From Fomitopsis serialis (lineage: Eukaryota > Basidiomycota > Agaricomycetes > Polyporales > Fomitopsidaceae), in the NCBI RefSeq assembly GCF_022376445.1, contig NW_025955011.1, positions 124,001 to 188,000 of the forward strand: a DNA stretch of 64,000 nt, written 5' to 3'. Both the position numbers and the translations under genes were made by a program. The stretch's first letter is position 1; each line of letters opens with the position of its first letter. This document shows, piece by piece, positions 1 through 64,000 of the stretch. The notes beneath the pieces were generated by a model. The model saw only the letters and a program-made list of their open reading frames with translations. It made no database searches and was not told the DNA's origin.

Positions 1-1003
1 GCCTTCCCTGTCATATCACGAGATGTAAATACCGGTGCCAACACGACTGTACACTAATGGGACATCCCGACTATCCATCATGCGACTCTGAGACAGGACG
101 GGGTGGCAAGAGCCCGCCGCAGCACTCGGCGCTTCTCCTGGCTGCAAGACCGCTAACTCGGCCGCCTTCACTCGGTCCACCGCCCGCCAGTAATCCACCT
201 CTGCCTGGATGTATAGATCCATGCCGGCCATCGATTCGCCGAGACCGTCCAACCAATTCAGGGCTTGGACTGGCACGTTTGGGGGCATGTTCTCCGGTGA
301 GATCACACCTGGCTCGGGTATTTTTGGGAGCACAGGGAGGTGGATGCGGTCGGTGTGAGCTCTCACTTCGTCCTAGTTTTTATTGTATAAGTCCCATGTA
401 ATGTGAATGTGCTGTGTAAAACCTACCCGGAGCTTCTCCACATGCAGCCGGCCATCAAGATGCTGGAGTTGCTGTTGGGCGGCCTTCAATTGCTCGGCGA
501 CCATCTCTTGGATTTTGGCCTGCTCGGTCGTGATGTCATCCAGCGCATCTTCGATTTGATCCCGGACTTGAGGCAGATCTTCCATCCAGGCACCGACCTG
601 CCCCTCTGTCGTGGCATGAATATCCGGAAAGGCCGGAGAGAATTGGTCAGTTACCTGGTTCACCAGAGTGCTCGGCGTGCAGCGAGGATGTCTCCGGCTG
701 CGGCGGTTGAGCGACATCCGCCGCTCGGAAGCCGAGGATCATGTCCACCAGGACCTCCTCCTGGGTCTTACCCTCCGGCAGCATGATCGTGCAGTACTTG
801 TCCATCACTTCCCCGAGACCCAGTTCCTCGGCCACATCGGGCTTCATCAGCCGCTCGAAGCCGAGCATCATGGCCGCCAGCGACTAGTGCATCAGTGGTT
901 ACTATGGTGCAGACACGTAAGTATGGATTGACCGCACCGTATAATGGATCATTGCTATGTATGGTAATTCTCCATTCTCCGTCGGGCGCAACTCCTGCCG
1001 GGC

Positions 1004-1205
1004 TGTGGCGTCCCTTAGTCCTCGTGCCCGGTATGCGCTGTATCCAGTCTCTATTCAGAGGAACTGTCTACACTTGCATACATGGGGCGATGAGGATGGT
1101 AAAGGACTGAGGTCTCGTAGGTGCACAGGCGCGCCATACGAGCCCTCAGGCAAACAATGACAAACATACAAGACGAGAAATACCGTAACGGGAATATCCG
1201 TTACA
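1004..1205 (-). repeat. 3' LTR of the element (minus-strand sense)
   Basis: This is the second 202-bp LTR copy, with no difference from 7855-8056 by eye. It lies next to the purine tract at 1206-1219 and is followed outside by the CGGGC target duplication at 999-1003. Confidence 0.9.
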
Positions 1206-1219
1206 CCCTCCCCCACTGG
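1206..1219 (-). other. Candidate polypurine tract
   Basis: Read on the minus strand this is AGTGGGGGAGGG, directly abutting the TG of the 3' LTR. That is the position and composition expected of the plus-strand primer of an LTR retroelement, and it fixes the element's orientation. Confidence 0.7.
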
Positions 1220-1437
1220 ACACGACCACGGGTCCCAGCGATAACCAGAGAAACAGATAGAAAAAAGGAAAAAGAAAGGAAACACACGCAACAACCCAAC
1301 GGTGGTAGCGAGTGGCAAAACAAAGATGATGTTGAACTGTAGACAACGACATGCTAGATCGTGTCAGTGAGCAGACACAACCATTCACCATTGTCATACA
1401 TAACTTGATGGAGTTATGCAACCAGGAACGTAGACTA

Positions 1438-2310
1438 CTACTCGGACTTGGAGTAGTAGTCTGCGTCTTCCGAGTTACCCTCATCTTCGGCAGATAGTGC
1501 AGAAGAACTCTGGATATCCTCCATCTCAGACTGCTCGTAGTAGTCAGAGACTACTACCGAGTTTGTCTCTTCAGACCCTGAACTTCGTGAGTACCACGAG
1601 CTATGGTGCTCGGACTCGGAGAAGTACTCCGACTCAATCTGGTCAGGGTACTCCTCACGAGTGGTGGTATGAGGCTCCTCATCAGAGGAGTTATACCAGT
1701 CAGAGTCATCCCGAGGTTGACTGCGAGGTGGTACAACAAGCCATCCCAGCTTGTTGTAGGCCCAATATCGCACCATCTCCATAGGTAATGGTGCAATGAG
1801 CAGAGGATCAAACTCGAGAGGAACCACTTCCAATTCCCTCTGGAAGTGGTCCCATGCTCGACGAGCAGCACGAGAATATGTCCCCGGTCGCGGGGACATC
1901 TCCTCGATGGCCTGTCCACAGCTGAGTGCAGATCTCTTGCAGTGAGCCCAAATGGCCCACTCGCCATCACTCGCCGCGGATTCGGCCTCGTCGAAATCGT
2001 GGTCGAGCTGGTCCGCGAGGAGGCTGAAACACAACTTGCACAACACCTCATCCGTGGGCCATTGACTCACGTCGACGATTACTGGACAATCCGGTGTGCA
2101 TGCTCGGTTCAAGACTGGTACTTCGCGGCACGAAGTACCGGCTTCCCGAGTGGCGTTGTGGCCACGATGGTCACTACTAGTACCCTCCACGTCGAGTCGA
2201 TCACTCGACACTCGCGGTACTAGTACGGGTAGTACCTGTCTCGATGTTTGACATGAGGCCTCTTCGCGCAACATACTGGTGGCAGTGTGAGATAGGCGGC
2301 GGCCACTCAA
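1438..2310 (-). CDS. LTR-element ORF 3, 290 aa, acidic Ser/Tyr-rich C-terminus
   Basis: This is the last ORF before the 3' LTR, in a different frame 20 bp from ORF 2. Residues about 80-180 look more globular than the other two ORFs (for example DEVLCKLCFSLLADQLDHDF and PMEMVRYWAYNKLGWLVVPP). The last 90 residues are acidic, with repeated DYY, SES and SSDEE clusters. The stop codon sits inside a perfect 12-bp palindrome (1432-1443 with 1451-1462). The family is not recognised. ORF 3 might continue ORF 2 through splicing or frameshifting. Confidence 0.6.
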   Translation of the reverse strand: MSGRRLSHTATSMLREEASCQTSRQVLPVLVPRVSSDRLDVEGTSSDHRGHNATREAGTSCREVPVLNRACTPDCPVIVDVSQWPTDEVLCKLCFSLLADQLDHDFDEAESAASDGEWAIWAHCKRSALSCGQAIEEMSPRPGTYSRAARRAWDHFQRELEVVPLEFDPLLIAPLPMEMVRYWAYNKLGWLVVPPRSQPRDDSDWYNSSDEEPHTTTREEYPDQIESEYFSESEHHSSWYSRSSGSEETNSVVVSDYYEQSEMEDIQSSSALSAEDEGNSEDADYYSKSE

Positions 2311-2330
2311 GGCCCCGCTCCCTTCCCCTC

Positions 2331-4568
2331 TCAGGAGAGTACCCCCCTCGTGGAGGAGGTAGCTCCTCCCTGTGCTCGCGCCAGCTCGGTCTCAGTACCA
2401 TTAGTAGCAGTCGAACGTCGCCGTTCGCCTGAGTCCAATGATTCCAGCCCTCGCGCTGGCTGTGCCTTCTTACGGGCGCGCGACGACGCCCTGGTCATCG
2501 CGTCATTCGATGCGGGCGCATCACCTGGTAAACTGGATGTGCCTGCCACACCATACGGCATGAGTATTTGCACCCGCGAGGACGAGGGTTCGTCCTCGCC
2601 AAGTGTCTCCACTACTGGAGTTATTGACGTCGACTTGTCAGTCGACGTCAATCCAGTCGACTGACCCGGGTCCGAGGAAGGAGACGGCACATTCGTCTTG
2701 GATGTGCTCGGCGGTGGGTCCCGGTCTTGTTCGTTGGATGTGCCAAGTACCTCGCGGTACTTGGTGTAGTGTTCGTCGCCGTAAGCCGCGACCAGTCCAC
2801 GTTGGTCTTCGAGGTGCTGCCAGTGGGCGCGACGTGCAGGTGGCATGTAGCGTCCCGACGGTCGCCATCCGGGCTCGGGTGCAGCCTGTCGCACATCTAC
2901 CTTTGTAGATGTTTCGGTCGACTGCTCGCGATCCACGGGATCTGGCCTGCCCATTTTTTCGTTAAGGCTCGTTTCAGTGTCGCCCAGCGGTGGCACTGTA
3001 ATGGGAGAAGGTGGGTGGGCGAGTACCTCGCAGTACTCGCCCTGGTCAGTCAGACGATCGTGTCCGCCTGCAGCATCCTCTGCATCGAAGGTAGTGCTCG
3101 ATGGCGGTGCCGCACCAGACGTGGATAGGTGGGACGCGTCAGTAATGCGTGTATGCACTCCGGACGCGCCGCCGTGCGTGGCCACAGATACGACTAGTAT
3201 GTCGTTCTGTGGTGTGAATGGACCACTGTCCATTGCGACGACCTTCAGGGTGGTCGCAATCGGCGCGAGCAGTGGTACGGAAGCGGGTGACGGCGGTCGC
3301 GATGCGAGTACTGAAGTGTACTCGCTCTTCGGGTCACTGGCGAGCTCAGAAATGCTGGCGTCGAGCGTAAGGCTCGACGTCATTGGTGGTATCGGGATGG
3401 AAGATGGTGACGGCGAGGTGAGTACCGTGAGGTACTCGTTGTTGAGCTCACCGCCGAGCTCCTCCGCGTATGCATCGCACGGTATGCCCGACGTCCGCAT
3501 AGGAGCTACCAGGACGTTGGGTGCGTCGATCGAGCTCGCCGGCTCGCCGGTCATACCGCCATGCCTGACCATGCCGGGTACGACCTGTAGGTCGTCCCCT
3601 GGGCTGACTGTACCACTGTCGTATGCGGTGACTGTCACGACAACCGCCTCGGTTGTCGTGGTCGTCACGGGCGGTGATAATGGGATAGGAGATGGTGGTA
3701 GGGGCAGGGGGGGTACGTCTCTCGCAGACGTACCTGTCGTCGAGCTATCCCACTCGACTCGCACACCTTCTGTGCTTGCCCTGCACCCTTCCCCCTCTCC
3801 TCCTTCTGCCTGACCCTCCTCATCTACCTCTCGCGCTTCCTCGCCCTCACTCATATCGCCCTCGTCCCCGCCCTGACCGTCATTCGGTCCTACGCGCGTC
3901 CCCCAGGGTTCGCGTGCGATCTCCGACTCGTGGTGCCCGTCGTAGTCGCCATGGGTGTCGGAAACCATGGAGAAGTCGATGGAACGTTGGGTGGGGTTCC
4001 CTAGGAGCGAGCCCTCGGCGAGAACTGTAAAGTTCTCGCCGGGTTGACGGTCGGGACACCGGTCTGGCGTATCGGGTTTCGTAAGCGCCGGCCGCTGCAC
4101 TACCGGCAGTGCGGCAGTCGGGTCGCGAGCTCGAGCTCGCGCGTTCTTCAGGAGTACGCGATCGTCGGGCTGCGCGCTCGTCGGGGCGCCGGGGTCGCGG
4201 AGAGAGTGGTTGCTGGAGAAGTCGAGGTCGAGATCGGGGCTTGCCAGCTCAACCGCACAGGGTTCGGCTGTCTTTAAGCCCGAGACGGAGACTTGCACGC
4301 CCTGGAGGATGTGCAGGTTCTCCTGGGAGGCGTCCGCGCGGAATTGATGACCATCGGAGGTGATAACGAGTCCGTCCGGAGGGCCTGCCAGTTGAACCGC
4401 AGGCGGTTCATCTGTGCAGGTGCGAACCACTTGTGCTCGCCAAGGGACGGTCCGAGCCTCTCGCAGCGAGGCCATACGCGGCGGTCGGCCTTCCAAAGAT
4501 CTTGTGGAGTCGAGCGCGTCGCCAAATGGGTCGCCGGGGTCGTCCCATGGCTTGGCCAACTGAACCAC
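2331..4568 (-). CDS. LTR-element ORF 2, 745 aa, same repeat style
   Basis: This long ORF lies 574 bp downstream of ORF 1. It is rich in Ser, Pro, Thr, Asp and Glu, with no recognised domain. Near the N-terminus a module of the form AVQLAGP / AVELASP / VVQLAKP occurs three times. Further on, hexapeptide variants such as EYLTVL, EYTSVL, EYCEVL and KYREVL recur, each coded by a palindrome (2743-2764, 3636-3660, 3712-3734, 4016-4041). ORF 1 carries the same kind of motif, so the two probably arose from one repeat stock. The upstream gap (4569-5142) holds an acidic plus-strand ORF at 4600-4751 and two more hairpins (4753-4781, 4823-4852), but no ORF in the element's sense. Confidence 0.65.
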   Translation of the reverse strand: MVQLAKPWDDPGDPFGDALDSTRSLEGRPPRMASLREARTVPWRAQVVRTCTDEPPAVQLAGPPDGLVITSDGHQFRADASQENLHILQGVQVSVSGLKTAEPCAVELASPDLDLDFSSNHSLRDPGAPTSAQPDDRVLLKNARARARDPTAALPVVQRPALTKPDTPDRCPDRQPGENFTVLAEGSLLGNPTQRSIDFSMVSDTHGDYDGHHESEIAREPWGTRVGPNDGQGGDEGDMSEGEEAREVDEEGQAEGGEGEGCRASTEGVRVEWDSSTTGTSARDVPPLPLPPSPIPLSPPVTTTTTEAVVVTVTAYDSGTVSPGDDLQVVPGMVRHGGMTGEPASSIDAPNVLVAPMRTSGIPCDAYAEELGGELNNEYLTVLTSPSPSSIPIPPMTSSLTLDASISELASDPKSEYTSVLASRPPSPASVPLLAPIATTLKVVAMDSGPFTPQNDILVVSVATHGGASGVHTRITDASHLSTSGAAPPSSTTFDAEDAAGGHDRLTDQGEYCEVLAHPPSPITVPPLGDTETSLNEKMGRPDPVDREQSTETSTKVDVRQAAPEPGWRPSGRYMPPARRAHWQHLEDQRGLVAAYGDEHYTKYREVLGTSNEQDRDPPPSTSKTNVPSPSSDPGQSTGLTSTDKSTSITPVVETLGEDEPSSSRVQILMPYGVAGTSSLPGDAPASNDAMTRASSRARKKAQPARGLESLDSGERRRSTATNGTETELARAQGGATSSTRGVLS

Positions 4569-5142
4569 AGAGGATTCAGCGACGCGTTTACGAAGACGGG
4601 AGACCCGCCAGGCGGATGGCGCGAAGAAGACCAGGACCAGGAAGCGAGAGAAGAAGACGCGGAAGACGAAGACGACGAAGACCCGAGCGGAGAGGAAGAC
4701 CAGGACCAGGACGGAGGAGAGGCGGAGAACGACGAGGGCGACGAAGACTAAACGGTACTAGCTGCACGGCGAAGTACCGTCCCCACACCCTACCCAACAC
4801 CACCATCGACACATCGTGCACTAGGGGGGCAATCCCGGCTTGCGCCCCTAGGAGAAAGACACCGGAGTGCCGAGATATGGACCGTATGCTTTCCCCTCAT
4901 TTCTCGCTTCTTCATTATTCTCTATCTTTATTACCATGCGCGTTACGTCCCGACCTCAGACCACACCATTAGACCCCGTCTCACAACCCGATTAGATTGC
5001 CTGCCCATTACTATACAAACATCACGTCTATAGACTACTATACCACCTCGAACGGGACGCAGGTCTGGGTGGCGCGTTTTAACGCCCACATTTGTACAGG
5101 CCGGCGTCCGCCGCGTCTTAGCACGTTGTTTGCTTGTTGCGG

Positions 5143-7710
5143 TTAATAAATGCTGAGTTCATCATCATCATCAACAGAGGATTCAGCTGCGTCGGAGCAG
5201 CCAGAGACCTGCACTTCCTCACGGAAGTGCGATCCATCTTGGGACGCCGATGTTAGCGCGATGCTACTGTCCGACAAGGAGTCAGTGAACACCGCGTCAC
5301 AGCCAGTCGAGGTTAAATGGAACACCTCGGACCTGCATCGCTGCTGGTCCGTTGTACCGCCTTGCGAGATGGAAGGTACGACCTCGCGGTCGTCCACTAG
5401 TACAGGTGCACCACTTTGCAGTGCGGACGGTACAACCATTGGGTCGTCTCGTAATTCGAACGTGCCATCTTCATGGTCACTCGTGATCATGGGAGCAGCG
5501 ATGAAGAGACGGTGGCCCGACGAGTCGCGGGCGATGCTCTCGGCGGGCTCCCTGTTCGTCGTCACACTCACTGGTGTGGACGCCCTGGCAGGCGCGGACC
5601 TGGCATGTGTCAAAGTGAGTACGTTCCTCCGGGACGTATCCTCACTTTTCGACCCTTCGTGCCGGTCAATAGCGTGCACATCGAGTAGTAGATTCGGTGT
5701 GTGCGCTATGAAGCGGTCGTTGTTACCGGAACAGAGCACGTCGAACGCGAAGTGCTGCGTCTCCATCGCGCAGCCTTGCGAACTGGAGGGTACGACCTCG
5801 CGGTCGTCCCCTAACGCAAGTGTGCGGCCTTGCGGATCGGAAGACACGACCAACAGGTCGTCCTGCAGCGCGGATCTGCCGTCCTCATGGCCAGCCGCGC
5901 GCTCGGTGACCTTCACGTTCTTCGCTGCACTTGCTGGTGCGGGCACGGCCAAGAGGATAGGTATCGAGGTGGATACGTCCGCCTGGGGCGTATCCGCTAC
6001 TCGATAGCCAGTCATGGACTGGTGGGGCACGTCGGGCGTGCAGTACTGCGCGTCCGTCGTATCGCCTTGCAGGGTGAAAGGTCCGGGTACGACCTCAGGG
6101 TCATAACGCAGCACCCGTGGGACATCCGGTACGACTTCGCAGTCGTACCTGAGGGCAGTAGTGCCATAGTCGTGGCCAGTAGTGCGCACGACGAGCCTTG
6201 AGTTCGTCGGTACGCCTACTGGCGCAGGTACAGAGGGTATGGAGGGTACGACCTGGAGGTCGTCCCGCAGCACAGACGTGCTGCCACACGGAACATCAGG
6301 TACGACTTCGCAGTCGTACCTGGGGACGTGGTTGCCCTCTTCGTGGCTAGCAGGATGCACGACGAGCTTCTCGTTTGTCGCTACGCCTGCTAGCGCGGGC
6401 ACGGGAAGCGGGGGCTGCGATGCAGGAACGTACAGTGAGTACGTACCTGTGGTAGTCGAGCCTTCGGGCTCGTGCTTCCTGCTCGCCCCGCACCCTTCCT
6501 CCCTCTGTCCCTTTGTTCCTTCCTTCTCCTCGCTATCGCTCCCCGTCTCCCTGTCCTCTTTCTGCTCTCCTCGCTCCGTGTCCTTCGTGGTCCGCTCGGT
6601 CCTGCTACTCGGCGCGGGACTTGAACGCGCATCGTTCAAGTCCTGGATCACGCGGCTGCGTTGCGTGTCGCCAGAGCCGCGGTAGGGGTCGAGGCGCGAG
6701 ACGAGAGGGGAGAGTCGAGGATCCGGGGAGGAAGGAGGTGGTGATCTGGTACCGTGAAGTACCAGGTCGTCGGTCGCCACTGACTGGACTGGCGGCAAGT
6801 CAGACAGCCATTCGCGAACGCGAGTTCGCACTCGCGTTGGGGCCCCGCGCGCGTCTGGTTCGCCAGACGGGCGCTCGAGGTGGCTGCCCAGAGAGTGGGA
6901 GTGGTCGAGGACGTGGAGTCGGTGGTGGCGGTCGAGCGCAGTGCGGTGGGCGCTAGCACTCAGGCCGCTCGCCACGGACCCGTGACGCTCGACGCCCGTA
7001 GGGTCGAGCGCGTCGCGCGTCGCGTCGAGCAAGCTGCTCGACAAGGCTCGCACGTCATTCGACAACGAATATATGCTTTTTGTGTCGCGGCTCATCTCTG
7101 AGCACGCGACGGGCGTATCTACACGCGTGGGCTCGTTCCCACTGCACACAGTACTACTGTAGTACTGTGTGCCTATGCCCTCCCGTGTGCTAATGCGAGT
7201 CAGCTCCTGGCGCTGCTCGTTCACTCCGGGCACGAGCTCGACTACGGCTACGTCGTCGAGCTCGGCGCGCTCACCACTCCTCCGAGTGGTGCCGAACTTC
7301 ATCGGTTGGCTGGTAGCAGGCGGAGAATCAGTCTCCGGGCGGCTCTGAGCGAGCTCGACGTTGGGCTCGAGCTGCTCAGCGCGCGGTGCCTGTTCGACCT
7401 CACGGTCGGACGGCGCCTGCTCTGTGAGTGCTCCGGCTGAGTCCTCGCGGTGAGAGGACTCAGTCCGGGTGGTCTTCGTGCGAGAAGACCGACTGCGGCT
7501 GCTGGCCTCGGACAGTGCGGCGTCGACCGTTGCCAGCAGGTCGGCCTCGAGTTGCTTGGATTCCTCGAGGGCTTTGTTGATCCGCTCTTGACTTGCGGCG
7601 AGCTTCGCTCGGACTTCCTCGCGCAACGCCTTCAGCTTGCTGCGGGTCCCACTGTGGGACCCGCGGCTGCTTCGCGAAGGTGCGGACGGGTTGGTGGTCG
7701 ACTCGGACAT
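5143..7710 (-). CDS. LTR-element ORF 1, 855 aa, palindrome-encoded repeats
   Basis: This is the first ORF after the 5' LTR and begins MSESTTNPS. Residues about 25-80 form a charged heptad-like coiled coil (KALREEVRAKLAASQERI), which would fit a capsid-like role, but no Gag family is recognised. The rest is low-complexity Ser/Thr/Pro/Asp sequence. A short motif recurs, for example DDREVVP, DCEVVPD and DDLQVVP. Each instance is encoded by a perfect DNA palindrome with a 4-7 nt loop, for example 6128-6149, 6299-6320, 7144-7172 and 7438-7462. The C-terminus ends in an acidic run. I do not know the function; the ORF is intact. It could be a divergent structural protein or a passenger ORF. Confidence 0.7.
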   Translation of the reverse strand: MSESTTNPSAPSRSSRGSHSGTRSKLKALREEVRAKLAASQERINKALEESKQLEADLLATVDAALSEASSRSRSSRTKTTRTESSHREDSAGALTEQAPSDREVEQAPRAEQLEPNVELAQSRPETDSPPATSQPMKFGTTRRSGERAELDDVAVVELVPGVNEQRQELTRISTREGIGTQYYSSTVCSGNEPTRVDTPVACSEMSRDTKSIYSLSNDVRALSSSLLDATRDALDPTGVERHGSVASGLSASAHRTALDRHHRLHVLDHSHSLGSHLERPSGEPDARGAPTRVRTRVREWLSDLPPVQSVATDDLVLHGTRSPPPSSPDPRLSPLVSRLDPYRGSGDTQRSRVIQDLNDARSSPAPSSRTERTTKDTERGEQKEDRETGSDSEEKEGTKGQREEGCGASRKHEPEGSTTTGTYSLYVPASQPPLPVPALAGVATNEKLVVHPASHEEGNHVPRYDCEVVPDVPCGSTSVLRDDLQVVPSIPSVPAPVGVPTNSRLVVRTTGHDYGTTALRYDCEVVPDVPRVLRYDPEVVPGPFTLQGDTTDAQYCTPDVPHQSMTGYRVADTPQADVSTSIPILLAVPAPASAAKNVKVTERAAGHEDGRSALQDDLLVVSSDPQGRTLALGDDREVVPSSSQGCAMETQHFAFDVLCSGNNDRFIAHTPNLLLDVHAIDRHEGSKSEDTSRRNVLTLTHARSAPARASTPVSVTTNREPAESIARDSSGHRLFIAAPMITSDHEDGTFELRDDPMVVPSALQSGAPVLVDDREVVPSISQGGTTDQQRCRSEVFHLTSTGCDAVFTDSLSDSSIALTSASQDGSHFREEVQVSGCSDAAESSVDDDDELSIY

Positions 7711-7854
7711 CTTGTCGAGTTGTCGAGTTGGCCAGAATATGATCAGAATAGCATAGAGTTGTTGACGTCGAGTAGGTAGATATCGAAGTCGAGTTTCAAG
7801 GTTGTTGCCTAGAATAGATTCCCAGAGTAGAAGCTTGTCTGGAGCGCAAAAAAG

Positions 7855-8056
7855 TGTGGCGTCCCTTAGTCCTCGTGCCCGGTATGCGCTGTATCCAGTC
7901 TCTATTCAGAGGAACTGTCTACACTTGCATACATGGGGCGATGAGGATGGTAAAGGACTGAGGTCTCGTAGGTGCACAGGCGCGCCATACGAGCCCTCAG
8001 GCAAACAATGACAAACATACAAGACGAGAAATACCGTAACGGGAATATCCGTTACA
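7855..8056 (-). repeat. 5' LTR of the element (minus-strand sense)
   Basis: This 202-bp repeat reads as identical to 1004-1205. Read on the minus strand it begins TGTAACGG and ends GCCACA, with a 7-bp inverted repeat (GTAACGG/CCGTTAC) at its start. It should hold the promoter of the element, but I see no clear TATA box. Confidence 0.9.
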
Positions 8057-8199
8057 CGGGCGAACTTGCCGAGAAGGTCCTTTGCGGTACTGTTGAGAAG
8101 AGGGCCGAGGGTGGAACGCATAGTGCAGCCGTGATTGAAAGGTAGCGGGGTGTTGTGGTGCTCGGTGCGCTTCGGCAATGAAGGTTAAGAGCAAATGAT

Positions 8200-8799
8200 A
8201 TGATCGTTATCTTCAACAAGCCACACACACCCATCACATGCCCGGTGTGGCTCGCACGTGCTGAGGCACCGCCAGCGGCTCCGCATAAGGTTAAGTGTCA
8301 CAGCACACGTGCCGAGTGTTTGCCGACACGGGGATCTTCCCAGGGTTGTGTGTCACTGTGGCGCATTAGTGGTGGACAGTGCCTCTTGCACATCATCCAC
8401 CACCAAAAGTACTGTTCACTCAGCATGGCCCTGGATATGGTAAGTCATCGGCCGGCCGAGACAACCTCCCTTGGCTGATACACAATAGCATCCCCGCTCT
8501 GGACCATATCCCTGGCTGAGGGGAGAGTTGATGGTGTTTGCATTTTCAACCGCGTGAGCAAATCCCACGGTTCATCCTATCCGTTTTTACTGACTAAATG
8601 TTGCAGCCACGCCGAGGTAGTGCCCTTCCGTCCAAATGCATACACTATCAGCCGGTATTTCTTCGGGCATGTGGTCATGTCAGTGACCCACGAGAACAGC
8701 CGAGAAAGTGTGGAGATGCCGGAGATGGACGGCCGGCTGGCATTCCTCATGATGCTCATTGATTGGGTGGAGATCCGGGACAATTTGATTGATACCTGA
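8200..8799 (+). CDS. Possible small gene with three exons, unknown
   Basis: Two introns with good GT-AG ends (8440-8488 and 8554-8606) join 8200-8439 (or a shorter start at 8425), 8489-8553 and 8607-8799 into one open frame ending TGA. The last exon reads like real protein (YFFGHVVMSVTHENSRESVE, then an acidic helical end). No family is recognised. It lies divergently next to the split gene at 16-8121, so 8122-8424 may be a shared promoter. It could be a fragment of a larger gene. Confidence 0.4.
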
Positions 8800-9069
8800 G
8801 TTGATGTTTTGTCATTTGCTCTCTTTTGTAATTCATTATGCTGTGCTGCCTACTTCTCACAACTGAAACTTATATATTGGGTAACTTTTCTAACACCCAG
8901 AGACTGAGCACAACTCTCAGGTTATGTCTGAGTTGATCAGCGCTGACAATCCCTCTAACTCAGTCAGTGCTGACAGTCCCTCTATACGAAATGAGGTGTT
9001 TTCATAGCCACCAAGACCATAATTGGGCACAGGGACCCACTTGTCTGTCCGCCCGGCGAAAGGATGCTC

Positions 9070-9352
9070 TCTCTCGGGCCGCACTTCGGTTGTTCGCTCG
9101 GCCCGAGACTTCGGTTGTTCGCTCGGCCCGAGACTTCGGTTGTTCGCTCGGCCCGAGACTTCGGCCGTTTGCTCGGCCCGAGGGTTCGGCCGTTTGCTCG
9201 GCCCGAGGGTTCGGCCGTATGCTCGGCCCGAGACTTCGGCCGTATGCTCGGCCCGAGGTTTCGGGAATTCGCTCGGCCCGAGGGTTCGGCGCTTCGCTCG
9301 GCCCGAGGGTTCGGTGGTCTTCTCGGCCCCAGAGTTCTGCGGTGTGCTCGGG
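9070..9352. repeat. 25-bp palindromic minisatellite, about 11 units
   Basis: The unit is roughly CGAGACTTCGGTTGTTCGCT plus CGGCC. Each copy carries the near-palindrome CTCGGCCCGAG. Because 25 is not a multiple of three, all three frames on both strands read through with a 25-residue protein periodicity (RSARDFG, GRANGR and similar). These frames are repeat artefacts, not genes. The flanks 8800-9069 and 9353-9731 are AT-richer and hold nothing I can name. Confidence 0.9.
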
Positions 9353-9731
9353 CGGAGTGGTTTCGCACATGAAGGGACGAGGAGGGCGAGAGTATGCGTT
9401 GTGGTTAATGCCATTGAGACATCATCAGGAAAAGCCATATTCACTTGAGCGTACTTCCAAGGAATCCCATTCCTTTCAAGACAGTAAAGTCAGCTTTGGC
9501 AGCTTTGGCAGCTTTCAAGTTCATCAAGACTTTCATGTCTTCTGCACAACACACTGTTGTGGATGATCTTTCCTTTTTAGCCTCTGGGGCAGCAAAAATT
9601 ATTGATAGGCTTTGGAGGCATTTTGGTTTTATGTACTAGTGGCCTACTGTTATTACTGTAACTGTGATGTACTGAGCCCTGTACAAATTCCTATCCTTAC
9701 TTTGACTTGTACTACTAATATTCATGTACTA

Positions 9732-10122
9732 CTGACTACTACCGCGACCTCAAGACGTACGTTTGGGGCCGTATCAGGTGAGTCAGTTGCGTTCAGAAAA
9801 GAGCCACTGATCAAGAATGATCTGCAGTCAGCGTGTCGACGGCATCACCAGCGATCAGTCGGACGACGAGCCAGACGAGAACTTCATGGACTGGACGGCT
9901 TTGCAACAGGCCGCAAAGCCGGCGTCACCGTCCAGACCTGCCAGTGGGCCGTCAACATCGCGTCCAACCACGGCGAAACCGTCCTCGGCGAAACCGTCCT
10001 CGGCGAAACCGTCCTCTTCAAGAGCCGCTGCGAAGTCAGCGCGGACCGCTGAGCAAGAGAAGGACGGCGAGGTCGCGGTTGACGAGGTCGCGGTTGACGA
10101 GGTCGACGAGCTGCAAGGTATG
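9732..10122 (+). pseudogene. 391-bp copy of the 3' part of the DUF6532-like gene
   Basis: This segment matches 37115-37505 base for base as far as I can read, with equal length. It contains the end of one exon, a whole 50-nt intron and the next exon up to the splice donor (GCAAG then GTATG). Since the intron is present the copy arose by DNA-level duplication, not retroposition. There is no start, promoter or downstream exon, so it is a gene fragment. It abuts the palindrome-element relic at 10123. Confidence 0.9.
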
Positions 10123-12960
10123 TGACACGACCAGCAGGATACGTATCTCTCGAGGCCCCGCTCCCTTCCCCTCTTTGGAGAGTCCCACTCCGTGGATGTG
10201 GTAGCTTCACCATGCCCTGCGTCTGTAGATTCCCGTCCTCGCGCGGGCTGGGCTTTCCGTTCCCCAGGCGGTAGCCGTAAGTTTTTGATCCGCTCCCGGG
10301 CGCGCGACGACAGCCTTGTCGTCGCACATGCCAGTGTTGACGCGGGCACCTCGCTCGGGGTACGTGAGGTGCCTGCCACACCATGTGGTCCAGGCATTTG
10401 GATGCGGACTCGGTCTCGCCAGGTGTTGCTGTTCCTGGACCTACCGGTATATTGTCCTCGACCTGCGTTAATCCATTCGACAGTGTCGAGTTCGGAGAAG
10501 ATAAGAGCACATCCAAGATGGATGTGCTCGGCGGTAGCTCCGGGTCTCGTTCGCTGGACGCGCCAAGTACTTCGTGGTACTCGGGCTGGTGCTCGTCGTC
10601 GAAGAACACGGCCGGCTCGCGTCGGTCTTGCTGGACGCGACGTGCTGGTAGCATGTAGCGTCCCGACGGTCGCCATTCAAACTCGGGTGCAGTCTGTTGT
10701 TCGTAGACGTATACTGGCTGTGATTCGCGGGATTGAGCTCGTCTGTATCTTCATCGAGGTCTGTTGCAGTGTGACACGGCGGGGACACTGCAACAACAGG
10801 AGGTGAGTTGTCAAGTACCGTGAGGTACTCGCCCTTGACAGTAGAGAGGTCAAGTCCTTGTGCGGCACCCTCTGCACCACGATGCAGGTGGAGACGTGGG
10901 TACCCTATGGTACTCGCACTGCTCGTAAGGGTGCTCAGCGGCACCTACATCAAGCTCGTCGCTCCGTGGTGTTGATGGACCACTGTTGATTGCGACGACC
11001 TTCGGGGTGGACGCGATCGGTAGTGGTATCGGAATAGGGGGTGGTGATGGTGGGGCGAGTACCAGGTACTCGCTTTTCGAGTCACTGCCGAGTTCCTCGA
11101 AGCAGATGTCGAACGAGGAGTCCGAGATCTGCGCGTGAATGGCAGAGACGTTGTGGCAGGTGTTCGAGGGACGTACGTAGGTAAGTCGAACAGTGGGGCA
11201 CCGGAACTTGAAGGCGTCGCGGGCGAGTTGAGCGACGGTTGGCTGACCAGAGTGGGCGAGGTTGGAGCGAGTGGCATGGTGAAGGGAAGCAGAGGCGTCG
11301 GACGAGTGTGGTCTCACATAACACGAGGGCGGAAGAGAGAGTGAGGGAGGGCGAGATGGTGCGAGATGGTGTAGCACTCACCAGAGTCGAACTGACTCTC
11401 CTTTCCTTTCTGCTGATCTCCCTACTCGTCCCTTCGCAGTGCTTCGTCGCAGTAGCCGGAACGTCTCCTCGAGGCCATACAGTCGGTGTAGGCGGGGCGG
11501 ACTTGATGTCGCGCGGCTGCTCGACGTCGGGCGTGGACACGGTGAAGGCAGGCCGGCTTCCGGGCGCGCGGACGTTCCGCACAGCCCGGTACCTTTCTTG
11601 CAGGCCGGCCGTGTGGGTGGTATCCAGTGGCGCCGCGTGAACGGAAGGGGGCGAGACGGTGCAACGCATGGATGCAAGCACATTGAGCAAGGAAGGGGGC
11701 ATGTCGAGCGAGGCAAGGAGTGCGGAGCGCGGGCTAGCAGGCGAGGATAGTGAAGGGAGACGGGCGGTATTACCTTCCGTAGTCGATCTTGTTCGTTGCT
11801 CTACCTTGTTAACTTCCCAGTCTCGTGTTCTCGCCTCTGGCAGCCCCCCAGTCCCACTCACGCAAGAATGCATCCCTGCAATGGACAGGTCTTCCTCAGA
11901 AAGTCTTGACACGACCGTTTCCGCTTTGCTCGGCGCCCAGACCTGGACTTGCTCGTCCTCGCGCGTGGAGCTGGTGGTAGCCCGTCGGTCTCCGTGCATT
12001 GAGTTGGCTGTGGCACCAGGCGCCCGGACATTCCGCACGGCCTGGTGTTCATCCAGTGGGTCGTCCACGCATAGGACCTGGAAGGTCGCCGAGTCGCCGA
12101 GTCGCGAGAAGGATGTCGGGGGCGTGTCGGACAATAGCGGAAGCGCGAGACGCGAGGAAGGAGGAGAGGGAGACCAAGGGTAATTTGTGGTACTTGTGAG
12201 CAAGTCGGTCGAGGCCGTGGGTGAGGGCGTGACGCTAGTGCGTGGAGTCGAGGATGGCGGAGGGAGATGGACGCTGCGTGCGGGGGGTACTGATGCGTCG
12301 AGTGAGAGCGGAGTCGAGGGGTTGATACCGGGCGCGCGGCGATTCCGGGCTGCGCGGTGCTTGTCCATGCGATCCTCTGCGCGAGACTTCTCGAGGGCGG
12401 CTGAAGGGTGGAAGCTCGAGGCAGTCGATTGGGCGTCCTCAGGAGACTTTGAGGCTCGCGATGCTCGCGAGGGTGCGAGCGATGGGCTCGCGGCCGTACT
12501 TGCCGCCAAATTTGCTGCAGCGAGGTGACTAGCGGGTGCGCGGAGGTTCCACATGACCCGGTCTTCGCTCTGCAGCGCATCCGTGCTCGTGATTCCGCGT
12601 GCCGTCGGGTGGTTGGGGCGCGAGGAGAGCGAGGGCGAGTGAAGAGACGAAGGGACCGTGGACTCGCGTCCCCCGTCGGACGAAGAACACGCGTCGACGG
12701 AGGACTCCATCACTTGGCGCGTGAGCCTGGTAGATGGAGGCGCGAGTGAGGGGACGTGTGGCGAGGCCATGGGCGCGTCGGACAAGGACGAGGGCGCGAT
12801 GCGAGAGCGTGTAGTCTAGGATGGCGGGAGGAGATGGACGGAGGAACTCACTAGAGTCGTCCTGACTCTCCTGTCTTCCCTGTCGGCTTTTATGTTCCTC
12901 TCCTCGCAGCGACTCGACCTTGCGCCGGACGGTGCATCATCGGAGTGCCTTGAATGACGC
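10123..12960 (-). mobile_element. Diverged relic of the palindrome-rich LTR element
   Basis: Several blocks correspond in the same order to the interior of the 1004-8056 element: 10150-10420 to 2320-2560, 10500-10690 to 2690-2880, and 10770-11110 to about 2960-3420. Palindromes are kept with changed bases, for example 10505-10529 (11-bp perfect stem, 3-nt loop). The minus-strand reading frame is broken into pieces here (10676-9855, 10944-10468). No LTR copy was found at either end. The part upstream of 11082 has no counterpart in the intact element and is described separately. Confidence 0.7.
11082..12785 (-). CDS. 567-aa repetitive ORF in the element relic
   Basis: This is a long Ser/Thr/Pro-rich ORF with no recognised domain. 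A short motif recurs about four times at uneven spacing: VMWNLRAPAS, AARNRRAPGI, AVRNVRAPGA and AVRNVRAPGS. At the DNA level, 11370-11470 and 12840-12920 are alike and both include an intron-like polypyrimidine stretch ending in CGCAG, so the region grew by internal duplication. It may be a further ORF of the palindrome-element family that the intact copy lacks. Coding status is uncertain. Confidence 0.4.
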   Translation of the reverse strand: MSDAPMASPHVPSLAPPSTRLTRQVMESSVDACSSSDGGRESTVPSSLHSPSLSSRPNHPTARGITSTDALQSEDRVMWNLRAPASHLAAANLAASTAASPSLAPSRASRASKSPEDAQSTASSFHPSAALEKSRAEDRMDKHRAARNRRAPGINPSTPLSLDASVPPARSVHLPPPSSTPRTSVTPSPTASTDLLTSTTNYPWSPSPPSSRLALPLLSDTPPTSFSRLGDSATFQVLCVDDPLDEHQAVRNVRAPGATANSMHGDRRATTSSTREDEQVQVWAPSKAETVVSRLSEEDLSIAGMHSCVSGTGGLPEARTRDWEVNKVEQRTRSTTEGNTARLPSLSSPASPRSALLASLDMPPSLLNVLASMRCTVSPPSVHAAPLDTTHTAGLQERYRAVRNVRAPGSRPAFTVSTPDVEQPRDIKSAPPTPTVWPRGDVPATATKHCEGTSREISRKERRVSSTLVSATPSRTISPSLTLSSALVLCETTLVRRLCFPSPCHSLQPRPLWSANRRSTRPRRLQVPVPHCSTYLRTSLEHLPQRLCHSRADLGLLVRHLLRGTRQ

Positions 12961-12962
12961 GT

Positions 12963-15473
12963 TGAATCGCCAGCGAGATGTCCCCAAAGCACGACAAGAT
13001 CGACACCTTCACGTCGCGGTTCAGAACCTTGCTCGACAGGTCCTCCAACAGCACCCCCATGAATGCGTTTGAGTACTGCGTGCTGTGCTCGCCGAGCGCA
13101 CGGCAGATATGGCCGATAACACCGACAGCGACTGTGCACAGCTGGGTGTCGTCGAAGGCCTTGAGCGCTGGGTAGAGGAAGGGGAGGAACGCCTAGATGT
13201 ATGGCGAGAAGCCCTGCTCCAGGGAGGCTGCGAGCGAGCCGACGACGAGGAAGGTGTCCTCGAGAATGGTCGAGGTCTTTCCTGCTGCAGACATGAGCTG
13301 CAGGATGAGGGTCATGATGCGGTCAGCCAGTGGTTGGATGCCCTCGCCCAATTTGCGCGTAACGCTCTACTCCAAGCAGGCGCATTTAGTCACCAGAACA
13401 TACGATGAACTTCGTATACGCACGATGATGACGCTGCAGAAGTTGCTCTACAGGTCGTTCCAGTTGTTGCGGTCATCGACGCCGACGATCTGATTCTGGA
13501 CAAGGGTAAGCTCCAGTCCGCAGAGCCTCATTGACCTTAGGTTGACTCACTTGCATGGCAAGCAACTGCTCCATCCGCGCAAGGATAGCAACCACCGTGT
13601 TCTGAACAACGGGGATGGTATCCGCGGACGAGTGCGTAACGTAGGATGTGATCGCCTCGTACGCAGCGGTACGGTAGTTGCCTTCGTTGCTGGCACTGTT
13701 CGCGCACCATGAGATGCGTCGTCGCAAAGCATATATGCGTACTCACGTCTCAGTCACATGCAACAGTGCCTGCACGATGCCGTCGACGTACGGCGACAAC
13801 GGGTTAGTGTTCGCCGCCGATTGGTCGTCGCCCTCGCTGTAGCCTAGCTGGTCCGCAAGGTTCATCAACGCCCAGCAGCAGTTCGCGACGATGCGTGGGT
13901 TATCCTGCAGGCTGTTGACGAGCGCAGACACGAGCGGATGGAGGTGTACGTCCGGTTTGATTGTGTTGATCAACAGATCGCATATCCGGCCAAGCGTCCA
14001 CGCATCCGTGTCCTTGACGTGCAGGTTCTGGTCATTCATCATGTCGATCAGGATCGGCAGCGCCTGGTTGACGAGGGGCGTGAGCACGGTTGGGTCAGGA
14101 CCCTCAAGGATTGAGCCGAACGCCATAACGGCTACCTCGCGGTGGTGCCAGTCCTGTGCCTTGATGTTTGCCTCGATGAATGGGATGACGGCGGGGACAA
14201 TCGTGTCCGTGACGGCCTGCGCGAGCAGGCCCAGACACGTCCCTGCCGCCATGGAGATGTTCCACTCATCTTCCTGGCCGTCCTCCTCCTGGCGCGTGAG
14301 GAGCTGGAGTAGTACGGGCACAATTCCGGGCAGCGCGATCTTCGCGAAGAACTTGCTTTCGTTTTCGGGCAGCTCGCCGTATTCGGAGGCCTATCCCCGT
14401 ACGTGGTCGGTATTTGGCTATTCCGGTAATCTCGGAGACACACCTCTTGGGCTTCCCATGCCAAATCCGTCTCGATCTCGCAGACAGTCGACCAAAACTC
14501 GACAGCCTGCAGGGCGATGGTTTCCTCCGTGTGTTTCATGCCCATCACAGTAAGCTGAATGAACAGAATGAGGGGAACGAATTGGTGTGGCGATTGTGAA
14601 TCACGACTTACGCCGAACAGAGCACGCTCCATGTAGAAGCTCATTTTCTCGTAGTAGAGGGTCATGATCTTCACAAGACACTCGAACGCGCCGACTTGGA
14701 CGGGTACGGAGTTGCATTGTGTCGCCTCGCAGACAACTTGCATGATATAATTACGCTCGCCCTACGCCATTGTCAGCAGTGATAGACACAGCATATAAGT
14801 CTGCTCTCACCTCACGCTCAAAGTTCTCGCGTACGAACTCCAGAGTTCAACAAAGAGGTGATGGCCGCCAATTGAACATCTGCAGACGGCTCCTCTTTAC
14901 GCGCACCGTGGATGACAGCCGTAAGGATCTCGTTCGAGCGCATTGCCAGGATCTCAGGTTTCTGGCGCGCAGAGTCAACATGTGGCGTCCGTGGCTGCTA
15001 CCAACACACTCACAATGGTCTCGCAGATGAAGCCAATCGCCTGGAGCGTTGCGATGCGCATGTTCGTGTTGGACTGGTTGTTCACGAAGCCGAGGAGAAT
15101 CTCGATCAGCTCGGATCACTGGCCCTGCGGGAGCTCGACGGACGCGATGGCAGAGACGATCTGGGCGGCGACGGTGCTGATTTTCGTGTTGGTCGAGCCG
15201 AGGGCCATCATGCCATCTTGCTTTACCTTGTTGCGCGTGCTCTCGTTGAGCGTGAGCCATCGGTTAGAGTAGTCTAGTTGTCGTGCACTTTCCTGGGTCG
15301 GGGGTTAGGACAGAGGGCTAGAGGAGGTGGGATGATCTCATCACTTACACGGGTGGTCAGAGCATTGTTAAGAGTGAGACCCGCCGCGTTCCTCACGTGT
15401 GCGGGCGAGCTTTCGTTGACGAGCTCAGTAGAGAGCATCATCATGTACGCGGGCTGTTCATCGCTGACGCATG
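12963..15473 (-). pseudogene. Importin subunit beta (karyopherin) pseudogene
   Basis: HEAT-repeat sequence typical of importin-beta (Kap95/KPNB1) runs through several exons with introns kept. Examples are [74 protein letters not shown] and NPRIVANCCWALMNLADQL. The first exon (from 15473) starts after the usual N-terminal helix, and the copy stops at about 12963 within a CFGDISLAI block, so both ends are missing. Nonsense codons lie at 15116-15118 (TGG to TGA), 13448-13450 and 13193-13195 (both CAG to TAG). A two-base loss near 14850 shifts frame. The intact protein carries cargo through the nuclear pore; this copy cannot make it. Kept introns point to DNA-mediated duplication. Confidence 0.9.
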
Positions 15474-15535
15474 AGTCAGAAGGGGAGAGGTTGGGTGTAA
15501 CGGGCGACACTGAAGGAGCACACCGGTAGGGTGAT

Positions 15536-16190
15536 TTAGTTATAGACACGCCAATAAGGATCGCAGACCTTCCGCGTCGGATGGAACAACCCCTGCAAAA
15601 CGTAGCTGAGCAAGATGCCAGGGCCAAGCGTCACCCGCATGGCCTTGACAGCATCCATGACCGCGCCGATGACGTGCAGTCTCTAAGCGGTTCGGCCATA
15701 CGAGTTTCATCAGATGGAATCCTCGCATTCGAGGCCGGCAACGCCAAGGGCGAGGTGCTCGACGAGGGTGCTTGCTGTCTGCCAATGGACGAGGTCACGG
15801 TCGGTGAGAGCATCCTCCTGCATGGGGACCACAGAAGGGGCATAGTACGCGGGCTGCCGTCCTACGTACTCGAAGACGAATGACAGCGCCTTCAAGCAAC
15901 TGGTGCAAACGTTCAGCTCAGGAGTCCGGTACTCGTTCAGAATCGCGGGAATACAAGTGAAGGGACCGCAAGTTTCGGCCACGATGGCGACGGCGACCGT
16001 GCGGCAGACATCTGCCGTACCTGCACACGGAGGTTCATGAGCAAGACTTGCAAGACGTCTTGGGGACCCAAAGTCCTCGCCATGTAACCGAAGGAATTGA
16101 CGCCACCCGGCGAATGCCCTTCTTGTGCGCCTCGAGGTCGTGTAGTGCCAACCAGATACGCATCCATTCATGGGCTGGTACAAACTCAGC
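15536..16190 (-). pseudogene. Fragment of splicing factor SF3B1 (C-terminal HEAT repeats)
   Basis: The translation strongly resembles the C-terminal HEAT repeats of SF3B1/Prp10, the U2 snRNP factor that holds the branch site. Recognisable blocks are [67 protein letters not shown] and VLQGLFHPTRKV. They fall in three frames, with shifts near 16100, 16030, 15715 and 15680, and there are no upstream exons. It ends at TAA (15536-15538), just 63 bp from the importin-beta fragment and in the same orientation. It is therefore a broken, transplanted piece, not a gene. Confidence 0.88.
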
Positions 16191-16333
16191 GTCCTATACC
16201 TCCACCTCTCCCAGCTTCAATCCGCCCTACGTGATGTTCCGTGCGTCCGAGCTGCAGTCGCCTCTACTACATAATTAGAGCTGTAGAGAAATGAACTTAG
16301 CTACTTACCTTGACTTGACGACGTTGCCGTTGT

Positions 16334-16934
16334 TTACTGGTCTTCAGGTATAATCGAGGTCGATGGCTTGCGTCGTGCCGACCGCCTGCGTTTTGGCGAA
16401 TGATTTGATGTCGGGTCTGGCCCACGCGTTTCATCCTTCTTGCGTCGTTTGCTCGTCCGGAGGTTGGAAGACTCTCTGGGAGTCGCGCGTTTGGTGTGGG
16501 TAGGCTGGTGAGCCGACTGTCAAGCAAGAGGTTGCAGTCAGCACGGTGAATCGGAGCAACGAAGTTCTCACATTCACCTTGTGCGACCCTTGTGACGTGA
16601 TCACGCTGCTGTTTGCCGTCGAGCTGGACGCCGCGGTCGAGCTGGACGCCGCGGTCGACCGCCCGGCAACGCTGACTGCCATCCTCTCGCCTTCGCCCCT
16701 CTCGTCTTCGCTGTCGGAAGAGATGACTATGACGACCGGTTTTGGCTTGAGTTTCTTGACTCGTAGCCGAGGCGGTAGAGGGACGTCTGTGTAGTCTACC
16801 GTGTTCTGGTACCCACAGTAAACGAATCCGTCTTCCTCGAGCTTCTTTACGTGGACCGCGCTCTTCTCGACGTCGACGCGGTGGAAGCCTAGGTATTGGA
16901 CCTCCTTGTCTCGAGGTTTTCTCTTCGGTGGCAT
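16334..16934 (-). CDS. Small basic protein with SUMO-interaction-like motif
   Basis: Two exons, 16934-16578 and 16516-16334, are joined across a GT-AG intron (16577-16517) in phase 0, giving about 179 aa. The N-terminus MPPKRKPRDKEV and the C-terminal tail (RTSKRRKKDE, SPKRRRSARRKPS) look like nuclear localisation signals. The centre has PVVIVISSDSEDE, a hydrophobic run followed by acidic serines as in SUMO-interaction motifs. A Ser/Ala-rich stretch follows (AASSSTAASSSTA). No known family is recognised. It lies next to the repeat array and Plavaka unit and could belong to a mobile element. A nuclear, SUMO-linked role is inference only. Confidence 0.55.
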
Positions 16935-16999
16935 GCTGTGCGCAGCAGGGAAGGGCGAGAACAAGAGAGGTGAGACGAGATGAAGAGACGAGATACCGT

Positions 17000-18450
17000 T
17001 GAAGTGGTCGGTCGCGCAGGACACGGAGTTTGCGGGGCGACTTCCGGGACCCGGACGGACCCGGACGGATCTCGATCTCGATCGCAAGCGCAACTTTGCG
17101 CACTTCTCGGACCGCCGTCCTCTCTACCGTCTCCTCCACCCCAGCTAGTGCATTGCAGGCCCCGACTCGCGTGGTTGCCCCTGCTCCCCCAGCCTGCCCC
17201 TCTCCCCTCGTAGACACGCACACGACCTCAGGCAACACGGCGCACACACGGACGATGAGCACGCACGCGCGCGCGCGAACGCGGCCGACAAACTCGCCAC
17301 GGGTCTGGACGCAGCGACAAACGGACGGCTGGCGTGGACGACGAGCAGACGGCAGGCATGGACGGCGAGCAGACAGCAAGCGTGGACGACGAGCAGACGG
17401 CGCGGACGGGCGAGGGCGAGGTGAGTCAGGACACACGAGTAGGCTCATTAACATCAAGCACAGGACGTGGCTACGTGCAGTGCGACGCGCACGACGACCG
17501 CGAGCACGCAGGGCTAATTTCCTGCGTGCAGGCGCAGACGACGAGCGGATAGCAGGCGCGTCAGTGAAAGAGAGAAGGTGAGTACAGATGCTAGCCAGCG
17601 AGCAATCTGACTACCAGCACAGGGCGTAACACTGTGCAGGACAGCGCACACACCGACCGCGAGCTCGCTGGGTGAATGCCCAGTGCACAGACACGGCCAA
17701 CGAAGACGCGCACAAGCGAGCGGGCAGGTGTACGAGCATCAAGCAGGCGCATAGGTGAGCAGACGGCCGAGGCAATGACCGCAAGAATGAATGAATGGAC
17801 GGGTGGACAAGTGAAGGCACGGGAGGGCTCTCCGGCGGATGGGCAGAATGGTGGGAAGATGGGCGGGCGAGCGGACGAACGTCGAGCGGACGGTAGATGA
17901 CGGTGCAGGCGAGCGGGTGGCGGGTACAGGGCGCAGCGACACCTAGGGAACAAGACACGTACACGGTGACGCGCTCTCCCACCAACCCCTCACCGCCGCT
18001 TCTCCAACGCGTCCGAGAAGTCGGAGCGGACCTGCGGTTCAAGCAGGCGCGCAGGCGACACGCACGGCGACTGCGAGCGGGCAGGGCCAATGCCCAGCAC
18101 GCAAGCACGGCCGACGAACGCATGCCACGCGCACAAGGTCGAGCGTGAGCGCAACAAAACAGCGAGGATGGGTGCAGGTGAGGGTGGGTCAGGGGGTGTG
18201 CAAGGGGACGAGAAGCGGGCGTGCAGGTGAGGGAGCGGGCGGGCGTGCAGATAACCGGGCGGGCGACCCGTGTATATACTCCTACCCGCCATGACCCGTG
18301 GATAACCGCGACGTATCCGTACCCGTAGGACGGGTTAGCGACCCGCGCGGATACGGGGCCCGCTGTCTGTCCGTCTGCCGTCTCGCTCCTCTGCCGCTCG
18401 CTTGTGCGTCACCTCCCCGCCCGCCGTCTCACTCACCTGCTCGTTCCGTT
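17000..18450. repeat. GC-rich degenerate repeat array with stem-loops
   Basis: Irregular repeats share a core of GACTGCGAGC, a short inverted repeat around GAAT (for example CTGGG-TGAATG-CCCAG near 17671) and ACACGGCCRACG. The same core recurs at 45103-45965 inside the ABC-gene transposon. Some units begin with GTGAGT and end, after CACAGGGCG, with CTGTGCAG, so they look like introns. Simple runs of GGCGGAC/GACGGGC type fill the rest. ORFs across it in every frame are compositional artefacts. The last 95 bp (18358-18452) match 34319-34425. Confidence 0.75.
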
Positions 18451-18452
18451 TG
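18358..18452 (+). repeat. End-block repeat, copy 1
   Basis: This stretch and 34319-34425 share GCTGTCCGTCTCGCTC-like and GTCTCACTCACCTGC-YCGTTCCGTT blocks in the same order and orientation. Each closes a repeat-rich stretch, so they may be equivalent ends of two related elements. Confidence 0.55.
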
Positions 18453-18543
18453 TACTCTGTCTGGCTCGTCCACTGTAGTAGCGTTCTTGTAAGGAGAGAT
18501 ATAATAAAAATATTTCTATCTCTGCCAAGTAGTACCAACACGT

Positions 18544-21500
18544 CTACCACAAAGTCTGGTAAGAAAACTTACTAGCCCAATTGTTCAGCAAGAATCGTGA
18601 GGCGTCGTCTAGTACAGAATCAGAAGTCCAATGACTAGGTACCGTAAGTGTGGAGATTTCTAAAGAAGTGAGGGAGGGAAAACGAGGTATTAGCTGACAA
18701 CTCTGGCGTATACTACTCAAAGGGACTATCTCGCCGGAGGGCGTCCCGTTAGATCGAAGCGGCATTTTGTTAACATCGTACATGAGATGTACAGGATCGG
18801 CATGAGGGGCGAGTTTGGCGTACCACTCCACGTACGCAAGAGGCCCCTGTTCCGCCCATTCGGACGGCGCAGGGACCTCCTGAAACGTGTGCCTATCGCG
18901 AATGGTCTTGGGTAGGCGGAAGACCACGCGTAGCCTTCCGATTCGTGTCCCTGTTTTGAGAGCTCATTTTCAGCACAACGCAGACGTAGACTTTGAAGAA
19001 GGAGACTAACCTTGTAACCCAGTCGCCTCCCCTTCTTCCCCTCGAAGTACGACGATGGTGTCAAAACGGGCGCACTGGTCACCGCGCGCAGGTTTGGCCT
19101 TCACCGCGTCGTCCTCCAGCTGGTCATCCTCTAAAGATTCGGTGTTGAGCTTGAAACTGTGGAATACGTCCACGCGTGCGAACGGGAGGTAAGTCGCAGC
19201 CTTCTCTGCTTCACGATTGGTGAGTGTACGTCCCAGTTTCAGAGTGTAGACGTGTTGCGATAGAGCTTGCGTGAAACCCGGTGCGGCGTGTGCTTCTTGG
19301 ATGGAGGGTAGGGACTGCTGGCGAACAGACGGTTGCGCAGCTAACTTGATTCCTCTTTTGCCACGACTACCGGTACGTCCGCCTGCAGTAGTACTTGCTT
19401 CGTCCGAGGGGCCGTCGTCGTCGTCTTCGTGTAACCGATCGTAAGCAGCGAGTTCTTCTTCGGCAAGTCGCTCCTGAAGGACCTCGTACGCGAATATCTT
19501 CTCGCGACGCTCGAGCCACCGAACCATCTGTGGACGAGCGTCGCGGTGGTTAGAGGCTCGCCAGGCCTTCTTGGCGCAGTCTATATGGAGACGTTCGAAC
19601 ATTTCAGTATTGTAATTATCCGTAGTACCGAGAGATCGAATGGAATCGACGTAGTGTTGGAGCGAATGAAATTTAGGTATGTTGAGGTGCTCACGAATGC
19701 CGAGTTCCTTCAAGACGTGCTTGTTCTTGTGGTAGGTTTTCAGAGCGTCCTCAAGGTACGAAAGGGTGGTATCGTCATGCGTGGGGTATTGGGCGATGTA
19801 GATAAAGTCCAGAAGCGCGCGGAAAGTAAGGAGGGCGGCCTTCGGGATGCGCCCAACGAGACAGCCGAGCAGGATGCGAGCGATGTCCTTGCGCTCGGAA
19901 CCGGAGACCTGAGAAAGGGCGGAGATGCCGTTTTTGAAACGACGGGTACCGTAGGCAGGGGGTAGGCACCGTATACGCTGGTCGAGCTCCTTCTCACCGA
20001 TGAGTTCTGTGCTCCACTCCACCAGATGCTTGAATACTCCCTGGTAGAGTTGGTGGAGCACGTCGGGCGTGATGCAGGAATGGATGTCTGTGAAGGGAAG
20101 GTCTTGCCAAAACGGTTTGACGCAATAGCCTGAGACGTTGAATTCCTTGCATGCCTTCGCAAAGGCAGCAGAGTCCCTGGAGCCCTTTGAGCGCGCCTTG
20201 CGCAGAACGTCCAGCGTCCAGATCTTCGTGCGAGGCGTACCGGGAGAGGAATCGTCCAGTGCGTTCTCCGGACACTGGCAGCGCGGACACGTCCCATACT
20301 TGGTGCAGGTCACCAAGCACTGTTCAGGGTAGTCCGCTACGTACGAGGCCAGGATGGGGTGCACACGGCGCACCTTGCCGTCTCCACCGGTGATCTCTAT
20401 ACCTTCCTTGCCAGCTTCGACGAGGGGTTCCAGGATCATTCGTACCGAGTCATGGAAGAGCTGCTGGACCATAGCACGCTGCTTCCGCTGTGATATGCCA
20501 GTGCCGTTGATCTTGTCGACTGAGAGGTAGCCGATCAACACGCATGCATGCTCCGACGGTTTACGACGGAGCTCCTTGGGGATGTTGCCAAGCGTGAGGT
20601 AGATGGGGTAGGCCGATTTGTTCCCAGAAAACTGGGTGAGTTGCGTCTTATCCGTGGATATAATGACGGGGGCTAGAGCCGCACCGCCAGGTAAGAGGCT
20701 CTGCATATCATTCAGCTGGTGAGATTCCAACACAGTTAACGGACGTACCTGAACAGCGTGCCACCAGCGGCCTGTCCACATTTCAGTATAGATGCGGTTG
20801 GTGCGCGTAGAGTTCGAGAAGACGCGCTTGGGTCGGTACACTATTCGATTGGCGTGAGCGGGGTTGCCTAGCAAGGCCTTGATGGCCAGAATGACGTCTC
20901 TGAACTGCACTAGGTGCTGCTCAGACGGACGGTCCTTGAAACTAAGCCACCTTTCCTGCCAAGGCGCAAGCTCCGGAATAGAGTCGATTTTTTGCAAAAG
21001 GGCTCTATTGTTGTGATAGGACACCCCAAGTTTATTGCGCACCTGTCGCAGAGGCATCAGAAAACGCACAAGACTGAGAGCGGGAGCAACTTACGCCTGT
21101 AATCTCTAGGAAGCGGTCAATTGCTCCCTGACCGATACCCTCTTTGATGAACCACTTAGCAATTTCCCAGTCAGACTCGGAATCGAACGGGGCCCAGATG
21201 GATGAGCCTGAGTCGGCATCACCTACTATTGCTTTCAGATCCCTATGCGCTCACATCCAGGGAAACAGAAGACTCACCGTTGTTCCTACGTTCGTCAGCC
21301 CTCTCAAAATATCTCCTCCAGGACTCTCTCGCCGTGTCTTCCTCCCTTAGAACTTTGGCGATGCTCTCATCGACGTCTTCCACCCTCTCGTCTTCGTCAT
21401 CGTCCAGCTCAATAACCGTGCGTTTGACAGCGTCTCCGGTAGGTGCTTGAGCTCGCCTGCTCGGACCTGCGACAGGTACGAAATCGTACCTCTCCTCGTA

Positions 21501-21895
21501 CTCTTCGTCGTCGCTGTCCTCTGACGGGATATCCTCGTGGTCTAACCGTATAATATTAGTCTGGTTGTTTCTACTAGCGTTCTCACCGTAGCTTGTCTTG
21601 TCCACTCACCGATTTCAAGGGCCATGGTTGCATCACTTCTGAAGAACACAACGTTATTTTAGGTACAATGAAAGGGCTAGTCTACGTACCTGTCTTCTCG
21701 CGTTTCTGACTGGGTCTCAGACTCCGAGTCCGAGTCTTGAAGAACTTCCTTCAACTTTCCTCTCTTGTACCAAGCACAAGCTCGGCTCGTCGATTGGTGC
21801 TTCATGAGGCCTTGAACCGTCTCAAACGGTCTATTGCACGCCTCACAGGTAGGGCCGAACAGGTCTTGCAAGGTTCGTTTTTGTTTTCTTGGCAT
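18544..21895 (-). CDS. Plavaka-family transposase
   Basis: This is a DNA transposase of the basidiomycete Plavaka group (RNase H-fold, related to CACTA/KDZ elements). The N-terminal exon (21895-21677) has a zinc-finger-like CEACNRPF...LMKHQ pattern. The next exons are acidic and then give FDSESDWEIAKWFIKEGIG near 21150. The main exon is about 21042-19011. Within its 687-aa ORF, the STDKTQL aspartate (about 140), the PDVLHQLYQG aspartate (336) and the EMFERLH glutamate (492) are the likely catalytic triad. A Cys cluster lies at about 251-266. After a GT-AG intron (19010-18951) the last exon carries VVFRLPKTIRDRH and the family's usual ending NNWASKFSYQTLW. No stop or frameshift was seen, so it may be active. 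It is transcribed away from the plus-strand genes at 22.8 kb. Confidence 0.9.
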
Positions 21896-22845
21896 GGCTT
21901 GAGAGTCTTTGATGTTTTGAGGCGGACGTTAGTTGCTGGCGGTAGTCGGAAAACTTACTCTCGCATGTAGGTTCAAATTGCGGGCAGCGCGAGAACATAC
22001 CTGTCAGGCTGGCTCGTACGATCCGCCAGGCGGTTAAGTGCCGTAACGTACCTAGAACTTCCACGCTGTTGTAGTCCGTGCGCATCGGGAGAGGCCGCCT
22101 CTGAACCCGCCTTCATCCTCTACCAATCAACCAACTTGTCAAGGAATAACCGTATAAATTGTTCTGATTGAACCAATGACACCTAACTAATGTTCTAGGG
22201 ACAAGAGTGTTGAGAAGACGTCTCTGAAGAGGGCGACCTAAGGTGAGTCTCTTCTGTCCTCTCCTCTAAAATTCTTGGTTTGACGTGTCCCCTTGTGCGG
22301 TGAGTGAGTTTATGTTCCCAATATCTTTTATGTTTACGAGGCCTTACTCACCCGGTATGCTTTAGTTTTGCGCCTCTGCGTGCCAGGGCACTGCGATGCG
22401 GCAGCGCACGCGCCCTCTTCCATATAAGGAGCGTGCCCTGCTGAGGCACGCCCATAAGGGGAATTGCCGACCGGCAACGCGGAGAAGCCCTCCGCCGTAG
22501 TAACGGCGGAGGGCTCGAGTAGCCCGGCGCAGGGGGCCGTAGGCAGACGCGCTGTAGCCTAAGCCTGTGGGTTGGTAAGTTTGCCTCAAGTCTGAAGCTC
22601 CCCTGACGAACGGCCGGTACTTACTCCTGGGTACATGGGAGTCGTGATAAGCTCTCCAGGTGAGTACGTCTGGCTATCTATCTTGCTGCTTCCTATTCAC
22701 CTTCGACTTCTAGTGCTGCCGAGCTCCGTACGTACTCAAAGGTCCGAGGTCCGCCTGGTGAGTTCGTGTTTTATAGTTCAAGCATGCACGCCTCCTTATA
22801 TCGGACCTTCTTTACAGCATCGCTTCCCGTGTTCCCGTTCCCGTT
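21896..22845. promoter_or_regulatory. Divergent promoter region with a perfect 13-bp hairpin
   Basis: This 950-bp gap separates the Plavaka gene (minus) from the accessory gene (plus), so it should hold both promoters. A TATA-like CATATAAGG sits near 22423. Around it are nested inverted repeats: GCGTGCC/GGCACGC near 22430, TTGCC/GGCAA near 22465, and a perfect 13-bp stem at 22486-22498 with 22503-22515 (loop AGTA). No ORF here is convincing. Confidence 0.5.
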
Positions 22846-25018
22846 ATGTCGCCAGCTCCCTACTTCAACGCCTACTTTGACGGCCTGTCTACTCTCGACC
22901 CAGGGGCCGCGGATAACGGCGAACACCCTCACTGGGCCACAGATCTCAAGCAGCAGGCCTCATTCCCCTCAATCCTCGTATCGCCTGCTATCGGTGAGCT
23001 GAAGCGTCCTTACTCCCTGTACCCTCTCTCAATGCAAACTCTGCGCTCAGGCCCTCCGTCGGAGGCATCAGACCAGCCCAGCGAGGAAGGGGAAACTTAC
23101 TTGGAAGCCCTGAGAAACTGGCCAATAGCTAGAACAATATTCGGAAGCCGACTGGATAGGGAGGAATTTCCCTGGATTTACGACGAGGCTTGGGTAAGTT
23201 GCGTACGTTGCTGGGAGTATAGAGTACTCACTATACTATCCAGACCACCAAAATATCGATCTCTGAGTGGGAAGCCTTTAGGGGGTTCGTCATCGCCCAC
23301 CAGGCCTTAGCCATACACTTCAGGTAAGCACATCAAAACACCTTGTGAGCGTGAGCGTCACTGCTTACTATCATATCCTCAGCTTCAGTTACGACATGGA
23401 ATCAGGGGAGCTAAGAACCGGTTCCCCCGGCTCTCTCCACCAACATTGCACCGCAGGAATCAACACCGTAATCGTCGATGACGTTATGAAGCCGTTTGAC
23501 AGCCTCTTTTCTCTCAAGAACTCAACTATCATGCCCCTGGAGGGCCTGATCCACATCGCCGGATCCGCTATCAGCATCCCGGATTGCCGCGCAGCAAGAA
23601 AGGTCCTCCTGGAGGGGTACCAGACGCACCCCGACATCAACCTCGATGCCGCCGTGTCTGAGTCCTGCCACTGGCAGACATTGGAGGACGGCTCAGGCAA
23701 GGTACGTACCTAAGCGAATCTTAACATAACGCCGTTAGCTGAGGGCAGGCACTCTCAGATACTGCGTTACATGGTAGTCGACGACGCCTCGAAGGCCGAA
23801 GAAGCCCCTTGGGCCAAGCAATCAAAGTACGCAGGCGTCCGAACACCGTCGCCGGTCTCATCCCCGCTACCTATCCTCACCCCTTCGCCGCCCAAGGCGC
23901 GCGTGCGCGACGCTGTACCGTCCTCACCGTCGGAGGCGGGCCCGTCGGATGGCTCTCCACGCCAGTCAGCCGCCTCGCCTGCAGGCCCGTCGGTCGCCTC
24001 TCAACGCCAGTCTGCTACCCCGTCCGCAGGTGATCGCCCAAGGCAGCCAGAAGACCGACAGCTCAGCCATCAAGTCTTCACGCTGATAACGATCGAGGAG
24101 AAGGACCCGGCCCAGATGAAGCTACCACGCCACCCGTACAAGCAGGGAGAGCTCTGGGAGCTTCCCTGCCCTGACGACTGCATAACAGGAGGTTACGCAT
24201 ACGGAGATGAACCCGTCGTCGGCGAGACTCAGGCGTACCTCATGGCCTTCTATCCGGAGCACGACTACGAAAATCTCTATTACCTTCAACACAGCCGACC
24301 GTCAGACTTTGTGGATAAGGGTTTGGGCATGGTGAGTATTGCCTAGTTCGTGTTTACCTCTTATTCTGACTAGGTCTCAGCTCATCCGCTCAAAGGCCGA
24401 CAAACTCAGCCCTAAGGAGAGCGCGGACGTCCAGAAGTTCTTGGTTCATTACCGAGAGACCATGGGGCTCATACGCCAGGCCATGTACAGGCAGACCATC
24501 GCCGTCTCCTTGCTGACTGGCGAACGCAGCCCAGAGGAGTGCGAACGGTTGGGGGAAGCGGATGAGAAAAACCAAGTGGATTGGCAACATCCACCCATCC
24601 CTGATCCCTCGGCCCGTCTGCTCAATATGCTCAGGCACGGCGCGCGGCAGCTGGCAGAGGAGCGGCGCAACAAGCGCTATGGCTTACCCTCGCAGGAACA
24701 CGGACACTTCACCCAGGCCTCCAGCAGGGAGATCATCAAGACCTTCACCTCGCTCAAGCATCGACTCGCCAAAGGCGAGTACGCTGAGGCCGAGAGCGAG
24801 TACAAGAAAGCGCGTCTGTCGGTAACCGTACCTGTCCCTGCACTATCCCCTCCTCGCGACCTCGTCAGCCCCAGCGAAACGGACGCGTTCGCCCAACCAC
24901 CCACGCCTCGCAACAGCAGCGAGGATGAGCGCAAGGATCGTAAGAACGACCCTACCTACCCGTCGCCGCGTCGCCCCAGGCCTGCGCCCAGGCCTCCGCA
25001 CAGGCCTGCGCAGAGGTG
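22846..25018 (+). CDS. Accessory protein of the Plavaka/TET-JBP unit, unknown
   Basis: Five exons fit: 22846-23193, 23244-23323, 23393-23701, 23759-24331 and 24381-25018. All have GT-AG introns of 47-70 nt and the phases match. The protein of about 640 aa starts MSPAPYFNAY. The first half looks globular (WPIARTIFGSRLDREEFPWI, WEAFRGFVIAHQALAIHF). A Ser/Pro-rich linker follows near 23860-24030, then a domain with GGYAYGDEPVVGETQAYLMA and a helical stretch. It ends in a basic Pro/Arg tail (RPRPAPRPPHRP). I recognise no family. The TGA at 25018 overlaps a possible donor (GTGAGC at 25016), so it might splice into the gene at 25231, but that ATG has a normal start setting. It is probably an element-encoded partner protein. 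Confidence 0.6.
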
Positions 25019-25230
25019 AGCTGGGCGCAGGCTAACGCTCGACGAGTAGGTGGTGCTTCATACACCGTACATGTTATGCATTACTCTTCTTTACTGTCCG
25101 CTCTCAGCCTCCCGTGTACGTTACCGCAAGTAGATTATGTATATGGTTTCTTTTCGGCGCTAAGCACCCCTAGCGAGGCGCAGTCCGCGCGGTCTCTACC
25201 TCTAAGTCTACCGCCCTCAGCGCACAACTG

Positions 25231-28122
25231 ATGCGACTCACGAACGAAGAGCAGCGAGCTCTTGCGGCTCTTTTGTCCGCAATTGACGACCTCGACCCTG
25301 TTCTTCAGGGTCTCTCGCAACGCCTGGAAAGCTGTACAGGAGGCGCCGCCTCTGACTCTGTCTTGGAGAGACCCCCAAGTCTGTCCCTAGACTGGGCCTC
25401 GGATGCGTGCAGTTCGACGACGGCGGCTGGCGGGCTCAATCTTGAGCCGTTCACAAGTGGTCCAGGCAAGTATTCTAGCATCTACTTAGCGTATACTAAA
25501 AGTGTTACACAGGACGTACAATAGAAGGCTGCGAAGAGGAGGAGTTAAGGGAATCTCAAGTCGGCCCAGTGCGCACGACGCGGTCTTCGCAGCGCATACG
25601 GGCACAGGCCACCCGGAACGTGCCTTATCCAGACCCAAGTCCCCAGGCCGTACGCCCTCATAAACCCGTTGGCTGCCCTCGAGGAGGGATTCAATTCGTG
25701 CCGGAAGGCGCTACGTCTAGCAGCCGGAGAGCCGCCGGGTGGAACACCCTATCTACGCCTGCCCAAGTAGCTACGAGCTCCGTATTGTCGTTCCTAGCCC
25801 ACCTCACCTCCAATCTCTCTCTCGAGTGTGTCCTCGAAACGGCCTCGGCGATCCCTCGAAGCGCGCCTGAGCTCGAGGGTGTTGCATTCCAGCCCGGCGA
25901 GTCTTTTCCTGTTCTGGCAGCTCGATGCGCGTCGAGCCTCACCGTCAACTCTGCGGCGTCCTTCTGGACAATGCTCAATTTTATAAGGTTGGCTTTCCGG
26001 GTCTCAAGGTGAGCACTTTCACCGGTGATATATTCAACCTAGGGATAACTTTGGTATCAGCGAGATTCAGAGCAACAAGGAACAGACCGTGGCCGGGATC
26101 TGGCGGCGAGAGCTCAAAGACGTTAAGAAGGGCCCCAAGAAGAGGACGTTTCAAGGCTGGTGCTCCAAGGGCGTAAAGTTCGCAAGGGTTGCCGGTGGAG
26201 GTACGTACCTTCACGCCGTGCGCAGTACCGTCCTCTCATACTCACGATGTTCTGGCGTTAGGGTCTATCTACTTCTTGGTACTGATTGCCCTACAGGGCT
26301 TGAGAAAACCCTTCGGGGATTGCGACGGACATTTGGCAGAGGCCGTAGGCAACATGCTACGCTGCCCTGACGGTTAGTTCACAGTCCCGTACGTTCAAGG
26401 CCTATATTATTGCTAAACATGATGTTCAGATTCAGCGGCTGGACGGATGATAACAGGCATCATCGTCCCTTACATCGCGCAGCTTCGACAGCAGGTTCCG
26501 TTAGCCATAGAAGTAGGCGGGGCTGCGCGCACTCAACAAGACGAGCAACATCGTGCGCTACTCAGCGACCTGGACACCTCTGACAAGGTCTTCGACTCAC
26601 TGCGAACAAAGTGAGTCTGAATTTTCTATACATGATTTATCGCACACTCATCCGTTCTCACGACGTAGTGCCTTCCGCCTTCTACCGAGGTCGAAGGCGA
26701 AATGGGAGCCCTGCTACGATGTCGTCGCTGCAATGGAGGCCGCGCACTCACTCACTGTGCAAGACGCCGCCAGCCCGTCTGAGTCGACACTGACGGAGCT
26801 GGACGACATCAGCGCGCCAGGATCAGAGGTAGGGCCGGGTGACTGCCAGGCTCAGATGGCACTGCCAGATATTGCCCAGGACGTCGTCAAGACGTCGTAC
26901 GACGCTCAACATCCACACAACCTGGTCTTCCCAGCTCCGCGGGGCGATCGCACCCGGAACGTTGCTTGGACAGAAACGGCTCGCCGCCAAGCAACTCGCG
27001 CATCCGAACCCAACGATCTCGAGGAGTTAGGCTTGCAGGTTCGTATCGCGCGGTCTCCCTTTTAGGCAGACGGCTTGCTGAATCTGTGAGACACTATAGC
27101 TCGCAGCACAATACTCCGAAGGCTATAAGGCAGATGCTGCCAGCTACGTGCGTGTGCCGTTAGAGTGCGTTGCGTGAGTTCAGAGCAAAATCTTCTTATA
27201 TTTAGCTACTCAGTGCTAATTCCCGTCATCCACAGAGACGTGCTCACAATTAGGGGTGTTAATGACGAACTAGTCGTCTGTGTGTGCACCTCCATGCCCG
27301 ACGCCATCAAGAGCACTCTTACAGAGAAACTGACGGCAAGCTTTCTGGAGGACCCTTTGAAGACGGTGGACACCGGGGCCTCTAGTCATGAGACCGACGA
27401 GATGGTATGTTTCGAAGCGATACACTTCTCGTGGTATAATAGAAGTAGTACCAAAGTGCGTATCCTTCTGCAGCACTAGAAACAGCCCTTTAATGTCTTA
27501 CTAGGGCGACGACGCACCGTTGGATGTACCGCCTCGACAGCTCAGCCGGCAAGGCTGCTCGAGGACGAATTACGCTCAGATGACGCCGTACGTATCTGCG
27601 GACATGGAGGATCACAGACCGATCTACCAAGCCATGACCGTCACCCTTGCTGACATGTTTTCCTGGGTCGAGGACAAGGTATAATTGCGTCTCCTTGAGT
27701 ATCAAGGGCTATAACTGACACATGCATAGCTTCATAGCATACTTCCAGGGGAATACGACCACCTGGAGGCTACCGCCAGCCTTCTACCTGACCTTCACCA
27801 CTCTCTAGTCCACCCGTTCGTCGGCTTGGTCATCAACATGAACGTCTGCACGTACGCTCATCGGGACAGCAAGGACGATACCATTTGCCTGGTCATCGTC
27901 GTCGGGGAATTTGAAGACGGCGATCTCTGCCTAGTAGAACCTGGTATAGTTCTTCCTCTGCGGCACGGACATTTTGCCATTTTTCCGTCGTGTCGTGTTA
28001 CTCATTTCAACTTACACTACAAGGGCAGAAGGGCTTCGATTGTTTTGCATACTGACAGAGAGTTAGGCTCATGGACACAGGGGAATCGTAACGGGTGGGG
28101 ATCCAACGCGCACTTTAGGTAG
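25231..28122 (+). CDS. TET/JBP-like 2-oxoglutarate/Fe(II) dioxygenase
   Basis: About nine exons join in phase from MRLTNEEQRAL to a stop at 28122, with introns near 25470-25514 (GC-AG), 26010-26069, 26202-26261, 26372-26430, 26612-26668, 27040-27099, 27173-27237, 27405-27506 and 27681-27729. The last exon holds the catalytic domain. AHRDSKD supplies the HxD iron ligands, GEFEDGDLCLVEPG and LRHGHFAIFPS the core strands, and THFNLHYKGRRAS the distal histidine and the arginine for 2-oxoglutarate. This spacing fits fungal TET/JBP enzymes, which oxidise 5-methylcytosine or thymine in DNA. Upstream parts include an aromatic, membrane-like GGSIYFLVLIALQGLRK block of unknown role. No frameshift was seen. 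Fungal TET/JBP genes are known to travel with KDZ and Plavaka-type transposons, and this one sits head-to-head with a transposase. Confidence 0.75.
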
Positions 28123-28147
28123 GTAGGATACTATAATACCTCAATAT

Positions 28148-28182
28148 AGCGACCGTCTGCCGTCCACCGTCTGCCGTCCGAC
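28148..28182. repeat. CCGTCYR heptamer-like repeat
   Basis: A short run of CCGTCTG/CCGTCCA units lies just after the dioxygenase gene. A longer run of the same units is at 34250-34312 and a brief one at 18365-18385. These mark the borders of the repeat-rich blocks. Between here and 28640 only a basic Ala/Pro-rich plus-strand ORF (28275-28628) is open, and I see no support for it as a gene. Confidence 0.6.
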
Positions 28183-28639
28183 CCAACGTCCGTCGTCTAC
28201 CATCTACTGTACGCTGCCGCACGACACGCTCGACCGTCCGCTCCTTCCAACCGTCCTTCCCGGTCAGGCGCGCAGTGGGCGCTAGCGCACCAGAGCTCGA
28301 CCGCCACACTCTCCTTCTCCGCCTGCCGCTGACCTCGTCCTCCACCACCCTCACTAACGCTCCGCCACCTCCCGCATCGTCTCTCACGCACGCCCGACGA
28401 ACGCAGTCACCAACAAGGCCCCGCCAACCAAGGAACGAGCCGCGCCGGGTACCAGCAAGGCACGCAAGCCACACCAAGCGCAACGGCCCGCGGCGACGAG
28501 CAACCGGTTCACGCAGGCCGACGTGCAGCGCGAACAAGTGCGCCGCGCGCCGAAGGGGCCATCGGGAGACGTACGGTGAGGGAGAGGGGATTTACAACGG
28601 TCAGGGAACCCCGCTAGCAGGTGAGTAACCCGCCTCCGC

Positions 28640-31600
28640 CCCGTGTACCACCCTCGTACCGCCCTCGTACCGCCCTCCGCCGCCCCCGTGCCCCGTCTGC
28701 TGCGTCAAACGCAGCCCCATGCCGCCCTAGGACTGCGTCAACACCTCGCGCGTACGCGGGGTGCCTTGTGCACGAAGGCCGGGCCCTCCAGTACCACGCC
28801 CGCCACCCGACCTCCTACCCCCGTCCCGCCGCTCTCCGCCGCCCCCGTGTCCCGTCTGCTGCGTCAAACGCAGCCCCAGGCCGCCCTGGGACTGCGTCAA
28901 CACCCCGCGCGTATGCGGGGTGCCTTGTGCACGAAGGCCGGGTCCTCCAGTACCACGCCCGCCACCCGACCTCCTACCCCCGTCCCGCCGCTCTCCGCCG
29001 CCCCCGTGTCCCGTCTGCTGCGCCAAACGCAGCCCCAGGTCGCCTCAGGACTGCGTCAACACCCCGCGCGTATGCGGGGTGCCTTGTGCACGAAGGCCGG
29101 GTCCTCCAGTACCACGCCCGCCACCCGACCTCCTACCCCCGTCCCGCCGCTCTCCGCCGCCCCCGTGTCCCGTCTGCTGCGCCAAACGCAGCCCCAGGCC
29201 GCCCTGGGACTGCGTCAACACCCCGCGCGTATGCGGGGTGCCTTGTGCACGAAGGCCGGGCCCTCCAGTGCCGAGCCCGCCACCCCGACCTCCTACCCCC
29301 GTCCCGCCGCTCTCCGCCGCCCCCGTGTCCCGTCTGCTGCGCCAAACGCAGCCCCAGGCCGCCTGGACTGCGTCAACACCCCGCGCGTATGCGGGGTGCC
29401 TTGTGCACGAAGGCCGGGCCTCCAGTACCACGCCCGCCACCCGACCTCCTACCCCCGTCCCGCCGCTCTCCGCCGCCCCCGTGTCCCGTCTGCTGCGTCA
29501 AACGCAGCCCCAGGCCGCCCTGGGACTGCGTCAACACCCCGCGCGTAGCGGGGTGCCTTGTGCACGAAGGCCGGGCCCTCCAGTGCCGAGCCCGCCACCC
29601 CGACCTCCTACCCCCGTCCCGCCGCTCTCCGCCGCCCCCGTGTCCCGTCTGCTGCGCCAAACGCAGCCCCAGGCGCCTGGGACTGCGTCAACACCCCGCG
29701 CGTACGCGGGGTGCCTTGTGCACGAAGGCCGGGCCTCCAGTGCCGAGCCCGCCACCCGACCTCCTACCCCCGTCCCGCCGCTCTCCGCCGCCCCCGTGTC
29801 CCGTCTGCTGCGCCAAACGCAGCCCCAGGTCGCCTCAGGACTGCGTCAACACCCCGCGCGTAGCGGGGTGCCTTGTGCACGAAGGCCGGGTCCTCCAGTA
29901 CCACGCCCGCCACCCGACCTCCTACCCCCGTCCCGCCGCTCTCCGCCGCCCCCGTGTCCCGTCTGCTGCGCCAAACGCAGCCCCAGGCCGCCCTGGGACT
30001 GCGTCAACACCCCGCGCGTATGCGGGGTGCCTTGTGCACGAAGGCCGGGCCCTCCAGTGCCGAGCCCGCCACCCGACCTCCTACCCCCGTCCCGCCGCTC
30101 TCCGCCGCCCCCGTGTCCCGTCTGCTGCGCCAAACGCAGCCCCAGGTCGCCTCAGGACTGCGTCAACACCCCGCGCGTACGCGGGGTGCCTTGTGCACGA
30201 AGGCCGGGTCCTCCAGTACCACGCCCGCCACCCGACCTCCTACCCCCGTCCCGCCGCTCTCCGCCGCCCCCGTGTCCCGTCTGCTGCGCCAAACGCAGCC
30301 CCAGGCCGCCCTGGACTGCGTCAACACCCCGCGCGTATGCGGGGTGCCTTGTGCACGAAGGCCGGGCCTCCAGTCCGAGCCCGCCACCCGACCTCCTACC
30401 CCCGTCCCGCCGCTCTCCGCCGCCCCCGTGTCCCGTCTGCTGCGCCAAACGCAGCCCCAGGTCGCCTCAGGACTGCGTCAACACCCCGCGCGTACGCGGG
30501 GTGCCTTGTGCACGAAGGCCGGGTCCTCCAGTACCACGCCCGCCACCCGACCTCCTACCCCCGTCCCGCCGCTCTCCGCCGCCCCCGTGTCCCGTCTGCT
30601 GCGCCAAACGCAGCCCCAGGTCGCCTCAGGACTGCGTCAACACCCCGCGCGTATGCGGGGTGCCTTGTGCACGAAGGCCGGGTCCTCCAGTACCACGCCG
30701 CCACCCGACCTCCTACCCCCGTCCCGCCGCTCTCCGCCGCCCCCGTGTCCCGTCTGCTGCGCCAAACGCAGCCCCAGGCCGCCCTGGGACTGCGTCAACA
30801 CCCCGCGCGTATGCGGGGTGCCTTGTGCACGAAGGCCGGGCCCTCCAGTGCCGAGCCCGCCACCCCGACCTCCTACCCCCGTCCCGCCGCTCTCCGCCGC
30901 CCCCGTGTCCCGTCTGCTGCGTCAAACGCAGCCCCAGGCCGCCCTGGGACTGCGTCAACACCCCGCGCGTATGCGGGGTGCCTTGTGCACGAAGGCCGGG
31001 TCCTCCAGTACCACGCCCGCCACCCGACCTCCTACCCCCGTCCCGCCGCTCTCCGCCGCCCCCGTGTCCCGTCTGCTGCGCCAAACGCAGCCCCAGGCCG
31101 CCCTGGGACTGCGTCAACACCCCGCGCGTAGCGGGGTGCCTTGTGCACGAAGGCCGGGCCCTCCAGTACCACGCCCGCCACCCGACCTCCTACCCCCGTC
31201 CCGCCGCTCTCCGCCGCCCCCGTGTCCCGTCTGCTGCGTCAAACGCAGCCCCAGGCCGCCCTGGGACTGCGTCAACACCCCGCGCGTACGCGGGGTGCCT
31301 TGTGCACGAAGGCCGGGCCCTCCAGTGCCGAGCCCGCCACCCGACCTCCTACCCCCGTCCCGCCGCTCTCCGCCGCCCCCGTGTCCCGTCTGCTGCGCCA
31401 AACGCAGCCCCAGGTCGCCTCAGGACTGCGTCAACACCCCGCGCGTACGCGGGGTGCCTTGTGCACGAAGGCCGGGTCCTCCAGTACCACGCCCGCCACC
31501 CGACCTCCTACCCCCGTCCCGCCGCTCTCCGCCGCCCCCGTGTCCCGTCTGCTGCGCCAAACGCAGCCCCAGGCCGCCCTGGGACTGCGTCAACACCCCG

Positions 31601-33420
31601 CGCGTATGCGGGGTGCCTTGTGCACGAAGGCCGGGCCCTCCAGTGCCGAGCCCGCCACCCCGACCTCCTACCCCCGTCCCGCCGCTCTCCGCCGCCCCCG
31701 TGTCCCGTCTGCTGCGCCAAACGCAGCCCCAGGTCGCCTCAGGACTGCGTCAACACCCCGCGCGTACGCGGGGTGCCTTGTGCACGAAGGCCGGGTCCTC
31801 CAGTACCACGCCCGCCACCCGACCTCCTACCCCCGTCCCGCCGCTCTCCGCCGCCCCCGTGTCCCGTCTGCTGCGCCAAACGCAGCCCCAGGTCGCCTCA
31901 GGACTGCGTCAACACCCCGCGCGTATGCGGGGTGCCTTGTGCACGAAGGCCGGGTCCTCCAGTACCACGCCGCCACCCGACCTCCTACCCCCGTCCCGCC
32001 GCTCTCCGCCGCCCCCGTGTCCCGTCTGCTGCGCCAAACGCAGCCCCAGGCGCCTGGACTGCGTCAACACCCCGCGCGTACGCGGGGTGCCTTGTGCACG
32101 AAGGCCGGGCCCTCCAGTGCCGAGCCCGCCACCCGACCTCCTACCCCCGTCCCGCCGCTCTCCGCCGCCCCCGTGTCCCGTCTGCTGCGTCAAACGCAGC
32201 CCCAGGCCGCCCTGGGACTGCGTCAACACCCCGCGCGTACGCGGGGTGCCTTGTGCACGAAGGCCGGGTCCTCCAGTACCAGCCCGCCACCCGACCTCCT
32301 ACCCCCGTCCCGCCGCTCTCCGCCGCCCCCGTGTCCCGTCTGCTGCGCCAAACGCAGCCCCAGGCCGCCCTGGGACTGCGTCAACACCCCGCGCGTATGC
32401 GGGGTGCCTTGTGCACGAAGGCCGGGCCCTCCAGTACCACGCCCGCCACCCGACCTCCTACCCCCGTCCCGCCGCTCTCCGCCGCCCCCGTGTCCCGTCT
32501 GCTGCGTCAAACGCAGCCCCAGGCCGCCCTGGGACTGCGTCAACACCCCGCGCGTACGCGGGGTGCCTTGTGCACGAAGGCCGGGCCCTCCAGTGCCGAG
32601 CCCGCCACCCCGACCTCCTACCCCCGTCCCGCCGCTCTCCGCCGCCCCCGTGTCCCGTCTGCTGCGCAAACGCAGCCCCAGGTCGCCTCGGACTGCGTCA
32701 ACACCCCGCGCGTACGCGGGGTGCCTTGTGCACGAAGGCCGGGTCCTCCAGTACCACGCCCGCCACCCGACCTCCTACCCCGTCCCGCCGCTCTCCGCCG
32801 CCCCCGTGTCCCGTCTGCTGCGCAAACGCAGCCCCAGGCGCCCTGGGACTGCGTCAACACCCCGCGCGTATGCGGGGTGCCTTGTGCACGAAGGCCGGGC
32901 CTCCAGTCCGAGCCCGCCACCCGACCTCCTACCCCCGTCCCGCCGCTCTCCGCCGCCCCCGTGTCCCGTCTGCTGCGCCAAACGCAGCCCCAGGCCGCCC
33001 TGGACTGCGTCAACACCCCGCGCGTATGCGGGGTGCCTTGTGCACGAAGGCCGGGCCCTCCAGTACCACGCCCGCCACCCGACCTCCTACCCCCGTCCCG
33101 CCGCTCTCCGCCGCCCCCGTGTCCCGTCTGCTGCGTCAAACGCAGCCCCAGGCCGCCCTGGGACTGCGTCAACACTCCGCGCGTACGCGGGGTGCCTTGT
33201 GCACGAAGGCCGGGCCCTCCAGTGCCGAGCCCGCCACCCCGACCTCCTACCCCCGTCCCGCCGCTCTCCGCCGCCCTCGTGTCCGTTCGTGTCCGTCTGC
33301 GGTGTCAATTGCAGCCCCAGCACCCATCGGCACTCCGTCAGCACCCGCGCGTCGGTGCACGGTGCCTCGTGGGCGAAACGGCGGGCTGTCCAGCGCCGAG
33401 CCTACCACCCGGTCCTCAGG
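28640..33420. repeat. 159-bp tandem repeat array, about 29 units
   Basis: Successive anchors (for example CACGAAGGCC at 28771, 28930, 29089 and 29248) are exactly 159 bp apart. Each unit holds three inverted repeats: CACCCCGC-6-GCGGGGTG (perfect), GCTGCG-5-CGCAGC (perfect) and GCAGcCCCAGG-4-CCTGGGaCTGC. Since 159 is 3 x 53, long ORFs stay open on both strands (up to 1556 aa), but they are artefacts. Units differ mostly by one-base losses in runs of C or G and by a few alternative blocks (GGTCGCCTCAGG against GGCCGCCCTGGG). The final unit (33288-33420) is strongly diverged. GTGAGT precedes the array and CCTCAG closes it. Confidence 0.95.
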
Positions 33421-34318
33421 TAGGTATGTAACGTTACATCACATACATTCTGTAGTGTCTACTGTACTTTCCATCACTTAGTACAAGTCTAATCAACAAC
33501 GTTCTCTCTAACTGTTGTTGTGCTGTCCGCCGGCCCGAGTGACTTACTATTATCGCGAAGTGTGCGGCGCGTCCGCACAGTGCCGCTCGACCGTTTCACC
33601 TCCCTCTCGCTCACCTTTCAAGACTGTGGCGACCACGAACGCCGTGGCAGGGACAGCGCTCCGGACGCCCAGGACGCCCAGCCCAACCTCTGCACAACTG
33701 TGCTGCCTCCCTCACACTCACGCGGCCAGAACATTGGTAAGTTTACCTTCAGCTTCCTTCCTGACTACTTAAGATGGCGTTTTAGGGCATTTATCTGCAC
33801 GCGGGGCAGCGGGGCACCAGCCGGAGGACCTGTGAGACAAGACCGTGCCGGACGTGATATCGTGGCAGGATAGGTACCCACTTATGTCTCGATTTCGAGT
33901 TTACTGATCACCCGGCACCCAGCTACGTTTACTGTACAGAATGAGTGCGTAGACACAATACGTACGAGTCCTCGCACTCAGTATCAGTCACGAACACACG
34001 AACGTCGGCTGGTCCTCTGGCCATATACCAAGCACGGTGAGTCTTCGTACGTTGGGCGCGGCGGATAACCGTTTGTCTTGCAACCACAACCTACCTCAGC
34101 AATATAAGGTGACGTATATATGGATAGTCTTCCCGTGAGTGGGATGTCTGCGACGGTGCGCATGTAGTCAAATGCACACGTACTGGCACTGACACTGTCT
34201 CACTAACCTACCGTTTCACTCGCCCGCTGTTCCGCTTGCCCACTATTCAGCCGTCCACCGTCCACCGTCCACCGTCCGCCGTCCGCCGTCCGCCGTCCGC
34301 CTTCCGCCGTCTCTGTCC

Positions 34319-34425
34319 GCTGTCCGTCTCGCTCGCCCGTCATGTCTCTCATGCGCTATCTCGCTCACGCGTCGGGTCTCTCGGCGCCTGCTGTCTCACT
34401 CACCTGCCCGTTCCGTTCGACGGGC
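34319..34425 (+). repeat. End-block repeat, copy 2
   Basis: This is the counterpart of 18358-18452 and follows the heptamer run at 34250-34312. The surrounding 33421-34830 has splice-like signals but no gene I can support. Confidence 0.55.
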
Positions 34426-34830
34426 TAGGATAAGACGGACGAACTGAGTACGGTGGGGCGGAGAGTTGGTACCTAGGGCGTGAACACCGTCGGGTCCTAC
34501 CGTGGCAGCGACTGGCTGAATGCGTGCGCGGAAGTACGAACGGCGCCCGTAAACATTCGTTACACTGGGTACTGTACACCAAATAAGACTCTACCTCTCC
34601 GCGCCCATGTCTTCTAAGACATGTGCAACTTGGCCTTTACGTCTTGAAAGCTGCGCGGTGGGAAATTGAAGCCTACGCTATCATCAATCGCTGTGGGAAT
34701 ATCCGTGGTAGCTCTCTCGCAACTTGAACGCTCCCTTTGCTGCTACCACGACCTCTCTTGACGGTTCCACTGGCACGACCTCTCTGGACGTATCCACGAC
34801 GTCTACTACCACGGCGCTTCACCTCCTACT

Positions 34831-35878
34831 ATGTCGTCTCCTCGCGTCACAAGATCCAATGCGAAGTCAGCCCAGAAGGAAACAGCGACATCCCGGAAAC
34901 CTCCAAGGGCGGGTACCGCGAAGAGCAAAGCAAGAAAAGCAGATACCGAAGGTAACGAGGCAGCGACTTGGGACGATGCTGAAGAGAAGGAGTTTCAGAG
35001 GATGCTGAAGCGGAAGAAGCAAGCGCTTCAGCGCAAGGAGAGCGGCCGTCAGGGCGGTGAGTGCACTAAGATTTCCAAGATGTACAAGTATTGATACATT
35101 GCAGACGTGCGTAAGAAGGCCTTAGACATGATCCAAGAAGAAGAGCAGTCCGAGGGCGAGGAGACGCGACCACGTAAGAAAGCGAAGAACGCATCAGGCT
35201 CTGGTCAGCCTGCGAGCGGAGAGGAAGCCGATGAGCAGACAGAGCAGGAGGACGAGCAAGAGCGTGATGAGGTGGTACAGTCTGAGAGCCCCAGGGCCAA
35301 GCGTCGCCGTAAGTACTCAGTTGCGACCCAACGAAGCCATAGGATCTACTAACGGTACGTGACTCTTACCTAGCCCAGCCAAAACCCGCCTACAAGCAGG
35401 GGAACCTCAAACTTCGTGGCGACGACAACGAGCGTGACGCGAGGCCCGGGCTTGACGAAGGAGAGGGCAGCATTGCTGCCGGTCTGTTAGGTAAGTCGTA
35501 TATTGCTGTCGTTGCTAATCAACCTGATATAATCATAGATGAGACGCAGACGTCCCCGCGGTCGAAGGTGAAGGGCAAGGGAAAGGGAAAGGGAAAGGTG
35601 GTGACGGTGAGCGGTCTTGTGAAGGATCATGACGGAGCAGATGAGACGGAACCTGACGGGCCCAAGAGCGCGCGAGGGAGGAAGGTAAGGCTCACGGAGA
35701 AGAGCCTCCAGGCAAGTACCACCGTCAGAACTTAATGCTACCTCGAGCTGACACCTTACACGACCGTCGGTAAGTCGAAGGCCGCCGCTTCTGCCAAGAA
35801 GGCAGCGGGCAGCCAGAAGGCCGGCGGTTCACGCAAGCAGCTGAGGGATACTGACGACGATGATGATGATGATGGCGA

Positions 35879-35918
<40 letters not shown>

Positions 35919-37637
35919 GCCTACGACGAAGACGCTCTCAGCGTCCACAGCTCAGACGAGGATGTCAGCGGTGACCAGCTAATCGATGAAGACGACTCGG
36001 AGATGGTAAGTCTTCCATCTGACTAGACGTCCACAGAACGTTTGAGCCTGGCCAGGTCGTCACACAGGGGAAGGACAAGAAGTCCGCGAGGGCCAAGAAC
36101 ACCAAGCCGCGCCAGCGTGTCAAGTTAGCGGACCTCCCTCCCAAGATCCGCGCCCTTGCCGTCGTGGCTCAAAACTCGCTCCGCCTCACCCTCTCGCTCG
36201 AGTCGGCCTGGACCAGCGACTCCAACGTCTCCAGCCCACGCCTGCTCGCGAACGTCAACCTTACAGCCGAGGCTCTCAAAGACGCACGCAAGGGCAAGAA
36301 TAAGGATGCGCGGGAGAAGAAGGAACTTAGGCGGGCGTATGCGAAGGTGCAGGCGGGGGAGGGTGACGAGGGAAATCATCTGCGGACGTCAGTGAATACC
36401 GTGGTGAGTCTCTCAATGTATTCCGTCTTCAGTTACTTAGTGAGGTTGGTCAGGTGTGGGCGGTGGCTGCGCAGTTGCGCAACGAGGTGAAGAAGAAGGC
36501 TAAGACCGTGGTTGAACACGCGTACGGCTTGAACATGCACCCAAAGCAGCGGCGTGTATCTCTCGCAACATGGCTCCTCAAGACCCATCCAATGCGGGTG
36601 AACGGTGTAAAGCACGACATCCCGAACTTTGTGTTCGGGGACATGGAGCTTGCGTGGAATAAGGACGGGCTCGACACTAAGGTGCGTCCCATGCTCCGTC
36701 TTCATATTCTCAACAACGCTGAGACCCACCAGAAATGCCGCGTGAGCCCCGAGCAGCCGTTCCGCCACCCAGCGATCGCCGAGATTATAGTGCAGCAATG
36801 GTTCCTGGGGAACGGCGGCGCCGGTCAAGCGGTCCATCGCTTCCGCGAGGTGCCCGACAACCTCATCTGCCTCGTGTGCAACTCGGTGAGCGGACGCCGT
36901 ATTTCTCTTCAGTATATCGCTAACCGGTTGCTGGAATCAGATCGAGCTTGGGCTCAAGGAAGCCGTTAGCTCTACTCAGATCATGTTCACGAACAGGCAG
37001 TTCGCTCCAAAGTAAGTAGTTGCCGTCGCCGTCTCTCAACTTAACTCACTGACGACCGTGAGCCTAGGTGGGATAGTCTCATGACTATACTGGAGGCCAT
37101 GCAGGAGAACGCGCCTGACTACTACCGCGACCTCAAGACGTACGTTTGGGGCCGTATCAGGTGAGTCAGTTGCGTTCAGAAAAGAGCCACTGATCAAGAA
37201 TGATCTGCAGTCAGCGTGTCGACGGCATCACCAGCGATCAGTCGGACGACGAGCCAGACGAGAACTTCATGGACTGGACGGCTTTGCAACAGGCCGCAAA
37301 GCCGGCGTCACCGTCCAGACCTGCCAGTGGGCCGTCAACATCGCGTCCAACCACGGCGAAACCGTCCTCGGCGAAACCGTCCTCGGCGAAACCGTCCTCT
37401 TCAAGAGCCGCTGCGAAGTCAGCGCGGACCGCTGAGCAAGAGAAGGACGGCGAGGTCGCGGTTGACGAGGTCGCGGTTGACGAGGTCGACGAGCTGCAAG
37501 GTATGATATTAGAAGACGTGGTAGTATATTGACGTTCACTGACCTTCTCCTGCAGATGAACGGGATCCGGTTGCCGAAGGTCGTAGGCAGGGCGATGGTA
37601 AGGAAGGAGGAGACAGTGAGGGGGGCTCGTCCACTTA
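34831..37637 (+). CDS. DUF6532-like protein with basic and acidic N-terminal half
   Basis: Ten or so exons join: 34831-35056, 35105-35308, 35374-35490, 35539 onward, and further to 37637. The first half is charged and disordered, with repeated KGKGKG basic patches and an Asp tract from a GAC microsatellite near 35860-35920. The second half is globular: LPPKIRALAVVAQNSLRLTL, AKTVVEHAYGLN, FRHPAIAEIIVQQWF, RFREVPDNLICLVCNS, then LGLKEAVSSTQIMFTNRQF and PDYYRDLKTYVWGR. This order fits the basidiomycete domain DUF6532 (function unknown), which I name from memory. The C-terminal tail has three SAKPS repeats and two VAVDE repeats. A nuclear or chromatin-linked role is only a guess from the charge pattern. 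One splice, near 35710-35770, is not resolved. The 3' part (37115-37505) is duplicated at 9732-10122. Confidence 0.72.
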
Positions 37638-39458
37638 GTGAGTGCCGTAGCGTTCTACAGTCCGTGCGTACGAGTTCCAAGGTGAGTACTGTACGTAGTA
37701 TCTGGGTTATGCACAACTGAAGACTGTTCCTAGGCATATATCCTACCAATCAACACTCCCTTGGACTACTAGAGTACGTATTTCAGTCGACGTCGACGTT
37801 TCCTCCACTTCTGCCATCTGTCTCGCCTCACGCGGTGTGTATTTCGGAGCGTAGTAGCAATATCCTGTACCGTATCTGTACCGTTGTATTAGTATCAGCC
37901 CAAAGCCACTATCATCTGCACAACCTAATAAGACACAAAAGAACTGTCCGTCATAAAAGTCAATCAAGTGAACCATTGTGTAAAAAGACTTGAAAGTGCG
38001 ACATGCCATTGAGGCATTATGCGTCTTGAATGTGTGGACAAATATCCAAAGACAGTCAAGAATCTATTGTAATAAAGCATTGGATGTGCTCAACGTATTT
38101 TACCACTGCGGAAGACTACAAAGACTTTTTGGGACTTTGAACGTAGATAAAGAAGGGAGGTTGTCTTTGTGCCTTGGTTTACCTTTTTTCCCTTGAAAGT
38201 CCTGAAAGCTAATCCGATTTTTCCTGATGCGAAGACAGGAGAGATGGTGCATGTCCTCCTTCTAAAGAAGTAAAGACAAGGCACATAAACAGTGAGCTTC
38301 GATCGTATAGACTTCGTCTGCACGAATGACCCCCAAGAGACGAAAACGCACCATGTGTATGGGTGTACCGTGAAGGCATGAATACCCGGGGCCGATGGCG
38401 TACGTCCCAGATGAAGACTCTGATTTCTTAACGAGACCACAATGTAACGAACGCGACAGCGCGCAGAGTCGAACTAGTTTCACAGGCGTCAGGCGACGTC
38501 GATGTCGTTCCGACTTCCTGAATTTGTGATGCATGAGGGAGCTTCATGTACGTGTCATAGTAGGCACTTTCGTTTGAACGGATTTGACGTCTTCAAGAAA
38601 AATGCCTCGCTCGACCGCAGAGCAAGGGATCACAGCGAGCTTGCACGTTTGTGAAATGTGCATAACGTCGTCGTTGCAATCTAGCGCTGCAGGGTAAGCG
38701 TTCGGCAGACCATCATGACAGGCTATATTTCAGACTCACACTCAATGCACATTTGTGAGCAATCAAGCTCATTGAAGATAAGAGACTGTATTATGTTGGC
38801 AGTATGTGTGTTCAGTCGCGCGGAGGAGGAGGAGGAGGAGGAGGAGGAGGGGAAAGTTCACAGAACTGTGACACGCATATGCCAGTGCGTGCAAAAGGAG
38901 CGCTTGCGGCACAAATCTCGGCGCTTAGACTTCTGCTTTGTGCCATCACCGACCTTGAGCTACAATATTACGACGGTACTGCGTACTGTGTACATCCGAC
39001 ACTCCCTCGGGATCGCTGATGTCCTCCTACTGAGTTCCGACCTCGCGTCTCGTTCCTTGACTATATGATTACACTGAAGATGATATAGGCTACAGTTACA
39101 CGTCGCGGCTGGATGTCAATGAAACTTGAAAGCAAGGCATCACAAAGACAGGTGCTAGGAAGAGCGGAGGGAAGCGTGCGAGGGCGTCGTGGTCGAAAGG
39201 AGGTGCAAGGAACATCGAGCAAGAGAAAAGGATCAGTGTATGGATCGGAAGGTGGATGGAGGTGAGTACGTGACACTGATAACACGACGAGGGAGCATAA
39301 CAGCGATAGCAGACAGATAGCTTGCAAGACAACGTAGGGAGGAAAGCAAAATGTAACATAGTCCGAGTCTAGGGTTGAATCAAGGTCAGACGTCCGTCGG
39401 GTGACTGTCTGAGGTAGTGTTGAACGGGATTGACAGGCAGTGCAGAGCACCGAGGCCA
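37638..39458. other. Intergenic, no supported gene
   Basis: Several ORFs of 70-120 aa occur but none has family features or consistent splice sites. A GGA microsatellite lies at 38821-38850. The composition is AT-richer than the flanking coding DNA. Confidence 0.6.
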
Positions 39459-41252
39459 TCACCAAGCTCCCGACCCATGAAAGAACTGCGAAGTCGGATC
39501 GAAAGAAAGCGAGTCTGGAATTGCCCCGGAGGCGCCATCTCCGAAAACAGTGTCCGCCCCGAGTGGCAGTAAGACCAAGCCGGTGCCGTGTTCCAGTGGC
39601 GGTAGCCTTGTAAACATATCCCGTGTATCTTCCAGTGGGGGTTGTGCGTTTGTGGGTAAGTTGAGCCATCGAGGTGCTGGAGCGACCGCCTGTGCAGGTG
39701 CGCCCGCCCACAAGAGCCCCGCGGGCTGGTTGGGGTCCATCTGATATATTTGTCCAGGACCTGTGCCGTGCGAAGGCTCGTACGCGGGTGTCACACGCGG
39801 AGCAACAGCTTGTCTCTCTGTGCATATCATCAGACACGTTTCTGAGGATATGTAACATACACTGGTGCGTACCTTCCGGTCCATATAGGTTTTCGATCAC
39901 TGTTTGTTCTGTGCGAGACACATCCGACAGGATTAGAGGGTGTTCTGTCGCCATGGTGCTGTTCCACCATCGTTGGGCATGAGAGTTAGTGCCCTCAACG
40001 CAGCCTCTGTGTCAGGCTCCGCGTACGTCTCAGTCTCGGCGACAGCATGTCCGTGGAGCCGCGTCGTGGTCTTCGCTTGCGTTCGCGACCCACGTAATCG
40101 ACTCAGGAGCTGACAGCGAGAGCGTTTGGATGGTGGCAGAGCGGAAGACACCTGAGGTCCGGGAGACCACTCCGAGGATGACTGTGTCGCTGCGGGTGAA
40201 GCTCTATGCCACTGTACGGCTCGGATAGTCCTCCGCTGATGGCGTAGAGACTGGCGTGACTGGGAAAGACTGCCGTGCGCGGAGCGGTAATGTAGAGTGC
40301 ACTTGCTTCCTCGTATGCTCCTGAGCTCTCGGGCCGAAGGGCGTCGTCTCACCGGTACCAGTCTGAGGAGGATGACGACACTGGGCTGGTCCTGGAGCTG
40401 TACCCGGCTTGCGACATGTTGCAGAGGTGATGAAGGTGTGTAGTGGATGGATCCCAGAGACGAGGTCGAGGTCGCTGGCGTGGACCTCGCCGATGCCCAG
40501 TATTGTCGGGCTACGGATGGCGACGGCGGGGCGTTGTAAGAGGCAGATGCAGCCGAGGTAGATGTAGGAGGTGACACGACGATCTGTGGCGGTCGGGCGT
40601 AAGGGCTACTGCCTACACCGCCGTGGTCAGCAAGCTCAGGACAACGATGAAGTTAGCATTGCAAACATACCGTGCCGTGATGATCTCGCTGTTGTCTTTG
40701 ATGTATTGCTGTCCCGGGTGTGTGGCGTCGGCGAGTTGCTCGCAGCTGTATTGGCGATTGCAGAGCGCTCCTTCCATACGACTGCATGTTGTTGGATGGA
40801 ATAGTTGGATGACCCAGGGTGGCGTATTCAGAGGGAGGGTCCAGGGGCATCTGGAACGAAAGATGCAATGGCATCGGTTGGACTGGGTAGGCGAGCTGCT
40901 GCTGCTGTGGTTCGCGAGGCTCTCGGTCGCGTTTTCTTGCACTCGGCGGGTATGTTTCTTTCATCATGGTTCGAGACGCCGTCGGGAGCGGAAGGGCAGC
41001 AGAGCCGCTGCTGGAATCCTCGTGTGTTTCTCCAGGAGTGGCAAAGCCGCCTTCGGTACTCCTGGAAGCTGCAATGCGCGCGGACAACGATTTGTCCTTT
41101 TTCCCCCACGACACTCCCCAGACGCCGAACTAAAGCAATGGGTTGAGAGAGTGGGCCTGCAGAGGAACGATGAGGGCAGACCTTGCTCGTATCTGGCAGT
41201 TATCCCTTAGAAGCTTCTGTAAGGGGCGCGTCTTTGGTGTCTTGTTCTTCAT
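39459..41252 (-). CDS. Low-complexity protein, paralogue of the 54.5-kb gene
   Basis: The model starts at ATG 41252 (MKNKTPKTRPLQKLLRD). It continues after an intron with FGVWGVSWGKKDKSLSARIA and later SSYNAPPSPS-type Ser/Pro-rich exons, and ends with NQPAGLLWAGAPAQ and a stop at 39459. One intron is clear: donor GTACGC and acceptor ATGCACAG between about 39868 and 39814. It joins GPE to ERQAVAPRV in frame. The plus-strand gene at 54503 shares the LQ-LL start, the F-VW...WG...SAR-AA block and the QPAGLLW block, so the two are paralogues. I do not recognise the family. The exon structure between 40.3 and 39.9 kb is uncertain. Confidence 0.55.
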
Positions 41253-44109
41253 GATGGCTGATAGCCGCAGAGACAGGGTATAACGAAACCAGGCGAAGAA
41301 CAAGGGGCGGAGATCCAACGACTCCGCGGTGGGAGAGAAGCGGAGGCGCGCTGTCCAGCGACCCCCGACGCGCATACATATACTCTGGAATACCTGTACG
41401 CGCGAAGCCTCCCGCTGTGCACCGCCGGGTCACCGATACGGCCCGCAAGGCTGACCACGACGACCGGCACGGTGCTCTGGAATGGAGCTCATCGACAGTG
41501 GACGCATAGGGGTCGGCGGCGAGAGGGCTGCGCAGATTGGGAGCCGATGTCAGGGCCGGGTATGGTAACACGTTGGGCGGGTAACCTTGCTAGGATGGCT
41601 AGATCGCGGGTTGGCGTACAGCATCTGGGGAAAAGAACTCCGTTAAAACCTAGTAATCTAAATCTCATTGCATAGATAAGATCGACATGGTGGCATGCAA
41701 CAATAATGATGTCGTCTCGTCAATACCTGTGTTGAGGGCACCACTGAGCCTGTTCCTCAGTGTAGAATGTAGAATTTCTTAGGCGCAAGCCTGTAGCAAA
41801 GCATTGGTGAATTTGGCTATATGAACTTGAGTGACGGGCGTAGAGAAGAGGTTGTTCCATCTGAACGTGGTCGAACCATGGTACCGTAAACGCTCGACGC
41901 GTGGAATTTTACATACCGAAAACTACACGTGACCGCGTTGGCAACGCGTTGTTTTTGTCCGCCTCGGCGCTCGCTACTGATCTATCCCTCGTCCGTTTCC
42001 CTACAATGGCTCGCATCACTGTACTGTCCTATGCTTCATTACAGCATAGGAAAGCTACCAGACATGCCTGGGCGACGACCTTGCTGCACTCGCATGATAC
42101 TGGGATCGTCCCGCTCGCCTTACTCCTGGAACAAGAACAACACACCGCGTCTGGTGTATAACAGATGCCGTATGACCTTGTCTGCCGCTACTCTGTGTCA
42201 ATTTGAGGGTGCGTATTTTATTCCATTATAGATGCTTGCACGGATTAGAATGCACACTACTCATCCAGTGTCACTCCAGATACCAGCTGGTATTTCACTC
42301 GCTCCAAGCGAGGCAATCCACCGGTCGCACTGACACAGCATTCTCCGCGCTAGGCGAGGTTGACGGGCACTCCGGCTCTTGAACAAAAGAGTGTATCGAG
42401 GAGGGATCTCGAGCACCGGACTCGACCTTTATAACGGAAGCTGCCCCCGTTGCTGTTCCCACGTCATCTGCCTTCCTGTCCGGTGCGTGTCTCCCCGAAT
42501 AGTCAGTCTTGTACTCTATGGCTGTACCTACCACCCCTTCTCATTTGCCTCATGGAAAGTGATGCTGCTGTGCCTGTGCCTGGTAGTCGCGAATATCATC
42601 CTTGCCGCCGGTCATCTTCAAGCGTCAACCCTGGCGACTGTAGGCTTATTACAGGGTAATATATCGCTCTCAAGAGCTCCATCGACCACAGCGCGAATGA
42701 TGGACTTGTGATGGACTATTGATATCCGATCTGAACTCTATATGATCCAGCCCTGCTTGCAGACATTGCCCTTGGTCTCGATCTGCCATGCACTCTGTAC
42801 ATATTCTAGTATATGCTTCGATCTGCTCCGTCGCTCACGCTATGTCGAATGTACGCTGCCGAACGAGAATCTCTAGTAGCCCAAGATCATACACGACTCA
42901 AAGATGCATGTACGCCATCGTATGGATAGAGCGTGCCCATGAACGTACCAGGGTGAGCAAAATCTCGGCTTTCTTCGCGGGGTGCAAGACATCATGACAC
43001 TCATTGATTCATGCATGATCGTCGCCGCTCGAGTATATTCTTGTGTACTCAACGGGACCCGCAGGTGTTCCTCCTGTATCCCATCGTTCGATGAACGCGA
43101 TGGAATCAGACTGCAATATGACACTGCTCGAATTGGCGGCATCGCCCGCATAAAACTTGACGTGCACGGGACTGCCACAGCTCTGTGCTGGTGCTGCTAT
43201 CACATTCGGCAAAATGACTCCAGACAGGCAGTATGCCCTGGACGCGTTGTGACTTTGGATTCATGCCATCCGCATACACGTCTGACCAATTTTGTAAATC
43301 TTAGCTCAATCTGGAAGCAGAGTCGTTGAAAAGCTCTGCATCTACTGAAGCCGCGCGTTTTTTGACAGAGGGCTCTCGATGGAACTGCAGCACGACTGCC
43401 AGATTCGTGTGCAGACGGCATCTGAAAGTTGGCCAGTGCGCATGAGCATTCGCTCTGCCTGCCTCCCGGAGTATGTAAAGGCGCAGGGAGCTTTTTTGAA
43501 GCCCCAAGACTTTCTCCCCCTCTCCTCTATACGGCCGCGTGCTTCTTCCTGCTTTTGAGTTGCTTTTGAGTGCACTATCCCTCGTCCCGTGACCTTGTCG
43601 TTCTGTCGCGTATTAGTAAGTACGAATGCCTCGCTCCTTCAACTTCCCGCGAAGCTTATTTGAATACGGGATCCCTCTTCCAGCTGCCCGTCTGGGGCGT
43701 GCGAGGGACATGCCACTTTTGATGGCTATGATGGCCGTGGTACATCTACGCACATCGGGATGTTAGCGCAGTCGAAGAACGTACTGTTGAGCATACTCCG
43801 GCAGTTGGAAGACAGCATAGTGAGGTCTTGTATATCATCAGTTCACGCAGAGCTGGGCTGACAGTGATTATATGATACTGAAGCAGCACAGGAAGGCCCG
43901 GGACACGCGTGTCAGCAGAATTGCGAGAGCGGGGGCCTGCCCCGGTGACTGGTTCGAGATTTGTCTGGGGCGTGCACGATCTCTGATGGCGGAGAAGGGA
44001 ATAAAGTTGTGAAGGTGATGTGATCTCATCGAATCACAAGCCCAACGCTAATCATAATGCCTGGCTCTGGCCGTCTTCCTTCTTGCGCAGTCGCGCTATT
44101 CGTCAGGCC
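41253..44109. other. Intergenic with possible degenerate coding pieces
   Basis: On the minus strand, 43212-43009 (VHVKFYAGDAANSSSVI, FIERWDTGGTPAGPVEYTRI) reads like real protein. It continues beyond its stop with HPAKKAEILLTLVRSW, so it may be an exon of a decayed gene of unknown family. Minus-strand 42534-42295 is a second small candidate. A hydrophobic plus-strand stretch lies at 42460-42660. None of these can be assembled into a gene. Confidence 0.35.
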
Positions 44110-44113
44110 TTCA

Positions 44114-44124
44114 GGCCCTATATA
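44114..44124 (+). promoter_or_regulatory. TATA-box-like element of the ABC transporter gene
   Basis: CCCTATATAATG lies about 80 bp upstream of the ATG at 44201. That is a normal distance for a fungal TATA box with a short leader. Confidence 0.5.
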
Positions 44125-44200
44125 ATGTCTCGTCCCGACCTGCAGTGGGAGGTGCTAAGCCCTCGCTTTACCGTACGTTCTTCCCCGTATCGGGCCGGCC

Positions 44201-47200
44201 ATGGATCCCACCCAGTTTCACAATGCCAACAGCGGCGACCACATGCCCGAGGTGTCTCTCGGCACTTCCCCCGCAGCCGTCTACGCAAATGCCACCATAC
44301 ATAATAATCTTGTCGCTCACCGAGAACACTCTCATGAGCTCCAGCTCCCTCCTGACGCACAAGAGGAGGAACGATGCAGACACGTCTCTGTTGGTCATTT
44401 CGACCCCACCGGCGTAGACGAGCTCAAGCGCACCATGTCTCGTAAGTCGCATGGTCAGCAAGGCGAAACGCGAGGTGCACCCTCAGCAGGGCTCATGCCG
44501 GCCTATGCGTCTCACCACTCGTCAGATCGGTCCTCGGACCACACCCTCGCGCCTGGAGATGGGCCGTTCGACTTTGAGAAGTCGCTCCAGCACTTGGTCA
44601 GACGGTGCGTAGCATAATTTAATTTCTTGCAAGCTCGGTCCAGGCTATACCGGCATATGTATGTATAGAATACCTGTAGTTAGCGCAAAAGGGTGTATAC
44701 ATAACAAGCCTGTACTTACTGGAGGGCGCCTCTCATACATGAGCCGCCACTCGCTCATGTATGAGCGAGGCGCCGTTGGTCGCTACCCAATATAGCAGCC
44801 ATGCCGGGGCAGTCCGGTCCCTTCGTCCGTGGCGGGGCCGCCGGGGCGGCACCACTGGCGCGCGATGCGAGCTGCCCGATATGGACGCACATCGGGGTCA
44901 GGGCATTCTGAATCAGGTCCTGAGATCCCCAGGCGATCCCTGCGCGGCGTCAGTTTCGGCCAAACCCGGGAGCTCGCAATGAGCCGAATGAGCGGCAAGC
45001 GCTTCCGCCCGCTGTTTACGACCACCATCCCGCGTCGGTCACCGACGTTGTTAGAGCACAGCGGGCACGACGACAGCGACTGGGAGTAGCCGACACTGGC
45101 ATTCAGGTGAGCACAGACACACACGAGCGAGCGAGCTGACCGTGGCCACAGGACGCGGCGACGTGCAGTACAACACGTCGACCGCGAGCGCGCAGGGCTA
45201 ATGCCCCGCGTGAAGACGCAGCCGACGGATGGACCACGGGCACAGGCGCGAGGGTCGGTGGGCGCGCGCGGGCGGATAGACGGACAAGCGGATGGATGCG
45301 AAGGCGGACTGGCGGGCAGGAAGACGGGCAGGAAGACGGGCGAGAAGACGGGCGAGAAGGAAGACGGGCGGGAAGGAAGGCGGACAGACAAGCGGACCGG
45401 TAGGAGAACGAGCAGACGGGCAAGTGGACAGGCGACAGCACACGCCCACTGCGAGTGTGCTGGGCGAATGCCCGGCACGCTGACACAGCCGACGGATACA
45501 CACGCAGGCCCGCAAATGGGCGCGTAGGCGGACGGGCGGGCAGGCGGACGAGCGGGCAGGCGGACGAGTGGGCGGGCGGACGGGCGGGCGGGCGGACGGG
45601 CGGGCGGGCAGACAAGCGGATGAGCAGGTAAGTAGGTGAGCGAGCAAGCAGGCAAGCGAGCGGGCAAGCGGAAAAGCGGGTGAGCAGGACAGTGGGTGGT
45701 TGGGCAAGAGGGCAAGCGGGTGAGAGGGAAAGCAGGCGAGAGGGAAAGCAGGCGGGCACAGAGCGCGGACCAGCACCACACGCACGGTGACTGCGAGCGT
45801 GCAGGGCAAATGCCCAGCAGGCAAGCACAGCCAACGACCGTAAGGTGGGCGCGTGAGCGAAAAGCGGGTGACCGCGATGGTGGGCAGGGCTGGGGCGCGC
45901 AACACGCCAATTGCAAACACAGAGGGCGACTGCCCTGGTGCCCCTGCATGCAGATACAGCAGACGTCTTCGTAGATAGAGTTCTTGTAATGCTAGTATGA
46001 ATATACACTATAAAACTGAGACCGATATATTCACACCACAACACCCCTTACGACTCGAGACTAAGAGAACCAGTACAGAAGTGTAGATAGACACCCCTAC
46101 TGTACACGAGAACCCTGGCCTTTATGCTGTACTCATCTATTGAAGTAGATGCCACTAAACATGAATTAGATCCCTTAGACATACCTTAGACATGCGGACA
46201 TAGTGTGATAACGTCCAGAAAGCGAATCGTAGGTATGTTGCAGCTCTAGGGGGACCATTATTCGCGTCCTGATTGGCCAGAATCAGTCCGAGCACATCGG
46301 GTTTGCCCAATTTGGTTAGGAAACAAATAGACACAAATGTTCGATTCACGGGGGCGCCCGCAAAACTCACCTCTTGCGCGTGCGGTCTACAAGGTGCTAC
46401 ATCCGTCCCTCTACCCTCTACCCAGGCGCACCCTCTTGCCTCTTGTCCTGTTCCCCATGTCCCTTCCTTGCCACTCGCCGAATCACACATCAAGACTCAA
46501 CAAGTACGTCCGATGGCGCGTCAATGAGCACATGTGAATGGCATGTCGGCATGGCCCATGCCCAGCTACTTACATCAAGACATCTCGCAGCATGGTAAGC
46601 ACGGACGAGATTGCATCCGTGTAAGGAGGAAGCTAACCGACTCGACCTCAAGGGCTGCAGCGTGCACGTTGAGGTAGAACTGCACAGCGAGAACAGCCCC
46701 GATCAGGAGACACTTCACAACGGGCGCAACATCGGGAAGACCCTCCCTGTGGACTACGCATGCAGCATCATGCGCACCGTCGTCATCGATGGCATCGACC
46801 GCAGCCTGTACACCCCCTCCTCCGAGCAGGTGAAGGACAGGGGAATGATGGTGATCTTGTCTGCCTATTACATAGTGCCTAGTATACTCTCCAATGTCGA
46901 TATTATGCACAAATAATGAAGCACTATACAACCGCTGCATTTGTCACAGCGGGATAATTTGTCAAGGCCTCAAACATACCAAATCGGGAAGGCTGCCGCT
47001 TGATCCCTTGGCCCTTTACTTACAGTGTCCACGAACTGCATCAAGACTTGAAGTTGAAGCAGTAAGTGACAATTGGCATTGCAATGAATGTATTCCTACT
47101 AGGTGTATGTCGTGGCGCACGACATACATGCTGTCCATCTGCCGGATCTCGATACAGGCTATCTAGGCACGGTGCATAAATCACTATAAACGGCAGTGTA

Positions 47201-50200
47201 TCTAGGCCCAGAAACCGTCAGATCACAAATCACGATTGCAATACCCGATCCGGGCCCGCAGCGGCACCCAAAGTGGAAGAGTGTGCAATACGACCTATTT
47301 AGGGTAGGGCCGCCGCCGCGAGCTCTCCCCGGCGCCGGATGACCTAAGCTGTCCCCAAAGGGCAGCTGCCTCTTTAGGTAGTGAGTGCGGCGCCTCGCTC
47401 ATACATGAGCGAGTGGCGGCTCATGTATGAAAGGCGCCCTCCAGTAAGTACAGGCCTTTCATGTATACACCCTTTTGCGCTAACTACAGGTATTCTATAC
47501 ATAGGCCTGCCAGCACCTGGTGCTCGGTCGGCCTAACCTCTGCGCAGGTTGGACCAGTCTGACATCAAGCGCCGAGAGCTGGGTGTCGTTTTCGACGATC
47601 TTCGAGTCGTCGGCCTAGGCGCATCCGTCAGCTACCAGCCTACCGTCGGCTCGGTCTTGAATCCGTTCCAGATATTCGAGACCGTCAAGAAGATTCGACA
47701 CCCTCCCGTGAAAGATATTCTGAGCGGTTTCGAAGGATGTGTGAAGCCAGGGCAGATGCTGCGTAAGTCAACTTTCATGCGTGAGATACGAACACTGATT
47801 GCACGGCATCGAGGCAGTGGTACTTGGGCGTCCCGGTGCAGGCTGTAGCACATTGCTCAAGACGCTCGCCAACCAGCGGCAAGACTACCACCAGGTTCTT
47901 GGTGACGTGTGGTACGACGACTTCACGCCGCAGGAGATCGAGAAGCAATATCGCGGCGATGTGCAATACTGCCCGGAGGACGATGTCCACTTCGCGACGC
48001 TCACCGTCCGTCAGACACTCGACTTTGCTGCAAAGATGCGTACCCCCGCGCGCGTGTGTACGAGATGCGTGAACAACACCGTAACACAATGATCGACGTT
48101 ATGACAACCATCTTCGGTCTGCGGCATGTCAGGGATACACTTGTCGGCGACGCGAGTGTCAGGGGTGTTAGTGGGGGCGAGAAGAAACGTGTCTCCATCA
48201 GCGAGGTCCTCACTGCGCGTAGCCTCCTTACATCCTGGGACAAGTACGTGCGTTACCGTATACACTCGCTATAATTCTAACCATTCTTAATCACAGCTCC
48301 ACCCGTGGACTCGATGCTTCAACCGCTCTCGAATTCGTCCGTGCGCTGCGGCTGGCTACAGATATTGCCCGTGTCTCCACGATTGTCTCGATTTACCAGG
48401 CGGGCGAGCAGCTCTACCAGTTGTTCGACCAGGTCTGCGTCATTTACGAAGGCAAGATGGCGTATTTCGGGCCGGCCTCCAGCGCCCGCCAGTACTTCAT
48501 CGACATGGGGTACGAGCCCGCGAACCGGCAGACCACGGCAGACTTCCTAGTCGCAGTCACGGACCCGAACGGCCGTATCCCCCGCGCAGGCTTTTCAGGC
48601 CCTCCTCCACCGCGCAGCGCGGACGAGTTCGCGGCGTATTTCAAGAACAGCAAGCTCGGCCGGCTTAATCGCGATGACATGCGCCGCTACCGCGAGGAGG
48701 AGAGCGGGATGCTGGAGAAGAAGCAGATGTACCGTCTCAGCCACCGTGCGGAACATGCGAAGACCACGTCGAAGAAGAGTCCCTTTATCATCTCGATCGC
48801 GATGCAAGCGCGGGCCCTGATGCTTCGTCGGTGGCAGATCATCCAGGGTGCGATGGCTACGCAGGTAACCCAGGCCTTGAGTTTCGTCTTCCAGGCTATC
48901 ATTGTCGGCACGATCTTCCTGCGGCTGGACAACACCACCGGGACGTTCTTCTCCAAAGGCGGTGTTATCTACTTGTGAGTGAAGAGTCTATGTCACGTCT
49001 TTCCTGCTTTCTGACGTCGGTCTGTATAGCGCCCTTCTGTTCGGAGCTCTCTCGACCATGGCGGAAATCCCGGCGCTCTTCGTTCAACGTCCTATTGTAC
49101 AGCGGCACTCCCGAGCCGCGATGTACCATCCGTTCGTCGAGGCGCTCGCGCTGACACTCGTTGATATCCCAATCACCGCTATAACGCTCATTCTCTTCTG
49201 TATCATCCTTTATTTCCTTGTCGGCCTCCAGGAAACTGCCGGCAAGTTCTTGTGAGTGTCGTGCTTTCATTATTCTTGCCATCGTCTCAATGTATGTGTT
49301 GCAGCACGTTCGTTCTGCTCATCTTCAGCATGACGATCACAATGAAGGGCTGGTTCCGTATGATCGCTGCGATGTTCAAGAGCCCTGCGCCCGCGCAAGC
49401 GATTGCTGGAGTCTCAGTCCTCATCTTGACCCTTTACACCGGCTACACTATCCCGCAGCCGTCCATGATTGGAGCTCTTCGCTGGATCACCTATATCAAC
49501 GTGAGTACACTGTAACCACGAAGCGGCCTCTGGTTCTCACCGACCAATGCATTTCCAATGTTCCATAGCCGCTCAAGTACGGTTTTGAGGCGCTCCTGGT
49601 GAACGAGTTCCATGGACTTCAAGCGACGTGCTCCCAGATCGTTCCCTCAGGCCCAAGGTACGAGGGTGTTTCGCTCGCGAACCAGGTTTGCACGACAGTC
49701 GGCTCCGTCCCGGGTCAGGCGACCGTCGATGGCATGAGCTACGTCGCGTTATCGTTTGGCTACGCGTACAGTCACCTCTGGCGGAACTTCGGTATCATCT
49801 GTGCATTCGGCATAGGCTTTATCTCGCTCCTCCTGGTCATCTCGGAATTCAACCTCGGTCTCGCGGGGGAGTCGTCCGTCACGCTGTTCAAGCGCGGCAC
49901 TAAGGTAAACATAGACCAGCCCAAGGGCACGGCGGACGAGGAGAAGTCGGGTGCGAAAGGTGACGGTGCGTCGGTGCGGCGCGTGTCGGAGGTGTCCCAG
50001 AAGGCTCTTGAGGAGGTGCCCGGGGGCAGGAACACGTTCTCGTTCGAGAACCTGACGTACGTCGTGCCGGTGCAAGGCGGGAAACGGAAGCTCCTGGATA
50101 ATGTCTCCGGCTATGTTGCGCCCGGCAAGCTGACTGCGCTCATGGGCGAGTCTGGTGCGGGTAAGACGACGCTCTTGAACGTGCTCTCTGATCGTACGGC

Positions 50201-52214
50201 GGGTGGTGTCGTCACTGGCGATCGCCTGATGAACGGCCAGTCTCTCCCCATCGACTTCCGCTCTCAAACGTAAGTCCACGTGTTCGAGCTGGACAGATCA
50301 ACACACTCACTATACATCGGCAGTGGCTATGTCCAGCAGATGGACACTCATTTACCGTCTGCAACTGTCCGCGAGGCGCTCCTTTTCTCTGCCAAGCTCC
50401 GTCAGCCCGCCTCTGTCCCGATTGAGGAGAAAGAGGCCTGGGTCGACAACTGTCTGAAGATGTGCGGCCTTCAAGACTATGCGGAGGCCGTTGTGGGCTC
50501 TTTGGGCGTCGAACAACGCAAGCGCACGACTATTGGTGTCGAACTCGTCGCGAAGCCGTCCCTGATCTTCTTGGATGAGCCTACGTCTGGCCTTGACTCG
50601 CAGAGTGCCTGGGCTATCGTCTGTTTCCTGAGGAGCTTGGCGGATGCCGGTCAGTCGATCGTTTGCACGTACGTGGTCAATGCCACTGGCATGGGCGTTC
50701 GTTTACTGATGATCATTTTCATTTAGCATTCACCAACCGTCGGCGGAGTTGTTTGAGGTTTTTGACAGGCTGCTCCTCCTGCGCAAGGGTGGTCAGACGG
50801 TGTACTTTGGTGACCTCGGTCACAAGTCCTCGACACTGATCAACTATTTTGAGAGCAACGGCGGTAGAACCTGTGCAAAGGATGAGAACCCGTAAGCCCT
50901 GTCGTTCGCGTTGCATTTAGACTATCCACTCACTGCTGTGGACAGGGCTGAGTACATCCTGGACGTCATTGGTGCAGGTGCTACGGCAACAACAGACATT
51001 GAATGGCACGACGTTTGGAAGAAGTCGCAGGAAGCGCAGAATGTCAACAAGGACTTGGAGCAGATCAACGCGAGGGCCGTGGACGTCCGCCTGTCCAGGC
51101 GTCGATGACCGGCGCATTCCCGACGAGATGGGGCTACCAGCTGTGGACTCTGCTCAGCCGTGACGTTCAGCACCGCTGGCGTGACCCATCCTACATGGTG
51201 GCGAAGCTCGGTGTCAACATCGCTTCTGGTCTGCTTATCGGTTTCACTTTCTTCAAGGCGAAGGACAGTATCCAGGGCACGCAGAACAAGCTGTTCGCAA
51301 TCTTCATGTCGACCATCATCTCCGTACCGCTCTCGAACCAGCTGCAGGTGCCGTTCCTGGACTCACGCCAGATCTACGAAATTCGCGAGCGCCACAGCAG
51401 CATGTATAGCTGGACTGCGTTCCTCACCTCCCAGCTCCTCGTTGAGTTGCCGTGGAACATCCTCGGCTCGACGCTGTACTTCCTATGCTGGTATTGGACC
51501 GTCGGCCTCCCGAGCGACCGCGGCGGATTCACATATCTCATGCTAGGCATCGTCTTCCCGCTATACTATACAAGCATTGGCCAAGCCGTAGCAGCGATGT
51601 GCCCGAACGCGGAGATCGCGGCGTTGGTGTTCAGCTTCTTGTTCTCGTTCGTGCTGTCCTTGTGAGTAATTCTGCCGTACATGTGTCGGTCTTGGTTTGA
51701 TGTGGCCTGCAGCAATGGTGTCTTGCAACCTTTCCGGGAACTCGGCTGGTGGCGGTGGATGTACCACCTCTCGCCGTTCACGTACCTCGTCGAGGGCCTG
51801 CTTGGACAGGCCATCGGACATAGCGCCATCACTTGCTCGTCGACGGAGCTCGTCACGATCGAGCCACCTTCGAGCCAGACGTGCGGGCAGTACATGGACG
51901 ACTTCATCAGTGCTGTGGGTGGATACCTCACGAACGAGGATGCGACGAGCGGGTGCCAGTATTGTGCGTATTCGACGACGGATGCATTCCTCGGCGAGAG
52001 CTTCAACATCTACTATTCGAATTACTGGCGCAATTTCGGCATCTTCTGTGCATACATTGTTTTCAACGTGAGTGTGATCGTGGTGTTGGTGACGAGGTCG
52101 TGCTGACAAGGTTTCAAACAGGTTGCTTGCATCTTCGCCTTCTCGTGGCTCTTCCGCTTCAGGTCAGGGAGCATGTTCGGATGGATTAAGAGGCTCGTCG
52201 CTCGCAGAACCTAG
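44201..52214 (+). CDS. PDR/ABCG-type full-size ABC transporter
   Basis: This is a full-size pleiotropic-drug-resistance exporter in the order NBD1-TMD1-NBD2-TMD2, probably in the plasma membrane and pumping toxic compounds. Exons: 44201-44604, 47548-47762, 47818-48243, 48297-48974, 49030-49251, 49305-49500, 49569-50270, 50324-50668, 50727-50891, 50946-51661, 51713-52067 and 52122-52214. NBD1 has the atypical Walker [14 protein letters not shown] and signature [14 protein letters not shown]2 has Walker [12 protein letters not shown], signature-like [12 protein letters not shown] and Walker [13 protein letters not shown], the usual PDR asymmetry. The TMDs show [16 protein letters not shown] loops and a late cysteine-rich loop ([10 protein letters not shown]). 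The first intron contains a transposon. Two one-base losses (about 48050 and 51070) break the frame. They may be assembly errors or early decay. Confidence 0.9.
44641..44774 (+). repeat. Left terminal inverted repeat with internal hairpin
   Basis: After a loosely matched first 18 bp, it reads TATGTATAGAATACC and onward as the reverse complement of the right end. Positions 44725-44774 form a near-perfect inverted repeat of their own (GGCGCCTC, TCATACATGAGC, 8-nt loop, then the complements). Confidence 0.88.
45103..45965. repeat. GC-rich degenerate repeat array inside the TIR element
   Basis: At least four degenerate units contain GACTGCGAGCGYGC, a stem-loop (for example GCTGGGC-GAAT-GCCCGGC at 45460) and ACACAGCCRACGG. 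Runs of GGCGGACGGGC lie between them. The first unit starts with GTGAGCACAG and ends CGACGTGCAG, as in the 17-kb array. The ORFs in three frames here are compositional. Confidence 0.75.
47389..47521 (-). repeat. Right terminal inverted repeat with internal hairpin
   Basis: This is the partner of 44641-44774. Positions 47389-47438 form the same internal hairpin. A few substitutions separate the two ends, so the insertion is older than the LTR element at 1-8 kb. Confidence 0.88.
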
Positions 52215-54502
52215 ACATTTCATTCTCATATCCAACGGGCTATCAATCAAGATGCAGTCTCTGGCGCTTCGCATCTAAAGTACTAGATTTCACGTACCGC
52301 ACATATAAAGTTATGACACTCAGGCTTAATGCAAATCGGTGTTCTCTTAGACCAAGGCCTCTGATACCGATTCCTTCTGCTGTGTTTGCCCTCCAAACAT
52401 CGATGCTCATTGCAGCTTTCAGGGACATCATACGTTGTATGTTGCATTCGTGAGATTCAATCGGTACGAGACGTTACTTAAAGCATCGCTGGAGAACCTT
52501 TTCATACGGACGACGACATGATGAGGCATTGCGTTCTGAGGTTCCACACTCAAAATATCGCATGACCGCCTGGCCTTGAACACCATTTATCTTTGTTTAG
52601 AAGCACCTCCGTACGGGTCTCCCTATATCCACACATCAGTGCGGAAAACTCGCCCTAGCTCGCCACGCGTTGCCTGCAGCCAACACCAGTACACTGACAA
52701 CAAATTCTCCGAGTGCTCACGTGCATCAACGATTCGAAGTGTCTCCCTCACCCATTTTCCAGACACACTGGACATGCACTGGATGGCGTAAGGCCCATTA
52801 ACAGTTCCCGCTACGGAACCACCCACCGCTGCATCCGGGAGAGGGCGCGCTATGTACGCCTGCAGGGCTTGCTCACTTGCGAGGCCCATATGCGTGATGC
52901 TCCCCGCGAGCGCAGGCAGGACACCGCCGCGCGTTGGCGGCGTGACGGTGCGCGGGGTCGGGTTTAACGGCGCGGAAAAGAGCAATTAGTACTTCTCATA
53001 CTTAAGCGTAAGACGGGGGACTCCGAGGAGCGAAGGATAAGTCCGGATGACAGGAGGGCAGCGTGGTTCAGAGTGAGCCAGGTGGGAAGGAGACTGGAGC
53101 CAACGAGCACTAGCTGTTCGGTGGCGTATAGAGTTCAAGACGCAGGGTAGAGGGCTCATCGGAGGGCGTAAGTCTTTATACCGACACACTGCATTCCAGA
53201 TATTCGGATTATGCATGCGGGCGATGCTAGCCAGTATGGAAGCTGCCTGAGGAACGCAGTCGGCGGTGTTCGCAGGCTGCCAAATAGTGACGAAAAGAAG
53301 AGACACAGCATGCCATGAGGTCACACGAGGCCTCGCACCCGGGCTGCCGATGAACAAGGCTGACCATAAGAAGTGAGATTGAGCAACAAGGGAGGAAGGT
53401 GACGTGGGAACGGAAGAAAGCCTGAGTATAAGGATGAATACGTATAATCATGATTTGGAGCGCCATAAAACAGACCTATGCCAGAGTCGACGAGCCCCAC
53501 AGGTCGTGGTGTGAAACCCTCGTCTCGTTTGGAGGAGTGCAGCTCGCAGCGACGAAAGCTTGCAGGTGCGTTGCGTACTGGAGGATTTTCTACGATGTAT
53601 AGCAGAGGATTCCAGGTGATAAGAGGATGATTACGTCAAGCGAGGGAGAGAAATACATACCCTTGGGCTGCGACCCTATCGAAGTACGAGCACAAATTGA
53701 ACCTAGACGAATTATCAGTTGCAGGAAGACCGGAGAGCAGACGCTCGTACGTCCGGCACGCGATCACGTGCACGCTGTAACGACGTTGTCCACCGCTCCG
53801 CGTCGCGCTTGCAGGGCTTCTCAGGCACTCTTAGCGCGTCAGTCCGGTGTCTAACCCAGGACGGGGAGCTCGTCTCCGATAAGAAGACGGTAAGGACCAT
53901 CTGGCAGACATCCCATTCGTCAATCACTGCCGGACGTCTGTGAGAGTAGTCCTTGCATACATATGCCGGACAGACTTACCTCACTGCCAAGTAGCACCGG
54001 CCGTTCTAGCTCTCTCCCGTATAGATAGTGCGCGTCTGGTCGGCTGGGCACAGTATAATATAGCACGCTCGACCATGCTGCCCCGACCGGCCCCTCGACC
54101 TGAACTGCCCCCGAGATGTCGACATCCCGTCAACGACGCGCCGACCGATGCCTCCTCCCAAATTCGTCCGGTATCTTGACGCTGAACCAGTGCAGCCCCC
54201 GCGCCGCCGACCCCTATATGTCGAACGTCGGCGGCGTCAGTTCTCTACGTAGAAACGGGCCAGCCGACGAGCCAGCCGGACGACGCGTACTGTACCTGAG
54301 ACCGGGCGGTGCGTGAGCGAATGGCTCCCAATTTCGCAGGAGCCCAGCTCACAGTCGAACTTCGGCGCACTGCTGAGCACCATCCCTCCTACTTCCAACC
54401 ACCGCGGGCCCGTTCGCCCTCCGCCCCTTGTACTTCCTTGTACTCCGCTTCGATACGTTGTATCGGCCTAGTCTACGGCGATCAAGTGCTTCGAACAACA
54501 CG
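52215..54502. other. Intergenic, no supported gene
   Basis: Short ORFs on both strands (52985-52623 minus is the longest plausible one) lack family features. A minus-strand 53357-52986 ORF overlaps nothing recognisable. A TATAATATA stretch near 54055 may belong to the promoter of the next gene. Confidence 0.5.
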
Positions 54503-55879
54503 ATGGCAAAGAAGACAGACTTACAAGAGCTACTCAAACGAGGGTGCCGGACCAGACCGGAGTGAGTTGTGCTTAATGCCCGCGACTACCGACGCGACTC
54601 CTGATCATTCCACTAACAGTTCGCGGTCTGGCGCGAGAGATGGGGAGAAAGTGGATACGCTGCCTCTGCTCGCCTCGCCGCGGCGAGTGGAAGTCGCGAG
54701 GGTTCGTTCGAGGCCACATCGGAGGCGCCCCAACAAGTCGCGGACACATCTTCTGGAGTTTCGACCTATTCCGCGCAGCACCATGGCCAGCAGGCTGTGG
54801 GCTCGGGTCAGCGAGTGGAGTACGCGTCGCCTATGGGCTACTCGCCGACGACAGTGAATGGATCTTCGGGGCTAGGTACGTCCAGCATCTCGTTGTGCTT
54901 TCGGTCTCGAACCCGCTGATGACAACGGACAGTAGGCATGAGCGCGAATGTCCTCGACTCTACATCCATCTTCAACACAACCCCAGTGTCCACGACGTTC
55001 CACACAGGCCCCCAGTCGTACCTCGACTACTCGCACGAGGTATCAGCGTACTCATATCCGACCAGCGAGTACGCTGCCACGAGGGACCTGTATGCTGCAC
55101 CAGCCATTGCAGACCATGGGTCAGTCACGCAACGGGCCCCGCAGCATGGACCTCATAGCACGACGGCCACGTACGGTCCCCGTCCTGACTACATGAACGA
55201 GAGCTCGCCGAGCATCGAAGGGTTCAGCGGATTCTCGCCCCACCCTCGCAGCACCTCCGCGACCTCTCTCACTCCATCCCACGATGGCCAAGCTTCCGAG
55301 CTACCATCTGCGCAAACAACAATCCGGAACCTAGAACTCTCACCAGAGCCTCTGCAATGGAACGGAGCCTACGGCGACGGAATCATCCCGATCGAGGAAT
55401 GGCTTGCGATACTGAGGGCTGCTGCGTCCGGAAGTCCTGACGCACCCGACACAGAAAACGAGGGAAAACAGGACGACCTACAGGCCTCCACAGGTGAGTA
55501 CCGTATCAATATAGCCGACTCCCGAGTGATAATGAAACGTCTCGAAGACTTCAACGCTGCGCCTGTGCAAGGGTTCACCGCAGCGGCTTCTACACTGCTC
55601 GGCGCCGAGCCGCAACCCGTCCCCGAGAGCACAGGGCAGCCAGCCGGCCTCCTCTGGACGGATGCTCCTTCCGCCGAATTGGTCGAATGGCTGGACCTTC
55701 CTAGCGATTTCGACTTCACTTTCGGCGCGTCACCCCAAGGGACCACCGACGACGAATCGCTCCGCGCACCACGTCTCTCAGGGAGCGACGAGTTCAACCC
55801 TTGGTCGGTAGCGGCGCCTCCCCCAGCTCCATCGAGGGCCGTCCTCCCACGACCTCTGGGAGCACAGAGGGACTGGTAG
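54503..55879 (+). CDS. Low-complexity protein, paralogue of the 41-kb gene
   Basis: The start MAKKTDLQELLKRG at 54503 is followed by an intron (GTGAGTTG at 54562 to CTAACAG) and FAVWRERWGESGYAASARLA. A second GT-AG intron (about 54875-54934) leads into GMSANVLDSTSIFN. The rest is Ser/Tyr/Pro-rich (YLDYSHEVSAYSYPTSEY) and ends with GQPAGLLWTDAPSAELVEWL and a stop at 55879. Exon 1 and exon 2 are out of phase by one base; a G missing before the GTGAGT donor would restore it. The family is unknown. The low-complexity aromatic/Ser composition would suit a disordered nuclear protein, but that is inference. Confidence 0.6.
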
Positions 55880-58203
55880 TCTGGATCACAGCCATCCGTC
55901 ACGAACCAAGATCGTCCTAGAGCAGGATGGACTTACCTTTGAGCTTGGACTTGACATCTCTTTCGCACCTCTCACGTACTATCGTCTCGCAATCGTCTCG
56001 CTGTCGCCGTTATCTCTGCTCTTCATTCCGTCCAGTCTCGCTGCGATTACACGTTTGTCGCGCTGTCCCATCATACTGACCTTGCTCTGAACTTGTCGCG
56101 CTCCTATCGCTCACGTACTTTTGTATCTGTAGACGTCCACATCCTCCGTTTCTACTGGTCTTATAGTGAACAGGTTAATATAAATCTCATCAACCCATAT
56201 GCAAGCCTCTCACCGTCTCAGTGTGCCATATTCCCGTCCTTGCGTCGTTCCGGTTGTTTCACACAGATCTCGTTGGGTGCCTCAAAGGATTCATAGAGGA
56301 TAGTATGTAATTGCGATGGAGTAGACTGCAGTAAGTCAAATGGAAACGCGCGACTTGCTACGTGGCACTCAAGTGTGGCCTTGCACGTGACATGCATAGT
56401 TCCAGATCGCGATCTGGTATGGGATCTCATTTTGGTTCCGCCACACAACGCTTGGACCCGTGACACACCTCGCTGGCCGGCTCGCTCTGTTCTTGTTCTC
56501 TGTGATTGCTGTGATGGACAAATTGATATACTTCCTTCATTCTCAGTGCTCAGGGTGGTTCTCGACATGATTACGACTCATAAACCAGCCTCGAACATCA
56601 GGAAGCGGGCACGCCTTGTGCACGCCGGAGAGTCCGAGTCGGAACTACATGGTAGTCACGGAGGATGCCTTGGACTCAAACAGTGAATACTAGTGAATGG
56701 TTTGGCCGAATCCAGGCCAGAATACCCTCGGCGTATGCTTACACCGGTGTCTAACTCGAAAACTCCCAGCAGTGTAGCCCGACCATCAACCTGAAGTGCT
56801 GCATTCGCTGATGGACAGGCCCTCGGAGGCGCGTCGCCGTCGTTCAATGTTGGAGATCATATAGGAGAGACTGGTGCGTATCTGAGATTTATTTGGCCAT
56901 GGAACAGCTCACGAACGTCGGACGTTGAGTGCATTTTTTTGGTACACATGAATTCGGATTTGGGAGTCGGACTCTTGAAGCGACATGCAGATGCCCCTCC
57001 GGAATTATTGGACGCTTTAATAGGGAGGCATGAGAAGGCAGGAGGCGCTCCAGAGGGTAAGCGTTCGACAATGCAATACGTTCCGGATACGACGTTTTCA
57101 GGCGTCCTCCGGTGTACAGCGGCCCCGCTCGCTGTCACTATGTCCGTCCATGCTCCTCGACGGTCTGTGGAAACGCGGCACGTTAACGCAAGCACCTTGC
57201 GACTTTCTCGTTAGTCTCCTCTATACTGTACTTAGACACAGCGCGGCCTTTCTGGGTCCTGATACAGTCTGCACAGTAAGTACCTGTTCAGGCAATTGAC
57301 CTTTGAAGGCGCTGGCTATAGACACAAGCTTGACATGACGGCACGTTGGCGGCGCCGTTAAGAGCTGCCACTTGGGACGTACACCTCGGTTGGCCTGGAA
57401 CTCTCTCGATGTGGTAAGCTCTGCCAAGATATGCATGCCTCCAGTGCTAACCGGCATACTAGTCATTCAGCATGACTCGATGCCAGTGGGATGCCGATGG
57501 TCATAAGTCAAGCATCTTCCCAGAGAATGCTGGAGACTTGACTAGACGATACAGCAACGCGTGTGGGTGGCGTGCGTCGGACACCTCCAAGGCGACCTCC
57601 CTGATTCGCCGCGCATGACATGCCTGACCCTTCGATCGCCACAAGATTCTGCCAGCGAGGATCGCCGGATGATACTTCGCCATCCGATACGTATATGCTA
57701 CACCGGGGGCCATTCGGCTCCACTCCCGTATTCTCCATTTTGCGGGCTCTCCTGTGGTTCTGCCATGAGAAAGTCTCCGGAGGTAACTATGGCGTGTGAT
57801 ACGAGGTAAGCCAAGGATACGCATTTCGTGCTAGAAGATTGATGTAGGAAAGCTTTCGGCTTTCATCAGGTTTACTTGCGCCTCCATGCTATGCCAGAGT
57901 TGCACGGCGGCTAGCACAACACGGTGCTCGGGGTTCTGTGGCGTCCTGTGTCTGGCCTCAGGCTTTCCGGTCCGATGTCGTGCAGATACTCGGACACATT
58001 GTCAAATGCCTGGTCGAAGTCTCGTACCGTCCGCTGTCGCATTGAGCGTCCTGCGCTCACCGCCTGCTCGCTTCATCCTCCAGTTCATCCGTACAACCCT
58101 TCCAGCGGTTCGTCCTTCGGCTGCCCGCTTCTGTGAGATCACCGTCTTCCGACGTGGGACACCACAAAATGCCCCGGGGGAATGTTCGTCGTTGCTAGGC
58201 TCG
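55880..58203. other. Intergenic, no supported gene
   Basis: Only short ORFs are present. None has a conserved motif, and no RNA gene was recognised. Confidence 0.5.
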
Positions 58204-58214
58204 TGGTATATAAG
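58204..58214 (+). promoter_or_regulatory. TATA box of the oxidase gene
   Basis: GGTATATAAGT lies about 95 bp upstream of the ATG at 58305. The leader in between ends with GCAACACAACATA before the start codon, a usual fungal start setting. Confidence 0.6.
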
Positions 58215-58304
58215 TCTGGTGTTATGTCCACATCATCATCAGGCTCAACAGCAATCAACCCCCCCTCTTCGTAACACTCTGAAAGTCAACCGCAACACAA
58301 CATA

Positions 58305-59801
58305 ATGTCTCCCAGCACGCAGAGCGTCCAAATTCACCTCACATCGGCTGCCGGAGAGTTGGTCCTTGAAGCGGGACCTTCTCGTTGCGACCTAGGAGCG
58401 GAACACATTTTAATCATCGGAGGTGGCGTGACCGGCTTAACGGTGAGTGATGGCAACCTACTAGTTGCCCCATCATCCGAGGACAGTTTCTGAGAATATC
58501 ATTCGCAGACTGCATGGGCTCTCTTGGACGCAGGCTACCAGGTAACCGTCGTCTCGGACCGATGGGCCAACCCCAAGAACCGCATCACCTCTCAGATCGC
58601 CGGAGCCTTGTAGTCGCCCCTTCAAATCTACTGCATCCTAACTTTTCCTAGGTGGGAACGGCCGCCCGCAGTATGTGGTAGACATACCGATGTTATCTCC
58701 CTGGAGCATTCGAAGGGATGGGCGATGACGTCCTACCACGTATTCGAGAAACTGATGGAGCTCCTACCCGCGGAGGCACACGGCGTCCGCATGCGCCTGG
58801 CAACTTTTTTTCGACCGGCCGTTGGAGAACCTGCCTGATCAGTACGAGAAAATGATAGAGATTGAGCACTGCGGGGTAAGCGACAGACAAGTTCATCGTT
58901 TTCGGCTCGCTCATGAGGATTTTAGGTCGCTGGATTCAAGCGAGATCCCAACCTCGTGAAGCAGCATGCAGTAAACCAAAGAGCCAGCGTCGTCGACTCT
59001 TACCGCCATCTCGCTCCCGTTGTCGACACTGACCATTACATGGTCTGGCTGCGGGATCTTGTCACCCAAAGGCGCCACGTTCATCACAGGACGCATCTCC
59101 GGCGACCTCCTGAGCCAAGAGGACAAGCTCCTGTCAAAGTACGGAGCGCATGCTATCGTCAACGCCACGGGGCTCAGCGCAGTTGAACTAGCAGGAGATG
59201 AGACCGTCTATCCTCTCCGCGGCGCACTCATCCGTGTGGTGAACGACGGGAAGAGTTTTCCGAAAGTCACGGAGGCTCTGGCTGTCGGCATCGACGACGC
59301 GCACAGAGACGAACAGGACCTCGTGTGCATTGTGCTGAGGAACGACAACGTCCTCATCCTCGGAGGTAAGTTCATCTTCTGTTGGACGCGGCTTACGGAC
59401 TTAGTCAATCTCGTACTATAGGGATCGCACAGCCGCGGCAGTGGAACCTCGATCTAACACTCGAGAGCCCGGAGATCGTCCGCATGCGGGAACGCTGCAA
59501 TGACTTCGTGCCTGGATTAGACAACGCGGAGTACGATCCTGACGCGCCACTGGTGCAAGGAAACCGTCCGGCTAGGTCCGAGAACGTCCGCGTCGAGAGA
59601 GAGATGCGCCTCAAAGCGGACGGTTCCGCTAGCCGGATCGTTCATTCCTACGGACAAGGCGGATCAGGCTTCTCCCTCTCGTTCGGTTGCGCCGGGGAAG
59701 TACTCGGTCTGCTAAAGGAACTCTCTCTGGGTGTCTCACCTGCGAGAATGGCTCAGCGTGGACGGGTACTAGCGGCAGATTTGGCGCGGGCACACCTATA
59801 G
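58305..59801 (+). CDS. D-amino-acid oxidase-like FAD enzyme
   Basis: This FAD-dependent oxidoreductase of the DAO family probably oxidises a D-amino acid to the keto acid with H2O2 release. Exons are 58305-58442, 58509-58609, 58652-58875, 58926-59365 and 59422-59801. The N-terminus has the Rossmann motif IIGGGVTGLT, then ITSQIAGALWERPP, which is typical of the family. The middle has NATGLSAVELAGD and YPLRGALIRV. The C-terminus has SYGQGGSGFSLSFGCA and ends in AHL, matching the peroxisomal signal pattern [SAC][KRH][LM]. Two frameshifts are present: a seven-T run at 58805-58811 (one base short for the frame) and one near 59065. The homopolymer site looks like a sequencing error. If real, the gene is dead. 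Confidence 0.82.
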
Positions 59802-61500
59802 CTTTCGGTCTGCGTGGCATGTGCCCATAATATGCTAGTTAGTATATACTTGTATCGTAATCCTGAACATGTCACTTCGTCACTGGCGATAGCAGAGAAG
59901 TGAACTTCGACGTATCGAGCTTGTTGTCAATTAACGACTTTCGCCCCAGCGCACCGTCTGCATCGTTGCGGCCAAAGGGAATGTTTAGGCCTTGGCAGTA
60001 ATAGTATAGTACTACTCATTTCACTGGACTTGGATTGCCTCCAAGTTAAGGCATGCCACTGCGCGCACCAGCAACGTTCGAGTTGCTCATGGGCGTACAT
60101 TCGAGCGCAATAATGACAAGGGAAGCTCGAGGACTCGCGTTGGATTCGAAGAGACGGAGGGTGATAAAGTAGTACTAATACTTAGTGTTTCCACCACTGC
60201 TAGTGGTTACGTAATAAGCATGTCACAGTAGCGGGCCTCACAAGGCCCATCGCTTGAGTTTTCTCTCGACTCCCACCTAGGACTGCACAAACATCGCCCA
60301 TCGGGTCTCAAATTGAACTGAAAGGCGCAAAGGTATAGGTCTCAAAGCACTACGGAGGTTCATTGCTCACGTTACGGTTCAGCGCTGCCACAGTGAGCGG
60401 GCCGAACACTCCCAAACTCGAAGTTCGCAACTGCCATGGTTGCTTGGAATAGTGAAAGCGGCGGCCGCGCAGCTACGATTTATTACTGAATGGTTCATGC
60501 GATATGAATCAGAGAGATCATCGTGTGTCTGAGGTATGTTTCTCCATGGCAACTTCAACTTGAAATTTGCTTTCCATAGTATCCGCCACCTTCCATCCGT
60601 CTCAAAATCTACGTCTTGTAGATAATGGATGGTCAGGGTGCGCACGTTCATGCTGGATGTTTTGTCGTGACACGGAACCCAGCGCTGTCTCTGCCATTGG
60701 AGTGGAATGCTGTCTGCCGGGCCCCGTCATTCAGAGAACTTGAAACCGTGCTGCTGAGTATCTTGCATGCTCATCACCGTGCACCTGCTTTGGACTTGCA
60801 TCCACTGTACTGCTCTGAAGTGCTAACGCGTTACGAAATTGAACCAGAGCGAGCGGGCGGCGGTCGAGTCGGGCAGTGAAGATGACAACGGCGTGATACA
60901 GCGCAGCTGTGTGTAAGTGTCACGCTCTTTGCTACATAGTAGACGAGCCTCTCATTCTGCGTCAGGAGATGCCCCGAAGGGCGCGATCCTCTTCAATCTT
61001 CCTTTAACTGTTCCATGAAGACTGGGAAGAGCACTTCATGTTGACTCTACGGCTATGATGTGTTCCGATGCGGTGCGGACCTCCGGCTCACCTTTCTAGC
61101 CATTGAGTTGCTCATGACTATTGGCTCTACGTCCATTCTATTTTACTTAGATCCGAGTCTTAGGAACCGTATTTTCTTCCTGCTCACCAACAGCCTGAGC
61201 ACTTACCTCATATGTCTCAAGTGCGTCGGCGCTTTGACAATGTCATATCATGAACTTCGATGCATCCTGCTGCCGGGCTTCTCTGCCAGTGTGTAACCAC
61301 GGTCATTATCAGTCCGAACATCACATGCACGACTGCTTCGCGCAGCATACAGTTGTCACTGCATGGCTTCACCAGGACGCCTTCTGTGGCCAGGGCACAG
61401 CTTGCAAATCACTCACCTTGTGGGCACGCAGGATGCCGTGGCACATTCGTTAACGTCTGAAAACGAAATATGGCTGAATGCGTACTCCGAATGGCTTTTC
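59802..61500. other. Intergenic, one hydrophobic ORF
   Basis: Plus 61060-61296 encodes two membrane-like stretches (FLAIELLMTIGSTSILFY, FFLLTNSLSTYLICL). It might be a remnant of a DUF6533-type gene like the one that follows. Nothing else is supported. Confidence 0.4.
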
Positions 61501-61560
61501 TTCCTCACATATAAAGCGTGTCTGACTCGTAGCGGCTGACCCCCAGAGTCCTACAGCAGC

Positions 61561-63263
61561 ATGTCATCTGGAAACGAGGCCCAACTTCAAGCGATCGATG
61601 GCGTTCTCGCAGCTGGGTGAGTACACACCACTTACCAGCAACCTGTCTGGTCAACTCATTCCGGCCCCAAGTTTCGTCACGCGATATTGCACGTTTTCTG
61701 CCTTTGGTCAGTGATCCATGTTCATGGGCCATGTATGCGTAAACATCCTACTGAGGCAACAGACGCACATTGCAGCAATTGCAGTCTATGATCAATGCTT
61801 ACTTCTCGAGAAGAAGTCAGGTTCATATGGCAGCGGAAGCTGTCGCTTATGACGTTTTTGTATGGCGCTCTGCGCCTGATGACACTGGTGTTCTACATCT
61901 CCAGCGTTGCGCTCATGTACACCAGTTCTTGCGAGGTACGCTTTGCCGTGACTGCATGTTCCGTACGTTGTCACTGACATAGTAGTCCTTTGGTAGATGT
62001 ATGCGACCTTCTTCGCTCGATGATGACTGAATTCTGATGCCGTGATGTGCAGCGATTATTCGATGGCCCTTGTCAGCGCGGCATCCCTGGTGATCCTTAC
62101 GCTTGATAGTGCAGGTGCGCCAGCTACCGTTACTTGATCATTCTCGACGCTAGTTGAATCATATCACTAAGTGATTCCTGCTTTACGATATATGCCATTA
62201 AGGGCTTGACCGGCGGGGGGCCTTCATTGTGTTCGGCATCCTCCTGTAGACCCTGTATATCTACTGGTGCGTATGCACCTTAGAAAGAGTGTCTTTAACG
62301 TCACCTGTATTCTGCACAGTACCAGGTGTGCACCCTGCTCGTTCCCGGATCCTGACGTGACAGGATGCTTCATATACCTGCTAATGAGACGTTTTGAACG
62401 AGTACGTGGCGATGTTATTTGGATCTGGAGAAACTAACATGCTCGTATTGAAACAGTTGTGCGTGTTCATCACAATCTGACTTCGACGATGCATTAACAT
62501 GAGCGCACGTGAACGTCACAGTGGGTAACATTGCCACAGCGACATCGGCAATTGGGAACGGGCTCGTGCTGGCCGTTACGTGGCGGCGAACATATAAGAC
62601 CAAGAAATGGCTGATCGTGCCGACGTCAGCGCATCAGTGTCAACCTTGCTACTCAGAGATGGTACATCAACTCGTTTGTTTCATGCATTGTCAAGTTCTG
62701 ATAGACACGATTGATCTCCTCAGGAAGTTTGTATTTCGGGTATGCCGAGCTACAGGCGGGCATGAGAGCACATCTAGTAATGCTGACGCCTATCTGTTTA
62801 CAGTGCAATGTTACTGCTCAATATTTCCAGCACTGTGTTGAGTCTCGTGCCCTCCACGATGGTGCGTATCATCTCCTCGGGCTTGCGACGATCACTAAGG
62901 CTTCACCTGCAGTGGTTCTCGGGGTTGACTGACATAATTTGACGTGAGTCACGCGTCATCGAAACGGCTCACAAGCTCACGCATATATCCCCTTTACCCG
63001 AAACCTCTAACTAGCCTCCAGACGGTCATACAGACCCGCTTCCTCCTCAATCTGCGCGAAGCGGCCTGGTTCCCGATATACCATCACGTGCTTCTGAGAT
63101 GTCCGACGCCCAATTTCAGAGAGCGTTTGGCTGCATCGGAGGCTCGATTGAGTACGAACAAGATAAAGAGGCAGAAGAAACAATGGGATCGATCAAGAGG
63201 ACGATGTGGAGCAGCAGACACGAGCCCTACAGGAAGAACACGAATCACGGAGTTCGATACTAG
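61561..63263 (+). CDS. DUF6533-like seven-TM membrane protein, frame-broken
   Basis: The ATG at 61561 (MSSGNEAQLQAIDG) lies about 50 bp after a CATATAAAG box. Recognisable DUF6533-family pieces follow: AIAVYDQCLLLE, EEVRFIWQRKLSLMTFLYGA, IGNGLVLAVTWRRTYKTKK, SASVSTLLLRDGTS, TRFLLNLREAA and MSDAQFQRAFG. They lie in the right order but in different frames, with one-base losses needed near 61811, 62610 and 63066. Some middle exons (62.0-62.4 kb) are unresolved. The family is a fungal integral membrane group of unknown function. This is either a decayed gene or an intact gene with indel errors in the assembly. Confidence 0.65.
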
Positions 63264-63563
63264 CGTACAGGAGATTCCGCGAGACACAGGAGAAGTCGTG
63301 CCAGTGGATGTGTAGCAATAGACTGCTGGATGCTCGGGTAGAGGATGTCAACCAATGGCGCTGCGTATTTGTGAGACGTGCCGGTCTAGCAACATGAGGG
63401 AACGATCGCCCGCTCTTTCCGTAGGGCAACGTACTCCATTACAACATGATCAATCGTAAGGTACAACAACGGGGACTAACAGTCTCAAAGTCCGGGATTA
63501 TCCCTATGTTTAGCACGCCTTTCAGGACTACCCTTCACAGGGATCAACACTTTTAGACCTGCG

Positions 63564-64000
63564 CTAGCAGAACGAGACAGTGTAGTCGGTGCCCGTCGGG
63601 CAGGAGCTCGTCATGCCGCAGCCGTCACCCTCGTCCTGAGCGGTACAAGCCTGGGCGCCGGTAGTGCCTACACGCAAAGGCAGAGTTAGAGTTCAATCGT
63701 TCAGACGAGGGAAATCAGCATGCAACGTACATCCAGTCCCAGGAGTGATCGTCACCGCCACGTTGAATCCATCCGTCGTGCTTGGGTTAAAGAAGTCCAA
63801 GCTTTCCCAGCTACACACAGCACGTAGTCAGCACCCGAGCCCCTCTCCGTTGCCTTTCCCAGACTCACCTGTTGATGGTGAACTGCGCGAGCGTAACACC
63901 ACTGCCGCAGGCGCAGTGCAGTTCTCGCCGCCGGAGCAACCGCCGGTCTGGCAGTTGCCCGATGCGTCGCAGCCCGTGCGGCCCCAGATACGCCCGCCTG
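63564..64000 (-). CDS. Thaumatin-like protein, 3' end only
   Basis: The gene runs off the window. Visible exons are 64000-63869, 63810-63731 and 63667-63564, with GT-AG introns. Motifs typical of thaumatin-like proteins appear in order: GRIWGRTGCD, TGGCSGGENCT, VTLAQFTIN, LDFFNPSTTDGFNVAVTITP, then a Cys-rich end (EGDGCGMTSSCP, SFC at the C-terminus). Such proteins are secreted, disulphide-rich, and in fungi often linked to cell-wall glucans. One base appears lost near 63911, since the frame must shift between ENCTA and CGSGVT. Confidence 0.8.

Follow-up and report, generated by a model that had tools for sequence, protein, structure and literature searches.

Short perfect hairpins within the long ORF of a Fomitopsis serialis LTR retrotransposon family are kept by selection on nucleotides

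A family of non-autonomous, recently active LTR retrotransposons in the wood-rot fungus Fomitopsis serialis carries about 25 hairpins inside one long ORF, and these hairpins are kept by selection on nucleotides. We analysed a window of 64,000 nucleotides of contig NW_025955011.1 (positions 124,001 to 188,000), in which one copy of the element occupies positions 1004-8056, together with other copies from the same genome. Stems diverge about three times more slowly than their flanks, also at fourfold sites, and double changes that restore Watson-Crick pairs are in large excess. Therefore, selection acts on a hairpin-forming nucleic acid. The strand test shows no preference for the sense strand.

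The element and its hairpin array

The window copy is bounded by direct LTRs of 202 bp with TG...CA ends, as in LTR retrotransposons. The coding strand is the minus strand, so that the LTR at 1004-1205 is the 3' LTR and that at 7855-8056 the 5' LTR; they are identical at 202/202 positions and lie just beyond the interval 1206-7854 covered by the preliminary description. A target-site duplication, CGGGC, checked in the window copy alone, flanks the element at 999-1003 and 8057-8061. A polypurine-tract-like run, AGTGGGGGAGGG in the sense orientation (1206-1217, minus strand), was recognised by eye next to the 3' LTR, and inspection by eye of the sequence past the 5' LTR revealed no tRNA match. 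The two LTRs of a copy differ by 0-1 substitutions in 16 copies. In the window copy the ORF is in three parts on the minus strand: a 5' part of 920 aa from stop to stop (5143-7905), a middle part of 808 aa (2331-4757) and a 3' part of 317 aa (1438-2391). An insertion at 4581-5173, flanked by copies of a 14-bp repeat (4567-4580 and 5174-5187), is missing from copies L009 and L010 and lies outside the hairpin system. A single ORF of 1,686-1,865 aa is present in 7 of 20 family copies. Diverged internal repeats make up part of it, and dN/dS is 0.50 over its whole length and 0.26-0.33 at its termini, indicating purifying selection there. A Pfam scan covering the window copy and copies P0001 and P0004 gave no domain above cut-off in their ORFs, neither reverse transcriptase or integrase nor any Gag family, although a diverged Gag may be present. 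The element probably encodes a Gag-like product only and no pol of its own. We also found a chimera in which the Gag-like part of the family is joined to a Ty3-type pol. Protein homologues came only from F. serialis and Rhodofomes roseus among the best 7,997-8,000 shared-word candidates scored in each search. Single-sequence modelling of the 3' part of the ORF gave a fold with a mean pLDDT of 37.6, which is useless and was set aside.

We counted as a hairpin any perfect stem of at least 8 bp with a loop of 3-8 nt. The interval 1206-7854 contains 26, whereas 100 dinucleotide shuffles averaged 0.71 and never gave more than 3; with stems of at least 10 bp the numbers are 13 and 0.01. This rules out an artefact of composition. 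Codon-preserving shuffles of nine family ORFs gave means of 0.82-1.64, whereas 11-26 hairpins were observed. A stem density no higher than in shuffled sequence, which would have spoken against the array, was thus tested for and did not occur. All 11 inverted repeats cited in the preliminary description are exact at the positions given there, whereas its spacing of often one per 100-150 bp was too dense, the actual density being about one per 256 bp. Its statement that the stems differ is mostly right, but six pairs among the 26 have a common 7-mer, direct or reverse complement. The longest stems, of 13 bp, lie at 2623-2652 (loop of 4 nt) and 7144-7172 (loop 3), followed by one of 12 bp at 1432-1462 (loop 7) and stems of 11 bp at 3636-3660 (loop 3), 4016-4041 (loop 4) and 6617-6643 (loop 5). 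Stems of 10 bp occur at 1732-1758 (loop 7), 1823-1850 (loop 8), 3017-3042 (loop 6), 7437-7463 (loop 7) and 7642-7664 (loop 3); stems of 9 bp at 1537-1557 (loop 3), 1878-1899 (loop 4), 2117-2139 (loop 5), 2743-2764 (loop 4), 6128-6149 (loop 4) and 6817-6838 (loop 4); and stems of 8 bp at 3304-3325 (loop 6), 5211-5230 (loop 4) and 7024-7042 (loop 3). The remaining hairpins are given below with the changes seen in relatives. The commonest loop size is 4 nt, and palindromes with no loop are not enriched at stems of at least 6 bp. Spacing is not regular (CV 0.62-0.90 in four copies, with no clear period). A known RNA family was ruled out, since Rfam covariance models gave no match in 900-8200 up to an E-value of 0.1.

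The array belongs to the family. All 20 copies examined carry it, and the 19 besides that of the window, some of them incomplete, have 19-31 hairpins each. Relatives with the same LTR, L035 and L036, have 17 and 19 hairpins (0.45 and 1.15 expected), and the stem at 6617-6643 is also present in both. Ten loci bearing reverse transcriptase in the same genome have one hairpin altogether. Elsewhere in the window (12001-64000) there are 37 hairpins, 27 of which come from a single 159-bp tandem repeat.

Selection on the stems and the strand test

Divergence among copies is 0.059 in stems, 0.163 in flanks and 0.194 in loops; the loops, unlike the stems, are not conserved. At fourfold sites it is 0.057 inside stems and 0.161 elsewhere. 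Double changes in stems number 462 against 73.6 expected, and 374 of them are Watson-Crick, while mirrored non-hairpin pairs, used as a control, had 6033 double changes against 5190 expected. Relatives with paired changes are found for the hairpins at 2576-2599 (stem 10, loop 4) and 6297-6322 (stem 11, loop 4), with a paired change for those at 2893-2912 (stem 8, loop 4), 3359-3379 (stem 8, loop 5) and 3712-3734 (stem 9, loop 5), and one relative has two adjacent paired changes at 7272-7291 (stem 8, loop 4).

G-U pairs are not tolerated above A-C mismatches on either strand, in contrast to tmRNA. Sense G-U tolerance relative to that of A-C was 0.77 (0.54-1.14), and 0.84 (0.59-1.23) without codon correction. 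Raw counts had shown a strand bias (G-T 189 and A-C 144 in the orientation of the window), which vanished after background correction. This test on perfect hairpins is weak because the levivirus control is itself not clearly above 1 (1.39, 0.90-2.24). For tmRNA, which has just six short-loop hairpins at stems of at least 6 bp and thus too few for the perfect-hairpin test, an RNAalifold comparison was used as the control instead. The RNAalifold ratio of the family is 3.34 on the sense and 3.23 on the antisense strand, compared with 11.69 and 3.53 for tmRNA and 3.34 and 2.10 for leviviruses. Against codon shuffles, five ORFs have folding z-scores between -8.7 and -13.6 on the sense strand and between -10.8 and -14.2 on the antisense strand. 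GNRA-type tetraloops number 31 on the plus and 28 on the minus strand among 116 non-independent loops. The proposal that the hairpins are a selected feature of the nucleic acid is supported by the excess over both types of shuffle, the stem conservation, the Watson-Crick double changes and the occurrence in all 20 copies. They may act in the element RNA as had also been suggested, with no sense-strand preference in the strand test.

What the hairpins may do

We tentatively favour, at somewhat below an even chance, the reading that the hairpins are protein-recognised modules for packaging or assembly of a non-autonomous element that has only a Gag-like product. They would be bound by a protein, most likely the Gag-like product of the element itself or the Gag of a helper. 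Binding modules strung along the RNA would compact it and bring it into particles, whose reverse transcriptase would be supplied by another LTR element, an arrangement akin to dispersed packaging signals. The stems are conserved in sequence besides in pairing, so that a G-U pair would disturb such recognition about as much as an A-C mismatch. In favour of this reading stand the excess and conservation of the hairpins, the purifying selection at the ORF termini, the near-identical LTR pairs, the single hairpin in ten reverse-transcriptase loci and the chimera with a Ty3-type pol. Counting against packaging, the loops, through which several viral packaging signals are recognised, are not conserved, there is no sense-strand preference and no recognised Gag domain, and the chimera (L125) has four of its seven hairpins within its pol part.

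The main rival, possible though rather doubtful, is a requirement for the hairpins in DNA or in both RNA polarities and not in sense RNA alone. They may form hairpins or cruciforms in element DNA, or sense and antisense transcripts may each be self-folded, which would keep them from annealing and from feeding RNA silencing. The ORF would then be overlaid by a strictly Watson-Crick, strand-symmetric hairpin code, which we consider no better than doubtful. The symmetry of G-U and A-C tolerance, the like RNAalifold ratios, the strong folding on both strands and the GNRA-type tetraloops on both are consistent with it. On the other hand, a protein reading one strand could find G-U and A-C equally bad, and the strand test is weak in its perfect-hairpin form.

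It is unlikely that the stems are functionless and are created and mended by template switching, whether in reverse transcription or in replication. This process, described for rRNA and microRNA genes (PMC8794818), would yield perfect stems and strand symmetry, and Watson-Crick double changes with no surplus of G-U intermediates. However, copying from arm to arm should not slow divergence, as is seen in stems including their fourfold sites, and loci bearing reverse transcriptase in the same genome lack such hairpins. Moreover, 5' arms prefer C-G (1.51 to 1) and A-T (1.54 to 1), the reverse of the excess of G-C and U-A that is discussed for RNA stems (PMC8794818).

Some hairpins fall in recurrent peptide motifs (such as E-Y-x-x-V-L or D-D-x-x-V-V), but that the array is a by-product of these motifs and codon usage is very improbable, and as a full explanation it is refuted: synonymous codon shuffling abolishes the hairpins, and the first codon's initial base covaries with the synonymous third base of valine (NAC-6-GTN is complementary in 199 of 353 cases, against 113 expected). 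Insertion of a tiny palindromic mobile unit, put forward in the preliminary description, is scarcely credible, as none of 2,780 comparisons among 11 representative copies showed a gap of hairpin size between aligned flanks, 179 being gapped along with their flanks and 84 having some gap.

Comparison with known systems and meaning

The family resembles TR-GAG elements, Gag-only non-autonomous LTR elements, in having LTRs, a target duplication of 5 bp and a single long ORF, and in lacking pol in the copies read. It differs from them in the size of the ORF in intact copies (1,686-1,865 aa), in the hairpin array and in having no known Gag domain by Pfam, with a diverged Gag being possible. LARD and TRIM elements are without coding capacity, and the internal domain of a LARD is non-coding, unlike the long hairpin-bearing ORF of this family with its dN/dS below 1. 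Dispersed packaging signals have been proposed for small RNA viruses, and single-stranded RNA phages likewise have hairpins within coding RNA. Each of six MS2-group genomes, of 3.3-3.6 kb, has 1-3 perfect hairpins of at least 8 bp, 12 in total, whereas the window copy has 26 in 6.6 kb, a roughly sevenfold higher density of long perfect stems. The unconserved loops and missing sense-strand G-U preference also set the family apart from these phages and signals. The genomic RNAs of Ty1 and Ty3, compared by description alone, are likewise structured, with structured and dynamic regions forming a mosaic, while the parts of the source consulted do not mention an array of short perfect hairpins (PMC11381356). 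No LTR element with such an array was described in our searches of the published, mostly open-access literature.

If our conclusion is true, a retroelement gene bears a second code at the nucleotide level, with about 25 hairpins under selection. If the code acts in DNA or in both RNA polarities, it would represent a type of cis-acting system for which we found no description from LTR elements in the papers searched. The strand symmetry would also challenge the practice of taking paired changes as proof of structure in the sense RNA. Many diverged copies with near-identical LTR pairs are present in one genome, and therefore recognition by a helper, or escape from silencing, of an element with only a Gag-like product is directly testable.

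The element, its copies and its relatives

The LTR element is located at 1004-8056 of the window (G000:C457:124001-188000, in the 66.2-Mb genome of the polypore Fomitopsis serialis). It has two identical LTRs of 202 bp each and is flanked on both sides by CGGGC. On the minus strand, a purine run adjoins the 1004-1205 LTR; this strand is the sense strand, because the long ORFs lie on it. The ORF of this copy is fragmented, in part by an insertion of 593 bp at 4581-5173, which is missing from the copies L009 and L010. The insertion, which splits the ORF, is non-LTR-like, has a TCATCATCATCA tail and lies between 14-bp repeats (ACAGAGGATTCAGC).

Twenty further regions were taken, of which L016 was dropped because it had only a short match; with the window copy this gave 20 copies, including the incomplete L009 (ending at a contig end), L011 (matching over the first part only) and L022 (second LTR partial). 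A single ORF of 1,686-1,865 amino acids is present in 7 of the 20. The LTRs of the 16 comparable pairs besides the window's differ by 0-1 substitutions and at most 4 gap positions. When flanks were compared, only L024 and L026 had a common flank, and thus most copies are separate, recent insertions. Between subfamilies, copies differ at roughly one aligned position in four at most, and the incomplete L011 at more. We call the product Gag-like, as a label; Pfam gave no match above cut-off in the ORF pieces of the window copy or in the family proteins P0001 and P0004. In seven ORFs, with hairpin codons left out and windows below 50% identity dropped, overall dN/dS was 0.50, with lower values at both ends (N-terminal 0.33, C-terminal 0.26-0.29) and values of 0.56-0.81 between them. 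Two relatives, L035 and L036, have the same LTR type (90-91%) and a different N-terminus. Family proteins (P0004 and P0006) are also encoded by Rhodofomes roseus; the family DNA analysed comes from one species, and its copies are related to each other.

Elsewhere in the window, a degenerate second relative of the element (9850-11100, blocks 64-88% alike) has four hairpins nearby. An identical 9-bp hairpin with an identical 8-nt loop occurs at 9896-9921 and, far apart, at 37279-37304, and is probably a shared repeat. A 159-bp repeat stands in about 29 tandem copies at 28600-33400, every copy containing a CACCCCGC hairpin, and this stretch has long open frames in three frames; 25-bp tandem repeats at 9035-9384 are open in several frames. 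The minus-strand ORF at 19006-21090 encodes a Plavaka transposase (Pfam PF18759, E 8.6e-113).

Nucleotide-level selection on the hairpins

Hairpins were counted as perfect inverted repeats with stems of at least 8 bp and loops of 3-8 nt. The preliminary description reported dense, mutually different inverted repeats in the interior of the element (1206-7854), and all eleven that it cited are exact. They are more abundant than in either kind of shuffle: the interior has 26 hairpins against 0.71 in dinucleotide shuffles, nine ORFs have 11-26, where 50 codon-preserving shuffles of each averaged 0.82-1.64 and never exceeded 6, and the 20 copies have 19-31 per copy against 0.3-0.95 (20 shuffles each). 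L035 and L036 have 17 and 19 (0.45 and 1.15 in shuffles), and the partial relative L037 has 8 (0.85). Ten loci of the same genome that bear reverse transcriptase (RT) have one hairpin altogether, in L031, with none in L032 or in L126-L133, which are probably copies of a single copia family. In contrast to the 26 in the element's interior, six MS2-group phage genomes have 12 altogether, 1-3 per genome. Clustered by position, the hairpins form 64 sites family-wide. Among the maximal stems of at least 8 in 11 representatives, the commonest loop size is 4 nt (116 stems). At stems of at least 6 in five ORFs, loops of 4 nt were enriched 7.0-fold and zero loops stood at 0.8-fold; loops of 11, 12 and 15 were in excess too. 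Zero-loop NACGTN palindromes are rarer than expected in family ORFs (35 of 296 complementary, 92 expected).

Stems perfect in one copy were compared with other copies, dropping those gapped or with flank divergence above 0.4; among 11 representatives, divergence was 0.059 in stems, 0.194 in loops and 0.163 in flanks. Pairs altered on both sides numbered 462 in stems against 73.6 expected, 374 of them Watson-Crick, and mirrored pairs outside hairpins 6,033 against 5,190; these counts, taken over ordered pairs among related copies, are non-independent. Fourfold sites, compared in six ORFs, differed by 0.057 in stems, against 0.142 in loops and 0.161 elsewhere. More than one Watson-Crick type occurs in 52 of 618 paired column pairs. 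The motif NAC-6-GTN has complementary outer bases in 199 of its 353 distinct contexts (113 expected); spacings of 5, 7 and 8 are enriched too, and most longer ones are not. The stem, fourfold-site, paired-change and NAC-6-GTN results therefore indicate constraint on the hairpin-forming sequence and not on the protein. Selection at the nucleotide level on the hairpin-forming repeats of this non-autonomous, Gag-like-only family is thereby established.

In 81 distinct 5' arms, C-G exceeds G-C (1.51) and A-T exceeds T-A (1.54); the asymmetry of RNA stems discussed in PMC8794818 runs in the opposite direction.

Strand symmetry and what reads the stems

A genuine sense-RNA structure should tolerate G-U above A-C on the sense strand. 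The sense tolerance ratio was 0.77 (cluster bootstrap 0.54-1.14, 53 clusters) with a codon-position-specific background and 0.84 (0.59-1.23) without it, and an earlier version of the test agreed. The perfect-hairpin test is not well validated, since leviviruses gave 1.12-1.39 with intervals including 1 and tmRNA had too few perfect hairpins. RNAalifold gave 3.34 sense and 3.23 antisense for the element; the corresponding values were 11.69 (own strand) and 3.53 (opposite strand) for tmRNA and 3.34 and 2.10 for leviviruses. Its energies favour the functional strand in tmRNA and leviviruses, whereas in the element they favour the antisense strand (-1098 sense, -1292 antisense); the antisense strand has the lower codon-shuffled baselines as well, and with 12 shuffles each the z values of the two strands are similar. 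One-mismatch hairpins on the sense strand (A-C 112, G-U 42; shuffles 5.9 and 2.7) have no clear preference. Taken together, the constraint looks strand-symmetric. Selection on nucleotides is supported, a preference for the sense strand is not, and the hairpins may act in the element RNA, as in the earlier proposal.

This symmetry leaves two readings: the hairpins matter on both strands or in DNA, or they are read by a protein so strict about stem sequence that it accepts G-U no better than A-C. We tentatively suggest the latter, in which a protein would recognise the hairpins for packaging or assembly. A function of both strands, or of DNA, would account for the same symmetry and is somewhat less likely. 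Template switching alone is improbable: its paired-change signature has already been described (PMC8794818), but it leaves the slow divergence of stems unexplained.

Chimeric copies and a candidate helper

L125 (G000:C412:255600-265500) is a chimera in which the family's Gag-like part is joined at one point, near reverse-complement position 3918, to a Ty3-type pol; with copies at C516 and C40, there are three near-identical chimeras in all. L125 has 7 hairpins against 0.6, two in its degraded Gag-like part and four in its pol part, and the latter four are unaccounted for by recognition for packaging or assembly. Pfam identified RVT_1, RNase H and integrase zinc-binding pieces in the pol part, and a protease-like piece is seen by eye only, without a Pfam match. 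The pol part matches L137, a Ty3-type element in whose own ORF a zinc knuckle is recognisable by eye. The L125-type chimeras show that RNA from the family has come together with RNA from a pol-bearing element; any helper would be a candidate only.
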